Virus record (IMG/VR): IMGVR_UViG_3300033143_005075
Span: 56,099 to 120,098 of that record
Strand: one strand, 5' to 3'
DNA length: 64,000 nt
Source: a virus
Shown here: positions 1 through 64,000 of the stretch, one piece after another
Position numbering within the stretch: position 1 is the first letter of the stretch
Layout: each line of letters opens with the position of its first letter
Program-made: the position numbers and the translations under genes
The notes under the pieces: model-generated
Seen by the model: only the letters and a program-made list of their open reading frames with translations
Told to the model about the DNA's origin: nothing
The model's database searches: none

Positions 1-1011
1 TATACTAATATTATCAAGGCGCAACATCCATTCTATACTGGGATTGAAATTATGAGAAAGGATGCTAGAGATAAAGTACGTGCTGATCTGGGATTCAAAG
101 AAGATGACTTTGTTATTGGAACCACTGGTTTCCTCTTATCATACAAGATGATCCTTCAGATCTCAAAACAGATCATAGATATGATGAAAGACCGGCCGAA
201 GTATGCTCTGCTTCTCCCGGTCTCGCGACATAGGAATGATAGCGCAGGCTTTGCTAATAATGTTGTCGAAGAGATCATGTCATATGCTAAAGAGAACGGG
301 GTAGGAGACCGTGTCGTGATCAAGCTTGGATTCCATGAACAATCCAAGCTGGTAGAATATCTGCAGTGTCTTGATATTGGTTGGATGTTTGTTAATAACC
401 AGGCAGTCGGAGCCAATTCGGGCTCCGTACGCATGCTTATTAGTAGTGGAGTTCCATGTATCGTTGCTGGTAAGGGCAAGATGCATCATGAACTCTATAA
501 GCTTAGGTGTACACTAAGTGTTGCTACCACAAATGACCCTGTCGAGTTTATCAAATCTGGATTAGAGTTTGCTGATGGGCAACCAGATCTCATCAAATCA
601 ATGCGAACAAATTGTATCCAAGCAGCAGCTAGGTTTAGCTTTACAGCATTTGCTGCCATGCATAAGACGCAGATTTACGATCGTCTGTTTACACAGATAC
701 AGATCGCAACATACACTACACAGGAGGTTGACAATGAGCAACGATGTAATGGAAAGATTCAAGGGCAAGATAGTATCGCTGGAACTTCCAATGATGGGCG
801 GGAGAGCAGCAGGAATGGAGGGGAAACTCCTGGACTTCGATGCGAAGGACATGGTAGTGGAGACCAAAATCCCAGATCCGAGCGACTCAGCAATGGGATT
901 CATGGCAACAGTGCTCATCAGCAGACAGCTGGTAACAACAATAATCATGAAAGGAGACGTCAGCGTGCCTATGGTGGAGGGGAGCAGCCTCCTAGACAGC
1001 CAGGGAGATAA
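1..1011 (+). CDS. GT4-type glycosyltransferase, C-terminal part (5' end outside window)
   Basis: The frame is open from base 1, so the true start lies upstream; the first ATG inside the window (52) is internal. The visible part looks like the C-terminal Rossmann domain of a GT-B glycosyltransferase: DDFVIGTTGFL opens the domain, ALLLPVSRHR follows, and then a donor-site-like stretch SGSVRMLISSGVPCIVAG near residues 125-142. Such enzymes move a sugar from a nucleotide-sugar donor to an acceptor. The glycosyltransferase-like sequence ends around base 735. The remaining 92 codons are a Gly/Arg/Asn/Gln-rich tail that exactly overlays the next gene (734-1021) in another frame. The natural C terminus is therefore uncertain: this may be a real overlapping tail or a lost stop codon. 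It is the only glycosyltransferase on the plus strand; the glycan island at 3980-13945 is on the other strand. Confidence 0.7.
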   Translation, partial: YTNIIKAQHPFYTGIEIMRKDARDKVRADLGFKEDDFVIGTTGFLLSYKMILQISKQIIDMMKDRPKYALLLPVSRHRNDSAGFANNVVEEIMSYAKENGVGDRVVIKLGFHEQSKLVEYLQCLDIGWMFVNNQAVGANSGSVRMLISSGVPCIVAGKGKMHHELYKLRCTLSVATTNDPVEFIKSGLEFADGQPDLIKSMRTNCIQAAARFSFTAFAAMHKTQIYDRLFTQIQIATYTTQEVDNEQRCNGKIQGQDSIAGTSNDGRESSRNGGETPGLRCEGHGSGDQNPRSERLSNGIHGNSAHQQTAGNNNNHERRRQRAYGGGEQPPRQPGR

Positions 1012-1021
1012 AGCTAAATAA
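734..1021 (+). CDS. small 95-aa protein, possible LSm-like barrel
   Basis: The ATG at 734 has a near-perfect Shine-Dalgarno AGGAGG seven bases upstream, the best signal in this region. It lies wholly inside the 3' part of the upstream glycosyltransferase reading frame. The protein is compact and mostly beta by eye: GKIVSLEL, then GMEGKLLDFDAKDMVVE, then MATVLISRQLVTTIIM. The G-x-x-G-x-L-x-x-F-D pattern followed by a hydrophobic strand recalls the Sm1/Sm2 motifs of LSm/Hfq RNA-binding proteins. That is only a resemblance and could be coincidence in a small barrel. Codon use here looks normal for coding sequence, whereas the overlapping frame gives a low-complexity product, so this gene is preferred. 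Confidence 0.65.
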   Translation: MSNDVMERFKGKIVSLELPMMGGRAAGMEGKLLDFDAKDMVVETKIPDPSDSAMGFMATVLISRQLVTTIIMKGDVSVPMVEGSSLLDSQGDKAK

Positions 1022-1023
1022 CA

Positions 1024-1380
1024 ATGAAACTGATCAATACAGATGTGAAAAAGATTCCAAAGTCTAAGTCACTATATAGTATTGGGATGGCAATCGATTC
1101 CAGCATCTATTATGTGGCTATGGTCGACATCAATAGTCAGAAGAACTTCGTAGAAGAAGTATCACTCTCGCCAAGTAGGGAAAAGTTTACAGGGGTCTTC
1201 CGAGAGATACAAGACGAAGAAACCTGGAAGAAGGTCAGCGCATTCTTTAATGCGGCTGGACTTTTCGAACAGTTCTGGAAGGGCAAGAACTGGAGGTGGC
1301 ATAGAGAGAATGGCAAAGAAGTCGTACCAGACTGGTTCCAACGGAAATATAACGATCCGGCACCAGACAAGAAATCGTAG
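1024..1380 (+). CDS. hypothetical protein, 118 aa
   Basis: It starts two bases after the stop of the previous gene and is probably translationally coupled, since no strong Shine-Dalgarno site is visible. I do not recognise a family. The N-terminal half is predicted beta (SLYSIGMAIDSSIYYVAMVDI), which is reminiscent of the first strands of an RNase H-like fold with an early Asp, but no further catalytic acids can be placed. The C-terminal half is rich in Trp and basic residues (QFWKGKNWRWHREN). Its last 71 bases overlap the next plus-strand gene if that gene starts at 1310. Confidence 0.55.
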   Translation: MKLINTDVKKIPKSKSLYSIGMAIDSSIYYVAMVDINSQKNFVEEVSLSPSREKFTGVFREIQDEETWKKVSAFFNAAGLFEQFWKGKNWRWHRENGKEVVPDWFQRKYNDPAPDKKS

Positions 1381-2071
1381 TCTTACGTACACAGTAGACA
1401 TTAACCACGTAGCACCAGCGATCATGTACCTACTCGACTTCCTTAAGTCGAGTAGGTATCTTGTTCTAAGTAGTAGTATCGCGAAGAGGTGTGGGTTTCA
1501 TGAGTATATCCATCGTCATGAGAAGCTATGCTGGACGGTGGTGCGACTCTGTACAAAGACTTATCCTATCATCGCAGCACAAGATGCCTTCCGACAGATG
1601 TTCCATAAGCCCTTAAGTATCTATGGGTGGGATACCTTGTGGTCAGATCTTTGGTATGATTCATTCTATGTTATGCCTCAACGCTTTCGACCAGTTAACA
1701 AAACAAAAATATATACAGAGTATCTTCCTTACTTCCTCAGGATGCTTCCTTTGTATACATCAAAAGCATTACTTAAGATACATAAGACATATAAGAGACA
1801 CCTTCGCTCATCTATTCATCCTGTTATAGAGCTTAACGATGATTATATAGATAATAAGAAGAAAGCACTAACCAGATTAGATCTTATTAAGCGCCTTGTT
1901 TCTATGGAACAGGCGCCAAATAGTACCATCCAGAATATGTATTATTATCTTAAGGATGTTGGAAATGTTAAAGACTCTGGCTATGTGGGATTCGGAAAGC
2001 TATTAGGATATAAGGACTTAGATGCTGCAGGACTTAGACGCATCGGATTCTCGGTTTTGAACTCACATTAG
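1310..2071 (+). CDS. hypothetical protein, up to 253 aa
   Basis: Unrecognised. Three in-frame ATGs are possible: 1250, 1310 and 1424. The 1310 start has GGAGG 13 bases upstream, a long spacing. The 1424 start would avoid overlapping the previous gene but has no Shine-Dalgarno site and lies just before a 14-bp perfect hairpin. The body (from about 1480) is rich in Tyr, Leu, Lys and Trp, with a mostly helical look (KALTRLDLIKRLVSMEQ) and a conserved-looking end GYVGFGKLLGYKDLDAAG. No signal peptide is evident. The stop overlaps the 3' end of the convergent minus-strand gene by 38 bp, marking where the two transcription directions meet. Confidence 0.5.
   Translation: MAKKSYQTGSNGNITIRHQTRNRSLTYTVDINHVAPAIMYLLDFLKSSRYLVLSSSIAKRCGFHEYIHRHEKLCWTVVRLCTKTYPIIAAQDAFRQMFHKPLSIYGWDTLWSDLWYDSFYVMPQRFRPVNKTKIYTEYLPYFLRMLPLYTSKALLKIHKTYKRHLRSSIHPVIELNDDYIDNKKKALTRLDLIKRLVSMEQAPNSTIQNMYYYLKDVGNVKDSGYVGFGKLLGYKDLDAAGLRRIGFSVLNSH
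1427..1458 (+). repeat. 14-bp perfect inverted repeat (hairpin) with 4-base loop
   Basis: The arms TACCTACTCGACTT (1427-1440) and AAGTCGAGTAGGTA (1445-1458) are perfectly complementary around the loop CCTT, with one further G-U pair possible. It is followed by TCTTGTTCTA, moderately T-rich but not a classical U-tract. It sits inside the reading frame 1310-2071, directly after an in-frame ATG at 1424. It may be an intrinsic terminator or attenuator for the plus-strand genes, or a structure controlling translation of the downstream part of that gene. Confidence 0.6.
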
Positions 2072-3980
2072 ATTTAAATATTAGATTGCCAAACCAGTTA
2101 AACCACCAAACACGAAACCAATTTCTTCCTTTACTTTCAACATGAATTGTCTCTCTTGTTGTATTAGCTATTGCTTTTGGTGCATCCGTTACTGTATCAA
2201 CAGCTACTCCTGTTATAGTAGCAGCTGCACCGGCTACAGCGGTTTGTACCTGCTGTCGAGTTAAGGGTTGGTTAGGGCCGTTACCTTCAGCTTCTGTCAT
2301 GAATGTATGCAAAGCTGTTACACCTGTTACATTCATGACACTTGGTGTGTGTCCTCTTTGTCCTATTTCTATTGTGACACCAGCTGCTGCTGGATTTGTT
2401 GTTGACCTCTTATGTTGTGAGTAATAATCTGTGAGAGTAATGGTCTTAAGTAATGTCTCAAGACACTCTCGGAATTTCTCATCTAGATAATAGTATTCAT
2501 CATCAATCTTATAGAGCCGTCGATGAGGCGTTTCAACGCCATCATCGGCTTCACTTAATGAAGGAACAGTAGGAACTGTGGGTCTATCTCCTGTCTTTTG
2601 TAGAATTGCATTACCACTTGATCCGTATCTTGTGGATACATCATTCTCTAGAATAGATACATCTTCGTTTGCTTTAGCAAATCGTAGATGGAGTTGGTGA
2701 TTATTCTTAGTGAAATGTTCACTACTAAATATATGTTTGCGGCTACTACCACTTACTCCGAAATCAACTGTCTTACCTGGTATACGATCAGCTGATACGA
2801 ATACATGCGAATCAAATATATTAAGAGCTTGCAGAAATTCATTGATAGAGTTTACATTGAGACAATTTCTAAACATATCAACGCGATCTGGCGCAGTCAT
2901 TGCTGCCATTGCTTGAACCATTTTTAAATCATTATTTCCTGAGTTGCACTTCGTATAGTAATATTTTAGTGCTGCTACTGAAATCATGATTTGATCAAAT
3001 TGTGAAAGCTGAGTAAGTATAACTTTCTCCAGAAACGCATTTGCAACTGTTGGTGTGCTTGCTTCATTTGCTATAGCTATAGCTTCTTCTTTCTCGTTTG
3101 AATCATTCTTATCTAATCCTAGTCCTGGTGGATCCGAAGTAGTACTATCACTCACTGCATTGTTATATATGTCTTCCCATCGTGTAACCTGACTCTTTAT
3201 TAGATGTTCTCTAGCTGATTGATATGTTGAATCTCCATAAGTGAATTGTGGGCCAAATGATAAATGCGGACTCTGAGAATCAATTGCTCTTGCAACAAAT
3301 CCTTTGATCTCGAACAATAGAGGATTACCTGTTATTCCGAGGGTTAGTCTTCTGCTATCTCCTGGCCTATATAGATAAGGTGCAAATCTACTATTACTAT
3401 TTTCAGAAAAGAACCTTTTGTTATATCTATCAATTAAAATACTAAGGCCATTAAAGAAATCATCGAAACTGAGCTGACAAATACCAAATCTAGAACTTAT
3501 AGTAGAGATTGAGGGAACGCGAGATGCTTTCGTCATATCTAGTAACGATCTGGTAGCAAAGAATGCTTTAATAAATCTCCAGTCTGGAATTTCCCGTTCA
3601 GAACCAATGGAGCTTCCACCACCAACCGACATACTAAAATTATCCGGGTTCTCAGAATGAAAGTGGTTCTTAAATAGAGCTAGTGTTGCATACTTAAATA
3701 CCCAATCGTATTTGTCTGCTTCTGTACCAGTTAGTTTATCTAGGTTTGTTAGCACCCAGTTGCCCGCGGTTGAGTTTTTATCTGTGGTTTCTCCTGCTTC
3801 TGAAGCAGACTTCGGTTTCAGTTTTCTATATTCAGCATTCACCACTCCTGGATCGATTTCAGAGTTTGCCCAAGTTGGTATGCCGAATAGAGAGCCATTC
3901 AGATATATTCCATTACGAGGATTTAGTGATTTGATACTAAAGAGATGATGATATGAGTCCCGTATTGTTGATATTGCCAT
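2034..3980 (-). CDS. hypothetical virion-type protein, 648 aa
   Basis: No family recognised. It is the last gene of the minus-strand series and begins in a TAATG overlap with the stop of the glycosyltransferase at 3980-4942, preceded by GGTGA. The protein is soluble-looking, without signal peptide or membrane segment. It has Ser/Asn-rich loops, a Glu/Asp-rich linker around residues 290-310, and an Ala/Thr-rich stretch near residues 585-605 (VAGAAATITGVAVDTVTDA), then a Trp-rich end (WFRVWWFNWFGN). The style is that of the large structural proteins in this window, so a virion role is a guess. Its last 38 bp overlap the convergent plus-strand gene. Confidence 0.6.
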   Translation of the reverse strand: MAISTIRDSYHHLFSIKSLNPRNGIYLNGSLFGIPTWANSEIDPGVVNAEYRKLKPKSASEAGETTDKNSTAGNWVLTNLDKLTGTEADKYDWVFKYATLALFKNHFHSENPDNFSMSVGGGSSIGSEREIPDWRFIKAFFATRSLLDMTKASRVPSISTISSRFGICQLSFDDFFNGLSILIDRYNKRFFSENSNSRFAPYLYRPGDSRRLTLGITGNPLLFEIKGFVARAIDSQSPHLSFGPQFTYGDSTYQSAREHLIKSQVTRWEDIYNNAVSDSTTSDPPGLGLDKNDSNEKEEAIAIANEASTPTVANAFLEKVILTQLSQFDQIMISVAALKYYYTKCNSGNNDLKMVQAMAAMTAPDRVDMFRNCLNVNSINEFLQALNIFDSHVFVSADRIPGKTVDFGVSGSSRKHIFSSEHFTKNNHQLHLRFAKANEDVSILENDVSTRYGSSGNAILQKTGDRPTVPTVPSLSEADDGVETPHRRLYKIDDEYYYLDEKFRECLETLLKTITLTDYYSQHKRSTTNPAAAGVTIEIGQRGHTPSVMNVTGVTALHTFMTEAEGNGPNQPLTRQQVQTAVAGAAATITGVAVDTVTDAPKAIANTTRETIHVESKGRNWFRVWWFNWFGNLIFKSNVSSKPRIRCV

Positions 3981-4942
3981 TATATCACCATGATTTCCTT
4001 GATCTTTGCCGCGGTGTTGGCCGGGCTGGTCTCTTCAGTATACTCTATAACCTTTCGTATGTCAATTGAGTTAATTACCTTCTGAGGGTCTTCTATGACC
4101 TCTCTGATGCTGTCTCTATAGTTGTCCTTCATACGATAGACAACACCTTCTGGAAGACCATCAAATTGAGGATAGCTTGGCACCACAACAGGCCGCCCGC
4201 TTGCTAATGCAACGCGGGCAGTGCCGCTTGCATTGTACGTATCACCACCATCAGCCTGAACGAGAAGGATCATGTCACACTTCTTGTTCAGTGCTTTAAT
4301 GATGTCGGATTTGTCTTTGTAATAATTAAAATCGAATGTAACTCTATCTTCGAAACCCTGACGCCGGCAAACACTCCTGCACCTATCCAGATATGATTTA
4401 GAGATCTGGAAGTGTTTCAGAGTTACGTCATTAATAGTGCTTACGATATGAAGATGCATATCTAGATTATATCCCAGCTCCATGATGCCTCTGATAAGAC
4501 ATGTTCTGGGGACAGCAAAGCCATGCATCCCAATAGTGAAAATGTTCTCTGCTTTTGTCTCGTCTGGAGAGTCTGTGATAGGTTCAGAGTAGTGCTGTAT
4601 TACATAGATAGGAATAGTAATAACCTGAGCGAGTTTTGATTTCATGATCTCAGTGGAGACAAACACACCCTCACATAACTCGTTGATCTTTCTGTGAGTG
4701 ATCTGGTTGTTCGGATTGGTAAGATTTACAGAGTGCATGTAAATAAAGGTTTTAGGACGCAGCACTTCTATTTGTTCCCAACAATCACCATCATATGCGT
4801 ACTCATGTTCTAGTAAGATAACATCTGGAGAAATAATGACTGAATCATTTATCTCCATGTTAAGATAAGAGTTCAGTCCTTTGGCAAACTCGGCTATTCC
4901 GCACTTCTTCTTAAGAGTTGGAACTAGGTGCAGATTCATCAT
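3980..4942 (-). CDS. GT-B glycosyltransferase (GT4-like), 320 aa
   Basis: Predicted to transfer a sugar from a nucleotide-sugar to a growing glycan. The N-terminal half has the KKKCGIAEFAKGLNSYL start typical of GT4 enzymes (Gly-rich loop beside a helix), then LLEHEYAY and FIYMHSVNL. The C-terminal half has ENIFTIGMHGF and the donor-binding region ASGTARVALASGRPVVVPSY near residues 235-255, where GT4 enzymes carry the E-x7-E motif; the first acidic residue is not obvious. There is a GGAG Shine-Dalgarno site, and the start overlaps the preceding gene as ATGA. It is part of the tightly packed glycan island. Confidence 0.8.
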   Translation of the reverse strand: MMNLHLVPTLKKKCGIAEFAKGLNSYLNMEINDSVIISPDVILLEHEYAYDGDCWEQIEVLRPKTFIYMHSVNLTNPNNQITHRKINELCEGVFVSTEIMKSKLAQVITIPIYVIQHYSEPITDSPDETKAENIFTIGMHGFAVPRTCLIRGIMELGYNLDMHLHIVSTINDVTLKHFQISKSYLDRCRSVCRRQGFEDRVTFDFNYYKDKSDIIKALNKKCDMILLVQADGGDTYNASGTARVALASGRPVVVPSYPQFDGLPEGVVYRMKDNYRDSIREVIEDPQKVINSIDIRKVIEYTEETSPANTAAKIKEIMVI

Positions 4943-5238
4943 ATACTCTCCTCATCTAAGTCATGGACCTCACAGACATCTGGTATGATCATAACTGATC
5001 CCTTGATGTCCTTATCCTTCATCCATTGTATGATCGGCTCGGCTCTCTTAAGCACATTTTCCTTTCTGATCCGAGTGTCCCTAATAAGGATCAAAATGGG
5101 CGTCCCAGGATTTTCTTTACGTTTTTGGTTGATGATCTCAATATCATCTGTAGGAAATGGCTCCCAATTACTCACAAATGCTATGTGAGGTTCCTGCATG
5201 TCTACGTTAGTCCAATACGGCACTAGTGTATTCTTCAT
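4939..5238 (-). CDS. small protein, possibly nucleotidyltransferase-like, 99 aa
   Basis: The fold appears to be Rossmann-like: HIAFVSNWEPFP, PILILIRDT, then helix EPIIQWMKDKDIKG and strand SVMIIPDVCEVHDLD. The IRDT step followed later by MIIPDV resembles small cytidylyltransferase/adenylyltransferase-like proteins seen in some phages. The HxGH nucleotide-binding signature is absent from the N terminus, so catalysis is doubtful. Good Shine-Dalgarno (AAAGGATAAGCAATG). It is flanked by glycosyltransferases and overlaps the next gene by four bases, so it is probably co-translated and functionally tied to the glycan genes. Confidence 0.45.
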   Translation of the reverse strand: MKNTLVPYWTNVDMQEPHIAFVSNWEPFPTDDIEIINQKRKENPGTPILILIRDTRIRKENVLKRAEPIIQWMKDKDIKGSVMIIPDVCEVHDLDEESI

Positions 5239-5241
5239 TGC

Positions 5242-6033
5242 TTATCCTTTGAAAGGCTTGAGAGCCTTATAGTATTCTTTATTTGTCATGGTATCGGGCA
5301 ACCATTTGGTTGCAAGAGCATGCATTTTGATCTCTTCGGTGCTGTTTCCTGGGCTTCTGATCCTAGCTTCTGTTCCAACTGGATCATTGCTCCCATAGTG
5401 GTTATATCGTGCAATCGCCTGTTCCACGGTAGCGAGGCAGTGATAGTGGTCCACTCTTAGAGTCTTACTATTTGCATGTATCTTATTGTTACCACGTTGT
5501 ACCTCGGATCCATCCTCGTATACTATCCATTCAAAGATCGAGTCTTTTGTCTTGAAGTTCAAACCTTTATGCATGCGATATACACGCATTTGGTTGGTGT
5601 CTATCCTATCAAGATTGTTTGCTATGAAGAACTTTCCATCTATAAATCGTTCGATGTTCATTAGCTTTACAATGATGCCATTGTATTTATCAGATCGAAT
5701 AGCTTCACTGACTGCCTTCGCATTAGCCTCAGAATATATCTCATCCGAGTCTATCTGCCATGTCCATAAGTTGGAGTCATGGTTACCAGTTACATCCACA
5801 TGTTCATTGTGCTTATTGAAGAGAGACCCCATCTGAGAAGCCACTATGTGCAGTGGCTTCTTGGAAGATGCCTTCAGTTTCTGTAGATACTCCCAGGTAC
5901 CATCAGTGCTCCTCTTTCCTTTAAAGGATCCATCTACTATGACTAGCTCATCTATTAGGTCATAGACAGCATCTATACTGTAGGGCAGTGTCACAATGTT
6001 GTTGTAACAAATCCAGCATGCAACAATCTTCAT
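5242..6033 (-). CDS. GT-A (GT2-like) glycosyltransferase, 263 aa
   Basis: The N terminus KIVACWICYNN and DELVIVDGSFKGKRSTDGTWEY match the nucleotide-binding start of GT2 enzymes. The metal-binding DxD equivalent is visible as QIDSDEIY near residues 92-99. The C-terminal half holds a VDHYHCLATVEQAIARYNHYG segment typical of acceptor-side loops. There is no membrane segment, so it is a cytoplasmic enzyme. Shine-Dalgarno AGGAG precedes the start. It is likely paralogous to the next GT-A gene upstream (6045-6788), which shares the VDEL(V/I)I(V/T)DG(S/E) start. Confidence 0.85.
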   Translation of the reverse strand: MKIVACWICYNNIVTLPYSIDAVYDLIDELVIVDGSFKGKRSTDGTWEYLQKLKASSKKPLHIVASQMGSLFNKHNEHVDVTGNHDSNLWTWQIDSDEIYSEANAKAVSEAIRSDKYNGIIVKLMNIERFIDGKFFIANNLDRIDTNQMRVYRMHKGLNFKTKDSIFEWIVYEDGSEVQRGNNKIHANSKTLRVDHYHCLATVEQAIARYNHYGSNDPVGTEARIRSPGNSTEEIKMHALATKWLPDTMTNKEYYKALKPFKG

Positions 6034-6044
6034 ATTATTCTCCT

Positions 6045-6788
6045 TTAATCTTCTGTTCCAAATAGACTTCTTATAGGTGCAAATCGACAGTTGTGTTCTG
6101 ATGGAAATGTTAACAATGGCTTTGTTGCCCGATCCTTGCTCTTGTAGTGCTTGTATAGCTGTTTCTTATCAAACATCATTTTGTAGTGCCACATACTATA
6201 TGCACCAACCATGTCCTTGATATCTGCCAGTCGTTTGTTATACTTGTTACTAAAGAGACAACAATCAATTCCATTCAGGTTACGTATATCTTTGAAGACT
6301 ATATCTGGAGTGTTTTTAATAAGTCTTGGTACACTATGATGGCCATTGATTCGTATATGAGGCAAGAACTTATTTCCTGGCACTACTTCATATTGTAGCT
6401 GACTAAAGGATAGAAATGCAGGATTCTTCTCTATCAGATTGTGGAAATCCGTGTGTTCGTGATACAATTCATCTACATCTTTCATTAATATATGCGTGCC
6501 CGAACACTTAGATATAGCATATGTTCTACGTTCCATTTCATTAAAGCCATCGGCAGTTCTTTCACGACCAGATACAGTTCTCTTTCTGCCATATCTCTGT
6601 CGCATTGGATATAGTTTGATCTTACTAAATCTATTAGCCATTCTATCTAGAAGCTCTGCTGTGCCGTCGGTACTCTCTCCATCGGTAATGATTAACTCAT
6701 CAACGAACTGTAGTAAGTTCATGATGGATAACTTTATAATGGGTTTCTCATTATAACTGATCATATATCCGGAGAGCTTTATCTTCAT
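6045..6788 (-). CDS. GT-A (GT2-like) glycosyltransferase, 247 aa
   Basis: A classical GT2 opening: KLSGYMISYNE, then FVDELIITDGESTDGTAELLDRMA. A metal-binding acidic motif MKDVDELYHEH lies near residues 101-111. The arginine/lysine-rich loop (QRYGRKRTVSGRERTADG) between them may contact a phosphate. The C-terminal part includes MWHYKMMFDKKQLYKHYKSK, the basic acceptor-side helix common in this family. The start overlaps the stop of the methyltransferase gene upstream by four bases, and CTGGAGAT provides the ribosome site. Confidence 0.85.
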   Translation of the reverse strand: MKIKLSGYMISYNEKPIIKLSIMNLLQFVDELIITDGESTDGTAELLDRMANRFSKIKLYPMRQRYGRKRTVSGRERTADGFNEMERRTYAISKCSGTHILMKDVDELYHEHTDFHNLIEKNPAFLSFSQLQYEVVPGNKFLPHIRINGHHSVPRLIKNTPDIVFKDIRNLNGIDCCLFSNKYNKRLADIKDMVGAYSMWHYKMMFDKKQLYKHYKSKDRATKPLLTFPSEHNCRFAPIRSLFGTED

Positions 6789-7339
6789 TTGATTATCTCC
6801 AGTATGATTCCATATGATCTCGAACTAAATCTCTCAATGAACCTCATAGTATCGCTATTCATAATCTGTGGTTTTATGTGTGCCATATTCTTGAGGTGGT
6901 CTTTGTATTTAGGATACATATGGACACTGAAATCATATCGATTGAAGAGATCCAGGAAGATAGATAGACTTGGAACGACACAGTCATGTTTATGATTATA
7001 TCCTTTAAGAAGATCTTCTATCCGTTGACCATCAGGTCCAAATGGGAACCAGTGTACGGAAGCAATCCTTGCTGTTCTGATTGATTCCGACATGAATTTC
7101 GCTTGGTTGTTCACATGTTCTAACGTAGCAATCGATGTCGTGACATCGAAGCTGTTATCTTTATATGGGAGGTTCGTGCCATCGATTCCATTATTGATAT
7201 TAGCATCAGTTACTTTGGCTGTCAGAAACTGTTGCAGTCTTCTGAATCCTCCAATATCCAACACAGTAGAAGGATCATATTTCTTGACATATGAAGCGAC
7301 AGCATTATGGATTACTTTAGATACTTCAGGGATATGCAC
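6785..7339 (-). CDS. SAM-dependent class I methyltransferase, 184 aa
   Basis: It starts with GTG directly after the TAG of the upstream gene, with AAGGAG nine bases before it. SAM-binding motif I is VLDIGGF (residues 26-32). The motif II/III region is LPYKDNSFDVTTSIATLEHV near residues 57-76, the standard arrangement of a methyltransferase type 11 domain. It would methylate a small molecule or a sugar. Given the flanking glycosyltransferases, O-methylation of a sugar residue is the natural inference. At 184 aa it is short but complete for this family. Confidence 0.75.
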   Translation of the reverse strand: MHIPEVSKVIHNAVASYVKKYDPSTVLDIGGFRRLQQFLTAKVTDANINNGIDGTNLPYKDNSFDVTTSIATLEHVNNQAKFMSESIRTARIASVHWFPFGPDGQRIEDLLKGYNHKHDCVVPSLSIFLDLFNRYDFSVHMYPKYKDHLKNMAHIKPQIMNSDTMRFIERFSSRSYGIILEIIK

Positions 7340-8242
7340 CTAGTCTCCTTCGTGTTTCTTGACAAACTGTAGTATCCCGTCCACCCTGAAATTGATATTG
7401 TGTTGTCTCTTACATCGTTCGTGTGCCCTCTTGCCAATCTCTGCTAGCTGCTCTGGATGTTTCATATAGTGGTTTAACTTGGACAAGATGTCGCTGTATG
7501 TGGTATATGTAATAATTTCCTTGTCATTGAACACCATAGCAATTTCTGGTCGTGCTCTGGTGATAACAGGTACCCCACATGCTGCATACTCGAACATGCG
7601 GTGCGCCAGTGGGCTCCAGTCGTCTTGCACATCCAGTCCTATCTGGCTCTTACCGATAATGCGCAGAAACTTCTCTCCAGTAATAAATCCATGGTTCTCG
7701 GGATGAGAATTCCATTGGGCACCAAATGCTAGTATTCTATAGGATGTCTCTGATCGTAATTTGTTAACGAATTTGATCCTTGTTTGCTTGTCGTGAAACC
7801 ATGGATGGGTACCCAGTCCGATGACTGATACATCTATATTCTTGGGTGTATCCATTACCTTATGATACCTGAAATCACATGCTGTCTGGTTATAATGCAT
7901 AGGAATGGTAGTCTTGTACTTCTCATAGGTACCTATATGGTTGGTGACATATAGATCATAACTCTTAAACCGATCTGGTTTGAAGTAATAGGGATCCGAG
8001 AAACCAAATCCAACAATGGGTATCTTTATCTTTGCTTTCACTGCAGGACTGAGCAACAGCGCTGAACTGGCTAGCCATATCATTGTTGGAGAGTGTTCCT
8101 TAATGAGCTGAAGTATCTTGTTCATTTGTGACGTGTCTATCCAGATTATATCTATTCCTCTGCTTTTAACTTCTTCAAATATCGAGCGCTTTGTGCCGTA
8201 GTTGTTGTATGTATACCGGTCGCTAAAGTACAGTATCTTCAT
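7340..8242 (-). CDS. CgeB-like GT-B glycosyltransferase, 300 aa
   Basis: The N-terminal half has ILYFSDRYTYNNYGTKRSIFEEVKS. The C-terminal half has VSVIGLGTHPWF and the donor-site block DWSPLAHRMFEYAACGVPVITR around residues 205-226, matching the C-terminal glycosyltransferase domain of CgeB/spore-maturation type proteins. It ends with a helical LSKLNHYMKHPEQLAEIGKR region, also typical. Cytoplasmic, without signal peptide. It has an AGGAG ribosome site and overlaps the acyltransferase gene upstream by 20 bp, or abuts it if that gene's second frame end is considered. Confidence 0.85.
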   Translation of the reverse strand: MKILYFSDRYTYNNYGTKRSIFEEVKSRGIDIIWIDTSQMNKILQLIKEHSPTMIWLASSALLLSPAVKAKIKIPIVGFGFSDPYYFKPDRFKSYDLYVTNHIGTYEKYKTTIPMHYNQTACDFRYHKVMDTPKNIDVSVIGLGTHPWFHDKQTRIKFVNKLRSETSYRILAFGAQWNSHPENHGFITGEKFLRIIGKSQIGLDVQDDWSPLAHRMFEYAACGVPVITRARPEIAMVFNDKEIITYTTYSDILSKLNHYMKHPEQLAEIGKRAHERCKRQHNINFRVDGILQFVKKHEGD

Positions 8243-8723
8243 GTCTTTCTCCTATCTTCTTGGCGGGATTCCCGGCCCATATTTCATATTGAGGAACATC
8301 TTTTGTGACAATAGCGCCGGCGCCGATTACTGCACCTTGTCCTATGCTTACTCCATCAGTAATAATAGCTGATGCTCCTATCCATACATCATTTGCTATA
8401 TTGATACCTTTATGTGTGTTTGGCTGGTTTCTTATCAGAGTATTGCGTTTTATACCGTGGTTCTGTGCATGTATTTGAACTCCAGGACTGATCAGAACAT
8501 AATCTCCAATGGTGATGCCGCCCTGTCCGTGCATAATAGTATTATATCCTACACTGACAAGTTTTCCCATGCGGATGGTTCCTGTACACGTACGGATGAT
8601 ACAGTTATGCATGATCTTAGTTCCATTGCCCAGAATAATCTCGCCACCATGTTCATTGTATCCAATGTGTGACTCTGGAGAGATAGTACAATGCGCACCC
8701 TTGATGAGTTTGGCTGTTATCAT
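8223..8723 (-). CDS. left-handed beta-helix (hexapeptide) acyltransferase, 166 aa
   Basis: The sequence is built of hexapeptide-repeat strands from start to near the end (GGEIILGNGTKI, GKLVSVGYNTIM, GGITIGDYVLISPGVQIH, ANDVWIGASAIITDGVSIG, QGAVIGAGAIVTKDV) and closes with EIWAGNPAKKIG. This is the WbbJ/LbetaH acyltransferase architecture; the usual reaction is O- or N-acetylation of a sugar using acetyl-CoA. His in IHAQNHG is in the position of the catalytic His of the family. I place the start at 8723 rather than 8735, because it has GGTGA upstream and makes an ATGA overlap with the preceding gene, while the earlier ATG has no ribosome site. Confidence 0.85.
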   Translation of the reverse strand: MITAKLIKGAHCTISPESHIGYNEHGGEIILGNGTKIMHNCIIRTCTGTIRMGKLVSVGYNTIMHGQGGITIGDYVLISPGVQIHAQNHGIKRNTLIRNQPNTHKGINIANDVWIGASAIITDGVSIGQGAVIGAGAIVTKDVPQYEIWAGNPAKKIGERHEDTVL

Positions 8724-9412
8724 GATTTCACCCATCTGGTATTGCTCTGTCGAGTGAAATGCTTACGTAGAAATGCTAACCCTTTACTCTCCCATACATC
8801 AATGCTATTCTTGAAATGTCCTGATGATTCTTTCACCTTGAGACTAACTTCTAGTATCAATATGGCATTCTTCTTCATAGCTTTGTGCAATCGTACCAAT
8901 TCAGAATAGGGATCATATACATGTTCTAAGACATCTAGACACACGACAATATCATAGTGATCATCCTGTAGAACCGCGTCAGAATATAGTATGTTTGTCT
9001 TATATCCACGCTTTAGAACACGACTATGTGCAAATCTTAATAGAGGTCCATTAATGTCCATCATGTCTACATAGTTACCACGTTCTAGAAGGACTATGGT
9101 GTGTGTTCCCACACCACTACCATAATCTAAGCATGTTTTATCTTTATGTTTGGTATCTTTAAAATAGTGTCCTCTACGAACAACACTTGTAAACATCAGA
9201 GTCCTGAGGTATGCATGAAAATCCAAACTCTTGAAGTCTTTATATAGATCTATATAGTCCTCTTCATTACGGATAGGAGCACTACCATCATAGATTCTTA
9301 TAGAATCTGGCGTGCAAATGCCTAGCTGCTGCACATACCTTAGTGGGATATCTATCAGTGGTCCCAGTTCCTCATCTCTTTCTAGCTGTGTCTCTTCAAG
9401 TACGCTTTTCAT
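8720..9412 (-). CDS. SAM-dependent methyltransferase, 230 aa
   Basis: Motif I is CLDYGSGVGTHTIVL (about residues 92-106), followed by VDMMDINGPLLRFAHSR (motif II, acidic Asp for SAM ribose) and YDIVVCLDVLEHVYDP (motif IV region). The C-terminal helices VRLHKAMKKNAILILEVS complete a class I fold. A roughly 90-residue N-terminal extension precedes the catalytic core. This is the second methyltransferase in the glycan island. It could act with the radical SAM enzyme next to it, or O-methylate a different sugar. GAGGAT precedes the ATG. Confidence 0.8.
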   Translation of the reverse strand: MKSVLEETQLERDEELGPLIDIPLRYVQQLGICTPDSIRIYDGSAPIRNEEDYIDLYKDFKSLDFHAYLRTLMFTSVVRRGHYFKDTKHKDKTCLDYGSGVGTHTIVLLERGNYVDMMDINGPLLRFAHSRVLKRGYKTNILYSDAVLQDDHYDIVVCLDVLEHVYDPYSELVRLHKAMKKNAILILEVSLKVKESSGHFKNSIDVWESKGLAFLRKHFTRQSNTRWVKS

Positions 9413-9416
9413 TATC

Positions 9417-10703
9417 TTATCCTCTATTTACTTGCGTATGTTCTTTCAGCCAGTCTCGAAACTCGATTGTTTCAGCATGGAACTCTTCTAGTGTACGATC
9501 CTTGATCTTAAGGATGGGCTTTAGTTCATTCTCTCCACCGGGTCCAAAGAAGTAGAAGTTGTAGTCATCAAGATTCTTGTTAAGGATCTCTACATTGTAT
9601 TTGTCAGGATTGTCCCATATATCAGAGCCGGGGATGGGCACGAAGGTGGTGCATGCTATGATAGAGTAGGGGACCCTAGTTAGCCAGTGTTTGTTATCCT
9701 CTATTGTCTTGGGTGTTTGCCCAGGTGTCCTGATCATCATTAAGATTCGAGTGGTGAACCTGAGCTTGTGAGAGAGTTCGAGCGCTCTGACATTGTCAGC
9801 ACATGTTGCCCGCTTATCCAATAGCTTTAGGACATCATCGTCGAAACTTTCTACACCAAATGAGAGCTCTTTACACCCGCCATCATACATGGCCTTAAGC
9901 ATGTCCTCTGATAGTGGCTTGGTTCGGCACGATACCCGCCAGTAGATGTCCAGCTTCTGGAGCTCCTTACTAACCTCTATAGCATGTCTTGCATTAGCAG
10001 TAAACATGTCATCAGAAAACCTAAACTGTCGTATACCATACTCATCTATGACTTGTTTGACTTCATCCGCTATTGACTTTGGACTTCTGAGTCGAACCCT
10101 ACTGTTGTGAGTGAAAGAAGGCGCAGAACAGAATGCACACTTGAAGGGACAGCCTCTGGAAGATAGCAGGATTGTGGATTTACCATCGTTAGTGTACTGT
10201 TTCTTGAATGCGAAGATATTTCCACCCATATTCCCATCAAGCATCTCTCTAGCAGGAAATGGCAGAGTATCTAGATCTGTCACAAGTTTCCCATGGTATA
10301 CTGGTTTAAGGATGTTGATCTCCATATCTCGCATCATTTCCAGGCATGTTATGTCACCCTCACCTTTTAAGATACTGTCTATATAATTAGTATCAACGAA
10401 CTCATCCGCATATGTGCCTGGGCCACCCAGGATCACGTTACATGTAGGATACTTCTGCTTGATCCTCTTGGCAAACCTGTTAGCTGCAAGTAGCTCGAGG
10501 CTTGTCACGGTGATACCATAGACCCTAGACTCTGGAAGATCCTTTATAGCATTATCTATAGAGTACGCGGAGTAGTTCTTCACGACAGTATTATAATCGT
10601 TCTCTTTAAGAACAGCACCTACTGCTAGCAATCCCATGGGTGCCTGTGCGTTGGGCTCATTGAGATATGGATGGGGTAAATATATAAGTATCATGTCATG
10701 CAT
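9417..10703 (-). CDS. B12-type radical SAM enzyme, 428 aa
   Basis: The N-terminal Rossmann-like region (about 1-125) has the look of a cobalamin-binding domain: APMGLLAVGAVLKENDY, GITVTSLELLAANRFAKRIK and VILGGPGTYADEF. It lacks the DxHxxG motif, as many class B radical SAM enzymes do. The radical SAM core carries the cluster motif RGCPFKCAFCS near residues 183-193 (C-x3-C-x2-C), followed by FRFSDDMFTAN and LSFGVESFDD. Enzymes of this layout methylate unactivated carbons or rearrange substrates. I chose the ATG at 10703, which has AAGGA eight bases upstream; a longer frame to 10736 would overlap the previous gene. It is flanked by a methyltransferase and a pyruvyl transferase. Confidence 0.85.
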   Translation of the reverse strand: MHDMILIYLPHPYLNEPNAQAPMGLLAVGAVLKENDYNTVVKNYSAYSIDNAIKDLPESRVYGITVTSLELLAANRFAKRIKQKYPTCNVILGGPGTYADEFVDTNYIDSILKGEGDITCLEMMRDMEINILKPVYHGKLVTDLDTLPFPAREMLDGNMGGNIFAFKKQYTNDGKSTILLSSRGCPFKCAFCSAPSFTHNSRVRLRSPKSIADEVKQVIDEYGIRQFRFSDDMFTANARHAIEVSKELQKLDIYWRVSCRTKPLSEDMLKAMYDGGCKELSFGVESFDDDVLKLLDKRATCADNVRALELSHKLRFTTRILMMIRTPGQTPKTIEDNKHWLTRVPYSIIACTTFVPIPGSDIWDNPDKYNVEILNKNLDDYNFYFFGPGGENELKPILKIKDRTLEEFHAETIEFRDWLKEHTQVNRG

Positions 10704-10704
10704 G

Positions 10705-11466
10705 TTATATGTCCTTTGACTTGAATGGACACGCATCCATAAGTTTATTGAGATCTATGTTCACTTTATACTCTTTCATATGAACAGACATGTCTTTGAG
10801 TCTGCCCATATCCGGGGTAAGTCTGACTGATGGGCGACTCACTGAAGCAAAGTAGTCTCTGAATTTGAATCCCTGACCAAAGACTTTATTAGAAAGCTCG
10901 ATCCAGTATGATGGAAGACCGTACGCGTCGCCAGCTATTATTCCATGTAGTGCACTTGAGACGATTCGTTCACATGACAACACATCATCTACAAATCCAT
11001 TTATTGATTGTGTGATATCAATAACCTTGACTTTTGGATTACCTACAAATCGTTTAAGCCATGGATGTTTTACATCTACGTAGTGTGGAATGATGCCCCA
11101 AACATATTTCTTTTCGACCTTCGGATGATAGTATCTTGGATACAGAAGGGCGGGATCACCATATACTTCTGGACAAGGAACCTTGAGCTGAAGCAGTCTC
11201 TGCCTGGTCATGGGTCCCCTGACTGCTAGAACTTGCTTAGGTGGGCCCTTTTGGAAGTTGTCAGCTGGGAGCATAAATCCACTTCCCCATACTATGGTAT
11301 TACGATCCACAAGATTCATCTGGCTTCCAATTACTGAGTACTTTGGCTTACTTATGTCTGTACATAAAACTGCTTTCTTACCAGAGATTAGTGAAGTTAG
11401 ATATGGTGAGAGTATGTCTCCCCAATTTGCAAGACCCGCGCACCAACGCATTGGTATTTGATCCAT
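10705..11466 (-). CDS. polysaccharide pyruvyl transferase family protein, 253 aa
   Basis: Family features are clear: NWGDILSPYL near residue 13, VWGSGFMLP, AVRGPMTRQRLL, then YGDPALLYP and the C-terminal SSALHGIIAGDAYGLPSYWI. These match the polysaccharide pyruvyl transferase (WcaK/CsaB-like) family, which adds a ketal pyruvate from phosphoenolpyruvate to a sugar, giving an acidic glycan. It has the GT-B-like fold of the family at somewhat less than usual length. A CGGAG ribosome site precedes the start. It sits between the radical SAM enzyme and a GT-A gene. Confidence 0.85.
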   Translation of the reverse strand: MDQIPMRWCAGLANWGDILSPYLTSLISGKKAVLCTDISKPKYSVIGSQMNLVDRNTIVWGSGFMLPADNFQKGPPKQVLAVRGPMTRQRLLQLKVPCPEVYGDPALLYPRYYHPKVEKKYVWGIIPHYVDVKHPWLKRFVGNPKVKVIDITQSINGFVDDVLSCERIVSSALHGIIAGDAYGLPSYWIELSNKVFGQGFKFRDYFASVSRPSVRLTPDMGRLKDMSVHMKEYKVNIDLNKLMDACPFKSKDI

Positions 11467-11468
11467 GA

Positions 11469-12158
11469 TTATCTCCGTGTCTTATTTAGAATGTAAGCAC
11501 TATTCTTTGCTCCAGTGCCGATATGTTCTACATATTGGTGTGGTAGTGTTGCTAGTTTAAATCCATGATTTGAAAATGTTCCTGTGAATTGTCCCTCGGT
11601 GTTTGGTGGCTTCTTGAATCGACCAGTTTTCCTAACTGCATCCATAGATTGTATACTTGGGTTTAATGTGTAGTGTCCGAACTGTTTACATTTTGCCTTC
11701 TTGTAATCAAACTTTCCCTTATTCTCATCCTTATCCCATAGATGTATGAGACATGATTCGCCCTTGATTATCTTTGGTATGTCACCCATGCCAGGTTTCA
11801 ATACGACTATCTTTATCCTGGTGGTATTCTTAATGATATGGATTCCTTTGCTTATGAACTTACCTTTCTTGATGAACCGCCAATCATCCTCTAAGTGAAG
11901 CACATATGGTGTCTTGACATGTTTAAACACATTGTTCAGATTAGCTGCATGTCCTTTCTCTGAAGAACTAAGGACATTCATGAATGGATACAGCTTCTTC
12001 ATTGCTGCAACTTGTTCTTTGGGGGAATGATCATCTGAGACTATCCATTCAGCTATTCTATCTTGGTCTTCGCACATCTCGAGTAATGATGCGATAGTCT
12101 TCTTGAAAAGATGTAATCGCTTACATGTTGTCATTGTTACTGTTACATCTTTAGTCAT
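11469..12158 (-). CDS. GT-A (GT2-like) glycosyltransferase, 229 aa
   Basis: A GT2-type opening, VTVTMTTCKRLHLFKKTIASLL, is followed by EWIVSDDHS and the metal-binding motif YVLHLEDDWRF near residues 85-95. The C-terminal half contains YTLNPSIQSMDAVRKTGRF and FSNHGFKLATLPHQYVEHIG, plausible acceptor-side elements. It is basic, with no membrane segment. TTGGAG provides a good ribosome site and the gap to the next gene is three bases. The donor and acceptor cannot be read from the sequence. Confidence 0.85.
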   Translation of the reverse strand: MTKDVTVTMTTCKRLHLFKKTIASLLEMCEDQDRIAEWIVSDDHSPKEQVAAMKKLYPFMNVLSSSEKGHAANLNNVFKHVKTPYVLHLEDDWRFIKKGKFISKGIHIIKNTTRIKIVVLKPGMGDIPKIIKGESCLIHLWDKDENKGKFDYKKAKCKQFGHYTLNPSIQSMDAVRKTGRFKKPPNTEGQFTGTFSNHGFKLATLPHQYVEHIGTGAKNSAYILNKTRR

Positions 12159-12161
12159 TAG

Positions 12162-12815
12162 CTACTCCAAGAACCTAATTGCCCGATCGATTTCACATGA
12201 AGGCCCACTGTGGCTACCGGTTTGGCCCATGTGATCTACATATGAATTGATTGTACTACAGATATGCCACTGATCTGTTGTTGCGAGCCAGTAACAGAAG
12301 TCCCAGTCCCATCCTTTATGTTTTGGGCCTTTCTGTGTTGTCTGCTTTCGATACCACTCCCAAGCATCTCTTTTAATAATGCAACCTAACCCACCTATAG
12401 ATACCTTTCTGACATATCCTTTTGCGTCCCTATTTCCAGCTTTAACTTTATGTGTGTCAGTATTAAACAGGGTACCAAATCCCATTTTTGGGAGATCTTT
12501 GACCATATTTTCTACAATATTAAAGATATTAGGATGGACAATGCAGTCTGCATCTAGTGCGAATAGATATTCATCCTCACATATAAGAAACTCTTCATTG
12601 ATTGCTCTAGAAGTGGCTTGATATGGTCCTGCTAATGTGCTGTTTTTGGTAATCATGAGGTCCATCTCTTCTATAATTAAAGGATATGCTGTCGTAGACA
12701 TGTCATCAAAGAGGTGAAGCTTAATATCAGTCCGGCTACGCATAGCTTCCTTAATAGTTGATAAAGTCAATCTTAAGTAGTTTGGCCGATTCTTAAATGG
12801 TAGAACCACTCTCAT
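12162..12815 (-). CDS. GT-A (GT2-like) glycosyltransferase, 217 aa
   Basis: The start MRVVLPFKNRPNYLRLTLST and LHLFDDMST are standard for GT2 enzymes. The DxD motif is explicit in YLFALDADCIVHPNIF (residues 83-98). Downstream come VSIGGLGCIIKRDAWEWY and HKGWDWDFCYW, resembling the ED/WDW-type region around the catalytic base. It overlaps the upstream GT4 gene by four bases, so the two are translationally coupled. Shine-Dalgarno AGGAGAT. Confidence 0.85.
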   Translation of the reverse strand: MRVVLPFKNRPNYLRLTLSTIKEAMRSRTDIKLHLFDDMSTTAYPLIIEEMDLMITKNSTLAGPYQATSRAINEEFLICEDEYLFALDADCIVHPNIFNIVENMVKDLPKMGFGTLFNTDTHKVKAGNRDAKGYVRKVSIGGLGCIIKRDAWEWYRKQTTQKGPKHKGWDWDFCYWLATTDQWHICSTINSYVDHMGQTGSHSGPSCEIDRAIRFLE

Positions 12816-13945
12816 GTTAACATCTCCTTTACCATTTTAAGTGTCGTATCTTGTCCATAGCTATCAAGTAGCTTCTTCCTCTGTTCTGCAATAATAGCAG
12901 GACTATCTCTACGTTCATATGCATCACGCATCCAGTTTCTGAGGTCCATGACATCTACATCTGCCCAGTTCATGTAGCAGTTAAAGTAATTATATGCCCA
13001 GAAAGCATTTCTGACAGGTCTCATCCGATATGGGAGCTTCTTCTGATTGTATTCAGTAAGGAAGTCTTCGGGACCACCATATGCTGTAGTGATCACTGGA
13101 TTGTTGAACATGATAGCATCTACAATGGGGAGGCCTGTGCCCTCACCGCGGTGGGGGAGAACAAAGCAGTCTCCTAGCTTATGTATTGCTTTCATGGATT
13201 CATTGCTGAGTTGTTCATGTATCAGAAGTATATCTGGTAGGAGCTCTCGGCCGCATCCCATTTCTATCGTTAGGTTATTAATAGTCTGTATCATTGCCTT
13301 TGTTTCTGCCGGAGAGTGGTCTACTCTGTAGCTCTTCAAAAGTAGAGTAACTGGTTCTGAGGCATCGAACTCGCTGACATATGCCTCGAGCAGTGCATCG
13401 GGGTTCTTTCGTGGGATCCACTGGAAGATTGAATAAAAGCAAAAGTTCTTGGGTCTGAGGTTGTTGATGATTGGATCGAGGTTTGTCTGATTGATGGGCT
13501 CATCTGCAGATTTGATGTCTTCAGGGAAGAGGGTAGGTGGCAAGACCTTGACTGGGATCTTGACTCCGGATTCTTCGAAGACCTTCTTAATCCGAGTCGC
13601 AGTTACCCAACACTCATCAGCATACTTGTTGAGCTTTGCGACCCAGTCTGTTGGGAGAAGATCAGTCTCCCAGGTAGTGTAGCAGATATTCTTGACGCCG
13701 TCGCGATGGACTTTGTCCATAGCACAGGCTAAGATATGAGAAATTCTTATGTCAGGATCATTGAACTTGTTCTTGAGGCGCTTGCATTCCTGATACTTCC
13801 AGTCATCAGATAGCTTGGTATCATCACTATCTATTTGTGTGACTGAGACATCAAAACCTGCTCTCTTTAGCAGGATGATATTGCGGCGACTGGCATCGCC
13901 ATACCCACTGTTCTTGAATGCTTCACTGAGGTATTCGACTTTCAT
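12812..13945 (-). CDS. GT4 glycosyltransferase, 377 aa; first gene of the glycan island
   Basis: A full-length GT-B enzyme. The N terminus is SEAFKNSGYGDASRRNIILLKRAG (Gly-rich donor loop, split here only by reading: SGYGDASRRN), then NICYTTWETDLLP and DECWVTATRIKKVFEESGV. The C-terminal domain has FCFYSIFQWIPRKNP and the diagnostic LPHRGEGTGLPIVDAIMFN near residues 260-279, which holds the E-x7-E-like donor-binding region, then PVITTAYGGPEDF. It is likely the committed enzyme of the island, being first in the operon, with AGGAG upstream and a promoter-like TTGACA element in the preceding gap. Confidence 0.9.
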   Translation of the reverse strand: MKVEYLSEAFKNSGYGDASRRNIILLKRAGFDVSVTQIDSDDTKLSDDWKYQECKRLKNKFNDPDIRISHILACAMDKVHRDGVKNICYTTWETDLLPTDWVAKLNKYADECWVTATRIKKVFEESGVKIPVKVLPPTLFPEDIKSADEPINQTNLDPIINNLRPKNFCFYSIFQWIPRKNPDALLEAYVSEFDASEPVTLLLKSYRVDHSPAETKAMIQTINNLTIEMGCGRELLPDILLIHEQLSNESMKAIHKLGDCFVLPHRGEGTGLPIVDAIMFNNPVITTAYGGPEDFLTEYNQKKLPYRMRPVRNAFWAYNYFNCYMNWADVDVMDLRNWMRDAYERRDSPAIIAEQRKKLLDSYGQDTTLKMVKEMLT

Positions 13946-13977
13946 CTAAAGCTCTCCTATTCTCTATTTTATGGCAG

Positions 13978-14004
13978 CGTATAGTCTTGTATAGATCTTG
14001 TCAA
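13978..14004 (-). promoter_or_regulatory. candidate promoter for the glycan island
   Basis: On the minus strand a perfect -35 hexamer TTGACA lies at 14004-13999 and a -10-like TATACG at 13983-13978, spaced 15 bases, which is shorter than ideal. It sits in the 78-bp gap between the tail-tip gene (ends 14024) and the first glycosyltransferase gene (starts 13945). It is the only sizeable gap between the two functional blocks, so separate transcription of the island is plausible. Confidence 0.4.
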
Positions 14005-14023
14005 GTCATTTAAGAATAATTCG

Positions 14024-14584
14024 CTATCTTGTGTCTACCACAGCATCTATGCCTGCTCTGTCTGTAGCATCAAAGATTAGCTTCTTCAGCGATCGTCCAG
14101 TATCAAGATTTGTCTTTGTCGCCACCATCGCCGCCCCCCAGTATCCCGGAAGATTTGCCTCAGATAGCATATATACATTATTGTCATTCGTTGTGACAGC
14201 AAGCGGCCATGTAAATACACTAGAATTATTCTTGATCGTGTTGATATTTGTCTGCGCCTGCACCGATAGGCTGAACACATTCCCGTCAAAAGTAAATCCT
14301 TCGGATATCAAAGAAACAGTCTTATCGTCGATTTCAGCATACCTTGTCTGTTTGTGGGCGGTGAGATCCCCATGGTCCATGATATCTTTCTCACCCTGGG
14401 ACATCTCTGCCACCAAGCCCGAATCCTCTTTCCAGTACTTCTGAGATACCCCAGATACGTCGCTCAAGTTGGGGTTCTTCAGCCAGTTGACAGTATCTGT
14501 AGGGGTATTCGCACTCATCCTATATTCGGTTACGCGATCTGCGACCAGTGCATCATCTGGATCGTATATAATATAATCGGCCAT
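14024..14584 (-). CDS. tail-fibre tip/assembly-like protein, 186 aa (DUF4376-like C terminus)
   Basis: The C-terminal third (FDGNVFSLSVQAQTN, WPLAVTTNDNNVYML, GYWGAAMVATK, LDTGRSLKKLIFDA, ending AVVDTR) follows a pattern seen in small tail-associated proteins of many phages, some labelled DUF4376. The N-terminal part is short and acidic (YIIYDPDDALVADRV). It is the last tail gene before the glycan island and starts directly at the end of the LamG/NHL gene (shared base), with AGGAGG upstream. Role inferred from position: fibre tip, chaperone or attachment factor. Confidence 0.55.
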   Translation of the reverse strand: MADYIIYDPDDALVADRVTEYRMSANTPTDTVNWLKNPNLSDVSGVSQKYWKEDSGLVAEMSQGEKDIMDHGDLTAHKQTRYAEIDDKTVSLISEGFTFDGNVFSLSVQAQTNINTIKNNSSVFTWPLAVTTNDNNVYMLSEANLPGYWGAAMVATKTNLDTGRSLKKLIFDATDRAGIDAVVDTR

Positions 14585-16011
14585 TACGCATTCCTCCTGA
14601 ATTTTAGTTCTGTTCCCACCGCAGTTGGTGAATCTACATATAATAAATCAATACTACCTGCCAAATCTATCAATTTATTGCCGTTATAATTTAGTAGGGC
14701 TGTTCGTGCGTTGAGTGTGTCTGATACATAAACTCGATTGTGGATAGAGGTAATTTCTCTCAACGATGAAAACTGCCCAACTCCTGAACCACTTGAACCA
14801 TAAGACAGCAATAGGGAATAATCAGACAAATCAAAAAACGCTATACGGGCGTTAGCATTATCAAGAACATATATAATCCCGTTGGCAATATGAAGACCTC
14901 GTGGACCATCTAAGTTACTCGACCCGAATGTCGTATTGGCTGATAGGTCCGATTGATTTAAGACAACCACCTGATCCCCAATAAATGACGCGATGAATAT
15001 TTTACTATCTGCTACTCCGATCCCCCTCGGGGATGACACAACGGCTCCCGAATTTGCATCCCACGTCAATCCGGATTCTACCCACACGCATACCCGATTA
15101 TTGCCTTCATCTGTTATATATATCTTCCCATTGTCGATTGTTATTCCTATGGGGCCCGAAAAGTTCTCATCACCAGCTCCCGTCGATCCAAAATTCGATT
15201 CCCATGCCAACGTGGACTCGTTCCATACAGTAACACGATCATTACCAAAATCAACTACATAGATTTTACCGTTTGAAATGGCAATCCCTCTTGGATCGCG
15301 GAACTGCCCATTCCCTAGTCCATTAGCACCAAATGAAGTGATATATGACAAGTCGGTTTCATCCCATACAGTAATTTTATCACCAGAAGCTAATGGAGGC
15401 GATTCTGCTATATAAATCTTTCCGTTGGAAATTGCAACACCATACGGGTGGACCGTTCCGACTGTATCCCTCCAAACTATAGGCGTTGGTTCATTCAGTG
15501 CCCATCTATATTCTAATCCATAATGTATTCCATCTGTACCTCTACATGCATATATTGTTGCCACTTCATCTGCCGGTAGAACTCTATTATATATTCGCAG
15601 ATCATCAATGACTCCGTGAAAGTTATTAGTTCCATAGCCAGCATCACCAACCCGTAAATAATCATTAGTAACCGCTCCCGTCGTTTGTGTGTCCGATATA
15701 TCAAATACACCGTTAATGAATATGCCATTTACGCCTGCATTAGTATAATAACAAGCGACATGATACCACTGTGTAGTAGACGTTATCGTTGCATTACTTT
15801 CAGTTCCTTTTGCTTTATGTCTGCGTAAGATAGTTTGTATTTCATTACTGGTGTTAAATCTAATTAAGAAGTTATCCTCTACATAAATTAATGTATGAAT
15901 AGATCCGATATTGTCTCTTTTGACCCAAAAGCATATAGTTCCATCAGTTGGCACAGTAATGACTGCGTCACTTACAAGAGCTTGACTCACACCATCAAAT
16001 TGCATAGCCAT
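14584..16011 (-). CDS. LamG-like + six-bladed NHL propeller tail protein, 475 aa
   Basis: Residues 1-155 form a concanavalin/LamG-like jelly roll: GTICFWVKRD, WYHVACYY, GIFINGVFD, FHGVIDDLRIYNRVL. Residues 180-460 contain six NHL-type repeats, each of form P-x-G-(I/V)-x-I-x-N-G-K-I-Y-(I/V)-x-D-x-x-N-x-R-(V/I), for example GIAISNGKIYVVDFGNDRV and GITIDNGKIYITDEGNNRV. NHL propellers bind protein, RNA or carbohydrate; LamG modules bind glycans. The gene directly follows the giant fibre gene (they share base 16011), so a role at the fibre tip or as receptor-binding protein is likely. No enzymatic motif is visible. Confidence 0.8.
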   Translation of the reverse strand: MAMQFDGVSQALVSDAVITVPTDGTICFWVKRDNIGSIHTLIYVEDNFLIRFNTSNEIQTILRRHKAKGTESNATITSTTQWYHVACYYTNAGVNGIFINGVFDISDTQTTGAVTNDYLRVGDAGYGTNNFHGVIDDLRIYNRVLPADEVATIYACRGTDGIHYGLEYRWALNEPTPIVWRDTVGTVHPYGVAISNGKIYIAESPPLASGDKITVWDETDLSYITSFGANGLGNGQFRDPRGIAISNGKIYVVDFGNDRVTVWNESTLAWESNFGSTGAGDENFSGPIGITIDNGKIYITDEGNNRVCVWVESGLTWDANSGAVVSSPRGIGVADSKIFIASFIGDQVVVLNQSDLSANTTFGSSNLDGPRGLHIANGIIYVLDNANARIAFFDLSDYSLLLSYGSSGSGVGQFSSLREITSIHNRVYVSDTLNARTALLNYNGNKLIDLAGSIDLLYVDSPTAVGTELKFRRNA

Positions 16012-19000
16012 TATGTGAAACTCACCTTCAGCTCAAGAAGATTCCAGTCATCCACGAGTGTATCGCTTCCGCTTCCTGTATTACGAGTCAGTTCTATCTG
16101 AGCAATCCTTCCTGCGACAAGGGACAACGTGGTCAACGCAATCGTCTGAGTATCATATTGAAAATATTCATTTGACGTTCCCATTGTAATTGCTGTCATA
16201 TCGGTTCCTGCCGACCACGATTCAACGACTCCGTTATCTGGCATCTCTCGGACATACAGTTTTGGCACAACCCCAAGATTAGAAGCCGCTCCTGTTTCAG
16301 GTCTGGACCTAAGTGAGATAACTATATTAGTTGCACCAGTCGGAATTTCTATAATCATTCCGACTCCCTCTTCAGATGTATCATCAAATTCACGGACAGT
16401 TAATGCACTGTTGTTACTATCTGCAAACGCCCTAGTTGAATTATTTACTGCCCAATCTGCTGTATTTGGGCTGTCAAACTGATCTGCGAAGAAATGGAAT
16501 GTTGGGAATATTAGTTTGCTTACTTGAACTCGCTTCTTCACATAGCCTGCAGCCGAATCTTCAATGACAAGCAAATCTGTACTGGCTGGAGTGGTCTTTT
16601 CTGTTATTCCGCTGATCTCGAATGCTTCATTGTCGTGGATAGCATCTGCATCGGCAGCACTGAGTGTATCATCGATCCAGTCTGATCCATTGTAGATAAG
16701 AGCTGCGCCGGATGTCGGTGCTGAGATGACCACATCTGATAGATCATCTAGGGTATGTCCATGTCCTGTATCTGCCTTGCCCGCAAGTTCTCCACTGATC
16801 TGGTTCGCCGACCAGAGATCGGTGTCTCCATACCCTGAGTCATTTATCGTTCGATGCTTGGTATCATCAGCGAGATGTGTGTCATATCCGTCGTGGTCGT
16901 ACGTACTTTCATGTGATGCTACAGCTCCGGAGACTTCGTAGTCGGCGTCATGGTCATGGCCGGATATTGCAAAGTTATCATGGTCCCAGGCAGACTCATG
17001 TGTGGCCACGGCGCCAGATACTTCCGTATTGGAATCTACATATGCCTTGGTGGCAGCATCCTGATCTTGCATAGGATCGGCGATGTCCCGAAGTATACCG
17101 CCGACGAAATCGTTGACTCCGCCTTCCATTAGTTGGTATGTTGAATTTATGCCTTTGAGGTCGTACGGAGTGGACTCTCCCTCTGTATCATTATCATAGA
17201 TGATATTGTTGTCACAATTTGCTAACTCTTCAATACCTACTGTAGTATGATTGAGCAGGTGATTACCAGCAACAATACAATTGTTGCTGCCAGTCATAAC
17301 GATACCCTTACCAGCAATTGAATCCCCATTGATAAAGTTGCCCATTATTCGTAGTCGATCGGCTCCCGTGCATGTTATATCATTAGTACCAGAGCCAATA
17401 ATAGTATTCCCACGGATAAACATGTTATCCCCAGATCCGAACGATATGCCAACAAGACCAACGTAGTTGATATAACAATTCATTACACGAAGGCTACTAG
17501 TAGCCAATGCGACAATCCCATTACCTCCAGTTCTATTGATCGTGACATTATCAACAATGGTGTCGTCAGATATGGCAAGGGTTATTCCATGCTTTGTGTT
17601 ACCACTGCCCGACGCACCCCAAATAACAAAATTAGCAAAAGTAAGTTCATTCTTTCCACCTGCTGCTAAAAATACGTCAAAGTTCGGTTGGACAGAAGCT
17701 CCATTCAGAGTGATGTCATTACCGCCGCTGGCCAACACTTCGTCATCGTTGAATCCAGCGGAATTACTCAGGTCGGTAAACCAAACAGTACCGGTTGTGG
17801 CCGTATCATAGACAATCCTACGGACGATGGCAGTATAGGAGTTGACGCTTCCAGTAATCGTATCATCAACTGATAGCGTACTAGTGGCATCGTCAAATGC
17901 CGCACGATTACTAGCCCATAACTGAGTAGCTCTTCCAGCACCAATGATTTTGGTCTTGGAGTAATCTATAGTTATTTCTGCCGTAATATCATAATCTCCA
18001 GCAGGAAGATATATCTCTCCACCCATGGACCCTAATGTATCAATAGCTGCATTAATACCAGCAGAATCATATGTCACTGGCATAGCAAATCTATTGGGAA
18101 TATTATATCCAATGGCCGTAATGTCTCCACTAGCGACAAAGTCACCACTAATGGTTAAGTCATTATCGAGATATGTGTGAGTATGAGCAGCAGCTGGGAA
18201 GTCACTGAGCTGTGCTCTCTTCTTGGCCCATGTTGCTTCGCTATCCTCGATAAGAACTATGTCTGTGCCTATTGGAGATACTTTCTGGGTAATGGCTTGA
18301 ATCTCGCTGGGCACGTTATCGTGAATAGCATTCGGATCCGTTCCACCAGCGCCGCTGACTGTGTCATTCACCCATTCTGCACCATTGTATAGCAGAACTT
18401 CACCTGATGCAGGGCCGGACAGAGTAACATCAGTCAGCTCATCAAGTTCTGTTGCTCCTGTGCCACCAGAGACATTCTCGAGCTCTCCGCTTATCTTCTC
18501 GGCTGACCACAGATCTGTGGGCCCGTAGCCGGAGTCGTTGATCTCCCGATGTTTGTCAGCATCTGCCACGTGGGTATCATAACCATCGTGATCATATGAG
18601 CTCTCATGAGTATCTACTGCACCCGAAACCTCCGCACCTACATCATTGTGATCAAGATTATGAGGATTGCCTGTGGTTGTGGTTCTATGTGCTGAGTTAG
18701 TCGCTATGTCACCATGGGCATAAGTGCCTTCGTGTGCAGTTACAGCTCCCGATGTCTCATAATCTGCATCATGATCGTGACTCACCACTGAGAAGTTATC
18801 ATGATCCCAGGCAGATTCATGTGCAGACACTACTGTAACTGCAGCACCTGAAGCCTCGAAAAGGCTATCTGATTCATCTTCTGTGTAGTATCTCTCGTCA
18901 TGGTTGTGACTGGTATCTGACTTTCCAGCTAGTTCACCACTTATCTGATCAGCTGACCATAGGTCGGTGACACTATATCCAGAATCATTAATTGTTCTGT

Positions 19001-21155
19001 GCTTTGTATCGTCAGCAATATGTGTGTCGTAACCATCGTGGTCATATGCACTTTCGTGTGTAGTTACTGCGCCAGATACTTCGTAATCTGCATCATGATC
19101 ATGTCCGGATATTGAGAAACTATCATGGTCCCAGGTGCTCTCATGAGTTGAGACTGCGCTTGCTGCTGTCCCTGCTGGATCCGCACCAACATCAGATGCA
19201 TCTAAGCTATGTGGGTTACCTGTTGTGACATTTGCGTGAGTGATCGCTCCGGAAACATTGTTTCCTATGTCGATCTTGATGTATTCGTTGCCACCATCGT
19301 TTTCTTCTGAGACAACAATATCTCCGGCATCTCCACTGATTTTGTTGGACAGATAATCGCTAGTTGTATCATTACTGGATATCTTGACCTTCTCGTCTAG
19401 ATCACCCTCCACACTGGCAAGTTCACCGCTGATCTTGTCCGCGCTCCAGAGGTCAGTCACGCCATATCCAGTATCATTGATCTCTCGATGCTTATCAGCA
19501 TCAGCTAAATGGGTATCGTATCCATCGTGATCATATGCGGATTCATGTGTATTCACAGCACCGGAGACTTCATAATCAGCATCATGGTCATGGCTAACGA
19601 TTGAGAAATTGTCGTGATCCCAGGTTGATTCATGGCTATCCACTGCACCAGATGTTTCGTATAGATCATCATGGGTATGCGAAGTGTCCGATTTGCCAGC
19701 TAGTTCTCCACTGATTTGATCAGCTGACCACAGATCAGTAGAGCCATATCCTGAATCATTAATCTCTCTGTGTTTGTCAGTATCATCAATGTGTGATCTG
19801 ATCTGGGCTGGGGTGGTTGCATTTGTTCCATCGGTAAGGCTTCCGGAAATAGTAAGGTCCCCACTGAGGTATCCATTCCCAAGGGAGTCAATGTGTGCAA
19901 CTTCATCATCATTGTAGTTCTCAAATGCAATATGGGTTGCACCAGCGTTGTCTCCCATTCGGAGATCTATATCCTGCCCACTAGCGGCAGAGACATACCA
20001 ATCCTTGATCCCTGTCGAAACAAGGATTACTCCAAGTGATATGTGTTTGGTTACGACCACACCAGCACTTTTGACTGCTCCTGTGGGTATCACATTGGTT
20101 AGAGCACCCGCAGTAGAGGGATACAGTTTGTCGCCTGTATTCCAACTATTTGTATTGACACCATTCAGTATGCCTTCTCGTCTGATAAGAATGCTTTGGC
20201 CATGAGTTCTTGTCTCAGCTGCTAATGCATAAATGCCCGTTTTTGCTGGGTCTGTATTATCACACAGACCCACCTGAGGTGTCATGCCTGTGGATCCGTT
20301 GATGTATACTGCTTGTCCCTTGGTAATGCCACCAGCTTCATTTACTCTTGCATCGATTGTTACAGCATTGGATACTGAGGTACCGATGTTAGTGATGTTC
20401 GATCCATCTCCATATAGAGTAATGCCAGTCAGATCTCCACTGACATCCAGATTTCCATCTATAAAGGCATTGCCACCATCTATCCATTCGGTTCCATTAT
20501 AGGTAAGAAGTTCTCCTGATACAGGTGCAGATATAGTTACATCATTCAGCTCACTGAGTTGATCACTGTTTACGAGTTCACCGCTTATCTTCTGTGCACT
20601 CCAGAGATCGGTAGCATCGTATCCTGAATCATTAATTTCTCTGTGTAGTTCTCCGCTGGCAAGGTGCGTATCATAGCTGTCATGATCATGTGTGATTTCA
20701 TGGGATGCAACTGCGCCAGATACCTCATAATCAGCATCATGATCATGACTGGATAGAGCAAAGCTATCATGATTCCAAGCCACTTCATGTGTATCTACAG
20801 CACCAGACACTTCATATAGATCGTTATGTGTGTGGCCAGCAAGAGCAAGATCACCAGAGGCAAGACCACCAATACTATCTACATCGTCGACCACACCATT
20901 TTGATTCATATCATATGTGGTTCTCGACATGATATTTTCATTGCTAACTGATGTTATAGAATTACCAAACTCGTCTACAACGGTAATTCCACTGATATCA
21001 ATTGCGTCCTGAATATCAACAGAGTTGTTGATTTCATCCTGTGAGAACTCCAGTAGAAGATCGTAGCCGGTAGTCGGGTGTGAGAAACTTCTTGCTCCCA
21101 AGTCGTCGAATACAACAGGATCTGGTGCCCCTGTGGTAGTTATTCTGAATGCCAT
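16011..21155 (-). CDS. giant tail fibre/tailspike with His-rich repeats and beta-helix, 1714 aa
   Basis: Domain order by eye: an N-terminal attachment region (1-80) with an EF-hand-like DMNQNGVVDDVD (about 83-94); a first set of His-rich modules; a beta-rich insert around 260-400 (KGQAVYINGSTG, GILNGVNTN); a long set of repeats combining GHDHDADYEVSGAV, HESAYDHDGYDTHLAD and HREINDSGYGxTDLWSADQISGEL; then a right-handed parallel beta-helix at about 1020-1350 (INAAIDTLGSMGGEIYLPAG start, as in pectate-lyase-like tailspikes); one more repeat set; and a C-terminal jelly-roll-like domain from about 1560. It is presumably a homotrimer. The HxH motifs are of the kind that bind metal along a trimer axis in T4 gp37. 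Good ribosome site (CGAGGAGAATCGGCTAATG region). Confidence 0.85.
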   Translation of the reverse strand: MAFRITTTGAPDPVVFDDLGARSFSHPTTGYDLLLEFSQDEINNSVDIQDAIDISGITVVDEFGNSITSVSNENIMSRTTYDMNQNGVVDDVDSIGGLASGDLALAGHTHNDLYEVSGAVDTHEVAWNHDSFALSSHDHDADYEVSGAVASHEITHDHDSYDTHLASGELHREINDSGYDATDLWSAQKISGELVNSDQLSELNDVTISAPVSGELLTYNGTEWIDGGNAFIDGNLDVSGDLTGITLYGDGSNITNIGTSVSNAVTIDARVNEAGGITKGQAVYINGSTGMTPQVGLCDNTDPAKTGIYALAAETRTHGQSILIRREGILNGVNTNSWNTGDKLYPSTAGALTNVIPTGAVKSAGVVVTKHISLGVILVSTGIKDWYVSAASGQDIDLRMGDNAGATHIAFENYNDDEVAHIDSLGNGYLSGDLTISGSLTDGTNATTPAQIRSHIDDTDKHREINDSGYGSTDLWSADQISGELAGKSDTSHTHDDLYETSGAVDSHESTWDHDNFSIVSHDHDADYEVSGAVNTHESAYDHDGYDTHLADADKHREINDTGYGVTDLWSADKISGELASVEGDLDEKVKISSNDTTSDYLSNKISGDAGDIVVSEENDGGNEYIKIDIGNNVSGAITHANVTTGNPHSLDASDVGADPAGTAASAVSTHESTWDHDSFSISGHDHDADYEVSGAVTTHESAYDHDGYDTHIADDTKHRTINDSGYSVTDLWSADQISGELAGKSDTSHNHDERYYTEDESDSLFEASGAAVTVVSAHESAWDHDNFSVVSHDHDADYETSGAVTAHEGTYAHGDIATNSAHRTTTTGNPHNLDHNDVGAEVSGAVDTHESSYDHDGYDTHVADADKHREINDSGYGPTDLWSAEKISGELENVSGGTGATELDELTDVTLSGPASGEVLLYNGAEWVNDTVSGAGGTDPNAIHDNVPSEIQAITQKVSPIGTDIVLIEDSEATWAKKRAQLSDFPAAAHTHTYLDNDLTISGDFVASGDITAIGYNIPNRFAMPVTYDSAGINAAIDTLGSMGGEIYLPAGDYDITAEITIDYSKTKIIGAGRATQLWASNRAAFDDATSTLSVDDTITGSVNSYTAIVRRIVYDTATTGTVWFTDLSNSAGFNDDEVLASGGNDITLNGASVQPNFDVFLAAGGKNELTFANFVIWGASGSGNTKHGITLAISDDTIVDNVTINRTGGNGIVALATSSLRVMNCYINYVGLVGISFGSGDNMFIRGNTIIGSGTNDITCTGADRLRIMGNFINGDSIAGKGIVMTGSNNCIVAGNHLLNHTTVGIEELANCDNNIIYDNDTEGESTPYDLKGINSTYQLMEGGVNDFVGGILRDIADPMQDQDAATKAYVDSNTEVSGAVATHESAWDHDNFAISGHDHDADYEVSGAVASHESTYDHDGYDTHLADDTKHRTINDSGYGDTDLWSANQISGELAGKADTGHGHTLDDLSDVVISAPTSGAALIYNGSDWIDDTLSAADADAIHDNEAFEISGITEKTTPASTDLLVIEDSAAGYVKKRVQVSKLIFPTFHFFADQFDSPNTADWAVNNSTRAFADSNNSALTVREFDDTSEEGVGMIIEIPTGATNIVISLRSRPETGAASNLGVVPKLYVREMPDNGVVESWSAGTDMTAITMGTSNEYFQYDTQTIALTTLSLVAGRIAQIELTRNTGSGSDTLVDDWNLLELKVSFT

Positions 21156-23490
21156 TAGCCGATTCTCCTCGTAAAGAACGCAGTCACTGAGGGCCTATTC
21201 ACTGCTGTTCCGCTCATGTATAACTGTACTCTATCCCCGGCATCGAAGTCAACATTCTGAGTGAAATCATGATTTTCATATGCATTCGTAATATTGAGCC
21301 AAGCTAGAACAGTTATACCATCATTCTTCCTAACCTCAGTATTCCATATATCGTTATTTGCTCCTCCCACCATTGTTATTCCAGCTAGCGTGGAATCAAA
21401 CGGAAGAGAGAAACCCCCGAGGTTCATCGGTATGTCTCCAGGCCCCCTCAGATATTGATTCGTGGTGTTGGGTGCATCCATTCCTGCCGATATCTGAATC
21501 AAGAAGCTCTGTTGTAATTGTCCACTGATTTGCTGTGCACTCCACAGATCTGTATCGGCATATCCTGCATCATCTATAGTTCTATGAAGCTCACCGCTTG
21601 CTAGATGGTCATCATATGCCTCATGGTCGTAGGCAAACTCATGACCAGTGACAGCTCCTGATGCTTCGTAATCTGCATCATGATCATGGTCCAATGCCGC
21701 GTAGTCAGCATCGTGATTATGACCCGACAACGCGAAGTTATCGTGGTCCCAAGCGGCTTCGTGTCCCGCCACTGCGCCTGACGTTTCATAAATGTCATCG
21801 TGGACATGCCCTGAAGCTGCAAAGAGACCATCTGCCTCAGCCTCTGTGTAATAGAGGTCATTGTGGCTGTGCCCAGTGTCAGACTTACTTACCAATTCAC
21901 CACTAATCTGCTCGGCACTCCATAGATCGATCGATCCGTAGCCGGCATCATCGATGGTGCGGTGGATTTCGCCACTCGCTATGTGTGTATCATATAAGTC
22001 GTGATCATATGATGCCTCGTGAGCATCCACTGATCCGGTGCCACCACTGACATCCTCTCCATTGGTCCATTGAGATCCATTATACTTGAGAATCTCTCCT
22101 GATACGGGAGAACCGATCGTGACATCAGAGAGATCATTGATAGCATGAGCATGTCCTGACAGTGCAAAGTCATCGTGATCGTATGCTGATTCGTGAGCAG
22201 CTACTGCTCCCGACGCTTCAAAGAGTCCGTCCGCTTCAGTTTCGGTATAATATCTATCGTCGTGGAGGTGACCCGAGGCGGAGAATAAGCCATCGGCTTC
22301 TGCTTCTGTATAATATCTGTTGTCATGTATGTGTCCCGATTCTGCATATTCATCATGTGTGTGACCTGATGGCTCGAAGAGACCATTGGCTTCAGTCTCA
22401 GTATAATATCTATCATCATGAAGATGTGTTGTATCAGACTTACTTACCAGCTCACCACTTATCTGTTCGGCGCTCCATAGATCAGTATCTCCGTAAGCAG
22501 AATCGTTGATCTGCCTGTGGAGTTCTCCGCTGACTAGGTGCTGATCATATGCATCGTGATCATAGATCGACTCGTGTCCAGCAATTGCGCCAGTGCCGCT
22601 TATGTCCTGATCATTTACCCAGTATGTGCCATCATACTTCAGAACTTCTCCGGATATCGGAGAAGAGATCAAGACTGGGGCGAGCATGTATCCGAGAGAG
22701 TTCCAAGCAGTGGAGCCATCCCCAAGCTTTAACTTGTCGGTGTCGGTCTCGTATCCGTATTCACCAACAGCTAGGGTTGGATTGACGCTTGTCCAATTGC
22801 TTGCAGTGTCCCGCCTAATTTGTATCTGTTGTGCCATTTAGAAGCTCGCTGCTGCACCACCGTCTACGTTTTGTACAAAGTAGACTGTATCCGCGCGTCC
22901 TCCGTCAATATTTTGATCACCAGCGTCCCCAGTATCCACTGCATTAAGCCACTGACTACCATCAAACTTGAGAATCTCTCCTGAGATAACACCTGCAGTA
23001 TCAACATCAAGGAGATCATCTATATATTGCGTACTCCCTCCACCAGAGATAGTGTCGAGTTCTCCACTAATCTTTTCGGCACTCCAGAGGTCCTCTGCTC
23101 CATATCCGGAGTCGTCGATCCGTCTGTGAATTTCTCCACTGGCAACGTGAACATCATAGGCATCGTGATCATATGATGATTCATGTGCTGACACTGCTGA
23201 GGCTGCAGTGCCCGCGGGATCAGCGCCAGCATCTGCTGCATCGATGTTATGTGGGTTTCCGGTAGTTGTGTTGCGGTGTGCACTATTTGAAGCGATGTCC
23301 CCGTGTACATATGTGCCTTCATGGGTTGACATTGTGCCTGATGCTTCAAATAACCCATCTGATTCATCTTCAGTATAGTATCGGTCATCATGTATATGTC
23401 CAGAAGTTGCATATTCATCATGTACATGACCTGAAAGGGCATAGTCATCATGAGTGTGTCCTGTGTCGGACTTATCATCCAGGAGGTCAT
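16726..23490 (-). repeat. His-rich fibre repeat modules spread over three genes
   Basis: Recurring coding modules: (a) (S/G)HxHD(x)xY, 23 copies by my count over the three fibre genes (11, 9 and 3); (b) THESxxDHDxYDTHxAxxxxHR; (c) (R)xINDSGYxxTDLWSAxxISGEL. Module (c) also occurs once in the double-LamG gene near 25540. Protein copies are nearly identical but the DNA differs at most third codon positions: 16923-16961 and 19068-19106 encode the same 13 residues with nine synonymous codon differences. They are protein-coding repeats, not intergenic ones. Confidence 0.85.
21155..22837 (-). CDS. tail fibre with Mtd-like N-terminal domain and His-rich repeats, 560 aa
   Basis: Residues 3-50 (QIQIRRDTASNW, TLAVGEYGYETDTDKLKLGD, STAWNSLGY) match the small N-terminal domain shared by Bordetella phage Mtd and many tail fibres, which anchors the fibre. 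The middle, about 60-430, is an array of DDRYYTEAEADGLFxxSGHxHD and YDHDxYDxHxxSGExHR modules. The last 130 residues form a beta-rich tip (TNQYLRGPGDIPMNL, FDAGDRVQLYMSGTA). No Shine-Dalgarno site is obvious. No reverse transcriptase or template repeat is present in the window, so the Mtd-like domain does not imply a diversity-generating element here. Confidence 0.8.
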   Translation of the reverse strand: MAQQIQIRRDTASNWTSVNPTLAVGEYGYETDTDKLKLGDGSTAWNSLGYMLAPVLISSPISGEVLKYDGTYWVNDQDISGTGAIAGHESIYDHDAYDQHLVSGELHRQINDSAYGDTDLWSAEQISGELVSKSDTTHLHDDRYYTETEANGLFEPSGHTHDEYAESGHIHDNRYYTEAEADGLFSASGHLHDDRYYTETEADGLFEASGAVAAHESAYDHDDFALSGHAHAINDLSDVTIGSPVSGEILKYNGSQWTNGEDVSGGTGSVDAHEASYDHDLYDTHIASGEIHRTIDDAGYGSIDLWSAEQISGELVSKSDTGHSHNDLYYTEAEADGLFAASGHVHDDIYETSGAVAGHEAAWDHDNFALSGHNHDADYAALDHDHDADYEASGAVTGHEFAYDHEAYDDHLASGELHRTIDDAGYADTDLWSAQQISGQLQQSFLIQISAGMDAPNTTNQYLRGPGDIPMNLGGFSLPFDSTLAGITMVGGANNDIWNTEVRKNDGITVLAWLNITNAYENHDFTQNVDFDAGDRVQLYMSGTAVNRPSVTAFFTRRIG

Positions 23491-23674
23491 CTGTCTCTGT
23501 CTTTGTATAGAAATCGCCAGAGATAGCGATCTGGCTTATAGACTCATTAACCCAACCGCTAAGATCTTCATCGTAAACAAGAACTTCGCCGCTTGTTGGT
23601 GACTCAATAATAACATCATCAAGGTCCTCGATGGAGAAGTCAGTTAAATTTATGATGAGATCATCGCGAGCCAT
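22838..23674 (-). CDS. short tail fibre with His-rich repeats, 278 aa
   Basis: The N terminus (LIINLTDFSIEDLDDVIIESPTSG) is followed by three HxH modules (GHTHDDYALSG, GHVHDEYATSG, GHIHDDRYYTEDES) and one full SYDHDAYDVHVASGEIHRR / GYGAEDLWSAEKISGEL unit, then a DLLDVDTAGVISGEILKFDG segment that recurs in the other fibres. It ends with a short Gly/Asp-rich tip (GDQNIDGGRADTVYFVQNV). The stop abuts the start of the next fibre gene. It could form the proximal rod of a multi-protein fibre. The shared SGE(I/V)L(K/L)(Y/F)(D/N)G phrase suggests a common structural unit in all three fibres. Confidence 0.75.
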   Translation of the reverse strand: MARDDLIINLTDFSIEDLDDVIIESPTSGEVLVYDEDLSGWVNESISQIAISGDFYTKTETDDLLDDKSDTGHTHDDYALSGHVHDEYATSGHIHDDRYYTEDESDGLFEASGTMSTHEGTYVHGDIASNSAHRNTTTGNPHNIDAADAGADPAGTAASAVSAHESSYDHDAYDVHVASGEIHRRIDDSGYGAEDLWSAEKISGELDTISGGGSTQYIDDLLDVDTAGVISGEILKFDGSQWLNAVDTGDAGDQNIDGGRADTVYFVQNVDGGAAASF

Positions 23675-23693
23675 CTAATTCTCTGTATTGTTC

Positions 23694-23897
23694 TTAGATC
23701 TTATCAATCAGGTTCAGGATAACTTCTTTGATCTTATCATCAACTTGCTGATCGATAGCGCCTGCATTGATCTTCTTCTGTAGCTCAGGAATCAGCTTCT
23801 TTTTGGCCCATTTCCTCAAAGCTGGTTTCGCGGCTTTCAATGCTGGAAAGACTATGATTGTCCAGATCTTACCAAGGAATTTGATTGTCTTGTTCAT
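23694..23897 (-). CDS. small basic helical protein, 67 aa
   Basis: Very Lys-rich (about a quarter of residues) with a hydrophobic N-terminal stretch FLGKIWTIIVFPALKAA (residues 7-23) followed by amphipathic helices (KKKLIPELQKKI, DDKIKEVILNLIDKI). It has a strong ribosome site, AAGGAG. It could be a membrane-active peptide or a small lysis accessory protein, since its neighbour encodes a tail-anchored membrane protein. No family is recognised. Confidence 0.55.
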   Translation of the reverse strand: MNKTIKFLGKIWTIIVFPALKAAKPALRKWAKKKLIPELQKKINAGAIDQQVDDKIKEVILNLIDKI

Positions 23898-23907
23898 GTT
23901 GTTCTCC

Positions 23908-24198
23908 TTATTTTAGCATAAAGAACACGAAGTTGATTAGTATTGTTGCTCCAACCAATACGAGCGAAAGGATGGTAAGATCACGTTTGTGTTGTGCTTC
24001 ATGACTTTCCATCCATGATATAGTTTTGATCATGAATTTATTGAGCTTGTCGATATCCTCATCATAGATCTCAAATCTCTTGTTATATGTCTCTTTTAGT
24101 TGCTTAAAGAGCTTAAGAATTTGAAGTTCTATAGATGTTGATATCGCTGATAGGATAGATTCTCGTTTGAATTCATTGGGAGTTTGGTCTTCTGCCAT
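23908..24198 (-). CDS. tail-anchored membrane protein, 96 aa (possible holin/spanin-like)
   Basis: The soluble N-terminal part (1-70) is helical and probably coiled-coil (ELQILKLFKQLKETYNKRF, DIDKLNKFMIKTISWME). A single C-terminal transmembrane segment follows (LTILSLVLVGATILINFVFF, about 74-93). This layout resembles small phage proteins of the XhlA type that attach to the membrane during lysis. AGGAGG lies upstream, and an extended -10 promoter-like site overlaps the end of the preceding gene. Confidence 0.6.
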   Translation of the reverse strand: MAEDQTPNEFKRESILSAISTSIELQILKLFKQLKETYNKRFEIYDEDIDKLNKFMIKTISWMESHEAQHKRDLTILSLVLVGATILINFVFFMLK

Positions 24199-24245
24199 CT
24201 ACTTCCTCCTGTGATTTATGTCGCAATGATTCTATAGCCAATATT

Positions 24246-24254
24246 ATTATACCA
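24246..24254 (-). promoter_or_regulatory. candidate extended -10 promoter
   Basis: On the minus strand TGGTATAAT (24254-24246) is a perfect -10 with the TGn extension; no good -35 is seen 17 bases upstream. It overlaps the stop codon of the double-LamG gene and lies about 41 bases before the start of the tail-anchored membrane protein gene (24198). This is consistent with separate expression of the two small genes. Confidence 0.4.
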
Positions 24255-26658
24255 CGACGATGGCTATTTTTACCTTGTTTCCAGGATCTACAGGATCGAC
24301 AGCATCCACGTTCACGCCCAGGATATCACCAGGTACAACAGTTATAATATCTGGTGTATCACTGATATCAGACAGAGATCCAGAGATGATTTGTGGTCGT
24401 TTATCCTGGTCGGTAAAGATTGTTGTGTCATTTAGGTCAATATCGATATCCAGATTCCCACCTACTGGTCCCTTAGCTGTAGCTCTTACCAGAGAGATAT
24501 CTCCAGAGAAGGCAACTTCCGCCTCCTGGATTGCCGTGCCTGACACGGCATCACCAGGAATGAAGAAGCTATATACCTGAGAGTGCTTGTCTGAGTCAGC
24601 AGAATGCGTATTGACATCACCACTGACGGTATCTATGTAAGCAGCATTTGTTGCAATGCTTGCGACGTTTGCTGTAATACCTGCAGTATTATCATCGAGG
24701 TAAGTTTGGGCATCGCCTATTGAACTAAATCCTTCTGTATCTCTACTAGAGAAATCAGTCTGCGCGAAGTCCCACCATTTCATATTATCCATCTGGCCGT
24801 AAAAACCTGTATACCCACCAGTATCTGTTCCAATATACATTGTCCCAGCAGTCATGTCCTCATCGACCCATGCTGTATTATCTGAGCCGACTTCTACACC
24901 ATTCAGATAGATTCTACGTTTCTTTGTGCTATGTGTGCGATCCCATACGAATGCAATATGTGCTAACTCACCATCAGCAATATCTAATCCAGGAAGTTCA
25001 CCAGACCATGCATATGATCCACCAGCATCATTAAGATTCCAATAAATACCACCGCCACTTCCTTGGAATCTAAAATGTTGCTCATATGCACTGTTCCAAT
25101 ACCACAGAAACTTCGGTGGACCACCGGCATCATATGCACCATTAACGATATTAAATCCAACAGGCCTGATCCACATCTCGATACAACCTTGTGCATGATC
25201 AAACGAAGGAGATACTGTTGGAAATGATATGTCTTTTGCCTCATCCACCACTGTAGTTCTAGCACCATTGTCAAACTTTCCAGTTTCGTATGCAACTGTC
25301 GCAGTCAGAGTTGTAGTAGGACCGACCTCCGGACTGGTGATCTCTCCGGGAGTACCCATCTTACTCCAGTAATTTAATGTGCTTGGAGGACTTCCCTGTA
25401 TGGTGACAGGAAGGTCACCTGCATCTGCCTCGGAATATGCTCCGGTTCCGTCCCCCAGGAGAACACCGCTAACTGAATCTTCAGCATCACTAATAGATCC
25501 GATCTCAGTTGCTACATGTCCACTTATCTGGTCAGCACTCCATAAATCAGTATCAGCATATTCTGAATCATTGATCTCTCTGTGAAGCTCGCTACTGGCG
25601 AGATGATTAGCAACAGTGGCGAATCCTTCTATGTCTTTTCCTGAGAAATCAGTTTGTGCAAAATCCCACCATTTCATATTATCCATCTGGCCTTCGAGAA
25701 TACGAGTTCCACCAGTGGCGCTTCCTATAGTCATCGTAGCGCCAGTCATGTCCTCATCACTCCACTGGTCATTGTTTGATCCAACTTCAATTCCATTCAG
25801 GTAAACTCTACGTTTCTTGGTGAGGTGTGTGCGATCCCAGACTAATGCAATATGAGCAAGTTCACCATCAGCAATATCTAATCCAGGAAGTTCATCATCC
25901 CAATGAGTTTGACCGGCAGCAGAATTGGTTTGCCAACCGATGCCAATCACGCCGAATTTAAAATAGTGCACATAGTTATGTGGTGCTGGACTCATCCACT
26001 GCCATAAATACTTGCCTTCGCCATCGCCGGCATCATTAATACCATTAACAATATTGTATCCTACGGGACGGATCCACATTTCAATACAGCCTTGTGCAAA
26101 ATCGAAAGATGGAGATATAGTAGGGAACGATATGGGTTTTTCCTCATCTGCTACTGTACCCCGCACGCCATTATCAAACTTGCCAGTTTCGTATACAACT
26201 GTCGCGTCCAATGTCGTAACCGGGCCAACCACTGGATTGGTAATCTCTATAGTAGACCCCATCTTGCTCCAGTAGTTTAATGTGTCTGGAAGAGAAGAGA
26301 TCTCGGCGGCATCATAGTCTCCGCTTACTGCTTCAATAATACCTTGTCGACCGAATATACTGGTGATCTGATCGGTATGATCCCACTTGGTCCAGACAGA
26401 ACCATTGAATGCAGCAGAGTCGCCCGCTACCCAGTCTGTGATTCCGTCTAAGTTCGTGCTACCACCGACATTCACGTAGTAGACATCTCCCTTGGTACCA
26501 GCACCACTAGCTAGTGCTGGAGTGTTGGTAGTAGCGTCCCAGGTGGATACATAGTTATATGCAGTTGATGCAATGCCAGATATGGCATCATCGACATAGC
26601 CCTTTGTGGCTATGCCGAAAATAGTATTATTGACTTTGTGACCTATAATGCTGCCCAT
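24247..26658 (-). CDS. double LamG-like appendage protein, 803 aa
   Basis: It contains two nearly identical LamG-like jelly rolls, at about 125-330 and 410-625. Each starts LNYWSKMG, runs through QGCIEMWIRPVG(Y/F)NIVNG, then GLDIADGELAHIA(L/F)VWDRTH, KKRR(V/I)YLNG(I/V)EVGS and QMDNMKWWDFAQTDFS. Between them sits one fibre-type module (HREINDSEYADTDLWSADQISG). The C-terminal about 120 residues form a separate beta domain (VYSFFIPGDAVSG, GNLDIDIDLND). The two LamG copies are also very alike at DNA level (28-33-bp identical runs), unlike the fibre repeats, so this duplication is recent or homogenised. Likely a glycan-binding virion appendage. Confidence 0.8.
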   Translation of the reverse strand: MGSIIGHKVNNTIFGIATKGYVDDAISGIASTAYNYVSTWDATTNTPALASGAGTKGDVYYVNVGGSTNLDGITDWVAGDSAAFNGSVWTKWDHTDQITSIFGRQGIIEAVSGDYDAAEISSLPDTLNYWSKMGSTIEITNPVVGPVTTLDATVVYETGKFDNGVRGTVADEEKPISFPTISPSFDFAQGCIEMWIRPVGYNIVNGINDAGDGEGKYLWQWMSPAPHNYVHYFKFGVIGIGWQTNSAAGQTHWDDELPGLDIADGELAHIALVWDRTHLTKKRRVYLNGIEVGSNNDQWSDEDMTGATMTIGSATGGTRILEGQMDNMKWWDFAQTDFSGKDIEGFATVANHLASSELHREINDSEYADTDLWSADQISGHVATEIGSISDAEDSVSGVLLGDGTGAYSEADAGDLPVTIQGSPPSTLNYWSKMGTPGEITSPEVGPTTTLTATVAYETGKFDNGARTTVVDEAKDISFPTVSPSFDHAQGCIEMWIRPVGFNIVNGAYDAGGPPKFLWYWNSAYEQHFRFQGSGGGIYWNLNDAGGSYAWSGELPGLDIADGELAHIAFVWDRTHSTKKRRIYLNGVEVGSDNTAWVDEDMTAGTMYIGTDTGGYTGFYGQMDNMKWWDFAQTDFSSRDTEGFSSIGDAQTYLDDNTAGITANVASIATNAAYIDTVSGDVNTHSADSDKHSQVYSFFIPGDAVSGTAIQEAEVAFSGDISLVRATAKGPVGGNLDIDIDLNDTTIFTDQDKRPQIISGSLSDISDTPDIITVVPGDILGVNVDAVDPVDPGNKVKIAIVVV

Positions 26659-26670
26659 GTCAAGCTCCTG

Positions 26671-26916
26671 TTAACTCACGAATTCCCAGGGCCACACAAT
26701 CTGTGTGTTGGCATCTGGGTATGTGAATCTCTTTCTCGCAATATGTCCCCCGAGTTCAGCATCGATCTGGGTTGTATTGCCACCACTGCTGGTGATAGTA
26801 AGCTTGGGATCAAAAGCGGTCAAAATATCGCCTTCACCACTATTAGCATTGCCGCTATTTGACTTGAAGAACCTTCTCAGTTCTTCCATATCTGTAGGAT
26901 TATCGAGTGGTGCCAT
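26671..26916 (-). CDS. hypothetical small protein, 81 aa
   Basis: No family recognised. An acidic N-terminal helix (DNPTDMEELRRFFKSN) is followed by a beta-rich part (PKLTITSSGGNTTQIDAELG) and it ends with YPDANTQIVWPWEFVS. It may be a small adaptor or collar piece for the appendage protein encoded immediately downstream. It has a strong AAGGAG ribosome site and the best sigma70-type promoter in the window directly upstream (26943-26971), so it is the first gene of a transcript that continues into the double-LamG gene. Confidence 0.6.
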   Translation of the reverse strand: MAPLDNPTDMEELRRFFKSNSGNANSGEGDILTAFDPKLTITSSGGNTTQIDAELGGHIARKRFTYPDANTQIVWPWEFVS

Positions 26917-26942
26917 ATGTATGCTCCTTGTTTAGCTAATAT

Positions 26943-26971
26943 ATTATATCATATCTATTTAGGGGCGTCAA
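26943..26971 (-). promoter_or_regulatory. strong sigma70-type promoter
   Basis: On the minus strand TTGACG (-35, 26971-26966), a 17-base spacer ending in TGA, and TATAAT (-10, 26948-26943). Five of six and six of six consensus bases with optimal spacing and a TGn extension. Transcription would begin about base 26936, 20 bases before the ATG of the 81-aa gene at 26916, in the 56-bp gap between it and the upstream coiled-coil gene. Confidence 0.75.
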
Positions 26972-26972
26972 C

Positions 26973-27269
26973 TTACTCGTGATTCTTGTCCAGAATCGCC
27001 TGTATTTTGACATCTGTGGCCGCAGATTGTGATACAAGCTTATTTACAGCCTGTTCTGTGCGGTCATTGCTCATTCTAGTATCATGGATCTCAGTCTTGA
27101 TCTCTTCAAGCTTAGATAAGATCTTATCTGAATCGCCATTGCCGTTCTTCTTCCCCTTTAGCCAATCGAAGATGATCTTGAGTAGGATGCCGGTTCCAAG
27201 ACTACCGCCGGCAAGACCACTTATGCCGAGTATATTACCGAGTCCATTTGTTGTTGCTGGGTCTGGCAT
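26973..27269 (-). CDS. membrane-associated coiled-coil protein, 98 aa
   Basis: A Gly-rich hydrophobic N terminus (LGNILGISGLAGGSLGTGIL, about 9-28, then LKIIFDWL) is followed by a Lys/Gly linker and a long acidic coiled coil (SKLEEIKTEIHDTRM, KLVSQSAATDVKIQAIL). This is the inverse topology of the 96-aa tail-anchored protein and also fits phage holin/hemolysin-like proteins. I use the ATG at 27269, which has AGGAG six bases upstream and follows the previous stop; a longer frame from 27296 would overlap the upstream gene and lacks a ribosome site. Confidence 0.6.
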   Translation of the reverse strand: MPDPATTNGLGNILGISGLAGGSLGTGILLKIIFDWLKGKKNGNGDSDKILSKLEEIKTEIHDTRMSNDRTEQAVNKLVSQSAATDVKIQAILDKNHE

Positions 27270-27270
27270 A

Positions 27271-27744
27271 TTATTCTCCTGAGAAGTCCGCGGCAAAGTC
27301 TTTTACTAGCTGCCTATCTGATAGATCAGTGATCTGCTGATAAAATTGAATGATTTTGTCCCGTATTGTTTTGCGCTGTGTTAGAAGTGTTGTATACTGT
27401 GTTGGTGTCAACGTGGTTGCAATACTGAGCTCTAATTCTTCGCGATGACGGTCGACTTTCCATTGTGTCTTCTGCATAATATGTATACCAGCTTTGAATA
27501 CACGATCTTTCATGCGTTGTTTCAGGTTATCCATTGGATCGCGTTCATCTTCTGTTCGCTCAACGATAGCAGATCCATTCCATTTAAGACGAGGATTCGT
27601 ATTCTTATCACGCAGGTTCAAGTTAAAATGTCTGCCGCCATTTGAGTTAACTTCTATCTCTCCACCAGATGGTTTCCTGAATGCATCTGAGAAACTATCG
27701 ATTACCAAGTCATCATTATCAACAACAATATAATGTTTAGCCAT
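27271..27744 (-). CDS. possible tail-fibre assembly/tip protein, 157 aa
   Basis: The N-terminal beta part (HYIVVDNDDLVIDSFSDAF, GGRHFNLNLRDKNTNPRLKW) is followed by a helical C terminus (REELELSIATTLTPTQYTTL, IRDKIIQFYQQITDLSDRQ). Proteins of this shape, immediately 3' of a fibre gene, often serve as fibre chaperones or tips. No specific family can be assigned. It lies just downstream of the carbohydrate-binding-type fibre gene (27756-28739) and is translated from its own ribosome site (AAGGAGAAATG region). Confidence 0.5.
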   Translation of the reverse strand: MAKHYIVVDNDDLVIDSFSDAFRKPSGGEIEVNSNGGRHFNLNLRDKNTNPRLKWNGSAIVERTEDERDPMDNLKQRMKDRVFKAGIHIMQKTQWKVDRHREELELSIATTLTPTQYTTLLTQRKTIRDKIIQFYQQITDLSDRQLVKDFAADFSGE

Positions 27745-27755
27745 TTCATTTCTCC

Positions 27756-28739
27756 TTATAATTCAGCATCAGCAGTGAAATGAGCATAAATTTGATCATC
27801 AGCATCCCCACCGGTATGTGCTGTAATAGAAAAACCACTACTTCCAGCAACTATAAATCCATATGGAGTATCCTGGTTATCAATACCATTACGAGCCTGA
27901 CCAAGAGTGCCGGATGCTGGTGCATAAATCTTGATTGTCGTACCTCCTGGTTTTTTACTAACTTTATAAGAAACTTCAATTGACCAATGCCCATTTGTTG
28001 TTCCGATAGTACCGACTGCACCAGCAGCTCCAACATCAGTTGCAAATTTATCCATCTCATAACTCTTTTCGTAATATCGCTGACAAGCTAGTAACTCTTC
28101 TCCGAATGTTCTTGGCTGATAGTCAAGCAATTCACCTTCGTTTAATTGTGCTTGTGCAAATCTAATACTCCCAGAAGTTGTAGCGAACTCTATCAGAATT
28201 TCAAGGTAATCATCACCGCCCGATATTGTCTTTCCAGATACACTTGGAACATCGAATGTGCATGTATGGTATGTCCAGGCGTTAATCGTCGCGACACTTG
28301 ATTGTATGACTGTCGTGTCTGCGGAGCTACCTCCACTACCGTAATTCTGCACCAACTTTAACGTATAGTTAATAGCACCATATGTTCGTATCCAGAAACC
28401 CAAAGACGCAGTTTGACCGGCAAGTGTCAGCACACCTTCTACTCGTTGAGCTATTTTACCATCCTCACCATCTAAGGACAAACGTAGATAATGCTTCGGT
28501 TCGTTTGGGACATCTGTCTGCCCGTTAGTAAAATCCTGCCGCGACATATACTCACCACTGGTACCTCCGCTCACTAACCAGCGGTCAGCAAGATAGACCA
28601 GACTGGTCGTCAAGACCTTACTCGTCTCTCTCTGCCAAACATCAAAGTTGCTATTAATTAGCAAATTCTTTGGTCCTATGTTATCGATTAGAGCCTTGTT
28701 TTTGAGAATATCGTTCAGGATTTCTCCTTTATTAAACAT
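27756..28739 (-). CDS. phage tail protein with carbohydrate-binding-type fold, 327 aa
   Basis: The signature NLLINSNFDVWQRETS, then YLADRWLVSGGTSGEY and FTNGQTDVPNEPKHYLRLSL, is common in tail-fibre and capsid-decorating proteins of many phages, and is followed by a CBM-like jelly roll (IAQRVEGVLTLAGQTASLGF, SIRFAQAQLNEGE). The LLACQRYYEKSYEMDKF motif then introduces a C-terminal beta domain, also typical of these fibres. Start set at 28739: GGAGG lies six bases upstream and the gene then overlaps the previous one by only 8 bp. Confidence 0.7.
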   Translation of the reverse strand: MFNKGEILNDILKNKALIDNIGPKNLLINSNFDVWQRETSKVLTTSLVYLADRWLVSGGTSGEYMSRQDFTNGQTDVPNEPKHYLRLSLDGEDGKIAQRVEGVLTLAGQTASLGFWIRTYGAINYTLKLVQNYGSGGSSADTTVIQSSVATINAWTYHTCTFDVPSVSGKTISGGDDYLEILIEFATTSGSIRFAQAQLNEGELLDYQPRTFGEELLACQRYYEKSYEMDKFATDVGAAGAVGTIGTTNGHWSIEVSYKVSKKPGGTTIKIYAPASGTLGQARNGIDNQDTPYGFIVAGSSGFSITAHTGGDADDQIYAHFTADAEL

Positions 28740-29160
28740 GTCTTGCCTCCTGTACAGGTCTTCCAATATAAGTAATCTCGGAGCCCCATGCTGTTTCTTT
28801 CTTTTCAGTCATCACTAGATGACTGAAACGCATAACTCTTTTTGCACCATGCTCTGTTGGTGGAATCATAATGATCCTACTAAATCTGTCTCTCTTGGTG
28901 AAGAAGTCGTAGTCCCGACTTCTTCTGGTGTACCAGATCTGAATCTCGTGATGTTCATTATCATATACATGAGTCCGAACCCCACGAATTCCAAAGCAGT
29001 CTTTAGGTCTGCCTGTGTTCGTAGGGTAAAATATGAGTATTGGCATGTTCTTGCTGGAGATTCCGACTTTGTCTTCGTTGTCAGAGAGAGCAGTCTTGAA
29101 CTCATTTGTGCCAAAGATGTATTGGAAGATCTTCTTCCATTGTTCTAATATATTGATCAT
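28732..29160 (-). CDS. hypothetical protein, 142 aa
   Basis: No family recognised. It is basic and aromatic, with helix LEQWKKIFQYIFGTNEFKTAL then strands (MPILIFYPTN, HEIQIWYTRRSRDYDFF) and a positively charged segment (KRDRFSRIIM). It contains no membrane segment. Its own promoter-like site (29191-29220) overlaps the end of the metallophosphoesterase gene, and GAGGGAG gives a ribosome site. The gene heads the short run leading to the fibre gene at 27756-28739. Confidence 0.55.
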   Translation of the reverse strand: MINILEQWKKIFQYIFGTNEFKTALSDNEDKVGISSKNMPILIFYPTNTGRPKDCFGIRGVRTHVYDNEHHEIQIWYTRRSRDYDFFTKRDRFSRIIMIPPTEHGAKRVMRFSHLVMTEKKETAWGSEITYIGRPVQEARHV

Positions 29161-29190
29161 TTACAGTTGTGCTCCCTCAGATAGTTATCT

Positions 29191-29220
29191 GTTATAATTT
29201 GTATCTCATTTGTTTGTCAG
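29191..29220 (-). promoter_or_regulatory. candidate sigma70-type promoter
   Basis: On the minus strand CTGACA (29220-29215) and TATAAC (29196-29191), each five of six consensus, separated by 18 bases. The -10 overlaps the stop codon of the upstream metallophosphoesterase gene. The expected leader of about 24 bases contains a small perfect inverted repeat (CAGATA-AC-TATCTG) just before the ribosome site of the gene starting at 29160. Confidence 0.45.
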
Positions 29221-30478
29221 TCAAGAGATCTGCTTTCTTAAGACTGAGTGGCATCTCATACTGAATACCTTTGTCCTTGTTAACTAGCATCAATGTCTGT
29301 TGTGGTTCTGAGACTGAGAACAGAGCTCCCAGACTGTACTCATTCCCACCAATGATAGAAGGATTAACAAATACCTTACCTTGTGTACGGTTGATAAGCC
29401 CGCCGGAATGGAAGTGTCCCAAACATATATGATCGAAAGGCTTTTCTCGCTGAGTTTGTAGGATCTCAACCAGTTTCTTCGTTGCTCTCTCGATGCCATA
29501 CCAAGGGATTCCGGCCCATCCACGAATGTTATCACCATGTAGGATAAGGAATCTCTGGCCTTGGACATCTACAATTCTGAAGATCGAATGGTTGAATGAA
29601 GTGGTTACATTCTCTTGTCCTCTCAGATCCTTCTCGAGAGCTCTGTACATGACATAGTCCCAATTGACATATGCTTGTTTGTATGACTTCTTCTTTGTCA
29701 TCCGTCCATGATTTCCAGGAACTCCAGTAATACTTATTTCGTACTTACTAGCAAGCTCACATGTAGCTTGTGCAAGTAGACTAGACCCCATGAAGGTACA
29801 ATCAACGATGTTAGGATTATTTGTCTCTCTTAATTCATCATGGATGTTTCCGCTTGCCATATCTCCTAGCATGAAGATATGAAGCTTCTTTACCTTGAAC
29901 GGATCCAGATTCTCAAAGACATTGTCTACGAGATATTGGATACGCTTCGCGGCAACTGTCATGTTATATTCATTGATTCCGCACATCTCTTCCATATCTA
30001 CAACTTCACCAAAGTGTGAATCAGAGAGTAATAGAATCGCTTCACCATCCAACTTACCCTTTATCATTGGAGGCTTCGGAACTGTCTTAATAATAGGCAA
30101 CATTCCAATGGCATCAGTTACCTTTCGTACAAGAACTGCTTCGAGAGTCTTGGCTTTGTCAATCTTCAGGACTCTCTTAGTAAGATTATCAACTGTCGAA
30201 CGGAGTGCTCGATTCTCTTCTTCCAGTTCTTGTGGTACTCCTCCTGTCTTTGGTCTTGTCCCGATGACATTACCGTCTCTGTCAAACTGCAACCATCTTG
30301 AGAGATAGCTAGTTAGTTTTCTAGAGTTGCCAACGATTTTGTGTGCAGTCGTGACACTAAAATCGAACCTCGTAGCAACTTCTGCGAGGTTCGGAGCACG
30401 CCTCAGGGCCTTTGCCAGTGCAATCAGTTGTGTCTTATATGCACTGATATCTTTAGGATGTTCTTGTTTGTGTCCCAT
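29192..30478 (-). CDS. HTH + calcineurin-like metallophosphoesterase, 428 aa
   Basis: The N terminus (about 10-60) reads as a helix-turn-helix DNA-binding unit (LAEVATRFDFSVTTAHKIVG), followed by a coiled-coil linker (EEENRALRSTVDNLTKRV). The catalytic domain has all five metallophosphoesterase motifs in order: LLSDSHFGE (about 150), MLGDMASG (about 204), VPGNHGR (about 252), LHGDN (about 313) and LGHFHSGG (about 356). It would cleave phosphodiesters with two metal ions; nuclease or phosphatase activity is possible. The AGGAT ribosome site is weak. Its position between appendage genes is odd for an enzyme of this kind. Confidence 0.85.
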   Translation of the reverse strand: MGHKQEHPKDISAYKTQLIALAKALRRAPNLAEVATRFDFSVTTAHKIVGNSRKLTSYLSRWLQFDRDGNVIGTRPKTGGVPQELEEENRALRSTVDNLTKRVLKIDKAKTLEAVLVRKVTDAIGMLPIIKTVPKPPMIKGKLDGEAILLLSDSHFGEVVDMEEMCGINEYNMTVAAKRIQYLVDNVFENLDPFKVKKLHIFMLGDMASGNIHDELRETNNPNIVDCTFMGSSLLAQATCELASKYEISITGVPGNHGRMTKKKSYKQAYVNWDYVMYRALEKDLRGQENVTTSFNHSIFRIVDVQGQRFLILHGDNIRGWAGIPWYGIERATKKLVEILQTQREKPFDHICLGHFHSGGLINRTQGKVFVNPSIIGGNEYSLGALFSVSEPQQTLMLVNKDKGIQYEMPLSLKKADLLTDKQMRYKL

Positions 30479-30489
30479 TCGGTATCCTT

Positions 30490-30522
30490 AGAAATAGATT
30501 GGTGTATCTGTGTTCTATTTCT
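30490..30522 (-). repeat. 9-bp inverted repeat at a gene boundary
   Basis: Arms AGAAATAGA (30490-30498) and TCTATTTCT (30514-30522) are perfect complements with a 15-base loop. The distal arm contains the stop codon of the holin-like gene. A T-rich run follows on the plus strand only, so it is not a standard terminator for the minus-strand genes. It could stabilise or separate the transcript 3' end upstream of the metallophosphoesterase gene. Confidence 0.4.
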
Positions 30523-30760
30523 TTTTGAGTTCGCGTGCAGTATCAGTGATCGTGTGTCCGGTAATCAGTGTGATTCCCATTGTCGTAACTACGGGCACCA
30601 TCTTTATGATGATTGCCTTAGTTGCAGGATCTGTGACCAGCTGGGAAACCAGAATTGTTACTGCATCGATAACAATAGTTCCGATACCAACCATTAATTT
30701 AAATTTCTTCCACCATGGCTTTGCTTTGGATACTTCTACTTTGGTTGTTTCGTCTGGCAT
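30515..30760 (-). CDS. holin-like protein with two membrane segments, 81 aa
   Basis: A charged N terminus (KAKPWWKKFK) leads into hydrophobic segment one (LMVGIGTIVIDAVTILVSQL, about 22-41) and, after a short loop with TDPATK, segment two (IIIKMVPVVTTMGITLITGH, about 50-69), ending in a charged tail (ELKKK). Size and topology fit class II phage holins, which permeabilise the inner membrane at the end of infection. No endolysin gene is visible in the window, so this cannot be confirmed by context. Strong GGAGG ribosome site. Confidence 0.6.
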   Translation of the reverse strand: MPDETTKVEVSKAKPWWKKFKLMVGIGTIVIDAVTILVSQLVTDPATKAIIIKMVPVVTTMGITLITGHTITDTARELKKK

Positions 30761-30771
30761 CTTCTATCCTC

Positions 30772-33700
30772 CTATAGATCTTGACGTCCATATGGACGAA
30801 TTGGGGCTACTGGTTCTCTTAGTGTAAACCAGTTGATATTATAATCTCCTGGAACTCCGACGATCCTGAGTTGATCACCGTTTCCAGAAGTTGCTCTCTG
30901 TATGCTGGTTGCGACGCCGCTAGGGACGGAATCATCCAACTCGTAGTGCTGTGCTAGAGTTATGCGGTTGATATCGAGGTCATCTACTTCACTGACATAG
31001 CCTGATTGTTCGTAGGTAGCATCAGCAATCGTTAGTGCGCTATTCCCGCGAGCCATTAGCATTGAGTCTGGGAATATAGCATAGTTAATGTAATGTGGCG
31101 TAGGATAACCACTTATGTCATTGTCATGAATCCTGGCGCTGATACCTATGAGCTCACCACTTGTACCAAGGGATTCTTGGTATGCGGTGAGTGCTTTATC
31201 ATTCTCCCAATCATCATGATAGATATTAGATAGGAGGATTGCTGGATATGTAACGTCTCCATCGTACATTTTGTCAGAGAAGTTAATCGGCAGGATCTGT
31301 GATGTATCAGCATCATAACCGGCTTTGATCGTACCATATTCGATCATATCTGTTTCAGCGATTGCTAACCACCTGAAACCTTGCAACGTGTCAGTAGCAG
31401 CAATGTATCCCTCGGTATTTCTGTCCGAGAAATCAAGCTTCTGATAATCCCAGAACTTATAATTATCAAGAACACCTTCCCACCACACATTCCCACCTTC
31501 ATTACCATACCCGACACGAAATTCTCGTGTCGAAGAATCAGTCGCAGCTGCCCATGCAACATTGCGTGAAGCTACTTCTATGCCATTGAAGAATACTCGC
31601 TGTTTCTTCGTGGCATGGCTCCTGTCCCAAGTAAACGCAAGATGAGCCCAAGTACCATCTGGGATATCAATAGCAGCAATGACTGATATCCACTGATCCG
31701 CGGCGCCATTAAGCCATTCCAGCCCATTAGTTGTATGAAATCTAACATAAACATAGTGACCGCCTGAACCAGGAACCTTCCACTCAAAGATTGAATATGC
31801 ACCATTAGGTCCACCAACAGACTTCGAATCTACGATACTAAATCCAACAGGCTTAACCCATACCTCAAAACATCCTAAATCAGTATTGAATGCAGGATAC
31901 GGTAGAGCATGATATACACCATTAAAAACCGATCCAGCATAATCCATTCCCACTCCCCTCCCAAACTTTCCTACAGGGAAGGTCGGTGAATTTAAAATAG
32001 TACCGGGGGGACCAACTTCAGGATTAGTTATTGATGCAACATCCTCAGTTTTACTCCAGAGAGATAATGTACTGGGTAGGCGTTTGTCCGTTGAGATATG
32101 TATTGTGCACTGATTGTTACTGATGTATTCGATAGCTGGTACTGGGTCTACAGGATCTGCAGGATAGACACCAATGGGCTGAATGAATACTGCATAATCA
32201 GGTACTCCAATATCATGTCTTAGGATGATCCTTTCATTCGACCAGTCCTCTCCATAAATCCTTGTCTTCCAAATAATACCAGTCTTAATCCGTGGGCGCA
32301 AGACTGGATGGAAATCTCTTTCGTCAGACAATAGAGCAATCTTTGATGTAGTATCCTTTGCTGCTATGAATACATATAGAGGAACGAAGTCATCCCAAGA
32401 ACCTTGACCATTGATCATCTTATATGATTCCCACCCGAGTGGGCTTAGTGCTTCCCATCTCTCAGTGGATTCATATTTCTGACCCCTGGTATCGATCTTA
32501 AGTGTGGACTTGTTGACTCCCATCCAGATCAATTGATAATCACCATTATCCCATGTGCTCATATTCAAACTATATGGTGATGTCATGTCTGGGACGTCTA
32601 CAAACACTCCATTGATCAGTACACGGCCGCCACTGATCTCCATAGATGCAATATGACTCGTAGCTTCCTTAGCTAGGTTAGGCATTCCAGACAGTGAGAG
32701 AGTAAAGTCTGCTTGATCTTGGACATCAAATCCATAGAGAGGTCTGTCCTTTGTCCATAGAACGTTTGCTCCAAGACTCTTATTCTGTGCAGGCAATGCC
32801 ATCGTTGGCTTAATGCTACCTGACAGAGTGGTCTGGCCAGACAGGATCTCTACTGCGGCAAGAGGGGCATACCCATCTCCTGCCTCAGGTACGACTGGAA
32901 GACCATATGATCCGGAGACAACATCTACGGTACCGTCTTTCGCAGTACGGATTATGTCGAATCTGGTATCTGTATCAGCAGCAGGAACAGTAATGATAGT
33001 AGGTTCTGTTCGTACCAATGCACCATCAACGATCGCGTCCATTGCTTTAACATATGCCTTCATGGTGTCATCACGGAAGTCGAACATGAATCGATCATGT
33101 TCGAACTGTACGACACCATTTGTGAGGCCTTTTCTGGCTTCTTCATCACGCCGACCAACTCTTAGGTCAACGATCTGATTATCTGGTAGCACCGTGGTAG
33201 CACCACTGGTGCCGAAGTGGTCGAACTCATCGTTCTCTGGTCTGATGACTACTTCATAGAGGGGCTCATCTGTGGTCGCAATGATATTAGTAGTGGTCTC
33301 AGAAAGTTCATCCTCAGGAGTGCCCTTACGAATGAGTACTCGATCATTGTTGGATGTGCCTTGTTTGAGGACAACCACATCACGTCTGTACTGAAAGTAT
33401 ACATAGTAGAATGTGACAGCTGCGGGATTAGCAGAGAAGTTGGTGATCTCACCTGTCTCAGGATCGAAATCGAAATCACCATCATTCCATGTATAGTTGA
33501 CTTTAGCTGGGCTGGTTCCGGTTGTACCAATAATAGTTCTTGCTACTGGACCGGCGCCCAGATCTGGAGTAACAGCGTTGCCCTTAATATGATGGTGATC
33601 TAGAGTACATGAGCCAGTGGATGCATTTTGAAGTTCACCACCTGTCCAATCATTAGTATCATCACTTGCAGTCATATTACCAACGATGTCTTCATCAATA

Positions 33701-34188
33701 GAATCAAATATATGCGATGTTTCATCGTCTACTACTACAACTGCACTAGTTGTTTTTCCAAGTCCAAGTACGCCGGTACCACCACTGATCTCCATCTGAA
33801 TGGTAGGGATCGTTGATGTATTATTACTATCAAATTCATGTGCTTCCTCATCACTAGTTGTCTGGTGATCAGGATCAGGAAGAACAATTCCGCCACCCAT
33901 CTGGGCGAAGAAATAATATGTTAGAAATGTAGTAGTACTTGCATTCAGCTGTTCGAATACTGACTCAAATGCGTCACCAATATTGTTCTTGGTACCAAGT
34001 TTATCGGAATGAATATCACCAAAGAATTCATAGATTTCTGCAAAGATACTCTCATATGAATTAAAGAGCTCCCCTCTTAGAGCATTCTTAAGAACGAACG
34101 CATCATTCTGATGCTGAGTCCCGACATAGCCCTCACCTGGAGGAGTAGCTGAAAAGTTTAGTGGAAGTTGTAAACGTTTCTCTGCCAT
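30772..34188 (-). CDS. large appendage protein with C-terminal LamG, 1138 aa
   Basis: The N-terminal region, about 1-110, is helical (AFVLKNALRGELFNSYESIF). A long beta-rich middle follows with many I/L-S-G turns (MEISGGTGVLGLG, VEILSGQTTLSGSIKP). Around residues 700-930 is a third copy of the LamG cassette seen in the 24247-26658 gene: LSLWSKTEDVASITNPEVGP, CFEVWVKPVGFSIVD, AHLAFTWDRSHATKKQR, FFNGIEVASRN and KFWDYQKLDFSDRNTEGY. A short beta domain ends the protein. It is a likely virion surface protein with a glycan-binding module. GAGGAAC upstream. Confidence 0.75.
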   Translation of the reverse strand: MAEKRLQLPLNFSATPPGEGYVGTQHQNDAFVLKNALRGELFNSYESIFAEIYEFFGDIHSDKLGTKNNIGDAFESVFEQLNASTTTFLTYYFFAQMGGGIVLPDPDHQTTSDEEAHEFDSNNTSTIPTIQMEISGGTGVLGLGKTTSAVVVVDDETSHIFDSIDEDIVGNMTASDDTNDWTGGELQNASTGSCTLDHHHIKGNAVTPDLGAGPVARTIIGTTGTSPAKVNYTWNDGDFDFDPETGEITNFSANPAAVTFYYVYFQYRRDVVVLKQGTSNNDRVLIRKGTPEDELSETTTNIIATTDEPLYEVVIRPENDEFDHFGTSGATTVLPDNQIVDLRVGRRDEEARKGLTNGVVQFEHDRFMFDFRDDTMKAYVKAMDAIVDGALVRTEPTIITVPAADTDTRFDIIRTAKDGTVDVVSGSYGLPVVPEAGDGYAPLAAVEILSGQTTLSGSIKPTMALPAQNKSLGANVLWTKDRPLYGFDVQDQADFTLSLSGMPNLAKEATSHIASMEISGGRVLINGVFVDVPDMTSPYSLNMSTWDNGDYQLIWMGVNKSTLKIDTRGQKYESTERWEALSPLGWESYKMINGQGSWDDFVPLYVFIAAKDTTSKIALLSDERDFHPVLRPRIKTGIIWKTRIYGEDWSNERIILRHDIGVPDYAVFIQPIGVYPADPVDPVPAIEYISNNQCTIHISTDKRLPSTLSLWSKTEDVASITNPEVGPPGTILNSPTFPVGKFGRGVGMDYAGSVFNGVYHALPYPAFNTDLGCFEVWVKPVGFSIVDSKSVGGPNGAYSIFEWKVPGSGGHYVYVRFHTTNGLEWLNGAADQWISVIAAIDIPDGTWAHLAFTWDRSHATKKQRVFFNGIEVASRNVAWAAATDSSTREFRVGYGNEGGNVWWEGVLDNYKFWDYQKLDFSDRNTEGYIAATDTLQGFRWLAIAETDMIEYGTIKAGYDADTSQILPINFSDKMYDGDVTYPAILLSNIYHDDWENDKALTAYQESLGTSGELIGISARIHDNDISGYPTPHYINYAIFPDSMLMARGNSALTIADATYEQSGYVSEVDDLDINRITLAQHYELDDSVPSGVATSIQRATSGNGDQLRIVGVPGDYNINWFTLREPVAPIRPYGRQDL

Positions 34189-34200
34189 AATGTTCCTCGC

Positions 34201-35382
34201 TTATACCCAGCGAACCTTCGCACCGTACACAATGGGTGTACTAGCGATTGCAGTGGGTGTTTGCATTTTGAATAGTAGATATATATTACTGGGTGAATCG
34301 GAGAAGATGATCGGATTTGGTGGTAGTAGAGGCATCGTATCTGATCTATATAGTGGATTTGGATCCAATGCCAGCATCCGTTCCTTATCTGTATACACAG
34401 ATAGCACAGTGTTGCTATCAGCAATCCAATTTGGGACTAGCTCAGAGAAACCAGTTTTCCCAGCAGGAACTGGGAACTTTAGGCATATATACGAGAGATT
34501 GCTATAAGTGTTTGCCTCGATGGAGAGATGTCTTACTCCAAGGAGGAACTGATATGGAATCGTGGCACTACGAGTTCTTTGTTTAACTCCAAACCGTATT
34601 GCTTTACAGTTTGTTGGATATATCGGAAGGATCTGTCGTTGAGCATTGGTTATTGGAACACTATATTCTGTGCCATCAATCTTACGTAGTGTTCCGTATC
34701 CTCCTCCTGGAGAATCAATCTCTAGACTTGTAAGATCGATACCCATCTCTGGAACAGGGATAATCTTGATCATGTTGATCTCTTTCTCTGCTTCCATGCG
34801 TACAGTGAAGATCTGTTCGATATCAGAGATGGCTGGATTACTTGTAAATACTTTAGTGATAAATGCTGATGCTGCGTTATCATCCAATATTCGACTCACA
34901 TCATTCTCAATGATTCTATCAACCTTAGGGAGGAAACGATTGCTGGTAATGTAGTATTCGAGATAGTCCTCTATGTTTTGTGGGAGGATATATGTTCCTG
35001 TATTTGGATCCAGGTGTAAGAATTCTCTATGCTGGACTGTAATGGCTAAGGTGGTCGCACCATATGTGGTATCTAGTTCGGCTTTTTGTGTGTCTGAAGT
35101 TTCTGTGATGGTTGGATATAGAACATTATCTGGATCAAAGAAGGATAGATAGGTCTGTGAATCTGTCACACCACTGAGAGAGTTCTGAATGATGTTCATC
35201 TGTGCAATGAGCGCATCATTCGAGGCGCCAGCCGCATCAACTTGCGCTTCTAGATTTGTATCAAGCTGAGAGAGACCAGTGTAGAGTTCACTGACATCAT
35301 CTCCAATAGCCCTGAAGAAGCCATTCAGCTTCCTAGAATCTGTTTGTTCTCCACGTACTAGCTCTTGAAAATTGAATATCAC
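34201..35382 (-). CDS. appendage/baseplate-periphery protein, 393 aa
   Basis: The N-terminal 80 residues are helical with a coiled-coil look (LYTGLSQLDTNLEAQVD, ALIAQMNIIQNSLSG), then a beta-rich body (MIKIIPVPEMGIDLTSLEID, QFLLGVRHLSIEANTYSNL). The end, YLLFKMQTPTAIASTPIVYG, shares a K/L-x-TP-(I/V)-(I/L)-Y pattern with the C termini of the proteins encoded at 36095, 38749 and 40287. This suggests a paralogous family of trimeric or clustered appendage proteins. It starts three bases after the stop of the gene encoded upstream. Confidence 0.65.
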   Translation of the reverse strand: MIFNFQELVRGEQTDSRKLNGFFRAIGDDVSELYTGLSQLDTNLEAQVDAAGASNDALIAQMNIIQNSLSGVTDSQTYLSFFDPDNVLYPTITETSDTQKAELDTTYGATTLAITVQHREFLHLDPNTGTYILPQNIEDYLEYYITSNRFLPKVDRIIENDVSRILDDNAASAFITKVFTSNPAISDIEQIFTVRMEAEKEINMIKIIPVPEMGIDLTSLEIDSPGGGYGTLRKIDGTEYSVPITNAQRQILPIYPTNCKAIRFGVKQRTRSATIPYQFLLGVRHLSIEANTYSNLSYICLKFPVPAGKTGFSELVPNWIADSNTVLSVYTDKERMLALDPNPLYRSDTMPLLPPNPIIFSDSPSNIYLLFKMQTPTAIASTPIVYGAKVRWV

Positions 35383-35384
35383 GG

Positions 35385-36086
35385 CTAGACTCCTATTGTA
35401 TGAACGAATCTTTCATGAAGATCCAAAAAGGTCCGCATCGTTTCTTCGCTTGGAATGATGGTTTCTGAATACTCTTCCAGTTCGGCTTCCTTATTGTAAA
35501 GGAAGAACAAATCATTTGAAATCTCTCTGAAAGTATCTCCATATTTGAATGACTCATTGTGTCCTCTGTATCTGAGATTTCTACTACTGATACAGGGTCT
35601 GAATCGTTTGTCATACCTTTCACGGGGCACCGGAACATATGATCCTGTGTAATCTGTCCAATAACACGTTCCATTGTACGTATATTGCATATTATACAGT
35701 ACGATAAGGTCTGTGTCAACCACAGGATCGAGTACGAAATCTCTTCCAGCTAGGAATATAGGCGTTATATCGACAGTTTCGTGGACTGCCTTCATATCCT
35801 CCAGCATGCTTAGACCACCCATAAAGAGGGTGGTAGACATGTATCTACAGAGTGACATATACTGCAAGAATGGGTGAGAACTACTGAGTTCTGACAGATA
35901 TTGGGTAACGTCAGGGTCACTTGGATCTATAATCCATTTGTGTAGGATAAATGAATCACCAGTTACTGCCTTATCAAAGTTCTTGTCAAATGAGATCTTA
36001 GCTATCCACTCATAACCACAGATAGGACTTTCCAGGAGATCAACCTGCTGGAATTCGAGGATTTGTGTATCTATGGGAAGAGACAT
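35385..36086 (-). CDS. hypothetical virion protein, 233 aa
   Basis: No family recognised. It is rich in Tyr, Asp and Arg and has no membrane segment. Features by eye: a short first strand (TQILEFQQVDLLES), a Cys/Trp core (ICGYEWIAKISF), a Tyr-rich strand pair (LIVLYNMQYTYNGTCYWTDY) and a charged helical C terminus (EETMRTFLDLHERFVHTIGV). Its location in the middle of the paralogous appendage genes, in the same transcriptional direction, suggests a connector or wedge piece. Confidence 0.55.
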   Translation of the reverse strand: MSLPIDTQILEFQQVDLLESPICGYEWIAKISFDKNFDKAVTGDSFILHKWIIDPSDPDVTQYLSELSSSHPFLQYMSLCRYMSTTLFMGGLSMLEDMKAVHETVDITPIFLAGRDFVLDPVVDTDLIVLYNMQYTYNGTCYWTDYTGSYVPVPRERYDKRFRPCISSRNLRYRGHNESFKYGDTFREISNDLFFLYNKEAELEEYSETIIPSEETMRTFLDLHERFVHTIGV

Positions 36087-36094
36087 GTTCCCTC

Positions 36095-38749
36095 CTACAG
36101 TAACAATAACTCGATCCTGTTAAGGATCGGAGTTTGATATGTCTTCTTACCTTCTCTGGTAAGATTTGCTTTTACGTATATCTGGGTTACTGCTTCACTG
36201 TCCTCTTCCTTTCTCTTGGTATTGAGGAACAGTGAGTATTTGTCTGGTATGATTTCATAGTAATCAAAGTCACCATCTGCAGTATAGATTGCTCGCTTTC
36301 CAATGATATCTATGCCCTTTACATGTGACTCATATATATTGATCTGTTCAGGTAGAGATTCTGGAACATAGTTTAATAAGATCTTTCCTCCGCTATAAGC
36401 AAAGGATCTGTGGTCCTTTGGTCCTACCTGATTTGACAATGCTTTGGTACTTACTAGCCTTAAAGGCTTTTCGAATGCTCGCATTTCTTCGTATTCACCT
36501 AGATTGATTCCTGCAATAGATACATCGGAAGTGAGTTGATTTACGTCCAGTCTATTGTTGGGATCAGTCTTATATGGTTGTGTCGTTCGTACGTTATGCC
36601 AGCCACTTTTCATCAGATATGTTGTCATGTTGCTGACATTGATACCATCGATCACGTGAAGATTCCCAGCCTGGATTTCTTCTTCTGTAAATGGATAAAT
36701 AACGATCTCTGTTTCTACAGAGTAGAAGACATTGGTTGTATAGATGTTGTACTTCTCTCTAGATTTGGTAGTATAAGAGAAGGAGACATATGCAGTTCTT
36801 TTGGCTCTTCTTGGCATAGTTGATGAGGATGAACCACTACCAACATTAACAGTAATGGCTTGAGTGGTTCCTTCTCCCACGGATGTTCCTATCTCTGTAT
36901 TCTCTGATAGGCTAACTAGTCTTCCAATCGGATCTACGAAGAAATTACCATCTGGAATAGTTTCTTCATCAGGACTGTGTCTCATCTCAAAGCTATCAGG
37001 ATCCACTTCGAGAACAAACTTTCCACTCTGTTCGAGTGTTCTAATCAATACGGGATAAGTCACATATGTTGTTGTATTAATTTGTGCTCCACTGGGACCT
37101 GATAACAGAAGAGTTTTCCCATTTCTACTAATGATATCTAATTTGTATACTCCATCTGTAACGTAGATATCATCATTTGCTGGTATATATTGTAGTTCGA
37201 TTGTGAGATCTGACTTGATAACTTTAGCTTCATTATCTATCCTGGTATAGATCTCGAGGGATTCTACTCCCCCAGTTGCTACATCTGTAAAGACGTACTT
37301 GACGTTCTCTATTTCTGTCTTTATCTCAAGGATAGAATTATCTATAGCATATGTATCATATCCGCGCATGAGACGAATGGATGGAAGATCAGCAGAAACC
37401 TCTGCAGAACCAGAGATATCTAAGACATCACCAGAGACAAAGTCAGATAAACCGGCCTTCTCAATAATATTATATAGAGGCTTGTTTCCATAATCCTCCA
37501 GTGGCTGTAGTGTGCTCCATCTGGAGCTATCATTCTCAGTGATATCATCAATAGAGATTGTGCTTTTGAGACCTAGGGAGATAACATTCCGCGGCGATTC
37601 CTTTTCATTGATTGGATCTATTCCAATCCAGCGAGTTCCATCACTGCTGACAAAGTAGTCAACATCTGCCCCACGAGGAACATAGTGATCAACCTTCAGC
37701 ATCACATCACCGACTGACATTCCAGCAGAAATGGCTGTGCTTTGCACAATACCTTCACTCTGGAATGCTGTGTTCTCAAGTAGGATGCGCTTGATACTAA
37801 ATGTAAATCTTCGTTCGTTATCCAGTATTAGATCAGGACCCACTTTGTGCATGAATAGTTCAATCGTTGATGCATCAATACCTTCGAATGTAAATGTATA
37901 AATTCCAGTAGCAGCAAGAAACTCTGGCACTATCTCTTTTTGATCACCTGTACCATAAATGGCTTCTGCTCTTAAAGTCACAGCATCTGGATTAGCCATC
38001 TCAATTGTGATTGAATTAATGGTCTTATTGTATCCATCCTTATTAAGTCGCATCTGGATACTACCACCAATCTCATTCAGAGAGTTAGAGTAGTCTATTG
38101 CTGTGATATTTACTATGTCATCACTCGCTGGTCTGAGAATAAGATATGGTAATTTATCTGTACCGTATGGGACATTGTTGTCAAAAGATATAGTGACATC
38201 GGATTTATCCAGATCTCTAATGTTAACTTGACCAACATTAGACTTTGCAGCTAGTGAACACACATGGTTCTCTAGATCAATAAGTGCTGTAGTATTGGTT
38301 GTATCGATATGCTGAGCAGATGAGAAATCTATTGTAAGTGTCTTAGCTGCTGCACGAAGTCTGGTGCTGGCGCGTCTTATAAGCGCATTCAGCTTGTCAC
38401 CAATGTCCTTTATGAATGTAAAGATCTTCTCACTGGCTTTATCTGCCTTATCGATAGTGGTCTGTATCCAATCGATAGTACCATCGACAACATCTGTATC
38501 ATTTCTTAGTCCAGTTATATTATCATTATGTAATGCAAAAAGAGGTCTCTTAGGTTCTTCGTCTGATTCTACAGCCAGTTTCTCAAATGTATATCCTGGA
38601 AATAGGGGTTTGCCCAACAGATCTGATACTTTGATGTGAGTAATCATTGCCTGCAGCTTAGTTAACAACAGGTCAGTCTCACCTCGATTATAAACAGCAA
38701 TCTCATGCTGTATAAGCAGATCTTCTTGCAGTTCTTTAATAATTGACAT
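36095..38749 (-). CDS. large appendage protein, 884 aa
   Basis: An N-terminal helical region (1-150) with probable coiled coils (IIKELQEDLLIQHEIAVYN, LTKLQAMITHIKVSDLLG, ASEKIFTFIKDIGDKLNALI) is followed by several beta domains (VNITAIDYSNSLNEIGGSIQ, LRAEAIYGTGDQKEIVPEFL). The C terminus, IYVKANLTREGKKTYQTPIL, matches the TP-type end of its neighbours. Its ATG shares one base with the stop of the next gene upstream (TAATG), so translation is coupled. Probable trimeric virion appendage or baseplate-edge protein. Confidence 0.65.
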   Translation of the reverse strand: MSIIKELQEDLLIQHEIAVYNRGETDLLLTKLQAMITHIKVSDLLGKPLFPGYTFEKLAVESDEEPKRPLFALHNDNITGLRNDTDVVDGTIDWIQTTIDKADKASEKIFTFIKDIGDKLNALIRRASTRLRAAAKTLTIDFSSAQHIDTTNTTALIDLENHVCSLAAKSNVGQVNIRDLDKSDVTISFDNNVPYGTDKLPYLILRPASDDIVNITAIDYSNSLNEIGGSIQMRLNKDGYNKTINSITIEMANPDAVTLRAEAIYGTGDQKEIVPEFLAATGIYTFTFEGIDASTIELFMHKVGPDLILDNERRFTFSIKRILLENTAFQSEGIVQSTAISAGMSVGDVMLKVDHYVPRGADVDYFVSSDGTRWIGIDPINEKESPRNVISLGLKSTISIDDITENDSSRWSTLQPLEDYGNKPLYNIIEKAGLSDFVSGDVLDISGSAEVSADLPSIRLMRGYDTYAIDNSILEIKTEIENVKYVFTDVATGGVESLEIYTRIDNEAKVIKSDLTIELQYIPANDDIYVTDGVYKLDIISRNGKTLLLSGPSGAQINTTTYVTYPVLIRTLEQSGKFVLEVDPDSFEMRHSPDEETIPDGNFFVDPIGRLVSLSENTEIGTSVGEGTTQAITVNVGSGSSSSTMPRRAKRTAYVSFSYTTKSREKYNIYTTNVFYSVETEIVIYPFTEEEIQAGNLHVIDGINVSNMTTYLMKSGWHNVRTTQPYKTDPNNRLDVNQLTSDVSIAGINLGEYEEMRAFEKPLRLVSTKALSNQVGPKDHRSFAYSGGKILLNYVPESLPEQINIYESHVKGIDIIGKRAIYTADGDFDYYEIIPDKYSLFLNTKRKEEDSEAVTQIYVKANLTREGKKTYQTPILNRIELLLL

Positions 38750-40284
38750 TATTCAGCCACCTGATCTGTTTTGATCTTAAGTTTTAGTGAGTAAATAACT
38801 GGCGTATCCTTGTTTGAATCTGCTGCAGCCATCTCAATCTTCAGATATACTTTCTTCTGTTCCTTTATCTCTGGAAGATATAGATATTCATTAATGAGCT
38901 CATCACCATTCAGAACAATTCTTGTTGGATAATTGACATTGAATGAGTTCACTGCACCTGTTGCATTTCTTACCTGATGCCATTCTTCTTCATCAAATGA
39001 GATAAAGAACTTCAATAGCTCTCTTCCTGAATCTGGTACAGTTGTTTCTGCATTGATCTCGACTGAGATAATGTTATCTTCAGTCTTGATTGCATTTGAT
39101 TGCCACAGTGTATTGGTTCCAAATATCGCTTCTGTCACTGAAATGTTATCTACTATTGTTTCTACTACTGGAATGGCTTTCTTTTCAACCTCTTCCAGAT
39201 CACTATCACCTACATCTACTACAATTTGATTTGGTCCAAAGATCTCTTTTGCTAGGTTCATTGCTTCCAGAGTTTCGGAGAAGTTTAGGATACTTACGGT
39301 CTCCTTGGATTCTCGCTCCTTCAGCTTTAGAACATTATATGTGGGATAAGTTACAAATTCGTTTCTCAATCTGAAATTCAGTGCATTCGTCTTTCTATCA
39401 CCAATGATAAGACCATTTCTTGGAACCACAGTCAATGTCGTTGTTCCTCCAAGAAAGTCAACGTGTGTTCTTGATGCATTTGTATCTATAGTAATAATGT
39501 TGGCACTGTGCAGCCTTGGCATCTTTACCATGATGTCGACTTGAGATTCTGCCTGCCATCCTATTGTTTGTACAATGAAGTCAGTGTTTGAAGAACCATC
39601 AAATGCATTACTGAGTCCGTAGTCTCTGCCCCAGCGAATGGAATCAAGTGGAGCAATGAGGCGGCCGATAAATGATCCACGGAAGAGATCTTTATCTCTG
39701 ACATCTTCCATGTCATTCAGTTTTGTAATCATTGCATTAGATGGCTGAACTACCTTAAGACTTGGTGTTAATGCAAGTGTCTTTTTTGATACTATTGGTA
39801 ATGTCATGGTGTGGTCTGCAATAATATTACTAATGTTCTCTTTATAATTGAAGTTGAAATTGATTACCTTCAGTTCATGTGTATGAATAGAAGCATTGGT
39901 GCTTCTTTCTTTGACTTGTTCTTCGATGTTATCGATAGAAGAAGTCGAGGTCTCAATCATTTGACTTGACTTATTTATTGCAGTGGTGAATTTATCGAGC
40001 ACTGTATTAAACTTATCTGTCATCTCTTCAAGAACATCTCGAGACACAGTCATCACTTTATGTATCTGATTTTGCATATCATTTAGATGCTTTGATTGTA
40101 AAGGATCTGTGAAGCGAACATCACTAATCGTAAACTCTGGAAATCCACCTGTCTCTACTAGATGATTGAGCTGTCTAAGAATCTTTTCGGCCATTCTGAT
40201 GTCCACTAATGGACCAGTCTGGTTGACTAGCTCTTCCAGTTCAGTCTTGATCTCGTCGATTTGATATTGTATAAGCGTTGTCAT
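38749..40284 (-). CDS. appendage protein with discoidin-like region, 511 aa
   Basis: The N-terminal 160 residues are helical (QYQIDEIKTELEELVNQTG, KVMTVSRDVLEEMTDKFNTV). About 215-300 resembles a discoidin/F5-8 type C beta-sandwich (DYGLSNAFDGSSNTDFIVQ, VDIMVKMPRLHSANIITID), a fold used for glycan binding. The end (VYLKIEMAAADSNKDTPVIY) carries the shared TP-type C-terminal strand. It is closely related in layout to the 884-aa and 896-aa neighbours. It overlaps the downstream gene by one base and begins two bases after the upstream gene. Confidence 0.65.
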   Translation of the reverse strand: MTTLIQYQIDEIKTELEELVNQTGPLVDIRMAEKILRQLNHLVETGGFPEFTISDVRFTDPLQSKHLNDMQNQIHKVMTVSRDVLEEMTDKFNTVLDKFTTAINKSSQMIETSTSSIDNIEEQVKERSTNASIHTHELKVINFNFNYKENISNIIADHTMTLPIVSKKTLALTPSLKVVQPSNAMITKLNDMEDVRDKDLFRGSFIGRLIAPLDSIRWGRDYGLSNAFDGSSNTDFIVQTIGWQAESQVDIMVKMPRLHSANIITIDTNASRTHVDFLGGTTTLTVVPRNGLIIGDRKTNALNFRLRNEFVTYPTYNVLKLKERESKETVSILNFSETLEAMNLAKEIFGPNQIVVDVGDSDLEEVEKKAIPVVETIVDNISVTEAIFGTNTLWQSNAIKTEDNIISVEINAETTVPDSGRELLKFFISFDEEEWHQVRNATGAVNSFNVNYPTRIVLNGDELINEYLYLPEIKEQKKVYLKIEMAAADSNKDTPVIYSLKLKIKTDQVAE

Positions 40285-40286
40285 CT

Positions 40287-42977
40287 TTATGCCTTATCGA
40301 TAAAGTTGCTATAGTCATAGATGGCCGGCGTGGCCGTATCAATGCTTCTATCTGTTCTGTATAGTTTTATTACAGAAGCTAAGATATCGGGGAGCACATA
40401 GTATCTTACTGTAATCTCAAGATCTATATTTGTATTGAAGTATACACGATTTGCCTCTACATAATATTCGTAGTTTCTCCTGGCTGGACTAAACTCTGTA
40501 AACTCAGGCTTCGTATTACCCACATAGTCAGTAAGGTTTCGTGCTCTTTTGCCTCTGATGGTAATGATAACCGGTTCATATACTACATCATTATTATACT
40601 CAAGCACAAAGATTCCATCTCCCTCTCTCCAGATTGGAGGAACAGTAGATGTGTCACCAATGATTCGCGGATCGATATAGATCCCAAACTCCAGAGTAAT
40701 GACGTTATCTTCATCGGTACCAAAGAAAAGTTCTGTCCTGTTCTGTTCAGCAATGTTACTTTGCTGAGCACCAACATCTCCACTGAGTGGGATATATGAT
40801 GTCTTCATAATACCATCGATACCAGAGTGCAGAGGTGTTGTGAATGCATTCTTATCATTACCGGGATATGATGTATCTGTATCATACTCGGATGTGATCA
40901 AAGGTCTTCCCGACATATATACATGTAGAGAACCTGGTATGTAATCATATGCAGTATTGAATGATGTACCTCCGCCTCCACTGATATTCTCATTGATAAT
41001 ACCATAGTAGATCGCTCTTTGCGGAGGAGTAACATATTCTCCTGAGATTCCATAAAGATATGGTGCAACTAGATCTACATATGGAGGGAATATGGAATCA
41101 TTCATGCTCTTCTTACTCTTTATACCATATCCAAACTCGGGGATATCTCCAGATGCACTAGATGGGATGAGGAACGGGTGTGCTTCATCATTAGTGATGC
41201 TGTAAGAAACGAAGTCACCATTCTGTGTCTCTATGATCATTCTCTGAAGATTACCATCTTCAAGCTGGTTGCGAAGATTTGGCTTTCCACCTATATCCAC
41301 AATGTTAAGTGTGTTAGGACTATATGGATTTCCAAGATCGTTGACTGAAGCAACTTTATATTTGATCGTAACGAAGTCACCAAGACCCAGTGTATATGAG
41401 TTGTCAAATGTGATACCATATGCCATTTGTGATGTTGCATATGGTTTACGAATCGAATAGTTGGCGCCACCAACAATCGACCCATTTCTAGTTACTTCAA
41501 TGTTTATTGCAGAATCTAGAAATAGATCTGTGTTATATGTCTTAACAGTTGTATCATTTATAGTGATGATATCTGTCATCCATTCATCATTTGAATCGAA
41601 TCGATGTACATCACCGCCTACTTCAAGATAATAATTTGCAAGTGTTCCATCAGGGACATTGTCATTCTTAACAAGAGTAACCGCTGTAATGTCACCACGT
41701 CCACCGAATGTCTGTGATCTATATATATTATCATCCTGATATCTATTATTATATATCCTAAGATCGAACATGCCAATGTTGTACCAATATGTGGATGTCA
41801 AATCTCCCTTGTTACCGTCCTCTGAGTTCAAGTCTAGATTAAGAGTATCAATAGCATTTTGGATGAGCACTTTGATCTTCTTATCGATACTCTCTCGGAC
41901 AATAGTTGGCACAACCTGGTTGAAACCGCTAGTATTCTGTGTGCTATTCTTACCTATTTCATGAAGGACATCACTAAAGCTTCTTGTCTCTCCACTAAAG
42001 AATAGTCTGCTGGCCATGTCTGCAGCTATCTTCTTGATCTTATACTTCTCTTGCTTGACCTTAATCATAATACTGCGTGCATCGACCTGCTCGAAATTAA
42101 AGTTAAAGTTTCGATAGTTGAACACATCGGTTCGTGTGTTGATCTCTGTCCAGTTAGTAGAATCGGAACTTGTATTAATATCACTAACATAGAAGATTCC
42201 TTCTATGGTAAGAGCATGGGATGAAAACTGCCCAAATGAAATATTATTGATCCATTTTGCTGCTGGAAGAACAATGATAATTGCATATTCTATTCCTGCA
42301 GGAGAATCAGATATGATATCCATGTCCATTGTATTGACAAATGATTCAGCAGCAAGTGTTTCATTATTGATGACGGTCAAAGCGCCCCGGGTGACTGGCT
42401 TCAGATATAGATCATATCCAAGTTCATCTTTGACAATATCATCGACATTCACGGTGTTTAATGTAATAACTCCAGCGGTATCCTTGTTAATCGTGGATGA
42501 GTCGCGAATTGGATATGTATTATCATCAGAAGTAAATGAGTTATGTATAACCTCATCAAATTCCACATGGAGATTGCTCAATGCCTCCAGACTCTGGATA
42601 CGACTTGTCTGATCATCTACTTTGCTAATCATCTTACTAATAACTCTGTCCATCATGATGACTGTCTGGGTTAGAATCGTTACGAAGCTCGAGAGATTAT
42701 CATATAGCACAGCAAGGTCGATTTGGATATTCTCAATCATCTCATTGTAGTTATTAGATCGTAGCTTCTGAGATTCAAATTCAAATGGAACAGATGCTTG
42801 CCCATTGACTCTGACTTGATCCATCGCTGTTTCTATATGCTGTGTTACCTCACTGAGAATTGGGGCAATTTGGGTCTCAGGACTACTTATAGTCTTGAAT
42901 AGATATGCCTTGATCTCTTTGAGATAATTCTCAATATAAGGTTGCTTATAATATCTCGGTTCTAATATGTCAGCCAC
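40287..42977 (-). CDS. large appendage protein, 896 aa
   Basis: It starts with GTG in a TAGTG overlap with the upstream stop. The N-terminal helices (IENYLKEIKAYLFKTI, MIENIQIDLAVLYDNLSSF) precede a discoidin-like part (about 190-340: AIIIVLPAAKWINNISFGQF, NFNFEQVDARSIMIKVKQEK), then several beta domains rich in I/L-S-G turns (SASGDIPEFGYG, ISGEYVTPP, MSGRPLIT). The C terminus IKLYRTDRSIDTATPAIYDY again matches the TP-type ends of the paralogues. Probable virion surface protein; no catalytic motif seen. Confidence 0.65.
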   Translation of the reverse strand: MADILEPRYYKQPYIENYLKEIKAYLFKTISSPETQIAPILSEVTQHIETAMDQVRVNGQASVPFEFESQKLRSNNYNEMIENIQIDLAVLYDNLSSFVTILTQTVIMMDRVISKMISKVDDQTSRIQSLEALSNLHVEFDEVIHNSFTSDDNTYPIRDSSTINKDTAGVITLNTVNVDDIVKDELGYDLYLKPVTRGALTVINNETLAAESFVNTMDMDIISDSPAGIEYAIIIVLPAAKWINNISFGQFSSHALTIEGIFYVSDINTSSDSTNWTEINTRTDVFNYRNFNFNFEQVDARSIMIKVKQEKYKIKKIAADMASRLFFSGETRSFSDVLHEIGKNSTQNTSGFNQVVPTIVRESIDKKIKVLIQNAIDTLNLDLNSEDGNKGDLTSTYWYNIGMFDLRIYNNRYQDDNIYRSQTFGGRGDITAVTLVKNDNVPDGTLANYYLEVGGDVHRFDSNDEWMTDIITINDTTVKTYNTDLFLDSAINIEVTRNGSIVGGANYSIRKPYATSQMAYGITFDNSYTLGLGDFVTIKYKVASVNDLGNPYSPNTLNIVDIGGKPNLRNQLEDGNLQRMIIETQNGDFVSYSITNDEAHPFLIPSSASGDIPEFGYGIKSKKSMNDSIFPPYVDLVAPYLYGISGEYVTPPQRAIYYGIINENISGGGGTSFNTAYDYIPGSLHVYMSGRPLITSEYDTDTSYPGNDKNAFTTPLHSGIDGIMKTSYIPLSGDVGAQQSNIAEQNRTELFFGTDEDNVITLEFGIYIDPRIIGDTSTVPPIWREGDGIFVLEYNNDVVYEPVIITIRGKRARNLTDYVGNTKPEFTEFSPARRNYEYYVEANRVYFNTNIDLEITVRYYVLPDILASVIKLYRTDRSIDTATPAIYDYSNFIDKA

Positions 42978-45004
42978 TATGCACTCTCCACATATTCGAT
43001 ACTAAAATGGCACCCTGCTCTGAGATACTTTCGAACTCTGTTTCGGATAAAGGTTTCTACATACTCTTCCACATCATGATCAGGATCATTCCTAAGCAAT
43101 CTGATGAGCTTTGTGTCATATTGCTTCATCTTCTCGATCAATTCAGTACGGATTGTTTCTGGAATGCGCACAACTGCAATGTTGTCAAGATTATAATTGA
43201 AGGCATTCCAATGTGCAATATCCAGGTTATGACGAATATCAGGATGGAGATGTTCCAGATATGTCTCAGACTCTCTCACTCCTCCACCTGCTCTTCTGAT
43301 ATCAATGAACTCCAAGCTTGCTGCAGTTACTGGGGAAGTTACAGATACCACACCAAGAATGATTGGATGTAACTCATCACCGGCGCCGCTATCGATGTAT
43401 TCTGGAATAAGATTATACAGATTGCTTTGTCCTAAATCATCTGTTTCGACAATGTAATCAATTGCGCCATCGATGGTTTGCTTATAACTCGGTACAGTTT
43501 CGAAGAGCATTTCTGGATGCTTATATATGTTCAGATGGAAGATACTTCTTCCCATCGATGCTTTCAGTTCACTCTGAGGTAACATATATATCACAGCATA
43601 TTTATCCACGATATAATCTGAGACTAAGTCAAAGATTCTATATGCGTTAACACAGAGCTTATCATATGGAACATATTTATGCATTGTCTTGTATGTAATT
43701 ATTGTATTCCCATGATGGAATGGGAAGTTTGATTGAAGATGAATGATTCCATTTTTGGAATCAATGTCAGTAATGAATGATGTTATATCTATATTGTTTG
43801 TTCTGATGCTGATTCCAGAGAAACCAGTCGAGTTTCTGATTGATAGAATATTATTATACTTTGTCTTAATCTTACCCGCGGTGAGCATCTGAGCAATCTC
43901 AGTGTGCTCTTTAATGATAAAGCCATTTGTTCTCTGGAAGGAATTCTCCTCCAGTAGGTTGTATGTATATCCATCAATGATTGTATCTTGTGATGCTGTC
44001 TCTATGAACCACATCTGATCATGTGGTACATCCTGTGGTTCTAGGAGACCAATCTTTGAGTTCCTTCTGGCTACTTGCTTCACATATATAGTATCATGGT
44101 CATTGAGTTTAGTTGAGATCGAATAGTCTGTCTCGATGACATACTTCATATCATTCCTATCTTCAGATGTAAATGCATCGATCTCTTCATAGATAGTGAT
44201 TGGATTAATAATCTCCTCGCGTTCTTCTGTAACAATGTTCTCATCCACTGTACGATACTTTACTATGAATGTCTCATCTTTCTGAGGAGTCTCCTTTAGA
44301 TATATTGTACAGAAATATAAGTCATTGAGTGTTGGATTGATTGTGTCTTCAGCAAATTCATCTGCTCCGCCTGGGTTGGTTTTGAATCTATCTAATACAA
44401 TCATGAATTCATCTTTTGGAAGGTCATCTCCCTCTTGATCAATCACAGTGATGTCATGATTAATAGCATAGAAGCTAATCCTAATGGTTTCAGTATTATA
44501 TGTAGCGACACTAAGTTTGATGGATCTGCGCCCAAGATCTAGCACATAATCATCTGTATCTATTGTAGTCCATGATGCACCATCCAGCCATTGGACTATT
44601 ACTGTATTTCTTACCACGAGTTCTTCTGATGTCTGAGGTACAAAGCTATATTCAGTACCCTCAGTAACATCAGTGTGTTTGATGTTTCCGATTCTTGCTG
44701 TAGTGTTATGATATCTCTCTGAGACAGAATACTGATACCATAGCGGTATCCGTCTTCCTTCACTATATACATATTGTGACTGATTGGTGATCATAATATC
44801 ATTGGTCGCATTAGGGAAAGACAATGCGCCACTTGGACTTGAATCTGTCTGTATTGTGCCAGTTAGTACGGGGAGTAGATTATCTGGATACGTGATAGAC
44901 TTGTCCTGGATCTGAATACAGTCCTGTGACTTGAGCCGTGTCGCTTTTACAAATGCGATATTCACGTTATCGTTATTTAATCTATTAGCGATAATGGGCT
45001 TCAT
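42977..45004 (-). CDS. large virion protein, 675 aa
   Basis: No family recognised. It is beta-rich with repeated strands (VRISFY-like blocks: YNTETIRISFYAINHDITVI, TVIVQWLDGASWTTIDTDDY) and a long C-terminal helical part (AVVRIPETIRTELIEKMKQY, DVEEYVETFIRNRVRKYLR). The C-terminal helix-rich end resembles the wedge-type proteins that link to baseplate partners. It overlaps the downstream gene as TAGTG and the upstream gene as ATGA, so stoichiometry with both may be coupled. Confidence 0.6.
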   Translation of the reverse strand: MKPIIANRLNNDNVNIAFVKATRLKSQDCIQIQDKSITYPDNLLPVLTGTIQTDSSPSGALSFPNATNDIMITNQSQYVYSEGRRIPLWYQYSVSERYHNTTARIGNIKHTDVTEGTEYSFVPQTSEELVVRNTVIVQWLDGASWTTIDTDDYVLDLGRRSIKLSVATYNTETIRISFYAINHDITVIDQEGDDLPKDEFMIVLDRFKTNPGGADEFAEDTINPTLNDLYFCTIYLKETPQKDETFIVKYRTVDENIVTEEREEIINPITIYEEIDAFTSEDRNDMKYVIETDYSISTKLNDHDTIYVKQVARRNSKIGLLEPQDVPHDQMWFIETASQDTIIDGYTYNLLEENSFQRTNGFIIKEHTEIAQMLTAGKIKTKYNNILSIRNSTGFSGISIRTNNIDITSFITDIDSKNGIIHLQSNFPFHHGNTIITYKTMHKYVPYDKLCVNAYRIFDLVSDYIVDKYAVIYMLPQSELKASMGRSIFHLNIYKHPEMLFETVPSYKQTIDGAIDYIVETDDLGQSNLYNLIPEYIDSGAGDELHPIILGVVSVTSPVTAASLEFIDIRRAGGGVRESETYLEHLHPDIRHNLDIAHWNAFNYNLDNIAVVRIPETIRTELIEKMKQYDTKLIRLLRNDPDHDVEEYVETFIRNRVRKYLRAGCHFSIEYVESA

Positions 45005-45690
45005 AATGTAATGATCACCTGTTCTATATCGTTGATCTGCGTTCTTGCATTCATAATGAACTCAGGATCTATAATATTTGTAGAGAATGTAATATTAGAC
45101 CCTGGTACTAGTTTCTGGTGAGTGTTTACAAGCACGTATCTAAGATAGTTTATCGCTGATACGATCTGAGTAAATAGTGATTTATCTACTACAGATGAGG
45201 TCGTAACTTCTGCTGATTCACTCAGTGCACCAAGTCTGCCTACTGGCCAAAGAGTCTTCTCCAGATGAAGATCTAATTCTGCAGCATTGATGGCTGTGAT
45301 TAAGTTCGTTAGATGTACCTTCTTTAGAGGACACAATATCCAGTTGTATTTGGTTGGTAGTATCTTCTTTCCAATATAGAAGTTATTTTGTCCTATCTTT
45401 ATTGGAAGATAGTCAATCATAATCCATCCTAACATGTCAGATACTATGCTAAATCTACCCTGTCCTTCTTCTTGAGTGGTAACCAATATTCCATTCAGAT
45501 ATACTCTCAGAGAATAATCCTTTGCAATGTATTTAGTTACATGGATGGCGCCCACTTCATGTAATCCAATAGTGACATATGGAACTATTATTGCTTCCGG
45601 CACTTCGCCCACAACCTTGGTATACCAAAGGCTTGTTCGTCCTATCTCAAGTGCTTCCAGTCCTGTCTCTCCGCCGAGCCAGTTAGTCAT
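45001..45690 (-). CDS. hypothetical virion protein, 229 aa
   Basis: No family recognised. It has a Gly/Ile-rich N-terminal part (LEALEIGRTSLWYTKVVGEV), a short beta hairpin region (SLRVYLNGILVTTQEEGQG) and a helical C terminus (QIVSAINYLRYVLVNTHQKL, MNARTQINDIEQVIITL). The LRVYLNGIL phrase resembles the edge strand of small jelly rolls. It is embedded in the coupled baseplate-appendage gene run, overlapping the upstream gene by 8 bp and the downstream gene by 4 bp. Probably a small wedge or adaptor subunit. Confidence 0.55.
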   Translation of the reverse strand: MTNWLGGETGLEALEIGRTSLWYTKVVGEVPEAIIVPYVTIGLHEVGAIHVTKYIAKDYSLRVYLNGILVTTQEEGQGRFSIVSDMLGWIMIDYLPIKIGQNNFYIGKKILPTKYNWILCPLKKVHLTNLITAINAAELDLHLEKTLWPVGRLGALSESAEVTTSSVVDKSLFTQIVSAINYLRYVLVNTHQKLVPGSNITFSTNIIDPEFIMNARTQINDIEQVIITL

Positions 45691-47767
45691 AATTTACTCC
45701 AATTAGGTCAGCTGTGTGTGAAATTAGCATTTCCCAGCCAACATAACCACCACTTAGTGCTGCATTGAAAGTCACATGTGCATGACCTTCCCCATCATAC
45801 CACAGTTCTGATCCTCTGTCAGTTACCAAAGGTTCAGAAAATGAGGTCAGTCCTGGTACATGGTGCGCATCAGAGAAATCAGTTGCAGTATATAATCTCA
45901 CCATTTGTTCGCCACCGTATGGGTATGTATTAAGCTCTATTTCTGGAGTAGCTCCGGAGAAGTCCACATACTGGAATTTTGTAGCTATATTAGGTATAGA
46001 GAACCCATCTACTGGTGTATCAACATATCCATCGATGGATGTTCCAACTGACAGGATCCGAAAGTTGAGGATGTCTGAGATTGTTGGTGTTCCTGAGATG
46101 GATAGCCTGATTGCATTATCAGTTGTATAGTTATTGAAGTTATGTATCCTGATTGGGAGTTCAGCGCTTCCGAATATGTCTGTCTCAGCATATTTGACTA
46201 AGCCTATGTCACCAGAGACATCGAAGTATGCTCTGGCTGGCATTGCATATGTCTGGACTGCCTCGATCGCTCTGAAGAGTCCGATCTGATATGAGTCAAA
46301 TATATCCCCAGAATATGATTCATCAAGGATGGCCTTATGCTCGATGCTTCTTACCCTGTTTCCAGATGGATATGATAAAACTTCATATTCATCAAGTGAT
46401 TGTGTAGATGATATTATGTCACCTGATAAGTTCTCGAGGTATTTCTCAATGTCGAATCTGACTATGACACCACTGAGAGGTGCGCCATCTTCATCGCGTA
46501 TATTAGCTACGACATGTATAAGATTTGTATCACCAGAGACTACTTCTGTAGAGACTACTGGTTGGATCACGCTCTGAGTGAGATACCCAGCAATGCTATA
46601 TGGATCTTTCTCTTGTGACTGAATCGCAAAGATCCTATCTCCATCCTCCCATGTCAGCGGAGAGAGATCAGTATCTGGGAGAATACATTTATCTTCACCC
46701 AGTTCTTCATATGTAACCACTAAACTGCCTGAGGTTATTGTCTGTACTGTGCCACTGTGGTCATAATAGTTTGTTGCGATAGGATTACCAGAGAGCTCTC
46801 TATCCTCGATCTCAGTACCACTGATATATACTCTAGACAAACCTTCGGCTTTATGGAATGGAGATAGAGGTGTAACATTATCATTCCATTCTTCAGAGTG
46901 ATGATCATGGAATTGGTCACTCTCAAAGATCAGATGACCAGACACGAGACCACTTTGGCATCCGGCCGTCAGAGGATCTATGGTTCCAACTCTGATCATG
47001 ATTGGAGCATAGTCATTTGGTGTACCTGATAATACAGAACCAGATATGTGATCTGGGAAGACCTCAGTTACCTTAGATCCATATAGATATGTTTCCTGTC
47101 CATCCAGATATAGATAGCCATCCTGTAATTCAGGAGCATAGTTATAGATATTGCCATGATCAATTGATTGTTCACGAATTAAACCAGTGAGTATATCACC
47201 ACTAATCGTGAACTGTCCTGGTCCAATGACATCATTAGGATCAAAGTTCATGATCCTGATCATATTGAGATCATCTTCAAATCCTATTCCACATCGTGCT
47301 TCGGAGTTTGTCTCACCAGATTTATCATAGTATGTATTGAAGACTCTAGTAAATCCTGAACGTACGTCTTTGGCATCTAACCAGCTTTCATCTGCTCTTA
47401 TATGTCCCCAGTTAGATATATTAATAGCTTCAAGGCTTGTAATCCGATCAGTCATGTTTGCTGTAGGTTCTCCACTTAGGAAGAAACCATTAGCATCGTT
47501 ATAGAGAAATCCTTCATCATTCAAATAGTGTATACGAATATGATCTGCATCTGTATCAGTATATCCAAGTGTAGCGTCTCTGAGATTAGCGAGAAGATCT
47601 AATAGCTCTTGAGTTGGATCACCATTCTCATCCAGGAGGCTTTCTACATCAGGGATAGAATCCAAGCTATCTATTCCGGCATGGAAATCGAAACCTGCGG
47701 CAGCATTCTGGAACTCAGAATTGTTCTTTACCAGATACTCAAGTATAATATGTCCACTTAGATCCAT
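45683..47767 (-). CDS. large beta-rich appendage protein with Ig-like domain, 694 aa
   Basis: Unusually dense in hydrophobic-Ser-Gly turns (about 18 copies, e.g. FLSGEPTAN, TISGDILTGL, YISGTEIEDRELSGNPI, SISGTPTIS). About residues 400-440 carry an invasin-like Ig pattern (NLIHVVANIRDEDGAPLSGV, IVRFDIEKYL), as used in surface-exposed adhesive stalks. The C terminus EIELNTYPYGGEQMVRLYTA and WYDGEGHAHVTFNAALSGGY is further beta sandwich. Likely an extended fibre-like protein attached to the baseplate. The start overlaps the upstream gene by 10 bp. Confidence 0.65.
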   Translation of the reverse strand: MDLSGHIILEYLVKNNSEFQNAAAGFDFHAGIDSLDSIPDVESLLDENGDPTQELLDLLANLRDATLGYTDTDADHIRIHYLNDEGFLYNDANGFFLSGEPTANMTDRITSLEAINISNWGHIRADESWLDAKDVRSGFTRVFNTYYDKSGETNSEARCGIGFEDDLNMIRIMNFDPNDVIGPGQFTISGDILTGLIREQSIDHGNIYNYAPELQDGYLYLDGQETYLYGSKVTEVFPDHISGSVLSGTPNDYAPIMIRVGTIDPLTAGCQSGLVSGHLIFESDQFHDHHSEEWNDNVTPLSPFHKAEGLSRVYISGTEIEDRELSGNPIATNYYDHSGTVQTITSGSLVVTYEELGEDKCILPDTDLSPLTWEDGDRIFAIQSQEKDPYSIAGYLTQSVIQPVVSTEVVSGDTNLIHVVANIRDEDGAPLSGVIVRFDIEKYLENLSGDIISSTQSLDEYEVLSYPSGNRVRSIEHKAILDESYSGDIFDSYQIGLFRAIEAVQTYAMPARAYFDVSGDIGLVKYAETDIFGSAELPIRIHNFNNYTTDNAIRLSISGTPTISDILNFRILSVGTSIDGYVDTPVDGFSIPNIATKFQYVDFSGATPEIELNTYPYGGEQMVRLYTATDFSDAHHVPGLTSFSEPLVTDRGSELWYDGEGHAHVTFNAALSGGYVGWEMLISHTADLIGVNYD

Positions 47768-49869
47768 ATAAGTGCATCCTCATTCACCTTTAATGTATCA
47801 TTCTCTATTCTAAACATCTCTGTTTCACCTGAATAGAACATAAACTTTGAATAAAGATATGCGCTATCTCGATATACCTTATCTTCAGTGATTGTATCCC
47901 ACCATACAGGAACATCGTTATGTCTTAAGAGTGTTCCGCTGATTCGCTCACTTGCCGGTGCTGATGATAATCGATATGTCAGTGGATCAGTTATAATATA
48001 TGGTGATGATCTCAAAGATCTTGCGATTCCATAATGGATACCCTGTGGGTCCATTGTCCATGGATTATCATATACATCTAAGCATGTTTCTTTTAGACTA
48101 CTATTGTTCTCTCCTGGATGCCTCTCTAATCCGCGCTCGAGCGCGTATTCATCGAAGACATTCCACAGATGGAAATATGTTTGAAGCATTGTTGCTTCTG
48201 GATATGGTGTGAGAGAATCATATTTCTCTCTAAACACTAGGTTGCTTTTAGTCGTTCGTTCATTAACATCTCTCGAATAGACATCCACAAGAGGATAAAG
48301 AAACTTTAGATTATCACCATCTATTGTCATTAATCTATCTGAATCTATAGAACCAAGAGAGGTAACGCCAGACGAGAGACCTTCTCCATCCCTGATACGA
48401 ATATCTGGATCCCCATTCATAATGTTTCCTGCATGTACTGGGAGCTTTACAAGCGATGCTTCTGGATTAGATATACTAGTCTCAATGAGATATATCCATG
48501 TCTTTCCATTGATGATGACTAGAACATATATAAGATTATCGATATATGTAATCCCGCGGAATTGTGTATTCTTGTGTTCATAGGGAAGGATGATTTTAAA
48601 CTTATCTCTATTAATACCAATTGCGTCATATTTTACTGCCCAGATGCAACGATTTATTTCATCCAAGTAATAGAATACTCCAAGTGATGGATCATATGCT
48701 GAATCAATATACCCTTCGTCAAAATTAGTAAGCAAGTGTCCAAATGTCTCGTTCCTAAATGATTCCATTGATAAATCAATCCGCACATCTGGACCAACTG
48801 CATTCCTATAGAATGAAGTAGTTCCAGCATATCCATCTCTTGGAATCTGGAAGGTGATCGAATATGCACCAGCTGCTCCGAATTCCAGGATATCGCCACC
48901 ATCTGGTCTTATTGTATTAGCAAGAGTTTGTACTCTGAGGAGATCTAGTTCATCAATGACTTCGTCTCCATTGAGATCATATTGTGCATACAATTCATCC
49001 CATGCGACAGGGTCATCAGAACGCTTTATTCCAAGATGTGGAATAATTAGTTGTTCTTCTCGTGCATCTATGATACCATCATTATCTAGATCATCTCTGG
49101 TCTCGTATACTGTTTTCCAGTCTTGTGTATTTGTCCAGGTCGTTAAGTCTTCTCCATCAGAAGTAACATTGTCTATTGTTCTGGTTATAGTTGGCATAGA
49201 TCCTAGATGATAATCTAGCACCATTCTTGAACCCGATATTGCAGCTTCAAAGTCAACAGTTATATCAGTATACATTGGATCTACAAATGTTCTGAGACCA
49301 AGCTCAGCTTCTGCAATATTACTAAACTGTTCTGGTATTGTAATGCCGTGTGCATATGAAGGCTCAACGGTTTCCCCGGATAGTTCACCAGAGACGGTCG
49401 TTATTAGATACTCTCCTGCTGTAGTGTCATACTCGCCCATTTGCGGGACGCCAGATAATCCAAGGCTATCAATTGGGAGTGATCCAGAGACGAAGAATCC
49501 AGTTGGATTTGCAATTCTGAAATTATCAGGTGTAACTTCGGTAATACCGATTGCTACACCAGAGATATTTCCATTTACTGAGTCAACAGCATTTAGATAT
49601 TGATCTGAAGATCCATATTGATTTGGATGGTTAGATATATCATCTTCATCAGACACCCATGCTTTGTATGGAAAGGCATCTGGATCAGCAGTTGCTAACG
49701 TCAAGCTTCGCTCGAGTTCTGGTAGCATTAGTTCCAGATCATCTAATAGTAGACTGAATGGATTGATCATCCTACGCGCAAAAGAGTTTAGATCTCTCTT
49801 TGCTGCGGACCAACCAGGCCAATCTTTTAGTATCTGACTCGTAAATAGTGATGCAGTTGATCTAGGCAC
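47758..49869 (-). CDS. large virion protein with dockerin/EF-hand pair, 703 aa
   Basis: The N-terminal helix (LILDDLELMLPELERSLTL-like, about 38-56) is followed by beta domains. At about 259-270 and 295-306 lie two canonical 12-residue Ca2+ loops, DLDNDGIIDARE and DLNGDEVIDELD, spaced like a dockerin pair. Around 380-460 the repeats (YIDSAYDPSLGVFYYLDEI, FRGITYIDNLIYVLVIINGK) look like propeller blades. The rest is beta sandwich with S-G turns. Calcium could stabilise or dock this protein to a partner. It precedes the J-like gene in transcription order only by position; translation follows it after a 9-base gap. Confidence 0.65.
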   Translation of the reverse strand: MPRSTASLFTSQILKDWPGWSAAKRDLNSFARRMINPFSLLLDDLELMLPELERSLTLATADPDAFPYKAWVSDEDDISNHPNQYGSSDQYLNAVDSVNGNISGVAIGITEVTPDNFRIANPTGFFVSGSLPIDSLGLSGVPQMGEYDTTAGEYLITTVSGELSGETVEPSYAHGITIPEQFSNIAEAELGLRTFVDPMYTDITVDFEAAISGSRMVLDYHLGSMPTITRTIDNVTSDGEDLTTWTNTQDWKTVYETRDDLDNDGIIDAREEQLIIPHLGIKRSDDPVAWDELYAQYDLNGDEVIDELDLLRVQTLANTIRPDGGDILEFGAAGAYSITFQIPRDGYAGTTSFYRNAVGPDVRIDLSMESFRNETFGHLLTNFDEGYIDSAYDPSLGVFYYLDEINRCIWAVKYDAIGINRDKFKIILPYEHKNTQFRGITYIDNLIYVLVIINGKTWIYLIETSISNPEASLVKLPVHAGNIMNGDPDIRIRDGEGLSSGVTSLGSIDSDRLMTIDGDNLKFLYPLVDVYSRDVNERTTKSNLVFREKYDSLTPYPEATMLQTYFHLWNVFDEYALERGLERHPGENNSSLKETCLDVYDNPWTMDPQGIHYGIARSLRSSPYIITDPLTYRLSSAPASERISGTLLRHNDVPVWWDTITEDKVYRDSAYLYSKFMFYSGETEMFRIENDTLKVNEDALIWI

Positions 49870-49878
49870 ACGTTATCC

Positions 49879-51018
49879 TTATGAGACGAACATAACAGCA
49901 TCGTCTTCTCTTGATATAATGAACTTCTGGTCAGAAGCAGAACGTTGTGAAGATAACACACATCGTCTCTCGTTAAGGAAGAGACATCTAGTATTATGTC
50001 TAGTTACATTGGGAACATTATCGATTGTTTCATCAAGTGTTGTTATATTTAGTTGGGATCCGGAAGGGATCGCATCTATATAATCCTTGATCACAATCAT
50101 AACATCTGACTTTGTGCTTTCAATGATGCTTTCATCATCAACATCCAATTGTAACTGTATCTTTATTACCAGATATTCTGATCGAATCACTCTTGCATAT
50201 GGAGTAATAGATCTGATAACACCATCTGCGGCATCGAGAGTGGTGTCAGAGATGATTGGTTCTCCTGTCACTAATCTAACACCGAGTGTTCCTACCCCGA
50301 ATGCATCTGTTACATATTCTGCATCTAGAATACCTAAAGTCTTCAGAGCGAATGTGATCGCACTATCATTTGTGCCATTCGAGTTTACTCTGTCATATAA
50401 TCGATCTCGTAGAGAGTTATCATCCTCCAGAGTGGATTCCAGTTCTATGGGCTGGTTATTTGTGCATAATATTGTTACTTCTATGTTGGGATCCATCTCA
50501 GATATAATTACTGGTGTTACTTGATGTTCAGTTATTGCATTCTCTGGAATATAAAGTGCAGATGCGTCTGTTCCTTGTATTCTTACAAATGCGGAATGGG
50601 AATCAGCATCGAAAACCGCAGCATCTAATGTAATGAAATTAGTAACACCATCCGAGACATTCTGTCCAGCTGGAATTTCGAATCCTGTTCTATCAATTGT
50701 ATAATCTTTTGCTGTGATTTCATTTGGAAGATAGAATCTAAAGTTGCCATATGTATAGTCCGCTGCTGGTATACTGGTCTTTCTTATCACACCGAACCCT
50801 CTGGCTATCTCATCTAGATCTATTCCAAATGCACTAGATATTCTATGTGACTGATGTATATCAAATAGAGTTGCATAGAGATCTGTGATTCTTATCTGGA
50901 ATGGGTACATTATGAGACTTAATACAGATGCATCCTCAGTATTGATAATACCTGAGGCTTGCCATTCCCCTATAATTCTTTCTGTGACATCTTCCGCTGA
51001 GAGAAAACTGAAAGCCAT
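49879..51018 (-). CDS. baseplate J-like protein, 379 aa
   Basis: Matches the baseplate J/gp47 family: the N terminus FLSAEDVTERIIGEWQ, then RITDLYATLFDIHQSHRIS and GIDLDEIARGFGVIRK (the LD-x-LA-x-x-x-G-x-x-R segment of J proteins), then PAGQNVSDGVTNFITLDAAV, a typical J beta domain. The C terminus has DDNSLRDRLYDRVNSNGTND and the family-like phrase LKTLGILDAEYVTDAFGVGT. It forms the wedge ring of a contractile-tail baseplate. It is encoded beside the W/gp25-like protein as in myoviruses and P2-like tails. Confidence 0.85.
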   Translation of the reverse strand: MAFSFLSAEDVTERIIGEWQASGIINTEDASVLSLIMYPFQIRITDLYATLFDIHQSHRISSAFGIDLDEIARGFGVIRKTSIPAADYTYGNFRFYLPNEITAKDYTIDRTGFEIPAGQNVSDGVTNFITLDAAVFDADSHSAFVRIQGTDASALYIPENAITEHQVTPVIISEMDPNIEVTILCTNNQPIELESTLEDDNSLRDRLYDRVNSNGTNDSAITFALKTLGILDAEYVTDAFGVGTLGVRLVTGEPIISDTTLDAADGVIRSITPYARVIRSEYLVIKIQLQLDVDDESIIESTKSDVMIVIKDYIDAIPSGSQLNITTLDETIDNVPNVTRHNTRCLFLNERRCVLSSQRSASDQKFIISREDDAVMFVS

Positions 51019-51027
51019 GACCTACTC

Positions 51028-52059
51028 CTATAATAATGGGCTTGTTCTATATTGTATAATATATGTTCCTGGATTAAGATATCTTTCCAGTATAATATCA
51101 TGTACTACATTTTCGGTAGCAAAAGAGAAAGCAAGATATTCAGGAGGTGGTAATTCTCTTTCGGTTTCTACGATACCAGTTGCTCTAATGATAATATCTT
51201 CATAGTCAATAACATATCCTAATGCTTCGTGTGTATCTCCAAATGTAAGATCAAATCCATCTATGCTATCTTCAATATATTCATATGGTGATGGGTCTAG
51301 TCCTGTTTTAGTTAGTGTGACTCCGCTCACACTAAATGATGATAGGATAATCTTCTCATCCTTTAAGATGGGAATCTCATCATCGAGTGATATCGATAGA
51401 AACTCTTGTGGAACCAGTGTACCAGAAGGATAGTCTATTCCTTCCTGTGCCATCACAATCGTACCAGAGATAGTTTGTAGATTTGTAACAATATCTTCTT
51501 CATTAACAGTGACAGCATCTGTTGAATTAAATACGAGAACTGATGAGATATCTGGATTGTATTTAACTCTGATCTTATTGTCTCTCTCAGTGATTGTCAC
51601 TGTCTCGATTATTGTTACTGTACTGGATGTGTCATATATATCTGAATTGAACTTATCTGGAATATTCTGTATAAATCCATTATTCATCAGAATATTTCCA
51701 GCGATAACGAGAGACTCTCCTTTATTGTCTTGTTCTTCTATGGTTATTTCCATCTTTAGATCTTTGATATCAGTCGGATAGACATCAACATCAATAATAT
51801 GTTCACTGAATGCATCTAGAAATGAGATCTTATCGAGAAAGTCGCTTCTAATAATCTCTGCAGATGCCTTTGTATTTGGTAAGCCAAGATAATCTCGTAT
51901 ACCAAATGCCATTGATGGATCAGTTGGAACGTCTTCTGCTTCTGAACGAAGAAATCGTAGCATATTTTGGTATACTAGATTTAGTCCTTCAACGATTATG
52001 AGATCTCCATTGAATGCAATATCTCCAGTATCAGAAAGAAGAATATCAGCAAGTACCAT
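51028..52059 (-). CDS. gp25/W-like baseplate wedge protein with C-terminal extension, 343 aa
   Basis: The first about 110 residues follow the gp25/W family: DIAFNGDLIIVEGLNLVYQN, MLRFLRSEAEDVPTDPSMAF, GIRDYLG, then helix and a beta hairpin with acidic residues. Usual family members are 100-150 aa. Here a roughly 230-residue beta-rich extension follows (STVTIIETVTITERDNKIRV, LVPQEFLSISLDDEIPILK), ending IIQYRTSPLL. The sheath-initiating core role is inferred from the family. The downstream gene starts about nine bases later. Confidence 0.8.
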   Translation of the reverse strand: MVLADILLSDTGDIAFNGDLIIVEGLNLVYQNMLRFLRSEAEDVPTDPSMAFGIRDYLGLPNTKASAEIIRSDFLDKISFLDAFSEHIIDVDVYPTDIKDLKMEITIEEQDNKGESLVIAGNILMNNGFIQNIPDKFNSDIYDTSSTVTIIETVTITERDNKIRVKYNPDISSVLVFNSTDAVTVNEEDIVTNLQTISGTIVMAQEGIDYPSGTLVPQEFLSISLDDEIPILKDEKIILSSFSVSGVTLTKTGLDPSPYEYIEDSIDGFDLTFGDTHEALGYVIDYEDIIIRATGIVETERELPPPEYLAFSFATENVVHDIILERYLNPGTYIIQYRTSPLL

Positions 52060-52988
52060 CTATACTTTTCTCCATTCATTTACAAGATCTATTGCCAATT
52101 CTACACCTAGCGCTAAAGGAACAATGGCTAGAATCCAATCTAATGAAGGTAGAAACTTTGGATGAGGAGCTAGTATTGGTCCCTGTATTGGGGGATTATC
52201 CATAGGTGCCACTTCGACTCCTAGTCCCTGCATCTTTCTAACGGGAGAACTTGTGTTCATATTAATTCGTCCAGACATAATCACATCACCATGATCAACA
52301 ACAACACCGGTACCGCCTTCTGAAGTGAGCTTTACTGCGGCGTTTGGTCCGCCATGTACTTCTATTCGTGGATTCGCTGATTTGATACTGGGTGATCTTC
52401 CTGATTCATCAAATCTCTTCTCTCTAATGTTGAAAGCATTTGGAAGTGTAATATTCTTATCAGCTGCTCTTCGTTTCAGTTTATTTATTGCCTCTTTCAG
52501 ATTGCGCGGAACAGCTGGGCAATTCATCTGTATATTAGCAATGTTCTCTACGAATGATTGGTTCGAGTCAAAGCTGAATACCTTCTTGAAGTCAGATCCA
52601 AATGATCCAGGAAGAGATGGTTCCATTTCCACATTATCAGTCGTTGGATTTGGTAGAACAGTTGCCTGTAGCCTTGCATTAAAATCAGAAGAAGGTTGAA
52701 TAGTCTCCTCGCCTCCTGCAGTTGGCGGAAAGAGTACATGAAATTTAGTGCCCGCGGCGAACGTGTTTCCTTTGTCTGCTTTCGATGTGTTATTATATGG
52801 AACATCATAAAATGCTGTGCTGTCGATAAGAAGGTCAACTGTGCCTTGTCCAGAATCTGGATGGTGACCACATTGTTGTCCTTGGCTTATATATGGAGGA
52901 CCAACTTCAGGAGGAGGCACATTTCCAGTGAGCCAGATTTCCCCGATGAGAATAGACGGATGTTCTTATTTTCGAATCTGTCTGCCAC
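52060..52988 (-). CDS. baseplate spike-region protein, about 309 aa, reading frame interrupted
   Basis: The main frame runs 52920-52060, but its first codon there (GTG) has no ribosome site and coding-like sequence (ILIGEIWLTGN) continues upstream to a TAA at 52966-52968. In another frame a GTG at 52988 has GGAGG five bases upstream and encodes ADRFENKNIRLFSSG. Joining the two by a -1 shift at GGGG (52941-52944) gives one sensible protein, starting (M)ADRFENKNIRLFSSGEIWL. The body has Gly/Pro-rich loops and a repeated beta look (IEVHGGPNAAVKLTSEGG, VVVDHGDVIMSGRINMN) like a baseplate spike/needle region, ending with one hydrophobic segment (LDWILAIVPLALGVELAIDL). Function by position only. 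Confidence 0.5.
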
Positions 52989-53063
52989 CTATTCCTCCGT
53001 TAGATCCAGATTTCTCATTATAACCGCCAAATTGGACATTGTCAACCGTCGAGATATCAACGA

Positions 53064-56003
53064 TTAGTTGCCTCTGATGTTCCTAAATAACTTACCAGTT
53101 TCTGCTATAAGATCTTGTGTCCCACCTATAATCTCACCTATAGGTTGGAACATCTTGTAGAATTTGTGTGCTAGCAGCTCTGGTATACCCTTGAAGTCCT
53201 TCTTTTGCATACCTTCCAGATTTCCGATAAATGGTTCTCCCTTATGGACTAAGCCCGATATGGTAATTGGATTCTGGTTGAAATAGAACTCACCCAGGGA
53301 TGTCCAAGCTCCTTGCATCCACTTTGTATCTCCAAATACCAGAGATCCTACTTTGTTCATGATTCCAAATTTCATCATTGCTATTGGAACCGATAGGAAG
53401 AGTCCAAATCCTGCATTTATAGCACTTTGACCACGCATGCCGTCTATGATTCCTCCTGTAACATTAGTGAGATTACCCATGAGATTTTGATTGATCACAG
53501 TGGCGCCGCCAATAGAGAGATCTAAACTGAAAGTACCTTGAAGCGTAGTAAGCGCAGCTTCTAATACGTTTATCTTAGCATTGGCTGCACTTGGTGTGTT
53601 TATGATCTTACCGAAAGCATTTGCCATCTGTGTGACACTCTTCCCATTTTTGGTTATACTAAAGAGACGATTAGCTAGGGTGGCTATCTCTTGGGCTGCC
53701 GCGGATGTCGTTTTCTTTGAGGTTCCTTTTATTAGAGAATTTGCAATGTCATCAATAATTGAAATTGCATTGCCTGGTGATTTTGCCTTTAAAATCCAGC
53801 CTGTTGCTTTCTGTAGCAGCGCAGGACTAACACCTTTGAATCCTGTTAATGCTTTGGTACCCATTGCTGCAAAGAGTTTCTTAGCGATTCCTCTCGCTAA
53901 GAAACCTCCTACTTTGCTGAGAATCTTTCCACCAAAGACGGCTAGACCAACTTGCAGTGCACCCTCACCAATCCATGCTACAGCACGCATTGCTGATGTT
54001 GATCCACTGAAGAGCTTCTTTCCGAAATCTCTGCGCACTGTGGTATGTACATCAGGAACCACAATCGTCACTGCTCCAGTTTCTTTTGAGATTCTATGTG
54101 TTACTTCCTTAACACCAATTAGTCCCCACATGTCATTAACATTATCATAGATTAGAATAGTATCATGAGGCCTGATACCTGGATCAAGAGTGAGTATGAG
54201 TTCTCCTCCGTAATAGTCTTTGATCAGGTTCGCAAGAATTGAGTTCCCAATGATGTACTCAAATGAATCAAACCAGAACATGTTTCTGATCATGGCATTC
54301 TTCTGGAATGTCGCATATGTTTTCACAGCAGAAGCTTCCAGTGTTGGTGATGCTGATACAGTTATATTCTTGCGCTGATTTGGCTTATCAATATTTCCTA
54401 AAGAAATATTACCAAATGTTGACCCAAAGATTGTTGTTCCTAAGTCACCTGTGACAATGGTGGCTCGTGCAATCCATCCAAGTGCTGTCTCAAAGAGGAA
54501 TGATAGATCAACACGATTGAAGCCCGACTCGAGACGTATGTCATTTTTAATGATGTCCTTTGCTGTTGTCTTCATGTGTGACTTTGAAACTGACGTGAAT
54601 CCAGGACAAGCAGCAGCTAATTGCCAAGACATCATAAGGCATACCATAGGAAGAGATCTGCTAAGAACCCACGCTTCTTTTTCAAGTTTCGCATTCTTTT
54701 CAGAATGCTTACCCAATGTGTCTTTAGTACTCTGATCTATATGGAGATTCTCAATACCGAGAGATTGTTGATTCGAAAGGGCACTTGCTTCTTCAATACT
54801 CATTCGTCCAATTTCATGGATGTCCTTGTAATATAAATTACGAGTACGGATACCTTCTACAATGAACTCAGCGCGTTGGCCATAATTAATGACTCCGATA
54901 TCCATCAATGATTGTGAGATAAAATGCTTTACCATTTTATGCACTGGTCGTGTTGCATCTGTTTCATCAATGACATTACTTTGTTCTTTCCATTCTTTTT
55001 CTAGTAACTCTTTTACCATCTTGTATGCTTTATCTTCTCTTCTAGCTGATTCTTGTAATAGTTTGATATATGGATAATATCTCATTGTCGAGACAGCATT
55101 TTCAAGCGTATATTGATATACGCCATCATCTGTATCCATAACCATAGTCTCATCTTCATCAAAAGGTCTGGTCATGAAATGGTATCCGGGCTTCTGGAGA
55201 GTGAAATCTTGGAGAGCGTCCCATGATGTTTCATTATATATTAGCCATCTTCTTGGAGAAAAGAATACAGTTTGGTCATCAGTAAGATTTATGTTCGCAA
55301 GTCTGCTATCAATTATGGACATGTTCATGCCAAGTGCATTTCCTGCTGACTCAGCTAACATCGTCTTGAATCTCCTATTGATAATATTCTGATATTGAAA
55401 TGCTTCTACTCTATTCCCATATAGAGATCCCAAGAATGGAGAAGCGCCCCCCAGATGTTTCATCTCTTTGTTCTGATCCAGGATATTCGAAACAAGTCCT
55501 AAGTCTGTATGTGTCCTGCTACCCAATGAAGTAAGATTCAAAAGCGATCCGAAGTCTTCGCCCGCTCCCGTTCCTATTGGTCTAGTTAATTGTGAACCCC
55601 AACTTTGTGCTGTTATAGTTAATATATCTGACCCTTGAATTTCTGCTATCTCTCCTGAGAATACAATAGACTCTGGTCCAAGGTGTGCATTGTATCCCAT
55701 TCTGATTTGTATCATGGCGCCTGGTCTTAGCATTAGGGCTGTGAAGTTCTCTTCGTCTGATGGATATGCTGCAAATGGATTTTCAACCTGAAGTCTTTCT
55801 CCTGCTACATTAGACAGTTTACCATAGAGATTTGAAACCTTGATCACAGCAACACTGGATGCTCTTTTGCGACTTGAGTTCATACTGATATCAATGACTG
55901 CACCATAAGAATAGAAATCATTCGCAAACAGAAGTTCTTTTCCATCTTCTTCAATGATATATAGTTTGAATGTTGGCATTGATAATCCAAAGCTATTCGG
56001 CAT
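53064..56003 (-). CDS. gpD-like baseplate hub protein with hydrophobic C terminus, 979 aa
   Basis: The N-terminal region resembles phage hub/late-control proteins (gpD, gp44-like): YGAVIDISMNSSRKRASSVA, VIKVSNLYGKLSN, then LRPGAMIQIRMGYNAHLG, FSGEIAEIQG and ILTITAQSWGSQLTRPIG. The family forms the hub that holds the spike. The usual protein is 350-400 aa; here about 580 extra residues follow, including hydrophobic Gly/Ala-rich segments (LQVGLAVFGGKILSKVGGFL, about 680-700; GFGLFLSVPIAMMKFGIMNK, about 885) that could insert into the host membrane. The start is at 56003 or the ATG at 55979; either overlaps the giant gene upstream by at least 100 bp. Confidence 0.75.
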   Translation of the reverse strand: MPNSFGLSMPTFKLYIIEEDGKELLFANDFYSYGAVIDISMNSSRKRASSVAVIKVSNLYGKLSNVAGERLQVENPFAAYPSDEENFTALMLRPGAMIQIRMGYNAHLGPESIVFSGEIAEIQGSDILTITAQSWGSQLTRPIGTGAGEDFGSLLNLTSLGSRTHTDLGLVSNILDQNKEMKHLGGASPFLGSLYGNRVEAFQYQNIINRRFKTMLAESAGNALGMNMSIIDSRLANINLTDDQTVFFSPRRWLIYNETSWDALQDFTLQKPGYHFMTRPFDEDETMVMDTDDGVYQYTLENAVSTMRYYPYIKLLQESARREDKAYKMVKELLEKEWKEQSNVIDETDATRPVHKMVKHFISQSLMDIGVINYGQRAEFIVEGIRTRNLYYKDIHEIGRMSIEEASALSNQQSLGIENLHIDQSTKDTLGKHSEKNAKLEKEAWVLSRSLPMVCLMMSWQLAAACPGFTSVSKSHMKTTAKDIIKNDIRLESGFNRVDLSFLFETALGWIARATIVTGDLGTTIFGSTFGNISLGNIDKPNQRKNITVSASPTLEASAVKTYATFQKNAMIRNMFWFDSFEYIIGNSILANLIKDYYGGELILTLDPGIRPHDTILIYDNVNDMWGLIGVKEVTHRISKETGAVTIVVPDVHTTVRRDFGKKLFSGSTSAMRAVAWIGEGALQVGLAVFGGKILSKVGGFLARGIAKKLFAAMGTKALTGFKGVSPALLQKATGWILKAKSPGNAISIIDDIANSLIKGTSKKTTSAAAQEIATLANRLFSITKNGKSVTQMANAFGKIINTPSAANAKINVLEAALTTLQGTFSLDLSIGGATVINQNLMGNLTNVTGGIIDGMRGQSAINAGFGLFLSVPIAMMKFGIMNKVGSLVFGDTKWMQGAWTSLGEFYFNQNPITISGLVHKGEPFIGNLEGMQKKDFKGIPELLAHKFYKMFQPIGEIIGGTQDLIAETGKLFRNIRGN

Positions 56004-59000
56004 TCTAGATCTAATGCTATTTTATCAACTCTATCTCTAAGCCTTTTAGTTGATAGTTGTCTATCAACTCTGTTTCTGAGCGTCATAAAGTCTTTTATAA
56101 CGTTAGTAGATGATCGATAATTGCCTCCGGGTTGCGGATTCGTGAGGTGTGGATAATCTTTTAGTGAGTCAGTAAGTGTGAATAATGTATTCGATGTTGA
56201 TGATTTCTTAATGTTGAACTTTTTAGATTTCCATTTATTACCTTTCTTCTCTAGAGAATTTGACGGATCCAGATTATTTCCACCAGCTTGCATTGCTTCA
56301 TAGATAAGATCTGTCCTTAAATCTATATCTTTCACGAGCTTCACGTACTTAATATCCCGTCCTCCTTTAGTTACGTCATTTCCTGTTATAAATGCTCTTC
56401 TTTTCCTTGTATCAGTTCCGATAAGCATTTCAATCGCCATCTGCCTGGCGATTCTTGTTCTTTCCAGATCTCCAGCAAAAGTGTCTTTCGTGAGTTGGTC
56501 ATCTAGACCATCTCTTAATTCAAGAAGCTTGTGTCTATATTGTGTCTCTCCGGGCTTTAAACGTTGAGCTGCTAGACCAGTCCCTGGATCATCTGCACTA
56601 CTAATTGCATCTTGAGTTAGTTGTGCAGCTTGTAATGATTCATTAACGAGATCACTCATAAAGTCATATACTTTATCGACAGACTTTGGATCTTTGTAGA
56701 CAAAGAAATCAGGTGTAGTAAATAATCCTAACCATGGTAGTGGTGTGTTCTTTTGTCTTCCTGTGACAAGTATAGGGAGTGGTCTGTCTCCATATGCATT
56801 ATATGTATCATAGTACTGGGTTCCTCTTCCATCAGAACTGAGATACAGATAATCATAAAATGCTAGCGTTGATGGTGATAACAAGTGAACGATATCTTCG
56901 AATATTATTCTGTCCGAGATACTAGCTTGAAATGTCGTAATATTAGGACTCTCAGTTAAATGTATACGATCATCTTTCTCGTCTCTTTGTCTCAATCCCA
57001 AGAACGGACTGACCATTGAGTTATGAAGTATATCAGCAAACTTGATCATCATCAGAATATCATATGGAATCTGACTTTCTGCACCAAGAATATCGGTGAG
57101 ATATTGTTGGACTGCTCCTATGACGGATGATACAACACCAAGACCCAATCCAAGTATTCCACCAACTATTGCTCCAGGTAACCATAGCCCTGAACCTACT
57201 AGTAAAGATGCACCAACAGCTGCAAGAATACCGGTAGGGAGTGCAGTCAATCCAAGCATGCCAGCAATACTTTGTTCATTTGTGCTCCATCTTGCAAGTT
57301 TATCAAAGTCTGAACTATTAAATGTTTCAGATGGAATAGAGAACATATCTGTATATGTATATTTTTTAGCATACGTAATTCCATTCGTAATTCTATCTAT
57401 CGTAACCTTACTTTTATCAGGCTCAAAGACATGTGAGTTCTTATATGTATTGGTTCCTGCGATCGCACCAGCTAATCCATATCTAGGATCTTGTATTAGC
57501 TTTTTGAATGGTGTCAGTAGATCCTTGAACTTACCATACTCTTTCCATGTGGTTTGTCTAGTCCTAACGCTTTTGAAATAGTTATCAGTGATAATATTAT
57601 TGAATCCGCGGGCCAATTCAATTCTATCGCCAATTGTTGGGCGATTACTTGAACTTCGTAGATATCTCTGAAATCTTTTTGTTCTTTTTATATAGTCATT
57701 AGTACTATGTATACCAAAGTGGTTGTATGCTTTTATGGCGTCCTCATTATTACTATCCGTTATTTCTTTTGGTGATGGGATACGTCTTTGTCCTCTTGTG
57801 CGTCTTATGTGTATGTCCTCTTGTGCATAATAATATGGCGACATAAGAAACGGAAGCTGATAAAAGTTCAGGACAGCAGATACTGTTGGAATCCATGTTC
57901 CAACATCAGGAATAAGATTATCCCGAATCTGTGCCATTAAGTTATGAAGGACTGCTTTATCCTTAAATAGATCACCAAGACTTTTAGCATCGTTTGTGTA
58001 TTTTGTGTAATAATCTTCGTCGCTATCTCCAGAGAGCATTGTGAGATATATCAATATGGTTGAAAGGAAAGTACTATGTAGTTCTTTTTCCTGAGCATCA
58101 TCATCTATATCTCTATCTGATCTACCAAGTGCATGTGACCAAAACTTTGCATATTTATTTGCATGAAGAGACGTCCAGAAAGCCTTTAGTCTTGCTGGTT
58201 CGGCTGTTGCTTGTGTCCAATTTGATCGCTTTTCTGATGTTACTCCTCCAGTTATTAAGGATCCTCCAACATTGATTAGTACATTCTCTGCTCTTCTTAG
58301 AAGATTTCTGAGAAGAGACTGAATCTGTGCTTCGGCTGTAGTTCTCGTTGGATTTTCTATGTATGTTTGGAGTATGGGGACAGTGAGCTCCTTAGCTACA
58401 TAACTAAACATGATGTCTAGTGTCTTATCGTACATATGTGTATCTGTGGCATCATGTCCATTCGCTATCGCTTGTTGTTCCATTGTGTTATATGCTTCTT
58501 CTAGATTTGCTATAAGTGCGACAATAGCGAGCTTCGCTGCGATCTTTTCACCACGAGATGAGATATTCATAATGATATCTTGAATCCCTCTAGTTTTGAG
58601 TTCTTTTTCACCTATTTGTATTACATATGATGGAACGGTACATGCATCTCTCAAGAGTAATGCTCGGTCATATTCTTGAGACACGCGGCGAGGTGTCTCT
58701 CTGTCTGACTGATGAATGTCAACACCACGCATTGCTAATCGTATTGAGAATGTATTAAACTTCTCTGGAAGACTCTGTATCTCAATATCAGTGATAACAC
58801 ATCCATATAGACCTACCATATTTGCGATATTGTTCTGGATAAGCATTGGAGTATCAAGACCGCTCTTGCTAATTTGAGGTTCTTTACCATTGATAGCAGT
58901 ATTGAGCTTATTTACGAGGTGTCTTCTGTGTCGATCTCTAGTAAGTAGATTATTAAGTTGTTTATGTCTGGAACTGGATTCTTCAGTACCAGCTGGTCTT

Positions 59001-62000
59001 CGAAGTGGATTGACATTCTTGATCAGGTTATATTTCTTCATCATGATATTGAGTTCAGTTGCTGCTTCTGCAATGTTTTCTACCAAGAACATATCATCTG
59101 TGATGAAGTCAATAGTTAGTTGGGTCGAACTTCCTCCAAGACACTGTGGGAATGGATATTCATGTCCCTCCATATATACTGGTACAATATTATTCTCTTG
59201 TGCTATTTTGAAGTTCGTAATCGTAGTCACATTAGTCTCTCTGTCTTTGGAATTCTCGATATTAATTTCTTTCCAAAAGAAGAGATCCGGTATGAAACTA
59301 TCAAATAAGGTGAGAACACTACTTAGCAGTGCATCCTTCAAAATAGATACTTCACTTGATATCCTGAAATTTGGTGTTTCAAAAATATCACTTGTAATAA
59401 TAGTGTGATAGACATCGCCTTCTGGTACACTATCTAATATTGCTCTATCAGTTAGTACTTGTCTTTGATTTATAATATTACCATCAACATTGCGTTTAAT
59501 TATGAATGTTGGCATGGTCTTTAACTTTACAATTGCTCTTCCATAATGATTAAATAGATTTGATAGTTCTAACACACTGTTTTCTGCTTGTGTTGTTTCT
59601 ATATCAACATTTAAGTTTTGGAATTTGCTCTTCTCTTTTGCACTCTGATCTTTCTTATAATCTGTTACAATACCACTGAATATCCCACGAATTTCCTGCG
59701 TCAACCTATCTTGAGTTGAACTTGAATTGTTCAAAATAGTATCTATTAATTTCATTGTGATGCTTATTTTTCGTCTAACATCATCATTTACTATATTCTT
59801 ATCTCTATCCTGTTCTGCAAATCTTTTCATTCTCCACATGAGAAGGTAAAGAAGACCAGCTATATATGTACCTATGTACAAATAGCTCTGAAATCTAGGG
59901 CTGCGGCTTGGATTTCTTTGGTCAACTGCTCCGTCATTTGGATTAATCGTTCCTTGTTTATGCACAGCACGAACGATTCTATTATATGAAGCTTCTGTTG
60001 GTGGTTGATGCACAGTCACGAGTTCAGGATATTTCTTCAGTTGCTTTACTATACTTATTATTAGTTCTTTTGCTGCTATTCCATCGGCTGCGCCAGTTGA
60101 TGATGCTGTTATCGAACTATCTGTTGGAATAGTATTTCCAAGATCTTCCGCCATCTTATTGATTTTAGCACTTAATTGCCTATCTATGTATGCTTTGATA
60201 TCCGCATTGTGTGGACAGTAACAGTCTGCACAATTTGTTGGATTATATAATTTGGATGTCTCTGGATCATTTGCAACGCTATTAATAAATTGCCTATATT
60301 CTGCACTGGTTCCTGGCATGAAACCTGAGATTATCTCTCGTATTCCATTTAAGACGATATCATTAATAGTTCTAAAAGCAGCACGGCTAAGTTTATCTTC
60401 TTGAGTTGCTGCAAATGTGCTCGATCTGAGACTACGGAAGAAGATTTTGATGTTGTTCCTTCTTCCTTCTTCGCCTGATTTGATATATGGCTGTAGTAAT
60501 GGGAATTCTACGTGTTGTTCATATGGTTTGTGATATAAGTAACTTGGAACTCTCTCGAGTATATCAAGATACTTATCTGGATCGACATACTCTGCGAGAA
60601 GAGAAGTATAATATTTAATGAATGGTCTGGAGAGCGATAGACTATCAACTGTCAATCCTCTTTGTGCAGGATTGGAACCACCACCTGACATAACTTTTAT
60701 ATCTCTAGTGACCTCGGATGATTCTATATCATCTCGTAAAATCGGAGTACCGCCATTTAGTATCTTCTCATAATATGTGATATCTTGACCTTCGTATCCT
60801 ACTATTTTATCTAGAAGATTGTTTGCTGCTGCATGGTCAAGTCTAACAAGCATTCCATTTGTGGAATTAGGATTTGGTGTATATGTAACAGCACTGGGGG
60901 TTATTATGCTACTGTCATATAGCATTTCTTCTACAGCATTCCTATAATTAATAAAACCAATACCTTTCTCTGACATTCTTTTACAGAATGTATTGTGTAC
61001 TCTATATAGTGTATTCGATGGTAATAGCGCACTTTTAATCTTCTGCACTTCTGATATAATTTTGGTTGCATCAGCATCCGAACCTAATCTTTTGTATGCT
61101 AATCTATATGCAACTTCAGTAGTTGCAGAATATCGATGATATTCGCTAATAAGTATTTGTGCGTACTTCTTATTAATGATTGGCGGCATTACTATAAATG
61201 TATTAGTATCAATTTCAGCCTTTGGTTTCCCAGACTTTATATCCATTGTATTAGGATTATCAGAAGTAAATGCTATATTATGTTTAGTTAATATTGTTCC
61301 CTTTCTGTCACTAACAGTAATTTCCTGTGTCTTGTTGATCGGATGCATATTACTTCTATCTATTGCATCAATAGTTAAGAATCTGATATAAGCTTCGGTC
61401 TGTCCTGATGCATAAAATCCATTATCGTATGCATTTTGGAACCGAGCCTCAAATGATTTCTGAAGATCTTTAATAAATGGCTTTGGGTCTGCAGATGTCT
61501 TTGGTAAGTTTCTCTTAATAAGAGCACCAAGATTTGTTGTAAACAATACTTCAGAATTAAGGAATAGTTTTCTGAATATCCTTTGGATTACTAATAATGG
61601 TATTGTTGATTTATCCACCCCTGTAATAGTTACTGTTGCATCTTTTGTTCCTGTGCTGTTTTCAGATGATACACGCGCTGGCATCACAGGTGAAGTATAC
61701 ATCCATTCACCAAAGACACCTCTGCTTTGCATGTTTCTGTGTTCGCTTACCCATGGCAAATCATTTATCTCTGCACTGATGCCTGATACTATGTTACTTG
61801 ATTGGTTTCTGATTTCAATCATTGTCAGGAATGGGTCAATAACATTAGTAGGGTTAATGATTGGCCAGATATCACCGTTAGTATTGAAATTCTTCCATCT
61901 CTTTGATGCATTCAACCATGCGGGTGCACGTCGTGGATCAGATGTGCTAGGAGAAAGGACTCCATTACGTGCATTTATTTGCGCTATATTAAAATTTGCC

Positions 62001-63838
62001 GCTGTAAGTTTATTCCACGACAGTTTAAATGCTTCTGTTAATTCGCGTCTGCTATATGCAGATTCAGTATATACTGATAGATCCGTACAGAACACATATG
62101 AAAGATCAGCAGTTTTTAGAGAATCTATAGGTCCCACTAATCGTTCATCTGGTAACTTGATCTTCCCTTTATCAAGATATGTATCTGATTCTCGTATCGG
62201 TAGTAATAATCCTCTGGTATACAAGAATGCTAGATAAGTATACGTTGTTGTTGTTGTGTCTCGATTAGGAGTTCTAACCAATAAGATGTACGCATCTTTA
62301 TCAATAAACTCATCGTCTCCTGGATTTACGAAATATGTATTATCTTCTCTTCCAATATATAAAGGCATAGCTAATACTGAATATTTACCTAGATCAATTT
62401 TTCTATGGTTTGTTGCATTCTTGAATGATATCGTTATTGCTTTTTCTTTTGGTATAATTGTATCAACAATGGTTTTAGATCCATTTGTATCATTCTTACG
62501 ATATTCATTTAGTCGGCAGAAATGCGTGAACCAACCAAGCTGTTCCAGTGCGGATTGTGTGTCATATAGAAATCTGATTCTGCCAGTTTCGCTTACAGGA
62601 TCCAAGTCCATGACCTGGATCCTTAAGTTGAGTTCAATAGTATCAACCAGAGATGGCACTGGTGCGATTGATATTGATCGGATTGCATACATGAATTTAA
62701 CTTTAGAATAGACTTCATCTCTAGCTGCTTTAAGGTCTTTTCTGTGTGCTTCTCCTTTTTGTGTGGAGAAGTCTTTTATGTTGTTGTCTGTGAGTACCTT
62801 TCTGAGAAGAGTCTGATCGACTGCAAAGTATGTTGGTAGATGTGACTGGAGCGGGATTAGCATCCTTGTGATTTCTTTGTTCCTGATCTGAGTAAATGGA
62901 AAAGCCTGGTACTGTGCTAAGATATGACGTAGTTCATAGTTGATCTGGTCTTTACCAGAAAAGATAATAGTGAGATTTGCTTCTCTATTTGATGTCTGTT
63001 TCCTTAGCGTCAATGATTCTTTTGTTCGTAGTGTGTCTGCGGTAACGACTTCTTTTCTATCTGTTAGACTGATGTTAGTAATTGGTGCGGTTATGTGAAC
63101 TGCACCAATTTGAAGTATTGTTTCTTTGATCCTTTTATTATCAGCAATAATATCGTTTGTCTTGTTAGATAAATGATCCTGCATGAATTTAGTATATTTT
63201 GTTGTCCATAATTCTCTTTCATCTGATTTCATGTGGCCGATTGCTTCACGTACTGTACCACCATGATTTATAATCTGTTCAATTATTTCAGTGAGTGTTT
63301 CGTCGCTTAGTTCAGACTTCGCAAATGCTCCTGTCTTTTCTGTGAGCGTTCTGAGTTCAGGATATGGTCCTCCGCGGAGGCCGCCAGCTGGGGCTTTTCT
63401 GAGATTTGCATTTTCTTTATTAGGACAATGTTGATATGCCGGACATCTGGTACACCAATCATTGGGTTCAGTTATGATAACAGTTGGATCATTTGAATCG
63501 TTCGGAATTCCATCTGTTAAGAATTTATATGCTGCAGAAAGTCTGCTATTTACCTTGTCTCTTCTAGCAAGATAATCTGCTGGTCTTACTTCGTTTCCAA
63601 CTGGAACAACAGTGGTATAGTGGGGATTCGGATCATCTGGTAAGAGGAAGAAGTCATATCGGAGAGTTGGTGCTATGCCGTCTACCTTATATAGGTCACC
63701 AAGTGCGATATCATAAACCATAACCTGTTCTGATTTCCAGCTGATTGGGCCAAACTGTTTCTTTCCAGACTTAAGATCCATAAACTGGTGGACATGTGAT
63801 GCAATAGGATTACCACCGGCATCCAAGAGACGCTTCAA
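55880..63838 (-). CDS. giant tail-associated protein with N-terminal PD-(D/E)XK nuclease domain, >2652 aa
   Basis: The start given is a TTG, but nuclease-like sequence (KLTGSIDLIL) continues in frame beyond it to about 63927, so the true start is missing (see the 63927 repeat). The nuclease domain shows GSID, MDLKSGK (about 21-27), SEQVMVYDIAL and a Cys cluster DWCTRCPAYQHCP (about 125-137), as in AddB/Cas4-type nucleases with an iron-sulphur site. After about residue 190 it becomes a huge beta-rich protein with phrases such as EANLTIIFSGKDQINYELRH and EKFNTFSIRLAMRGVDI, a second Cys cluster (TNCADCYCPHNA, about 1200), one probable membrane helix (GLLYLLMW, about 1326) and a Gly-rich hydrophobic stretch at about 2193-2247. 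Its identity (tape measure, hub partner, tail tip) is unknown. Its 3' end overlaps the hub gene by 124 bp. Confidence 0.6.
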   Translation of the reverse strand: MKRLLDAGGNPIASHVHQFMDLKSGKKQFGPISWKSEQVMVYDIALGDLYKVDGIAPTLRYDFFLLPDDPNPHYTTVVPVGNEVRPADYLARRDKVNSRLSAAYKFLTDGIPNDSNDPTVIITEPNDWCTRCPAYQHCPNKENANLRKAPAGGLRGGPYPELRTLTEKTGAFAKSELSDETLTEIIEQIINHGGTVREAIGHMKSDERELWTTKYTKFMQDHLSNKTNDIIADNKRIKETILQIGAVHITAPITNISLTDRKEVVTADTLRTKESLTLRKQTSNREANLTIIFSGKDQINYELRHILAQYQAFPFTQIRNKEITRMLIPLQSHLPTYFAVDQTLLRKVLTDNNIKDFSTQKGEAHRKDLKAARDEVYSKVKFMYAIRSISIAPVPSLVDTIELNLRIQVMDLDPVSETGRIRFLYDTQSALEQLGWFTHFCRLNEYRKNDTNGSKTIVDTIIPKEKAITISFKNATNHRKIDLGKYSVLAMPLYIGREDNTYFVNPGDDEFIDKDAYILLVRTPNRDTTTTTYTYLAFLYTRGLLLPIRESDTYLDKGKIKLPDERLVGPIDSLKTADLSYVFCTDLSVYTESAYSRRELTEAFKLSWNKLTAANFNIAQINARNGVLSPSTSDPRRAPAWLNASKRWKNFNTNGDIWPIINPTNVIDPFLTMIEIRNQSSNIVSGISAEINDLPWVSEHRNMQSRGVFGEWMYTSPVMPARVSSENSTGTKDATVTITGVDKSTIPLLVIQRIFRKLFLNSEVLFTTNLGALIKRNLPKTSADPKPFIKDLQKSFEARFQNAYDNGFYASGQTEAYIRFLTIDAIDRSNMHPINKTQEITVSDRKGTILTKHNIAFTSDNPNTMDIKSGKPKAEIDTNTFIVMPPIINKKYAQILISEYHRYSATTEVAYRLAYKRLGSDADATKIISEVQKIKSALLPSNTLYRVHNTFCKRMSEKGIGFINYRNAVEEMLYDSSIITPSAVTYTPNPNSTNGMLVRLDHAAANNLLDKIVGYEGQDITYYEKILNGGTPILRDDIESSEVTRDIKVMSGGGSNPAQRGLTVDSLSLSRPFIKYYTSLLAEYVDPDKYLDILERVPSYLYHKPYEQHVEFPLLQPYIKSGEEGRRNNIKIFFRSLRSSTFAATQEDKLSRAAFRTINDIVLNGIREIISGFMPGTSAEYRQFINSVANDPETSKLYNPTNCADCYCPHNADIKAYIDRQLSAKINKMAEDLGNTIPTDSSITASSTGAADGIAAKELIISIVKQLKKYPELVTVHQPPTEASYNRIVRAVHKQGTINPNDGAVDQRNPSRSPRFQSYLYIGTYIAGLLYLLMWRMKRFAEQDRDKNIVNDDVRRKISITMKLIDTILNNSSSTQDRLTQEIRGIFSGIVTDYKKDQSAKEKSKFQNLNVDIETTQAENSVLELSNLFNHYGRAIVKLKTMPTFIIKRNVDGNIINQRQVLTDRAILDSVPEGDVYHTIITSDIFETPNFRISSEVSILKDALLSSVLTLFDSFIPDLFFWKEINIENSKDRETNVTTITNFKIAQENNIVPVYMEGHEYPFPQCLGGSSTQLTIDFITDDMFLVENIAEAATELNIMMKKYNLIKNVNPLRRPAGTEESSSRHKQLNNLLTRDRHRRHLVNKLNTAINGKEPQISKSGLDTPMLIQNNIANMVGLYGCVITDIEIQSLPEKFNTFSIRLAMRGVDIHQSDRETPRRVSQEYDRALLLRDACTVPSYVIQIGEKELKTRGIQDIIMNISSRGEKIAAKLAIVALIANLEEAYNTMEQQAIANGHDATDTHMYDKTLDIMFSYVAKELTVPILQTYIENPTRTTAEAQIQSLLRNLLRRAENVLINVGGSLITGGVTSEKRSNWTQATAEPARLKAFWTSLHANKYAKFWSHALGRSDRDIDDDAQEKELHSTFLSTILIYLTMLSGDSDEDYYTKYTNDAKSLGDLFKDKAVLHNLMAQIRDNLIPDVGTWIPTVSAVLNFYQLPFLMSPYYYAQEDIHIRRTRGQRRIPSPKEITDSNNEDAIKAYNHFGIHSTNDYIKRTKRFQRYLRSSSNRPTIGDRIELARGFNNIITDNYFKSVRTRQTTWKEYGKFKDLLTPFKKLIQDPRYGLAGAIAGTNTYKNSHVFEPDKSKVTIDRITNGITYAKKYTYTDMFSIPSETFNSSDFDKLARWSTNEQSIAGMLGLTALPTGILAAVGASLLVGSGLWLPGAIVGGILGLGLGVVSSVIGAVQQYLTDILGAESQIPYDILMMIKFADILHNSMVSPFLGLRQRDEKDDRIHLTESPNITTFQASISDRIIFEDIVHLLSPSTLAFYDYLYLSSDGRGTQYYDTYNAYGDRPLPILVTGRQKNTPLPWLGLFTTPDFFVYKDPKSVDKVYDFMSDLVNESLQAAQLTQDAISSADDPGTGLAAQRLKPGETQYRHKLLELRDGLDDQLTKDTFAGDLERTRIARQMAIEMLIGTDTRKRRAFITGNDVTKGGRDIKYVKLVKDIDLRTDLIYEAMQAGGNNLDPSNSLEKKGNKWKSKKFNIKKSSTSNTLFTLTDSLKDYPHLTNPQPGGNYRSSTNVIKDFMTLRNRVDRQLSTKRLRDRVDKIALDLECRIALDYQCQHSNYISLKKMEKNFCLRMISILMVQSLISV
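63220..63293. repeat. direct repeat, copy 1
   Basis: This 74-bp stretch, beginning CATCTGATTTCATG, reappears base for base at 63927-64000 in the same orientation, 707 bp away. Copy 1 is in frame within the giant gene and encodes TEIIEQIINHGGTVREAIGH and the following residues. It sits in the linker between the nuclease and the tail part. Confidence 0.95.
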
Positions 63839-63926
63839 GATTAAGTCAATAGATCCAGTCAGTTTATATTCGCCATCTGGAGAACTGATTGTCTTATCAA
63901 ATCGCTTTTCCTTGTCTATTACTTGC

Positions 63927-64000
63927 CATCTGATTTCATGTGGCCGATTGCTTCACGTACTGTACCACCATGATTTATAATCTGTTCAATTATTTCAGTG
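63927..64000. repeat. direct repeat, copy 2, running off the window end
   Basis: Identical to 63220-63293 and possibly longer, since the window stops inside it. Here the sequence is in a different frame relative to the nuclease: in the nuclease frame a TGA lies at 63953-63955, and in the repeat's own frame a TAA follows shortly after. It abruptly replaces the expected N-terminal part of the nuclease, so it marks an assembly or recombination junction. Confidence 0.9.

Follow-up and report, generated by a model that had tools for sequence, protein, structure and literature searches.

A conserved pyruvyl transferase–radical SAM core in a 13-gene glycan island beside the tail genes of a jumbo phage

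Large phages can carry glycosyltransferase (GT) islands, and these are read mostly as modifiers of the host surface (PMC7824862, PMC7029224). In the host-recognition clusters of pelagimyophages, which are large myoviruses, several GTs lie beside the tail fibres, and radical SAM cassettes have been added in one genome pair; GT8 is the commonest GT and some sugar-building genes are present, which sets these clusters apart by description, and the passages that describe them mention neither a pyruvyl transferase nor a pyruvyl transferase–radical SAM core (PMC7029224). The LPS/capsule clusters of P-SSM2-type cyanophages likewise combine many GTs (15 genes in P-SSM2) with sugar-modifying enzymes in jumbo phages; they include sugar-production enzymes, and radical SAM, hexapeptide and pyruvyl enzymes are absent from the main text of that report (PMC7824862). 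Glycosylation of the phage virion itself is known from few cases. Mycobacteriophages are reported to have GTs with evidence of glycosylated virion proteins (Freeman 2023), and the jumbo phage XacN1 has GTs, two only, together with at least two glycoproteins identified by proteomics (PMC5852040); the passages on these GTs mention no decoration cassette.

The 64,000-nt stretch of DNA analysed here (the window) belongs to a jumbo phage that carries a tail sheath gene and whose genome we infer to be ~234 kb. A preliminary description had proposed a gapless glycan island after the tail genes, and the ORF list of the window bears this out: 13 ORFs, all on the minus strand, fill positions 3980-13945 with spacings between neighbours of -32 to +11 bp. 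The first gene is preceded by 78 bp, and the last overlaps a downstream 648-residue ORF by 1 bp. The island and its flanks are made up as follows.

24247-26658: minor tail protein (PHROG match)
14584-23674, minus strand: LamG/NHL protein (PF13385 and PF01436 for 14584-16011) and three fibre-like repeat proteins
14024-14584, minus strand: DUF4376-like tail protein, encoded immediately upstream (phrog_2837, E 2.8e-5; PF14301 just below cut-off)
12812-13945, minus strand: GT4a, glycosyltransferase of GT4 type with 377 aa that opens the island (PF00534 above cut-off at 33.5 bits; phrog_2170, glycosyltransferase)
12162-12815, minus strand: GT2 glycosyltransferase, 217 aa (PF00535, 33.5 bits, over cut-off)
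11469-12158, minus strand: GT2 glycosyltransferase, 229 aa (PF00535, 35.9 bits, over cut-off)
10705-11466, minus strand: PvT, core polysaccharide pyruvyl transferase of 253 aa (PF04230)
9417-10736, minus strand: rSAM, core radical SAM enzyme of 439 aa whose N-terminal domain is B12-binding-like (PF04055, 84.1 bits)
8720-9412, minus strand: MT2, core SAM methyltransferase of 230 aa (PF13489 above cut-off at 45.5 bits)
8223-8735, minus strand: HEX, core protein of 170 aa resembling hexapeptide-repeat acyltransferases (PF00132 above cut-off at 47.3 bits)
7340-8242, minus strand: GT4b, core glycosyltransferase of 300 aa (PF13524 above cut-off at 88.1 bits)
6785-7339, minus strand: MT1, SAM methyltransferase of 184 aa that often accompanies the core (PF08241 above cut-off at 31.5 bits)
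6045-6788, minus strand: GT2 glycosyltransferase, 247 aa (PF00535, 34.6 bits, over cut-off)
5242-6033, minus strand: probable GT2 glycosyltransferase, 263 aa (PF00535, E 0.0017; 18.7 bits, with the cut-off at 23.3)
4939-5238, minus strand: 99-aa protein, function unassigned
3980-4942, minus strand: 320-aa protein, candidate GT-B glycosyltransferase (no family match)
2034-3980, minus strand: 648-aa protein, function unassigned (no Pfam or PHROG match), overlapping the island's last gene by 1 bp
1-1011, plus strand: 3' end of a 913-aa GT4-type glycosyltransferase (full gene L004:16369-19110)

Pfam matches exceed the curated cut-off for 10 of the 13 island proteins. These include the two methyltransferases, hexapeptide transferase, pyruvyl transferase and radical SAM enzyme as originally assigned, and five of the seven GTs proposed; a sixth (5242-6033) matches weakly and the seventh (3980-4942) is without support. 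The latter has no match in Pfam, PHROGs or NCBIfam and no meaningful one in the PDB, its structure model is unusable (pLDDT 39.6), and it weakly resembles the C-terminal half of the 913-residue GT (E 0.018). The protein at 4939-5238 had been called small and Rossmann-like, an assignment that the searches do not bear out: its best Pfam E value is 0.086, and PHROGs and NCBIfam give no match. The GT4 gene at 1-1011 is indeed GT4-type, but it is the 3' end of the 913-residue protein, cut by the window edge, and not a complete gene; the whole protein matches PF00534 over the cut-off and phrog_2170 (E 9.1e-25), and the part inside the window has no Pfam match by itself. Upstream, the fibre-like genes share repeats with one another, and 16011-21155 has no PHROG match.

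With several GTs adjoining tail genes in a phage that has a tail sheath, the locus belongs with the GT islands beside tail fibres. Such islands are known, and the cited accounts of large myoviruses already describe GT and radical SAM cassettes in this position (PMC7029224, PMC7824862), so that the earlier view of the island as unusual is only half right; the conserved PvT-rSAM-MT2-HEX-GT4b core is what is new here, and a limited search of the open-access literature found no description of it. Glycan building and decoration by the phage has support from the family assignments; the notion of a full pathway is not, since no acceptor was identified and no sugar-nucleotide gene was found. The absence of nucleotide-sugar synthesis genes had itself been noted, and it holds for the two families covered (PF00483 and PF01370), which have no match in the two records of the phage, in contrast to the sugar-production enzymes of the P-SSM2-type clusters.

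Those two records (G000 and G001) are assemblies of one jumbo phage that contain the same DNA with small differences; a 115-bp indel lies between them at about 6094, within the GT2 gene at 6045-6788. G001 carries a phage terminase, the tail sheath gene and the island together, and the terminase has no match in any other record searched. We also checked whether the island could be a chimera or host island, in which bacterial polysaccharide genes were misjoined to a phage contig; the preliminary description had named the presence of the block in bacterial capsule loci as the sign of this, and the objection fails. Homologous genes do occur in two bacterial contigs, but the presence of the DNA in two assemblies, its linkage to the terminase and tail sheath, and the occurrence of the core in five other viral loci make this explanation highly improbable.

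The synteny search suggested in the preliminary description recovered a homologous core in those five further distinct viral loci: as PvT-rSAM-MT2-HEX-GT4b, often with MT1 and with some losses, it is found in six of the 17 distinct viral loci that have an rSAM gene (the island phage included). GT4b has relatives with 46-56% identity in the five other cassette loci, HEX has relatives at 51-67% in L031, L035, L042, L043 and L132, relatives of MT1 occur in L032, L042, L043, L131 and L132, and L047 encodes a 33% relative of GT4a. MT2 is fused to HEX in L031 (6707-7651) and L132 has a GT4b-HEX-GT2-GT2 fusion, suggesting that the genes belong to one pathway.

The surroundings of these cassettes differ. 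The L031 cassette directly follows tail genes and has an MptE/Maf-like gene just before it (E 3.2e-7, below the Pfam cut-off). A PAAR spike gene lies 2.6 kb before the first GT in L032, with opposite-strand genes intervening, and L043 has a gene resembling a PAAR spike gene by eye. In L036, rSAM and a GT2-family gene are located between the genes for the portal and the major head protein; in L038 they precede the latter gene. The L047/L035 cassette adjoins an endolysin gene and (by eye) a DNA-polymerase-like gene instead of tail genes, no virion gene was recognised beside the L042 cassette, and the PvTs of some other phages, Cobetia phage Carin-5 among them, lie in replication regions; these locations away from tail genes count against a virion protein as acceptor.

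Two bacterial contigs (L131 and L132) contain rearranged copies of the core, and both have flagellar genes, a link that consists of these two contigs (n = 2). In L132, rSAM, MT1 and the fusion gene run directly into FliD. The L131 contig has a flagellin gene ~45 kb from the cassette and a Maf-type gene, as well as polysaccharide-type genes, assigned by Pfam to the carbamoyltransferase and PvT families or by eye as DegT-like. The small number of contigs and the ~45-kb distance in one of them count against a virion acceptor. In having such neighbours the bacterial copies bear comparison with flagellin glycosylation islands with Maf genes; the phage island and its scanned neighbours have no Pfam match to flagellar or Maf families. 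Since further viruses, apparently not related to the island phage, have the core, as do two bacteria on DNA with flagella genes, it may be a travelling kit that gives viral proteins or the surface of the host a coat of unusual sugar.

The CxxxCxxC motif of rSAM is present in all 26 aligned rows (duplicates included), and the N-terminal domain scores 24.4 bits against the B12-binding family PF02310, below the cut-off of 32.1. The DxHxxG motif occurs in none of the 26 rows; some B12 enzymes lack this motif, so its absence does not decide the cofactor. The closest PDB relative of rSAM, both by profile (E 2.1e-22) and by VIA-align Z for the structure model (pLDDT 89.9; Z 31.1, 3.1 Å over 393), is the radical SAM diol dehydratase AprD4 (6fd2), with an identity of 18% and a score of 61.4 bits against the NCBIfam AprD4 family NF033070, far below its cut-off of 500. 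AprD4 is an enzyme that acts on a sugar (PMC5461906). MgmA, CysS and OxsB are near AprD4 by VIA-align Z, Foldseek puts the methyltransferase TsrM first, and eleven NCBIfam families, with HpnJ at the top, outscore AprD4 while all remaining far below their own cut-offs. That AprD4 does not come first in every comparison counts against a virion acceptor.

Relatives of rSAM also cluster with HMUDK_hel, a 5-hmdU DNA kinase (L044, L046 and L049), and with a TET-associated glycosyltransferase (L044 and L048), as might be expected if GTs and rSAM assembled a glycan on modified bases in the phage's DNA. In the island phage such DNA hypermodification is very unlikely, as G000 and G001 lack both HMUDK_hel (present in 3 of the 20 records searched) and a gene of the thymidylate-synthase family, the usual source of hydroxymethyl pyrimidines (matched in 9 of the 20). 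Partial matches to the latter family keep it possible for the cassette phages of L032-L034 and L043; a search for the Tet/JBP hydroxylase (Tet_JBP) matched 0 of 15 records and, with the control genomes silent too, carries no weight. An rSAM family common to glycan cassettes and DNA hypermodification clusters points to a common, assayable sugar-editing chemistry and, if this is true, one phage enzyme family would serve both coats and genomes.

The island itself is best explained as an operon-like series among the late virion genes of the jumbo phage. Our leading but still tentative reading is that a decorated glycan is built in the cytoplasm and that its acceptor is probably a virion protein. 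A short glycan would be assembled from host sugar nucleotides, with the GTs forming the chain, rSAM introducing a radical change on a sugar (AprD4-like deoxygenation or C-methylation), the methyltransferases and HEX attaching methyl and acyl groups, and PvT attaching a pyruvate ketal that would confer negative charge. The likeliest acceptor would be a late-region virion protein, with the fibre-like proteins of the adjoining upstream genes as first candidates, glycosylated before assembly as flagellins are, and the resulting sugar coat could change how the phage adsorbs, protect the virion or imitate glycans of the host. We favour this reading because the island is gapless, on one strand and directly after tail genes; because some related cassettes (L031, L032 and, by eye, L043) are likewise found with virion genes, as is rSAM with a GT2-family gene in L036 and L038; because the fusions in L031 and L132 link the genes to one pathway; because both bacterial copies are on contigs with flagellar genes; and because the closest PDB relative of rSAM acts on a sugar. 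A broader version, in which viruses exchange a flagellar-related protein-glycosylation kit that places a pyruvylated, methylated, acylated and radically modified (e.g. deoxygenated) sugar on virion proteins, with an rSAM family serving coats and genomes, is in our view unlikely as a whole.

The Ser/Thr content of the fibre-like proteins is ordinary (0.157-0.192 vs. 0.151-0.170 for other late proteins), and the tested fibre is not common to the other cassette phages, as the L032-L034 phage has only a weak match, ~54 kb away from its cassette; both observations count against virion glycosylation.

Ranking close behind, and possible though doubtful, is remodelling of the host surface, in which a lipid-linked O-antigen, capsule or wall glycan would be altered during infection, excluding other phages or preventing progeny from sticking to debris. 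Pyruvyl transferases, hexapeptide transferases and GTs are commonplace in the polysaccharide loci of bacteria, and the L131 contig has polysaccharide-type genes. The authors who described the pelagimyophage clusters (PMC7029224) and the 15-gene cluster of P-SSM2 (PMC7824862) read those similar islands in this way. Against this, neither Pfam nor hydropathy revealed an initiating transferase, flippase or polymerase among the island proteins. None of the 13 has a membrane-like stretch (top 19-residue mean hydropathy 1.43), no 19-residue stretch exceeds 1.48 when the 913- and 648-residue proteins are added, and the membrane proteins of a Wzx/Wzy- or ABC-type surface polysaccharide locus are thus lacking among these 15 proteins. 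In five related cassettes, 43 of 46 ORFs are likewise without a membrane-like stretch (limit 1.6). This is what is expected for a cytoplasmic acceptor. In addition, the island comes last in the run of virion genes, which points to late expression and would make remodelling of the host surface less useful.

The product could also be a free small molecule, such as a decorated oligosaccharide, or have some further use. Secondary metabolites have been proposed as the products of certain clusters in jumbo cyanophages that encode carbamoyl transferases (PMC7824862), and the closest PDB relative of rSAM comes from an antibiotic pathway. We consider this quite improbable, as five to seven GTs would rather resemble chain building on an acceptor and no export-type membrane protein is present among the 13. 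The compact core of five or six genes offers a defined enzyme set to express, and the question of the acceptor is one of virion protein, host glycan or DNA.

Finally, PvT scores 46.1 bits against PF04230 (gathering cut-off 25.3), with S.LHG invariant in a 6-row alignment, and its relatives extend beyond the core, to 19 of 50,697 phage records and to 260 places in IMG/VR (best 80 of 260 kept). Lak megaphages and the 462-kb phage LR756500 have PvT relatives with 34-47% identity. The Lak stretch, compared via table-11 ORFs, yielded PvT pieces alone. In LR756500 no rSAM relative was found in the 40-kb stretch compared; its PvT lies among GT4, sulfotransferase, DegT and cytidylyltransferase genes (Pfam) and GT2 and methyltransferase genes (by eye), and this phage seems to make its own sugar precursors.

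The island on the minus strand (window 3980-13945) holds all 13 ORFs named in the preliminary description. Neighbouring genes are spaced by -32 to +11 bp, the first lies 78 bp from the last tail gene, and the last overlaps a following 648-aa ORF by 1 bp. A scan for a promoter belonging to the island itself gave 40 promoter-like sites against 44.4 (sd 6.8) in shuffles, and 13 terminator-like sites against 8.6 (sd 3.1). Ten of the 13 proteins pass curated Pfam cut-offs, as three GT2 and two GT4-type glycosyltransferases, two methyltransferases, and one each of hexapeptide transferase, radical SAM enzyme and pyruvyl transferase. ORF 5242-6033 is a weak GT2 by Pfam, and family searches gave nothing meaningful for the products of 3980-4942 and 4939-5238, nor did a PDB search for the former, whose predicted structure was unusable. 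Of the seven glycosyltransferases originally proposed, five are thus over the cut-off and a sixth is the weak GT2, while the seventh, like the label "Rossmann-like" for a small protein, stays a guess since neither product has a meaningful match. The glycosyltransferase gene reported at 1-1011 is the end of a gene for a 913-aa protein that starts outside the window. Six of the island genes recur in the comparisons below:

10705-11466, minus strand, pyruvyl transferase (PvT)
9417-10736, minus strand, radical SAM enzyme (rSAM)
8720-9412, minus strand, methyltransferase (MT2)
8223-8735, minus strand, hexapeptide transferase (HEX)
7340-8242, minus strand, glycosyltransferase (GT4b)
6785-7339, minus strand, methyltransferase (MT1)

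We scanned IMG/VR with an alignment of two rSAM proteins, from the window and from the related locus L031, and obtained 23 loci, which give 17 distinct loci, this phage included, once those with the same DNA are merged (L030 with L031, L032 with L033 and L034, L035 with L047, L040 with L041, L045 with L046; L060 is also the contig of L031). In at least six of the 17 (window, L031, L032, L035, L042 and L043) rSAM is accompanied by PvT and GT4b, so that a synteny search in other viral genomes does find the grouping, in five further viral loci; the figure is a minimum because contig ends cut some other loci near the rSAM gene. Among the six, HEX and MT2 are each present in five and MT1 in four. 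Compared with the window proteins, identity is 54-58% (rSAM), 34-45% (PvT), 46-56% (GT4b), 51-61% (HEX), 39-51% (MT2) and 36-50% (MT1). The usual order is PvT, rSAM, MT2, HEX, GT4b; MT1 stands before GT4b, after it, or in place of MT2, and in L031 PvT lies behind GT4b, with MT2 and HEX fused into one protein. Elsewhere, in L037 an MT2 relative is the only cassette gene that accompanies rSAM, and L051, a generic rSAM at 24% identity that counts within the 17 but was not scored as a cassette, has an MT2-like gene starting about 4.5 kb after it. L050 is partial, with no ORF in the tables; there, as in L039 and L040, the contig ends close to the rSAM gene and absent neighbours prove nothing.

The terminase of this phage has no match in 17 other virus records, several of which are fragments that may lack one; six of these 17 carry a phrog_2-type terminase. 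DNA similarity between the loci is absent across groups, except for L032 and L043, which are related (best piece 77% identity), and a 518-base piece in L042 and L043. Because the terminase is unmatched and the locus groups lack DNA similarity, the core would appear to be present in about five phage lineages, having been passed from one to another or gained more than once. An rSAM tree built for the direction of transfer left 12 of 16 inner branches open, with a very long L051 row. Among other viral contigs with PvT relatives, L054 (IMGVR_UViG_3300033148_008638) carries PvT (47%) and genes that by profile resemble GT4b, MT2 and HEX, and has no rSAM; its metagenome of origin yielded a piece of this phage too (L026). 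In L007 (IMGVR_UViG_3300028556_000026, 8672-12964), a 37-kb contig, the relative follows two genes that by eye resemble glycosyltransferases and lies just before apparent terminase genes.

Of 50,697 phage records, 19 have PvT relatives, and Lak phages account for 15 of these; in the Lak phage locus L022 the match is split over two table 11 ORFs. GT4b has no match in the 50,697 records at E 1e-5, MT2 has one weak match, and rSAM has relatives in five cultured phage records, at most 28% identical; on plasmids identity is 23-28% among the matches listed (10 of 124 records). In a 462-kb phage (LR756500.1, 112447-153214), PvT stands among GT4, sulfotransferase, DegT aminotransferase and cytidylyltransferase genes, in what seems to be a separate, larger glycan island with its own sugar supply.

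A scan of 84,980 genomes found two bacterial loci. This is a lower bound, as is the viral locus count, because the two strict patterns used occur in 11 of 26 rSAM rows and 4 of 16 distinct viral rows. A Phycisphaerae contig (L132) encodes, on one strand, rSAM and MT1, followed by a 1153-aa GT4b/HEX/GT2/GT2 fusion protein and FliD, with a FHIPEP-family gene past FliD on the opposite strand. A Deltaproteobacteria contig (L131; 51,408 bp) has MT1, MT2, rSAM, a carbamoyltransferase, GT4b and a PvT-family gene together, the last assigned by Pfam and missed by the profile of this phage's PvT; flagellin lies about 45 kb and a Maf/MptE-type gene about 30 kb from the cassette. Flagellar genes are thus on both bacterial contigs, which is suggestive but limited by the small number and the strictness of the scan.

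What does the glycan decorate? We tentatively favour a virion protein, at somewhat less than even odds. The island sits behind tail and fibre-like genes. Tail or head genes also adjoin a related cassette or the same rSAM in L031, L036 and L038, and the L032 cassette is near a spike gene; L031 has an MptE/Maf-like gene (below cut-off), which points the same way, as do the flagellar genes of the bacterial contigs. Further support comes from the lack of any membrane-like stretch in the 13 island proteins. The same holds for 43 of the 46 ORFs in five related cassettes; three ORFs, one of them for a HEX protein, are marginal (1.64-1.76). Against a virion acceptor, the L035/L047 cassette is accompanied by a lysis gene, and no virion neighbour was recognised at L042. 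The published readings of similar islands favour the host surface as the target, which we consider possible, if somewhat less likely than the virion. A common tail fibre as acceptor was not borne out, the one fibre tested not being shared with the other cassette phages, and this too counts against a virion acceptor. The fibre-like genes at window 16011-26658 have repeats in common, one 560-aa fibre giving 14 matching places in each of two records. The 648-aa protein (2034-3980), which overlaps the last island gene and has no Pfam or PHROG match, is a possible acceptor candidate or unknown virion protein.

Relatives of the island rSAM also occur in other settings. In L036 the rSAM gene lies between those for portal and major head protein, accompanied by a GT2-family gene and a 327-aa gene of no recognised family; in L038 it precedes the gene for the major head protein. 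A 5-hmdU DNA kinase gene (HMUDK_hel) is near rSAM in L044, L046 and L049, and a TET-associated glycosyltransferase is beside it in L044 and L048; these four loci are phage DNA hypermodification clusters. The head-gene, HMUDK_hel and TET-associated settings indicate that the enzyme family accompanies sugar transfer in different phage systems. In the two assemblies of this phage (G000 and G001) we found neither HMUDK_hel nor a thymidylate-synthase-family gene, and DNA hypermodification of this phage is not supported. Partial thymidylate-synthase matches in the phages that bear the L032-L034 and L043 cassettes speak against a simple split between cassette and DNA modification. A Tet_JBP search gave no matches, control genomes included, and so is uninformative here.

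The predicted rSAM structure (pLDDT 89.9) is closest by VIA-align to AprD4 (Z 31.1, 3.1 A over 393 residues), followed by MgmA (28.0), CysS (27.8) and OxsB (27.4). AprD4 is also the best PDB relative by sequence profile (E 2.1e-22); Foldseek places TsrM first and AprD4 fifth, and in NCBIfam HpnJ is top and AprD4 twelfth, all below their own cut-offs. With a reductase partner, AprD4 is described as deoxygenating a sugar ring (PMC5461906). Judging from relatives and neighbours, the rSAM substrate is probably a sugar; the best relative differs by method, so the reaction is not fixed to one type. For PvT, HEX and the methyltransferases, the putative roles come from family assignment only, and a PDB search with the PvT profile gave no match at E 0.01.

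Glycosyltransferase islands of this kind are already known in large phages. Published passages describe host-recognition clusters in pelagimyophages that resemble this island, with glycosyltransferases beside tail fibres and radical SAM cassettes in one genome pair (PMC7029224), glycosyltransferase clusters in jumbo cyanophages, of 15 genes in P-SSM2 (PMC7824862), four widely shared gene groups that are putative glycosyltransferases in moraphages (PMC12619734), and, for XacN1, two glycosyltransferases together with proteomic evidence of at least two glycoproteins (PMC5852040). In Clades of huge phages (PMC7162821), a term search of the main text returned no words starting with glycos, polysaccharide, pyruvyl or sugar. 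Our limited search of open-access literature found no description of the defined rSAM core, its spread, or its flagellar or DNA-modification connections, which are the apparently new part.

The window corresponds to positions 56,099-120,098 of the 120-kb record G000, which has a counterpart in G001 (IMGVR_UViG_3300033153_007973; 234,008 bp), with the same DNA in the opposite direction. The first 7,380 bases of G000 and the first 7,380 of G001 (reversed) are 99.97% identical, and the window start matches G001 near 185 kb. From these two overlaps, on either side of the G000 stretch 7,381-56,098, the genome would be circular or circularly permuted, of about 233.8 kb. G001 carries terminase and tail sheath genes and hence belongs to a contractile-tailed phage; the only relative of the sheath among the 50,697 phage records is in Moorella phage MTATph1 (25% over 39% of the protein). 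Over window 2,931-23,945 the only differences between the assemblies are a 115-bp insertion near 6094 and about one other base, the pattern that separate populations, not one copied artefact, would give. A chimera or host island is rejected as unlikely, the second assembly carrying the same DNA. The 115-bp difference (window 6094 vs the second-assembly stretch L005) falls where the GT2 gene 6045-6788 ends and alters where the following GT2 gene seems to begin. Upstream of the window, in the G000 stretch L004, a helicase gene (6012-9764; 1250 aa) contains an intein, by matches to TIGR01445 and TIGR01443, and is overlapped by a 281-aa ORF at 7723-8568. Genes at 2289-5138 of the same stretch look by eye like those for an anaerobic ribonucleotide reductase and the corresponding activase, a hint, if right, that the host is anaerobic.
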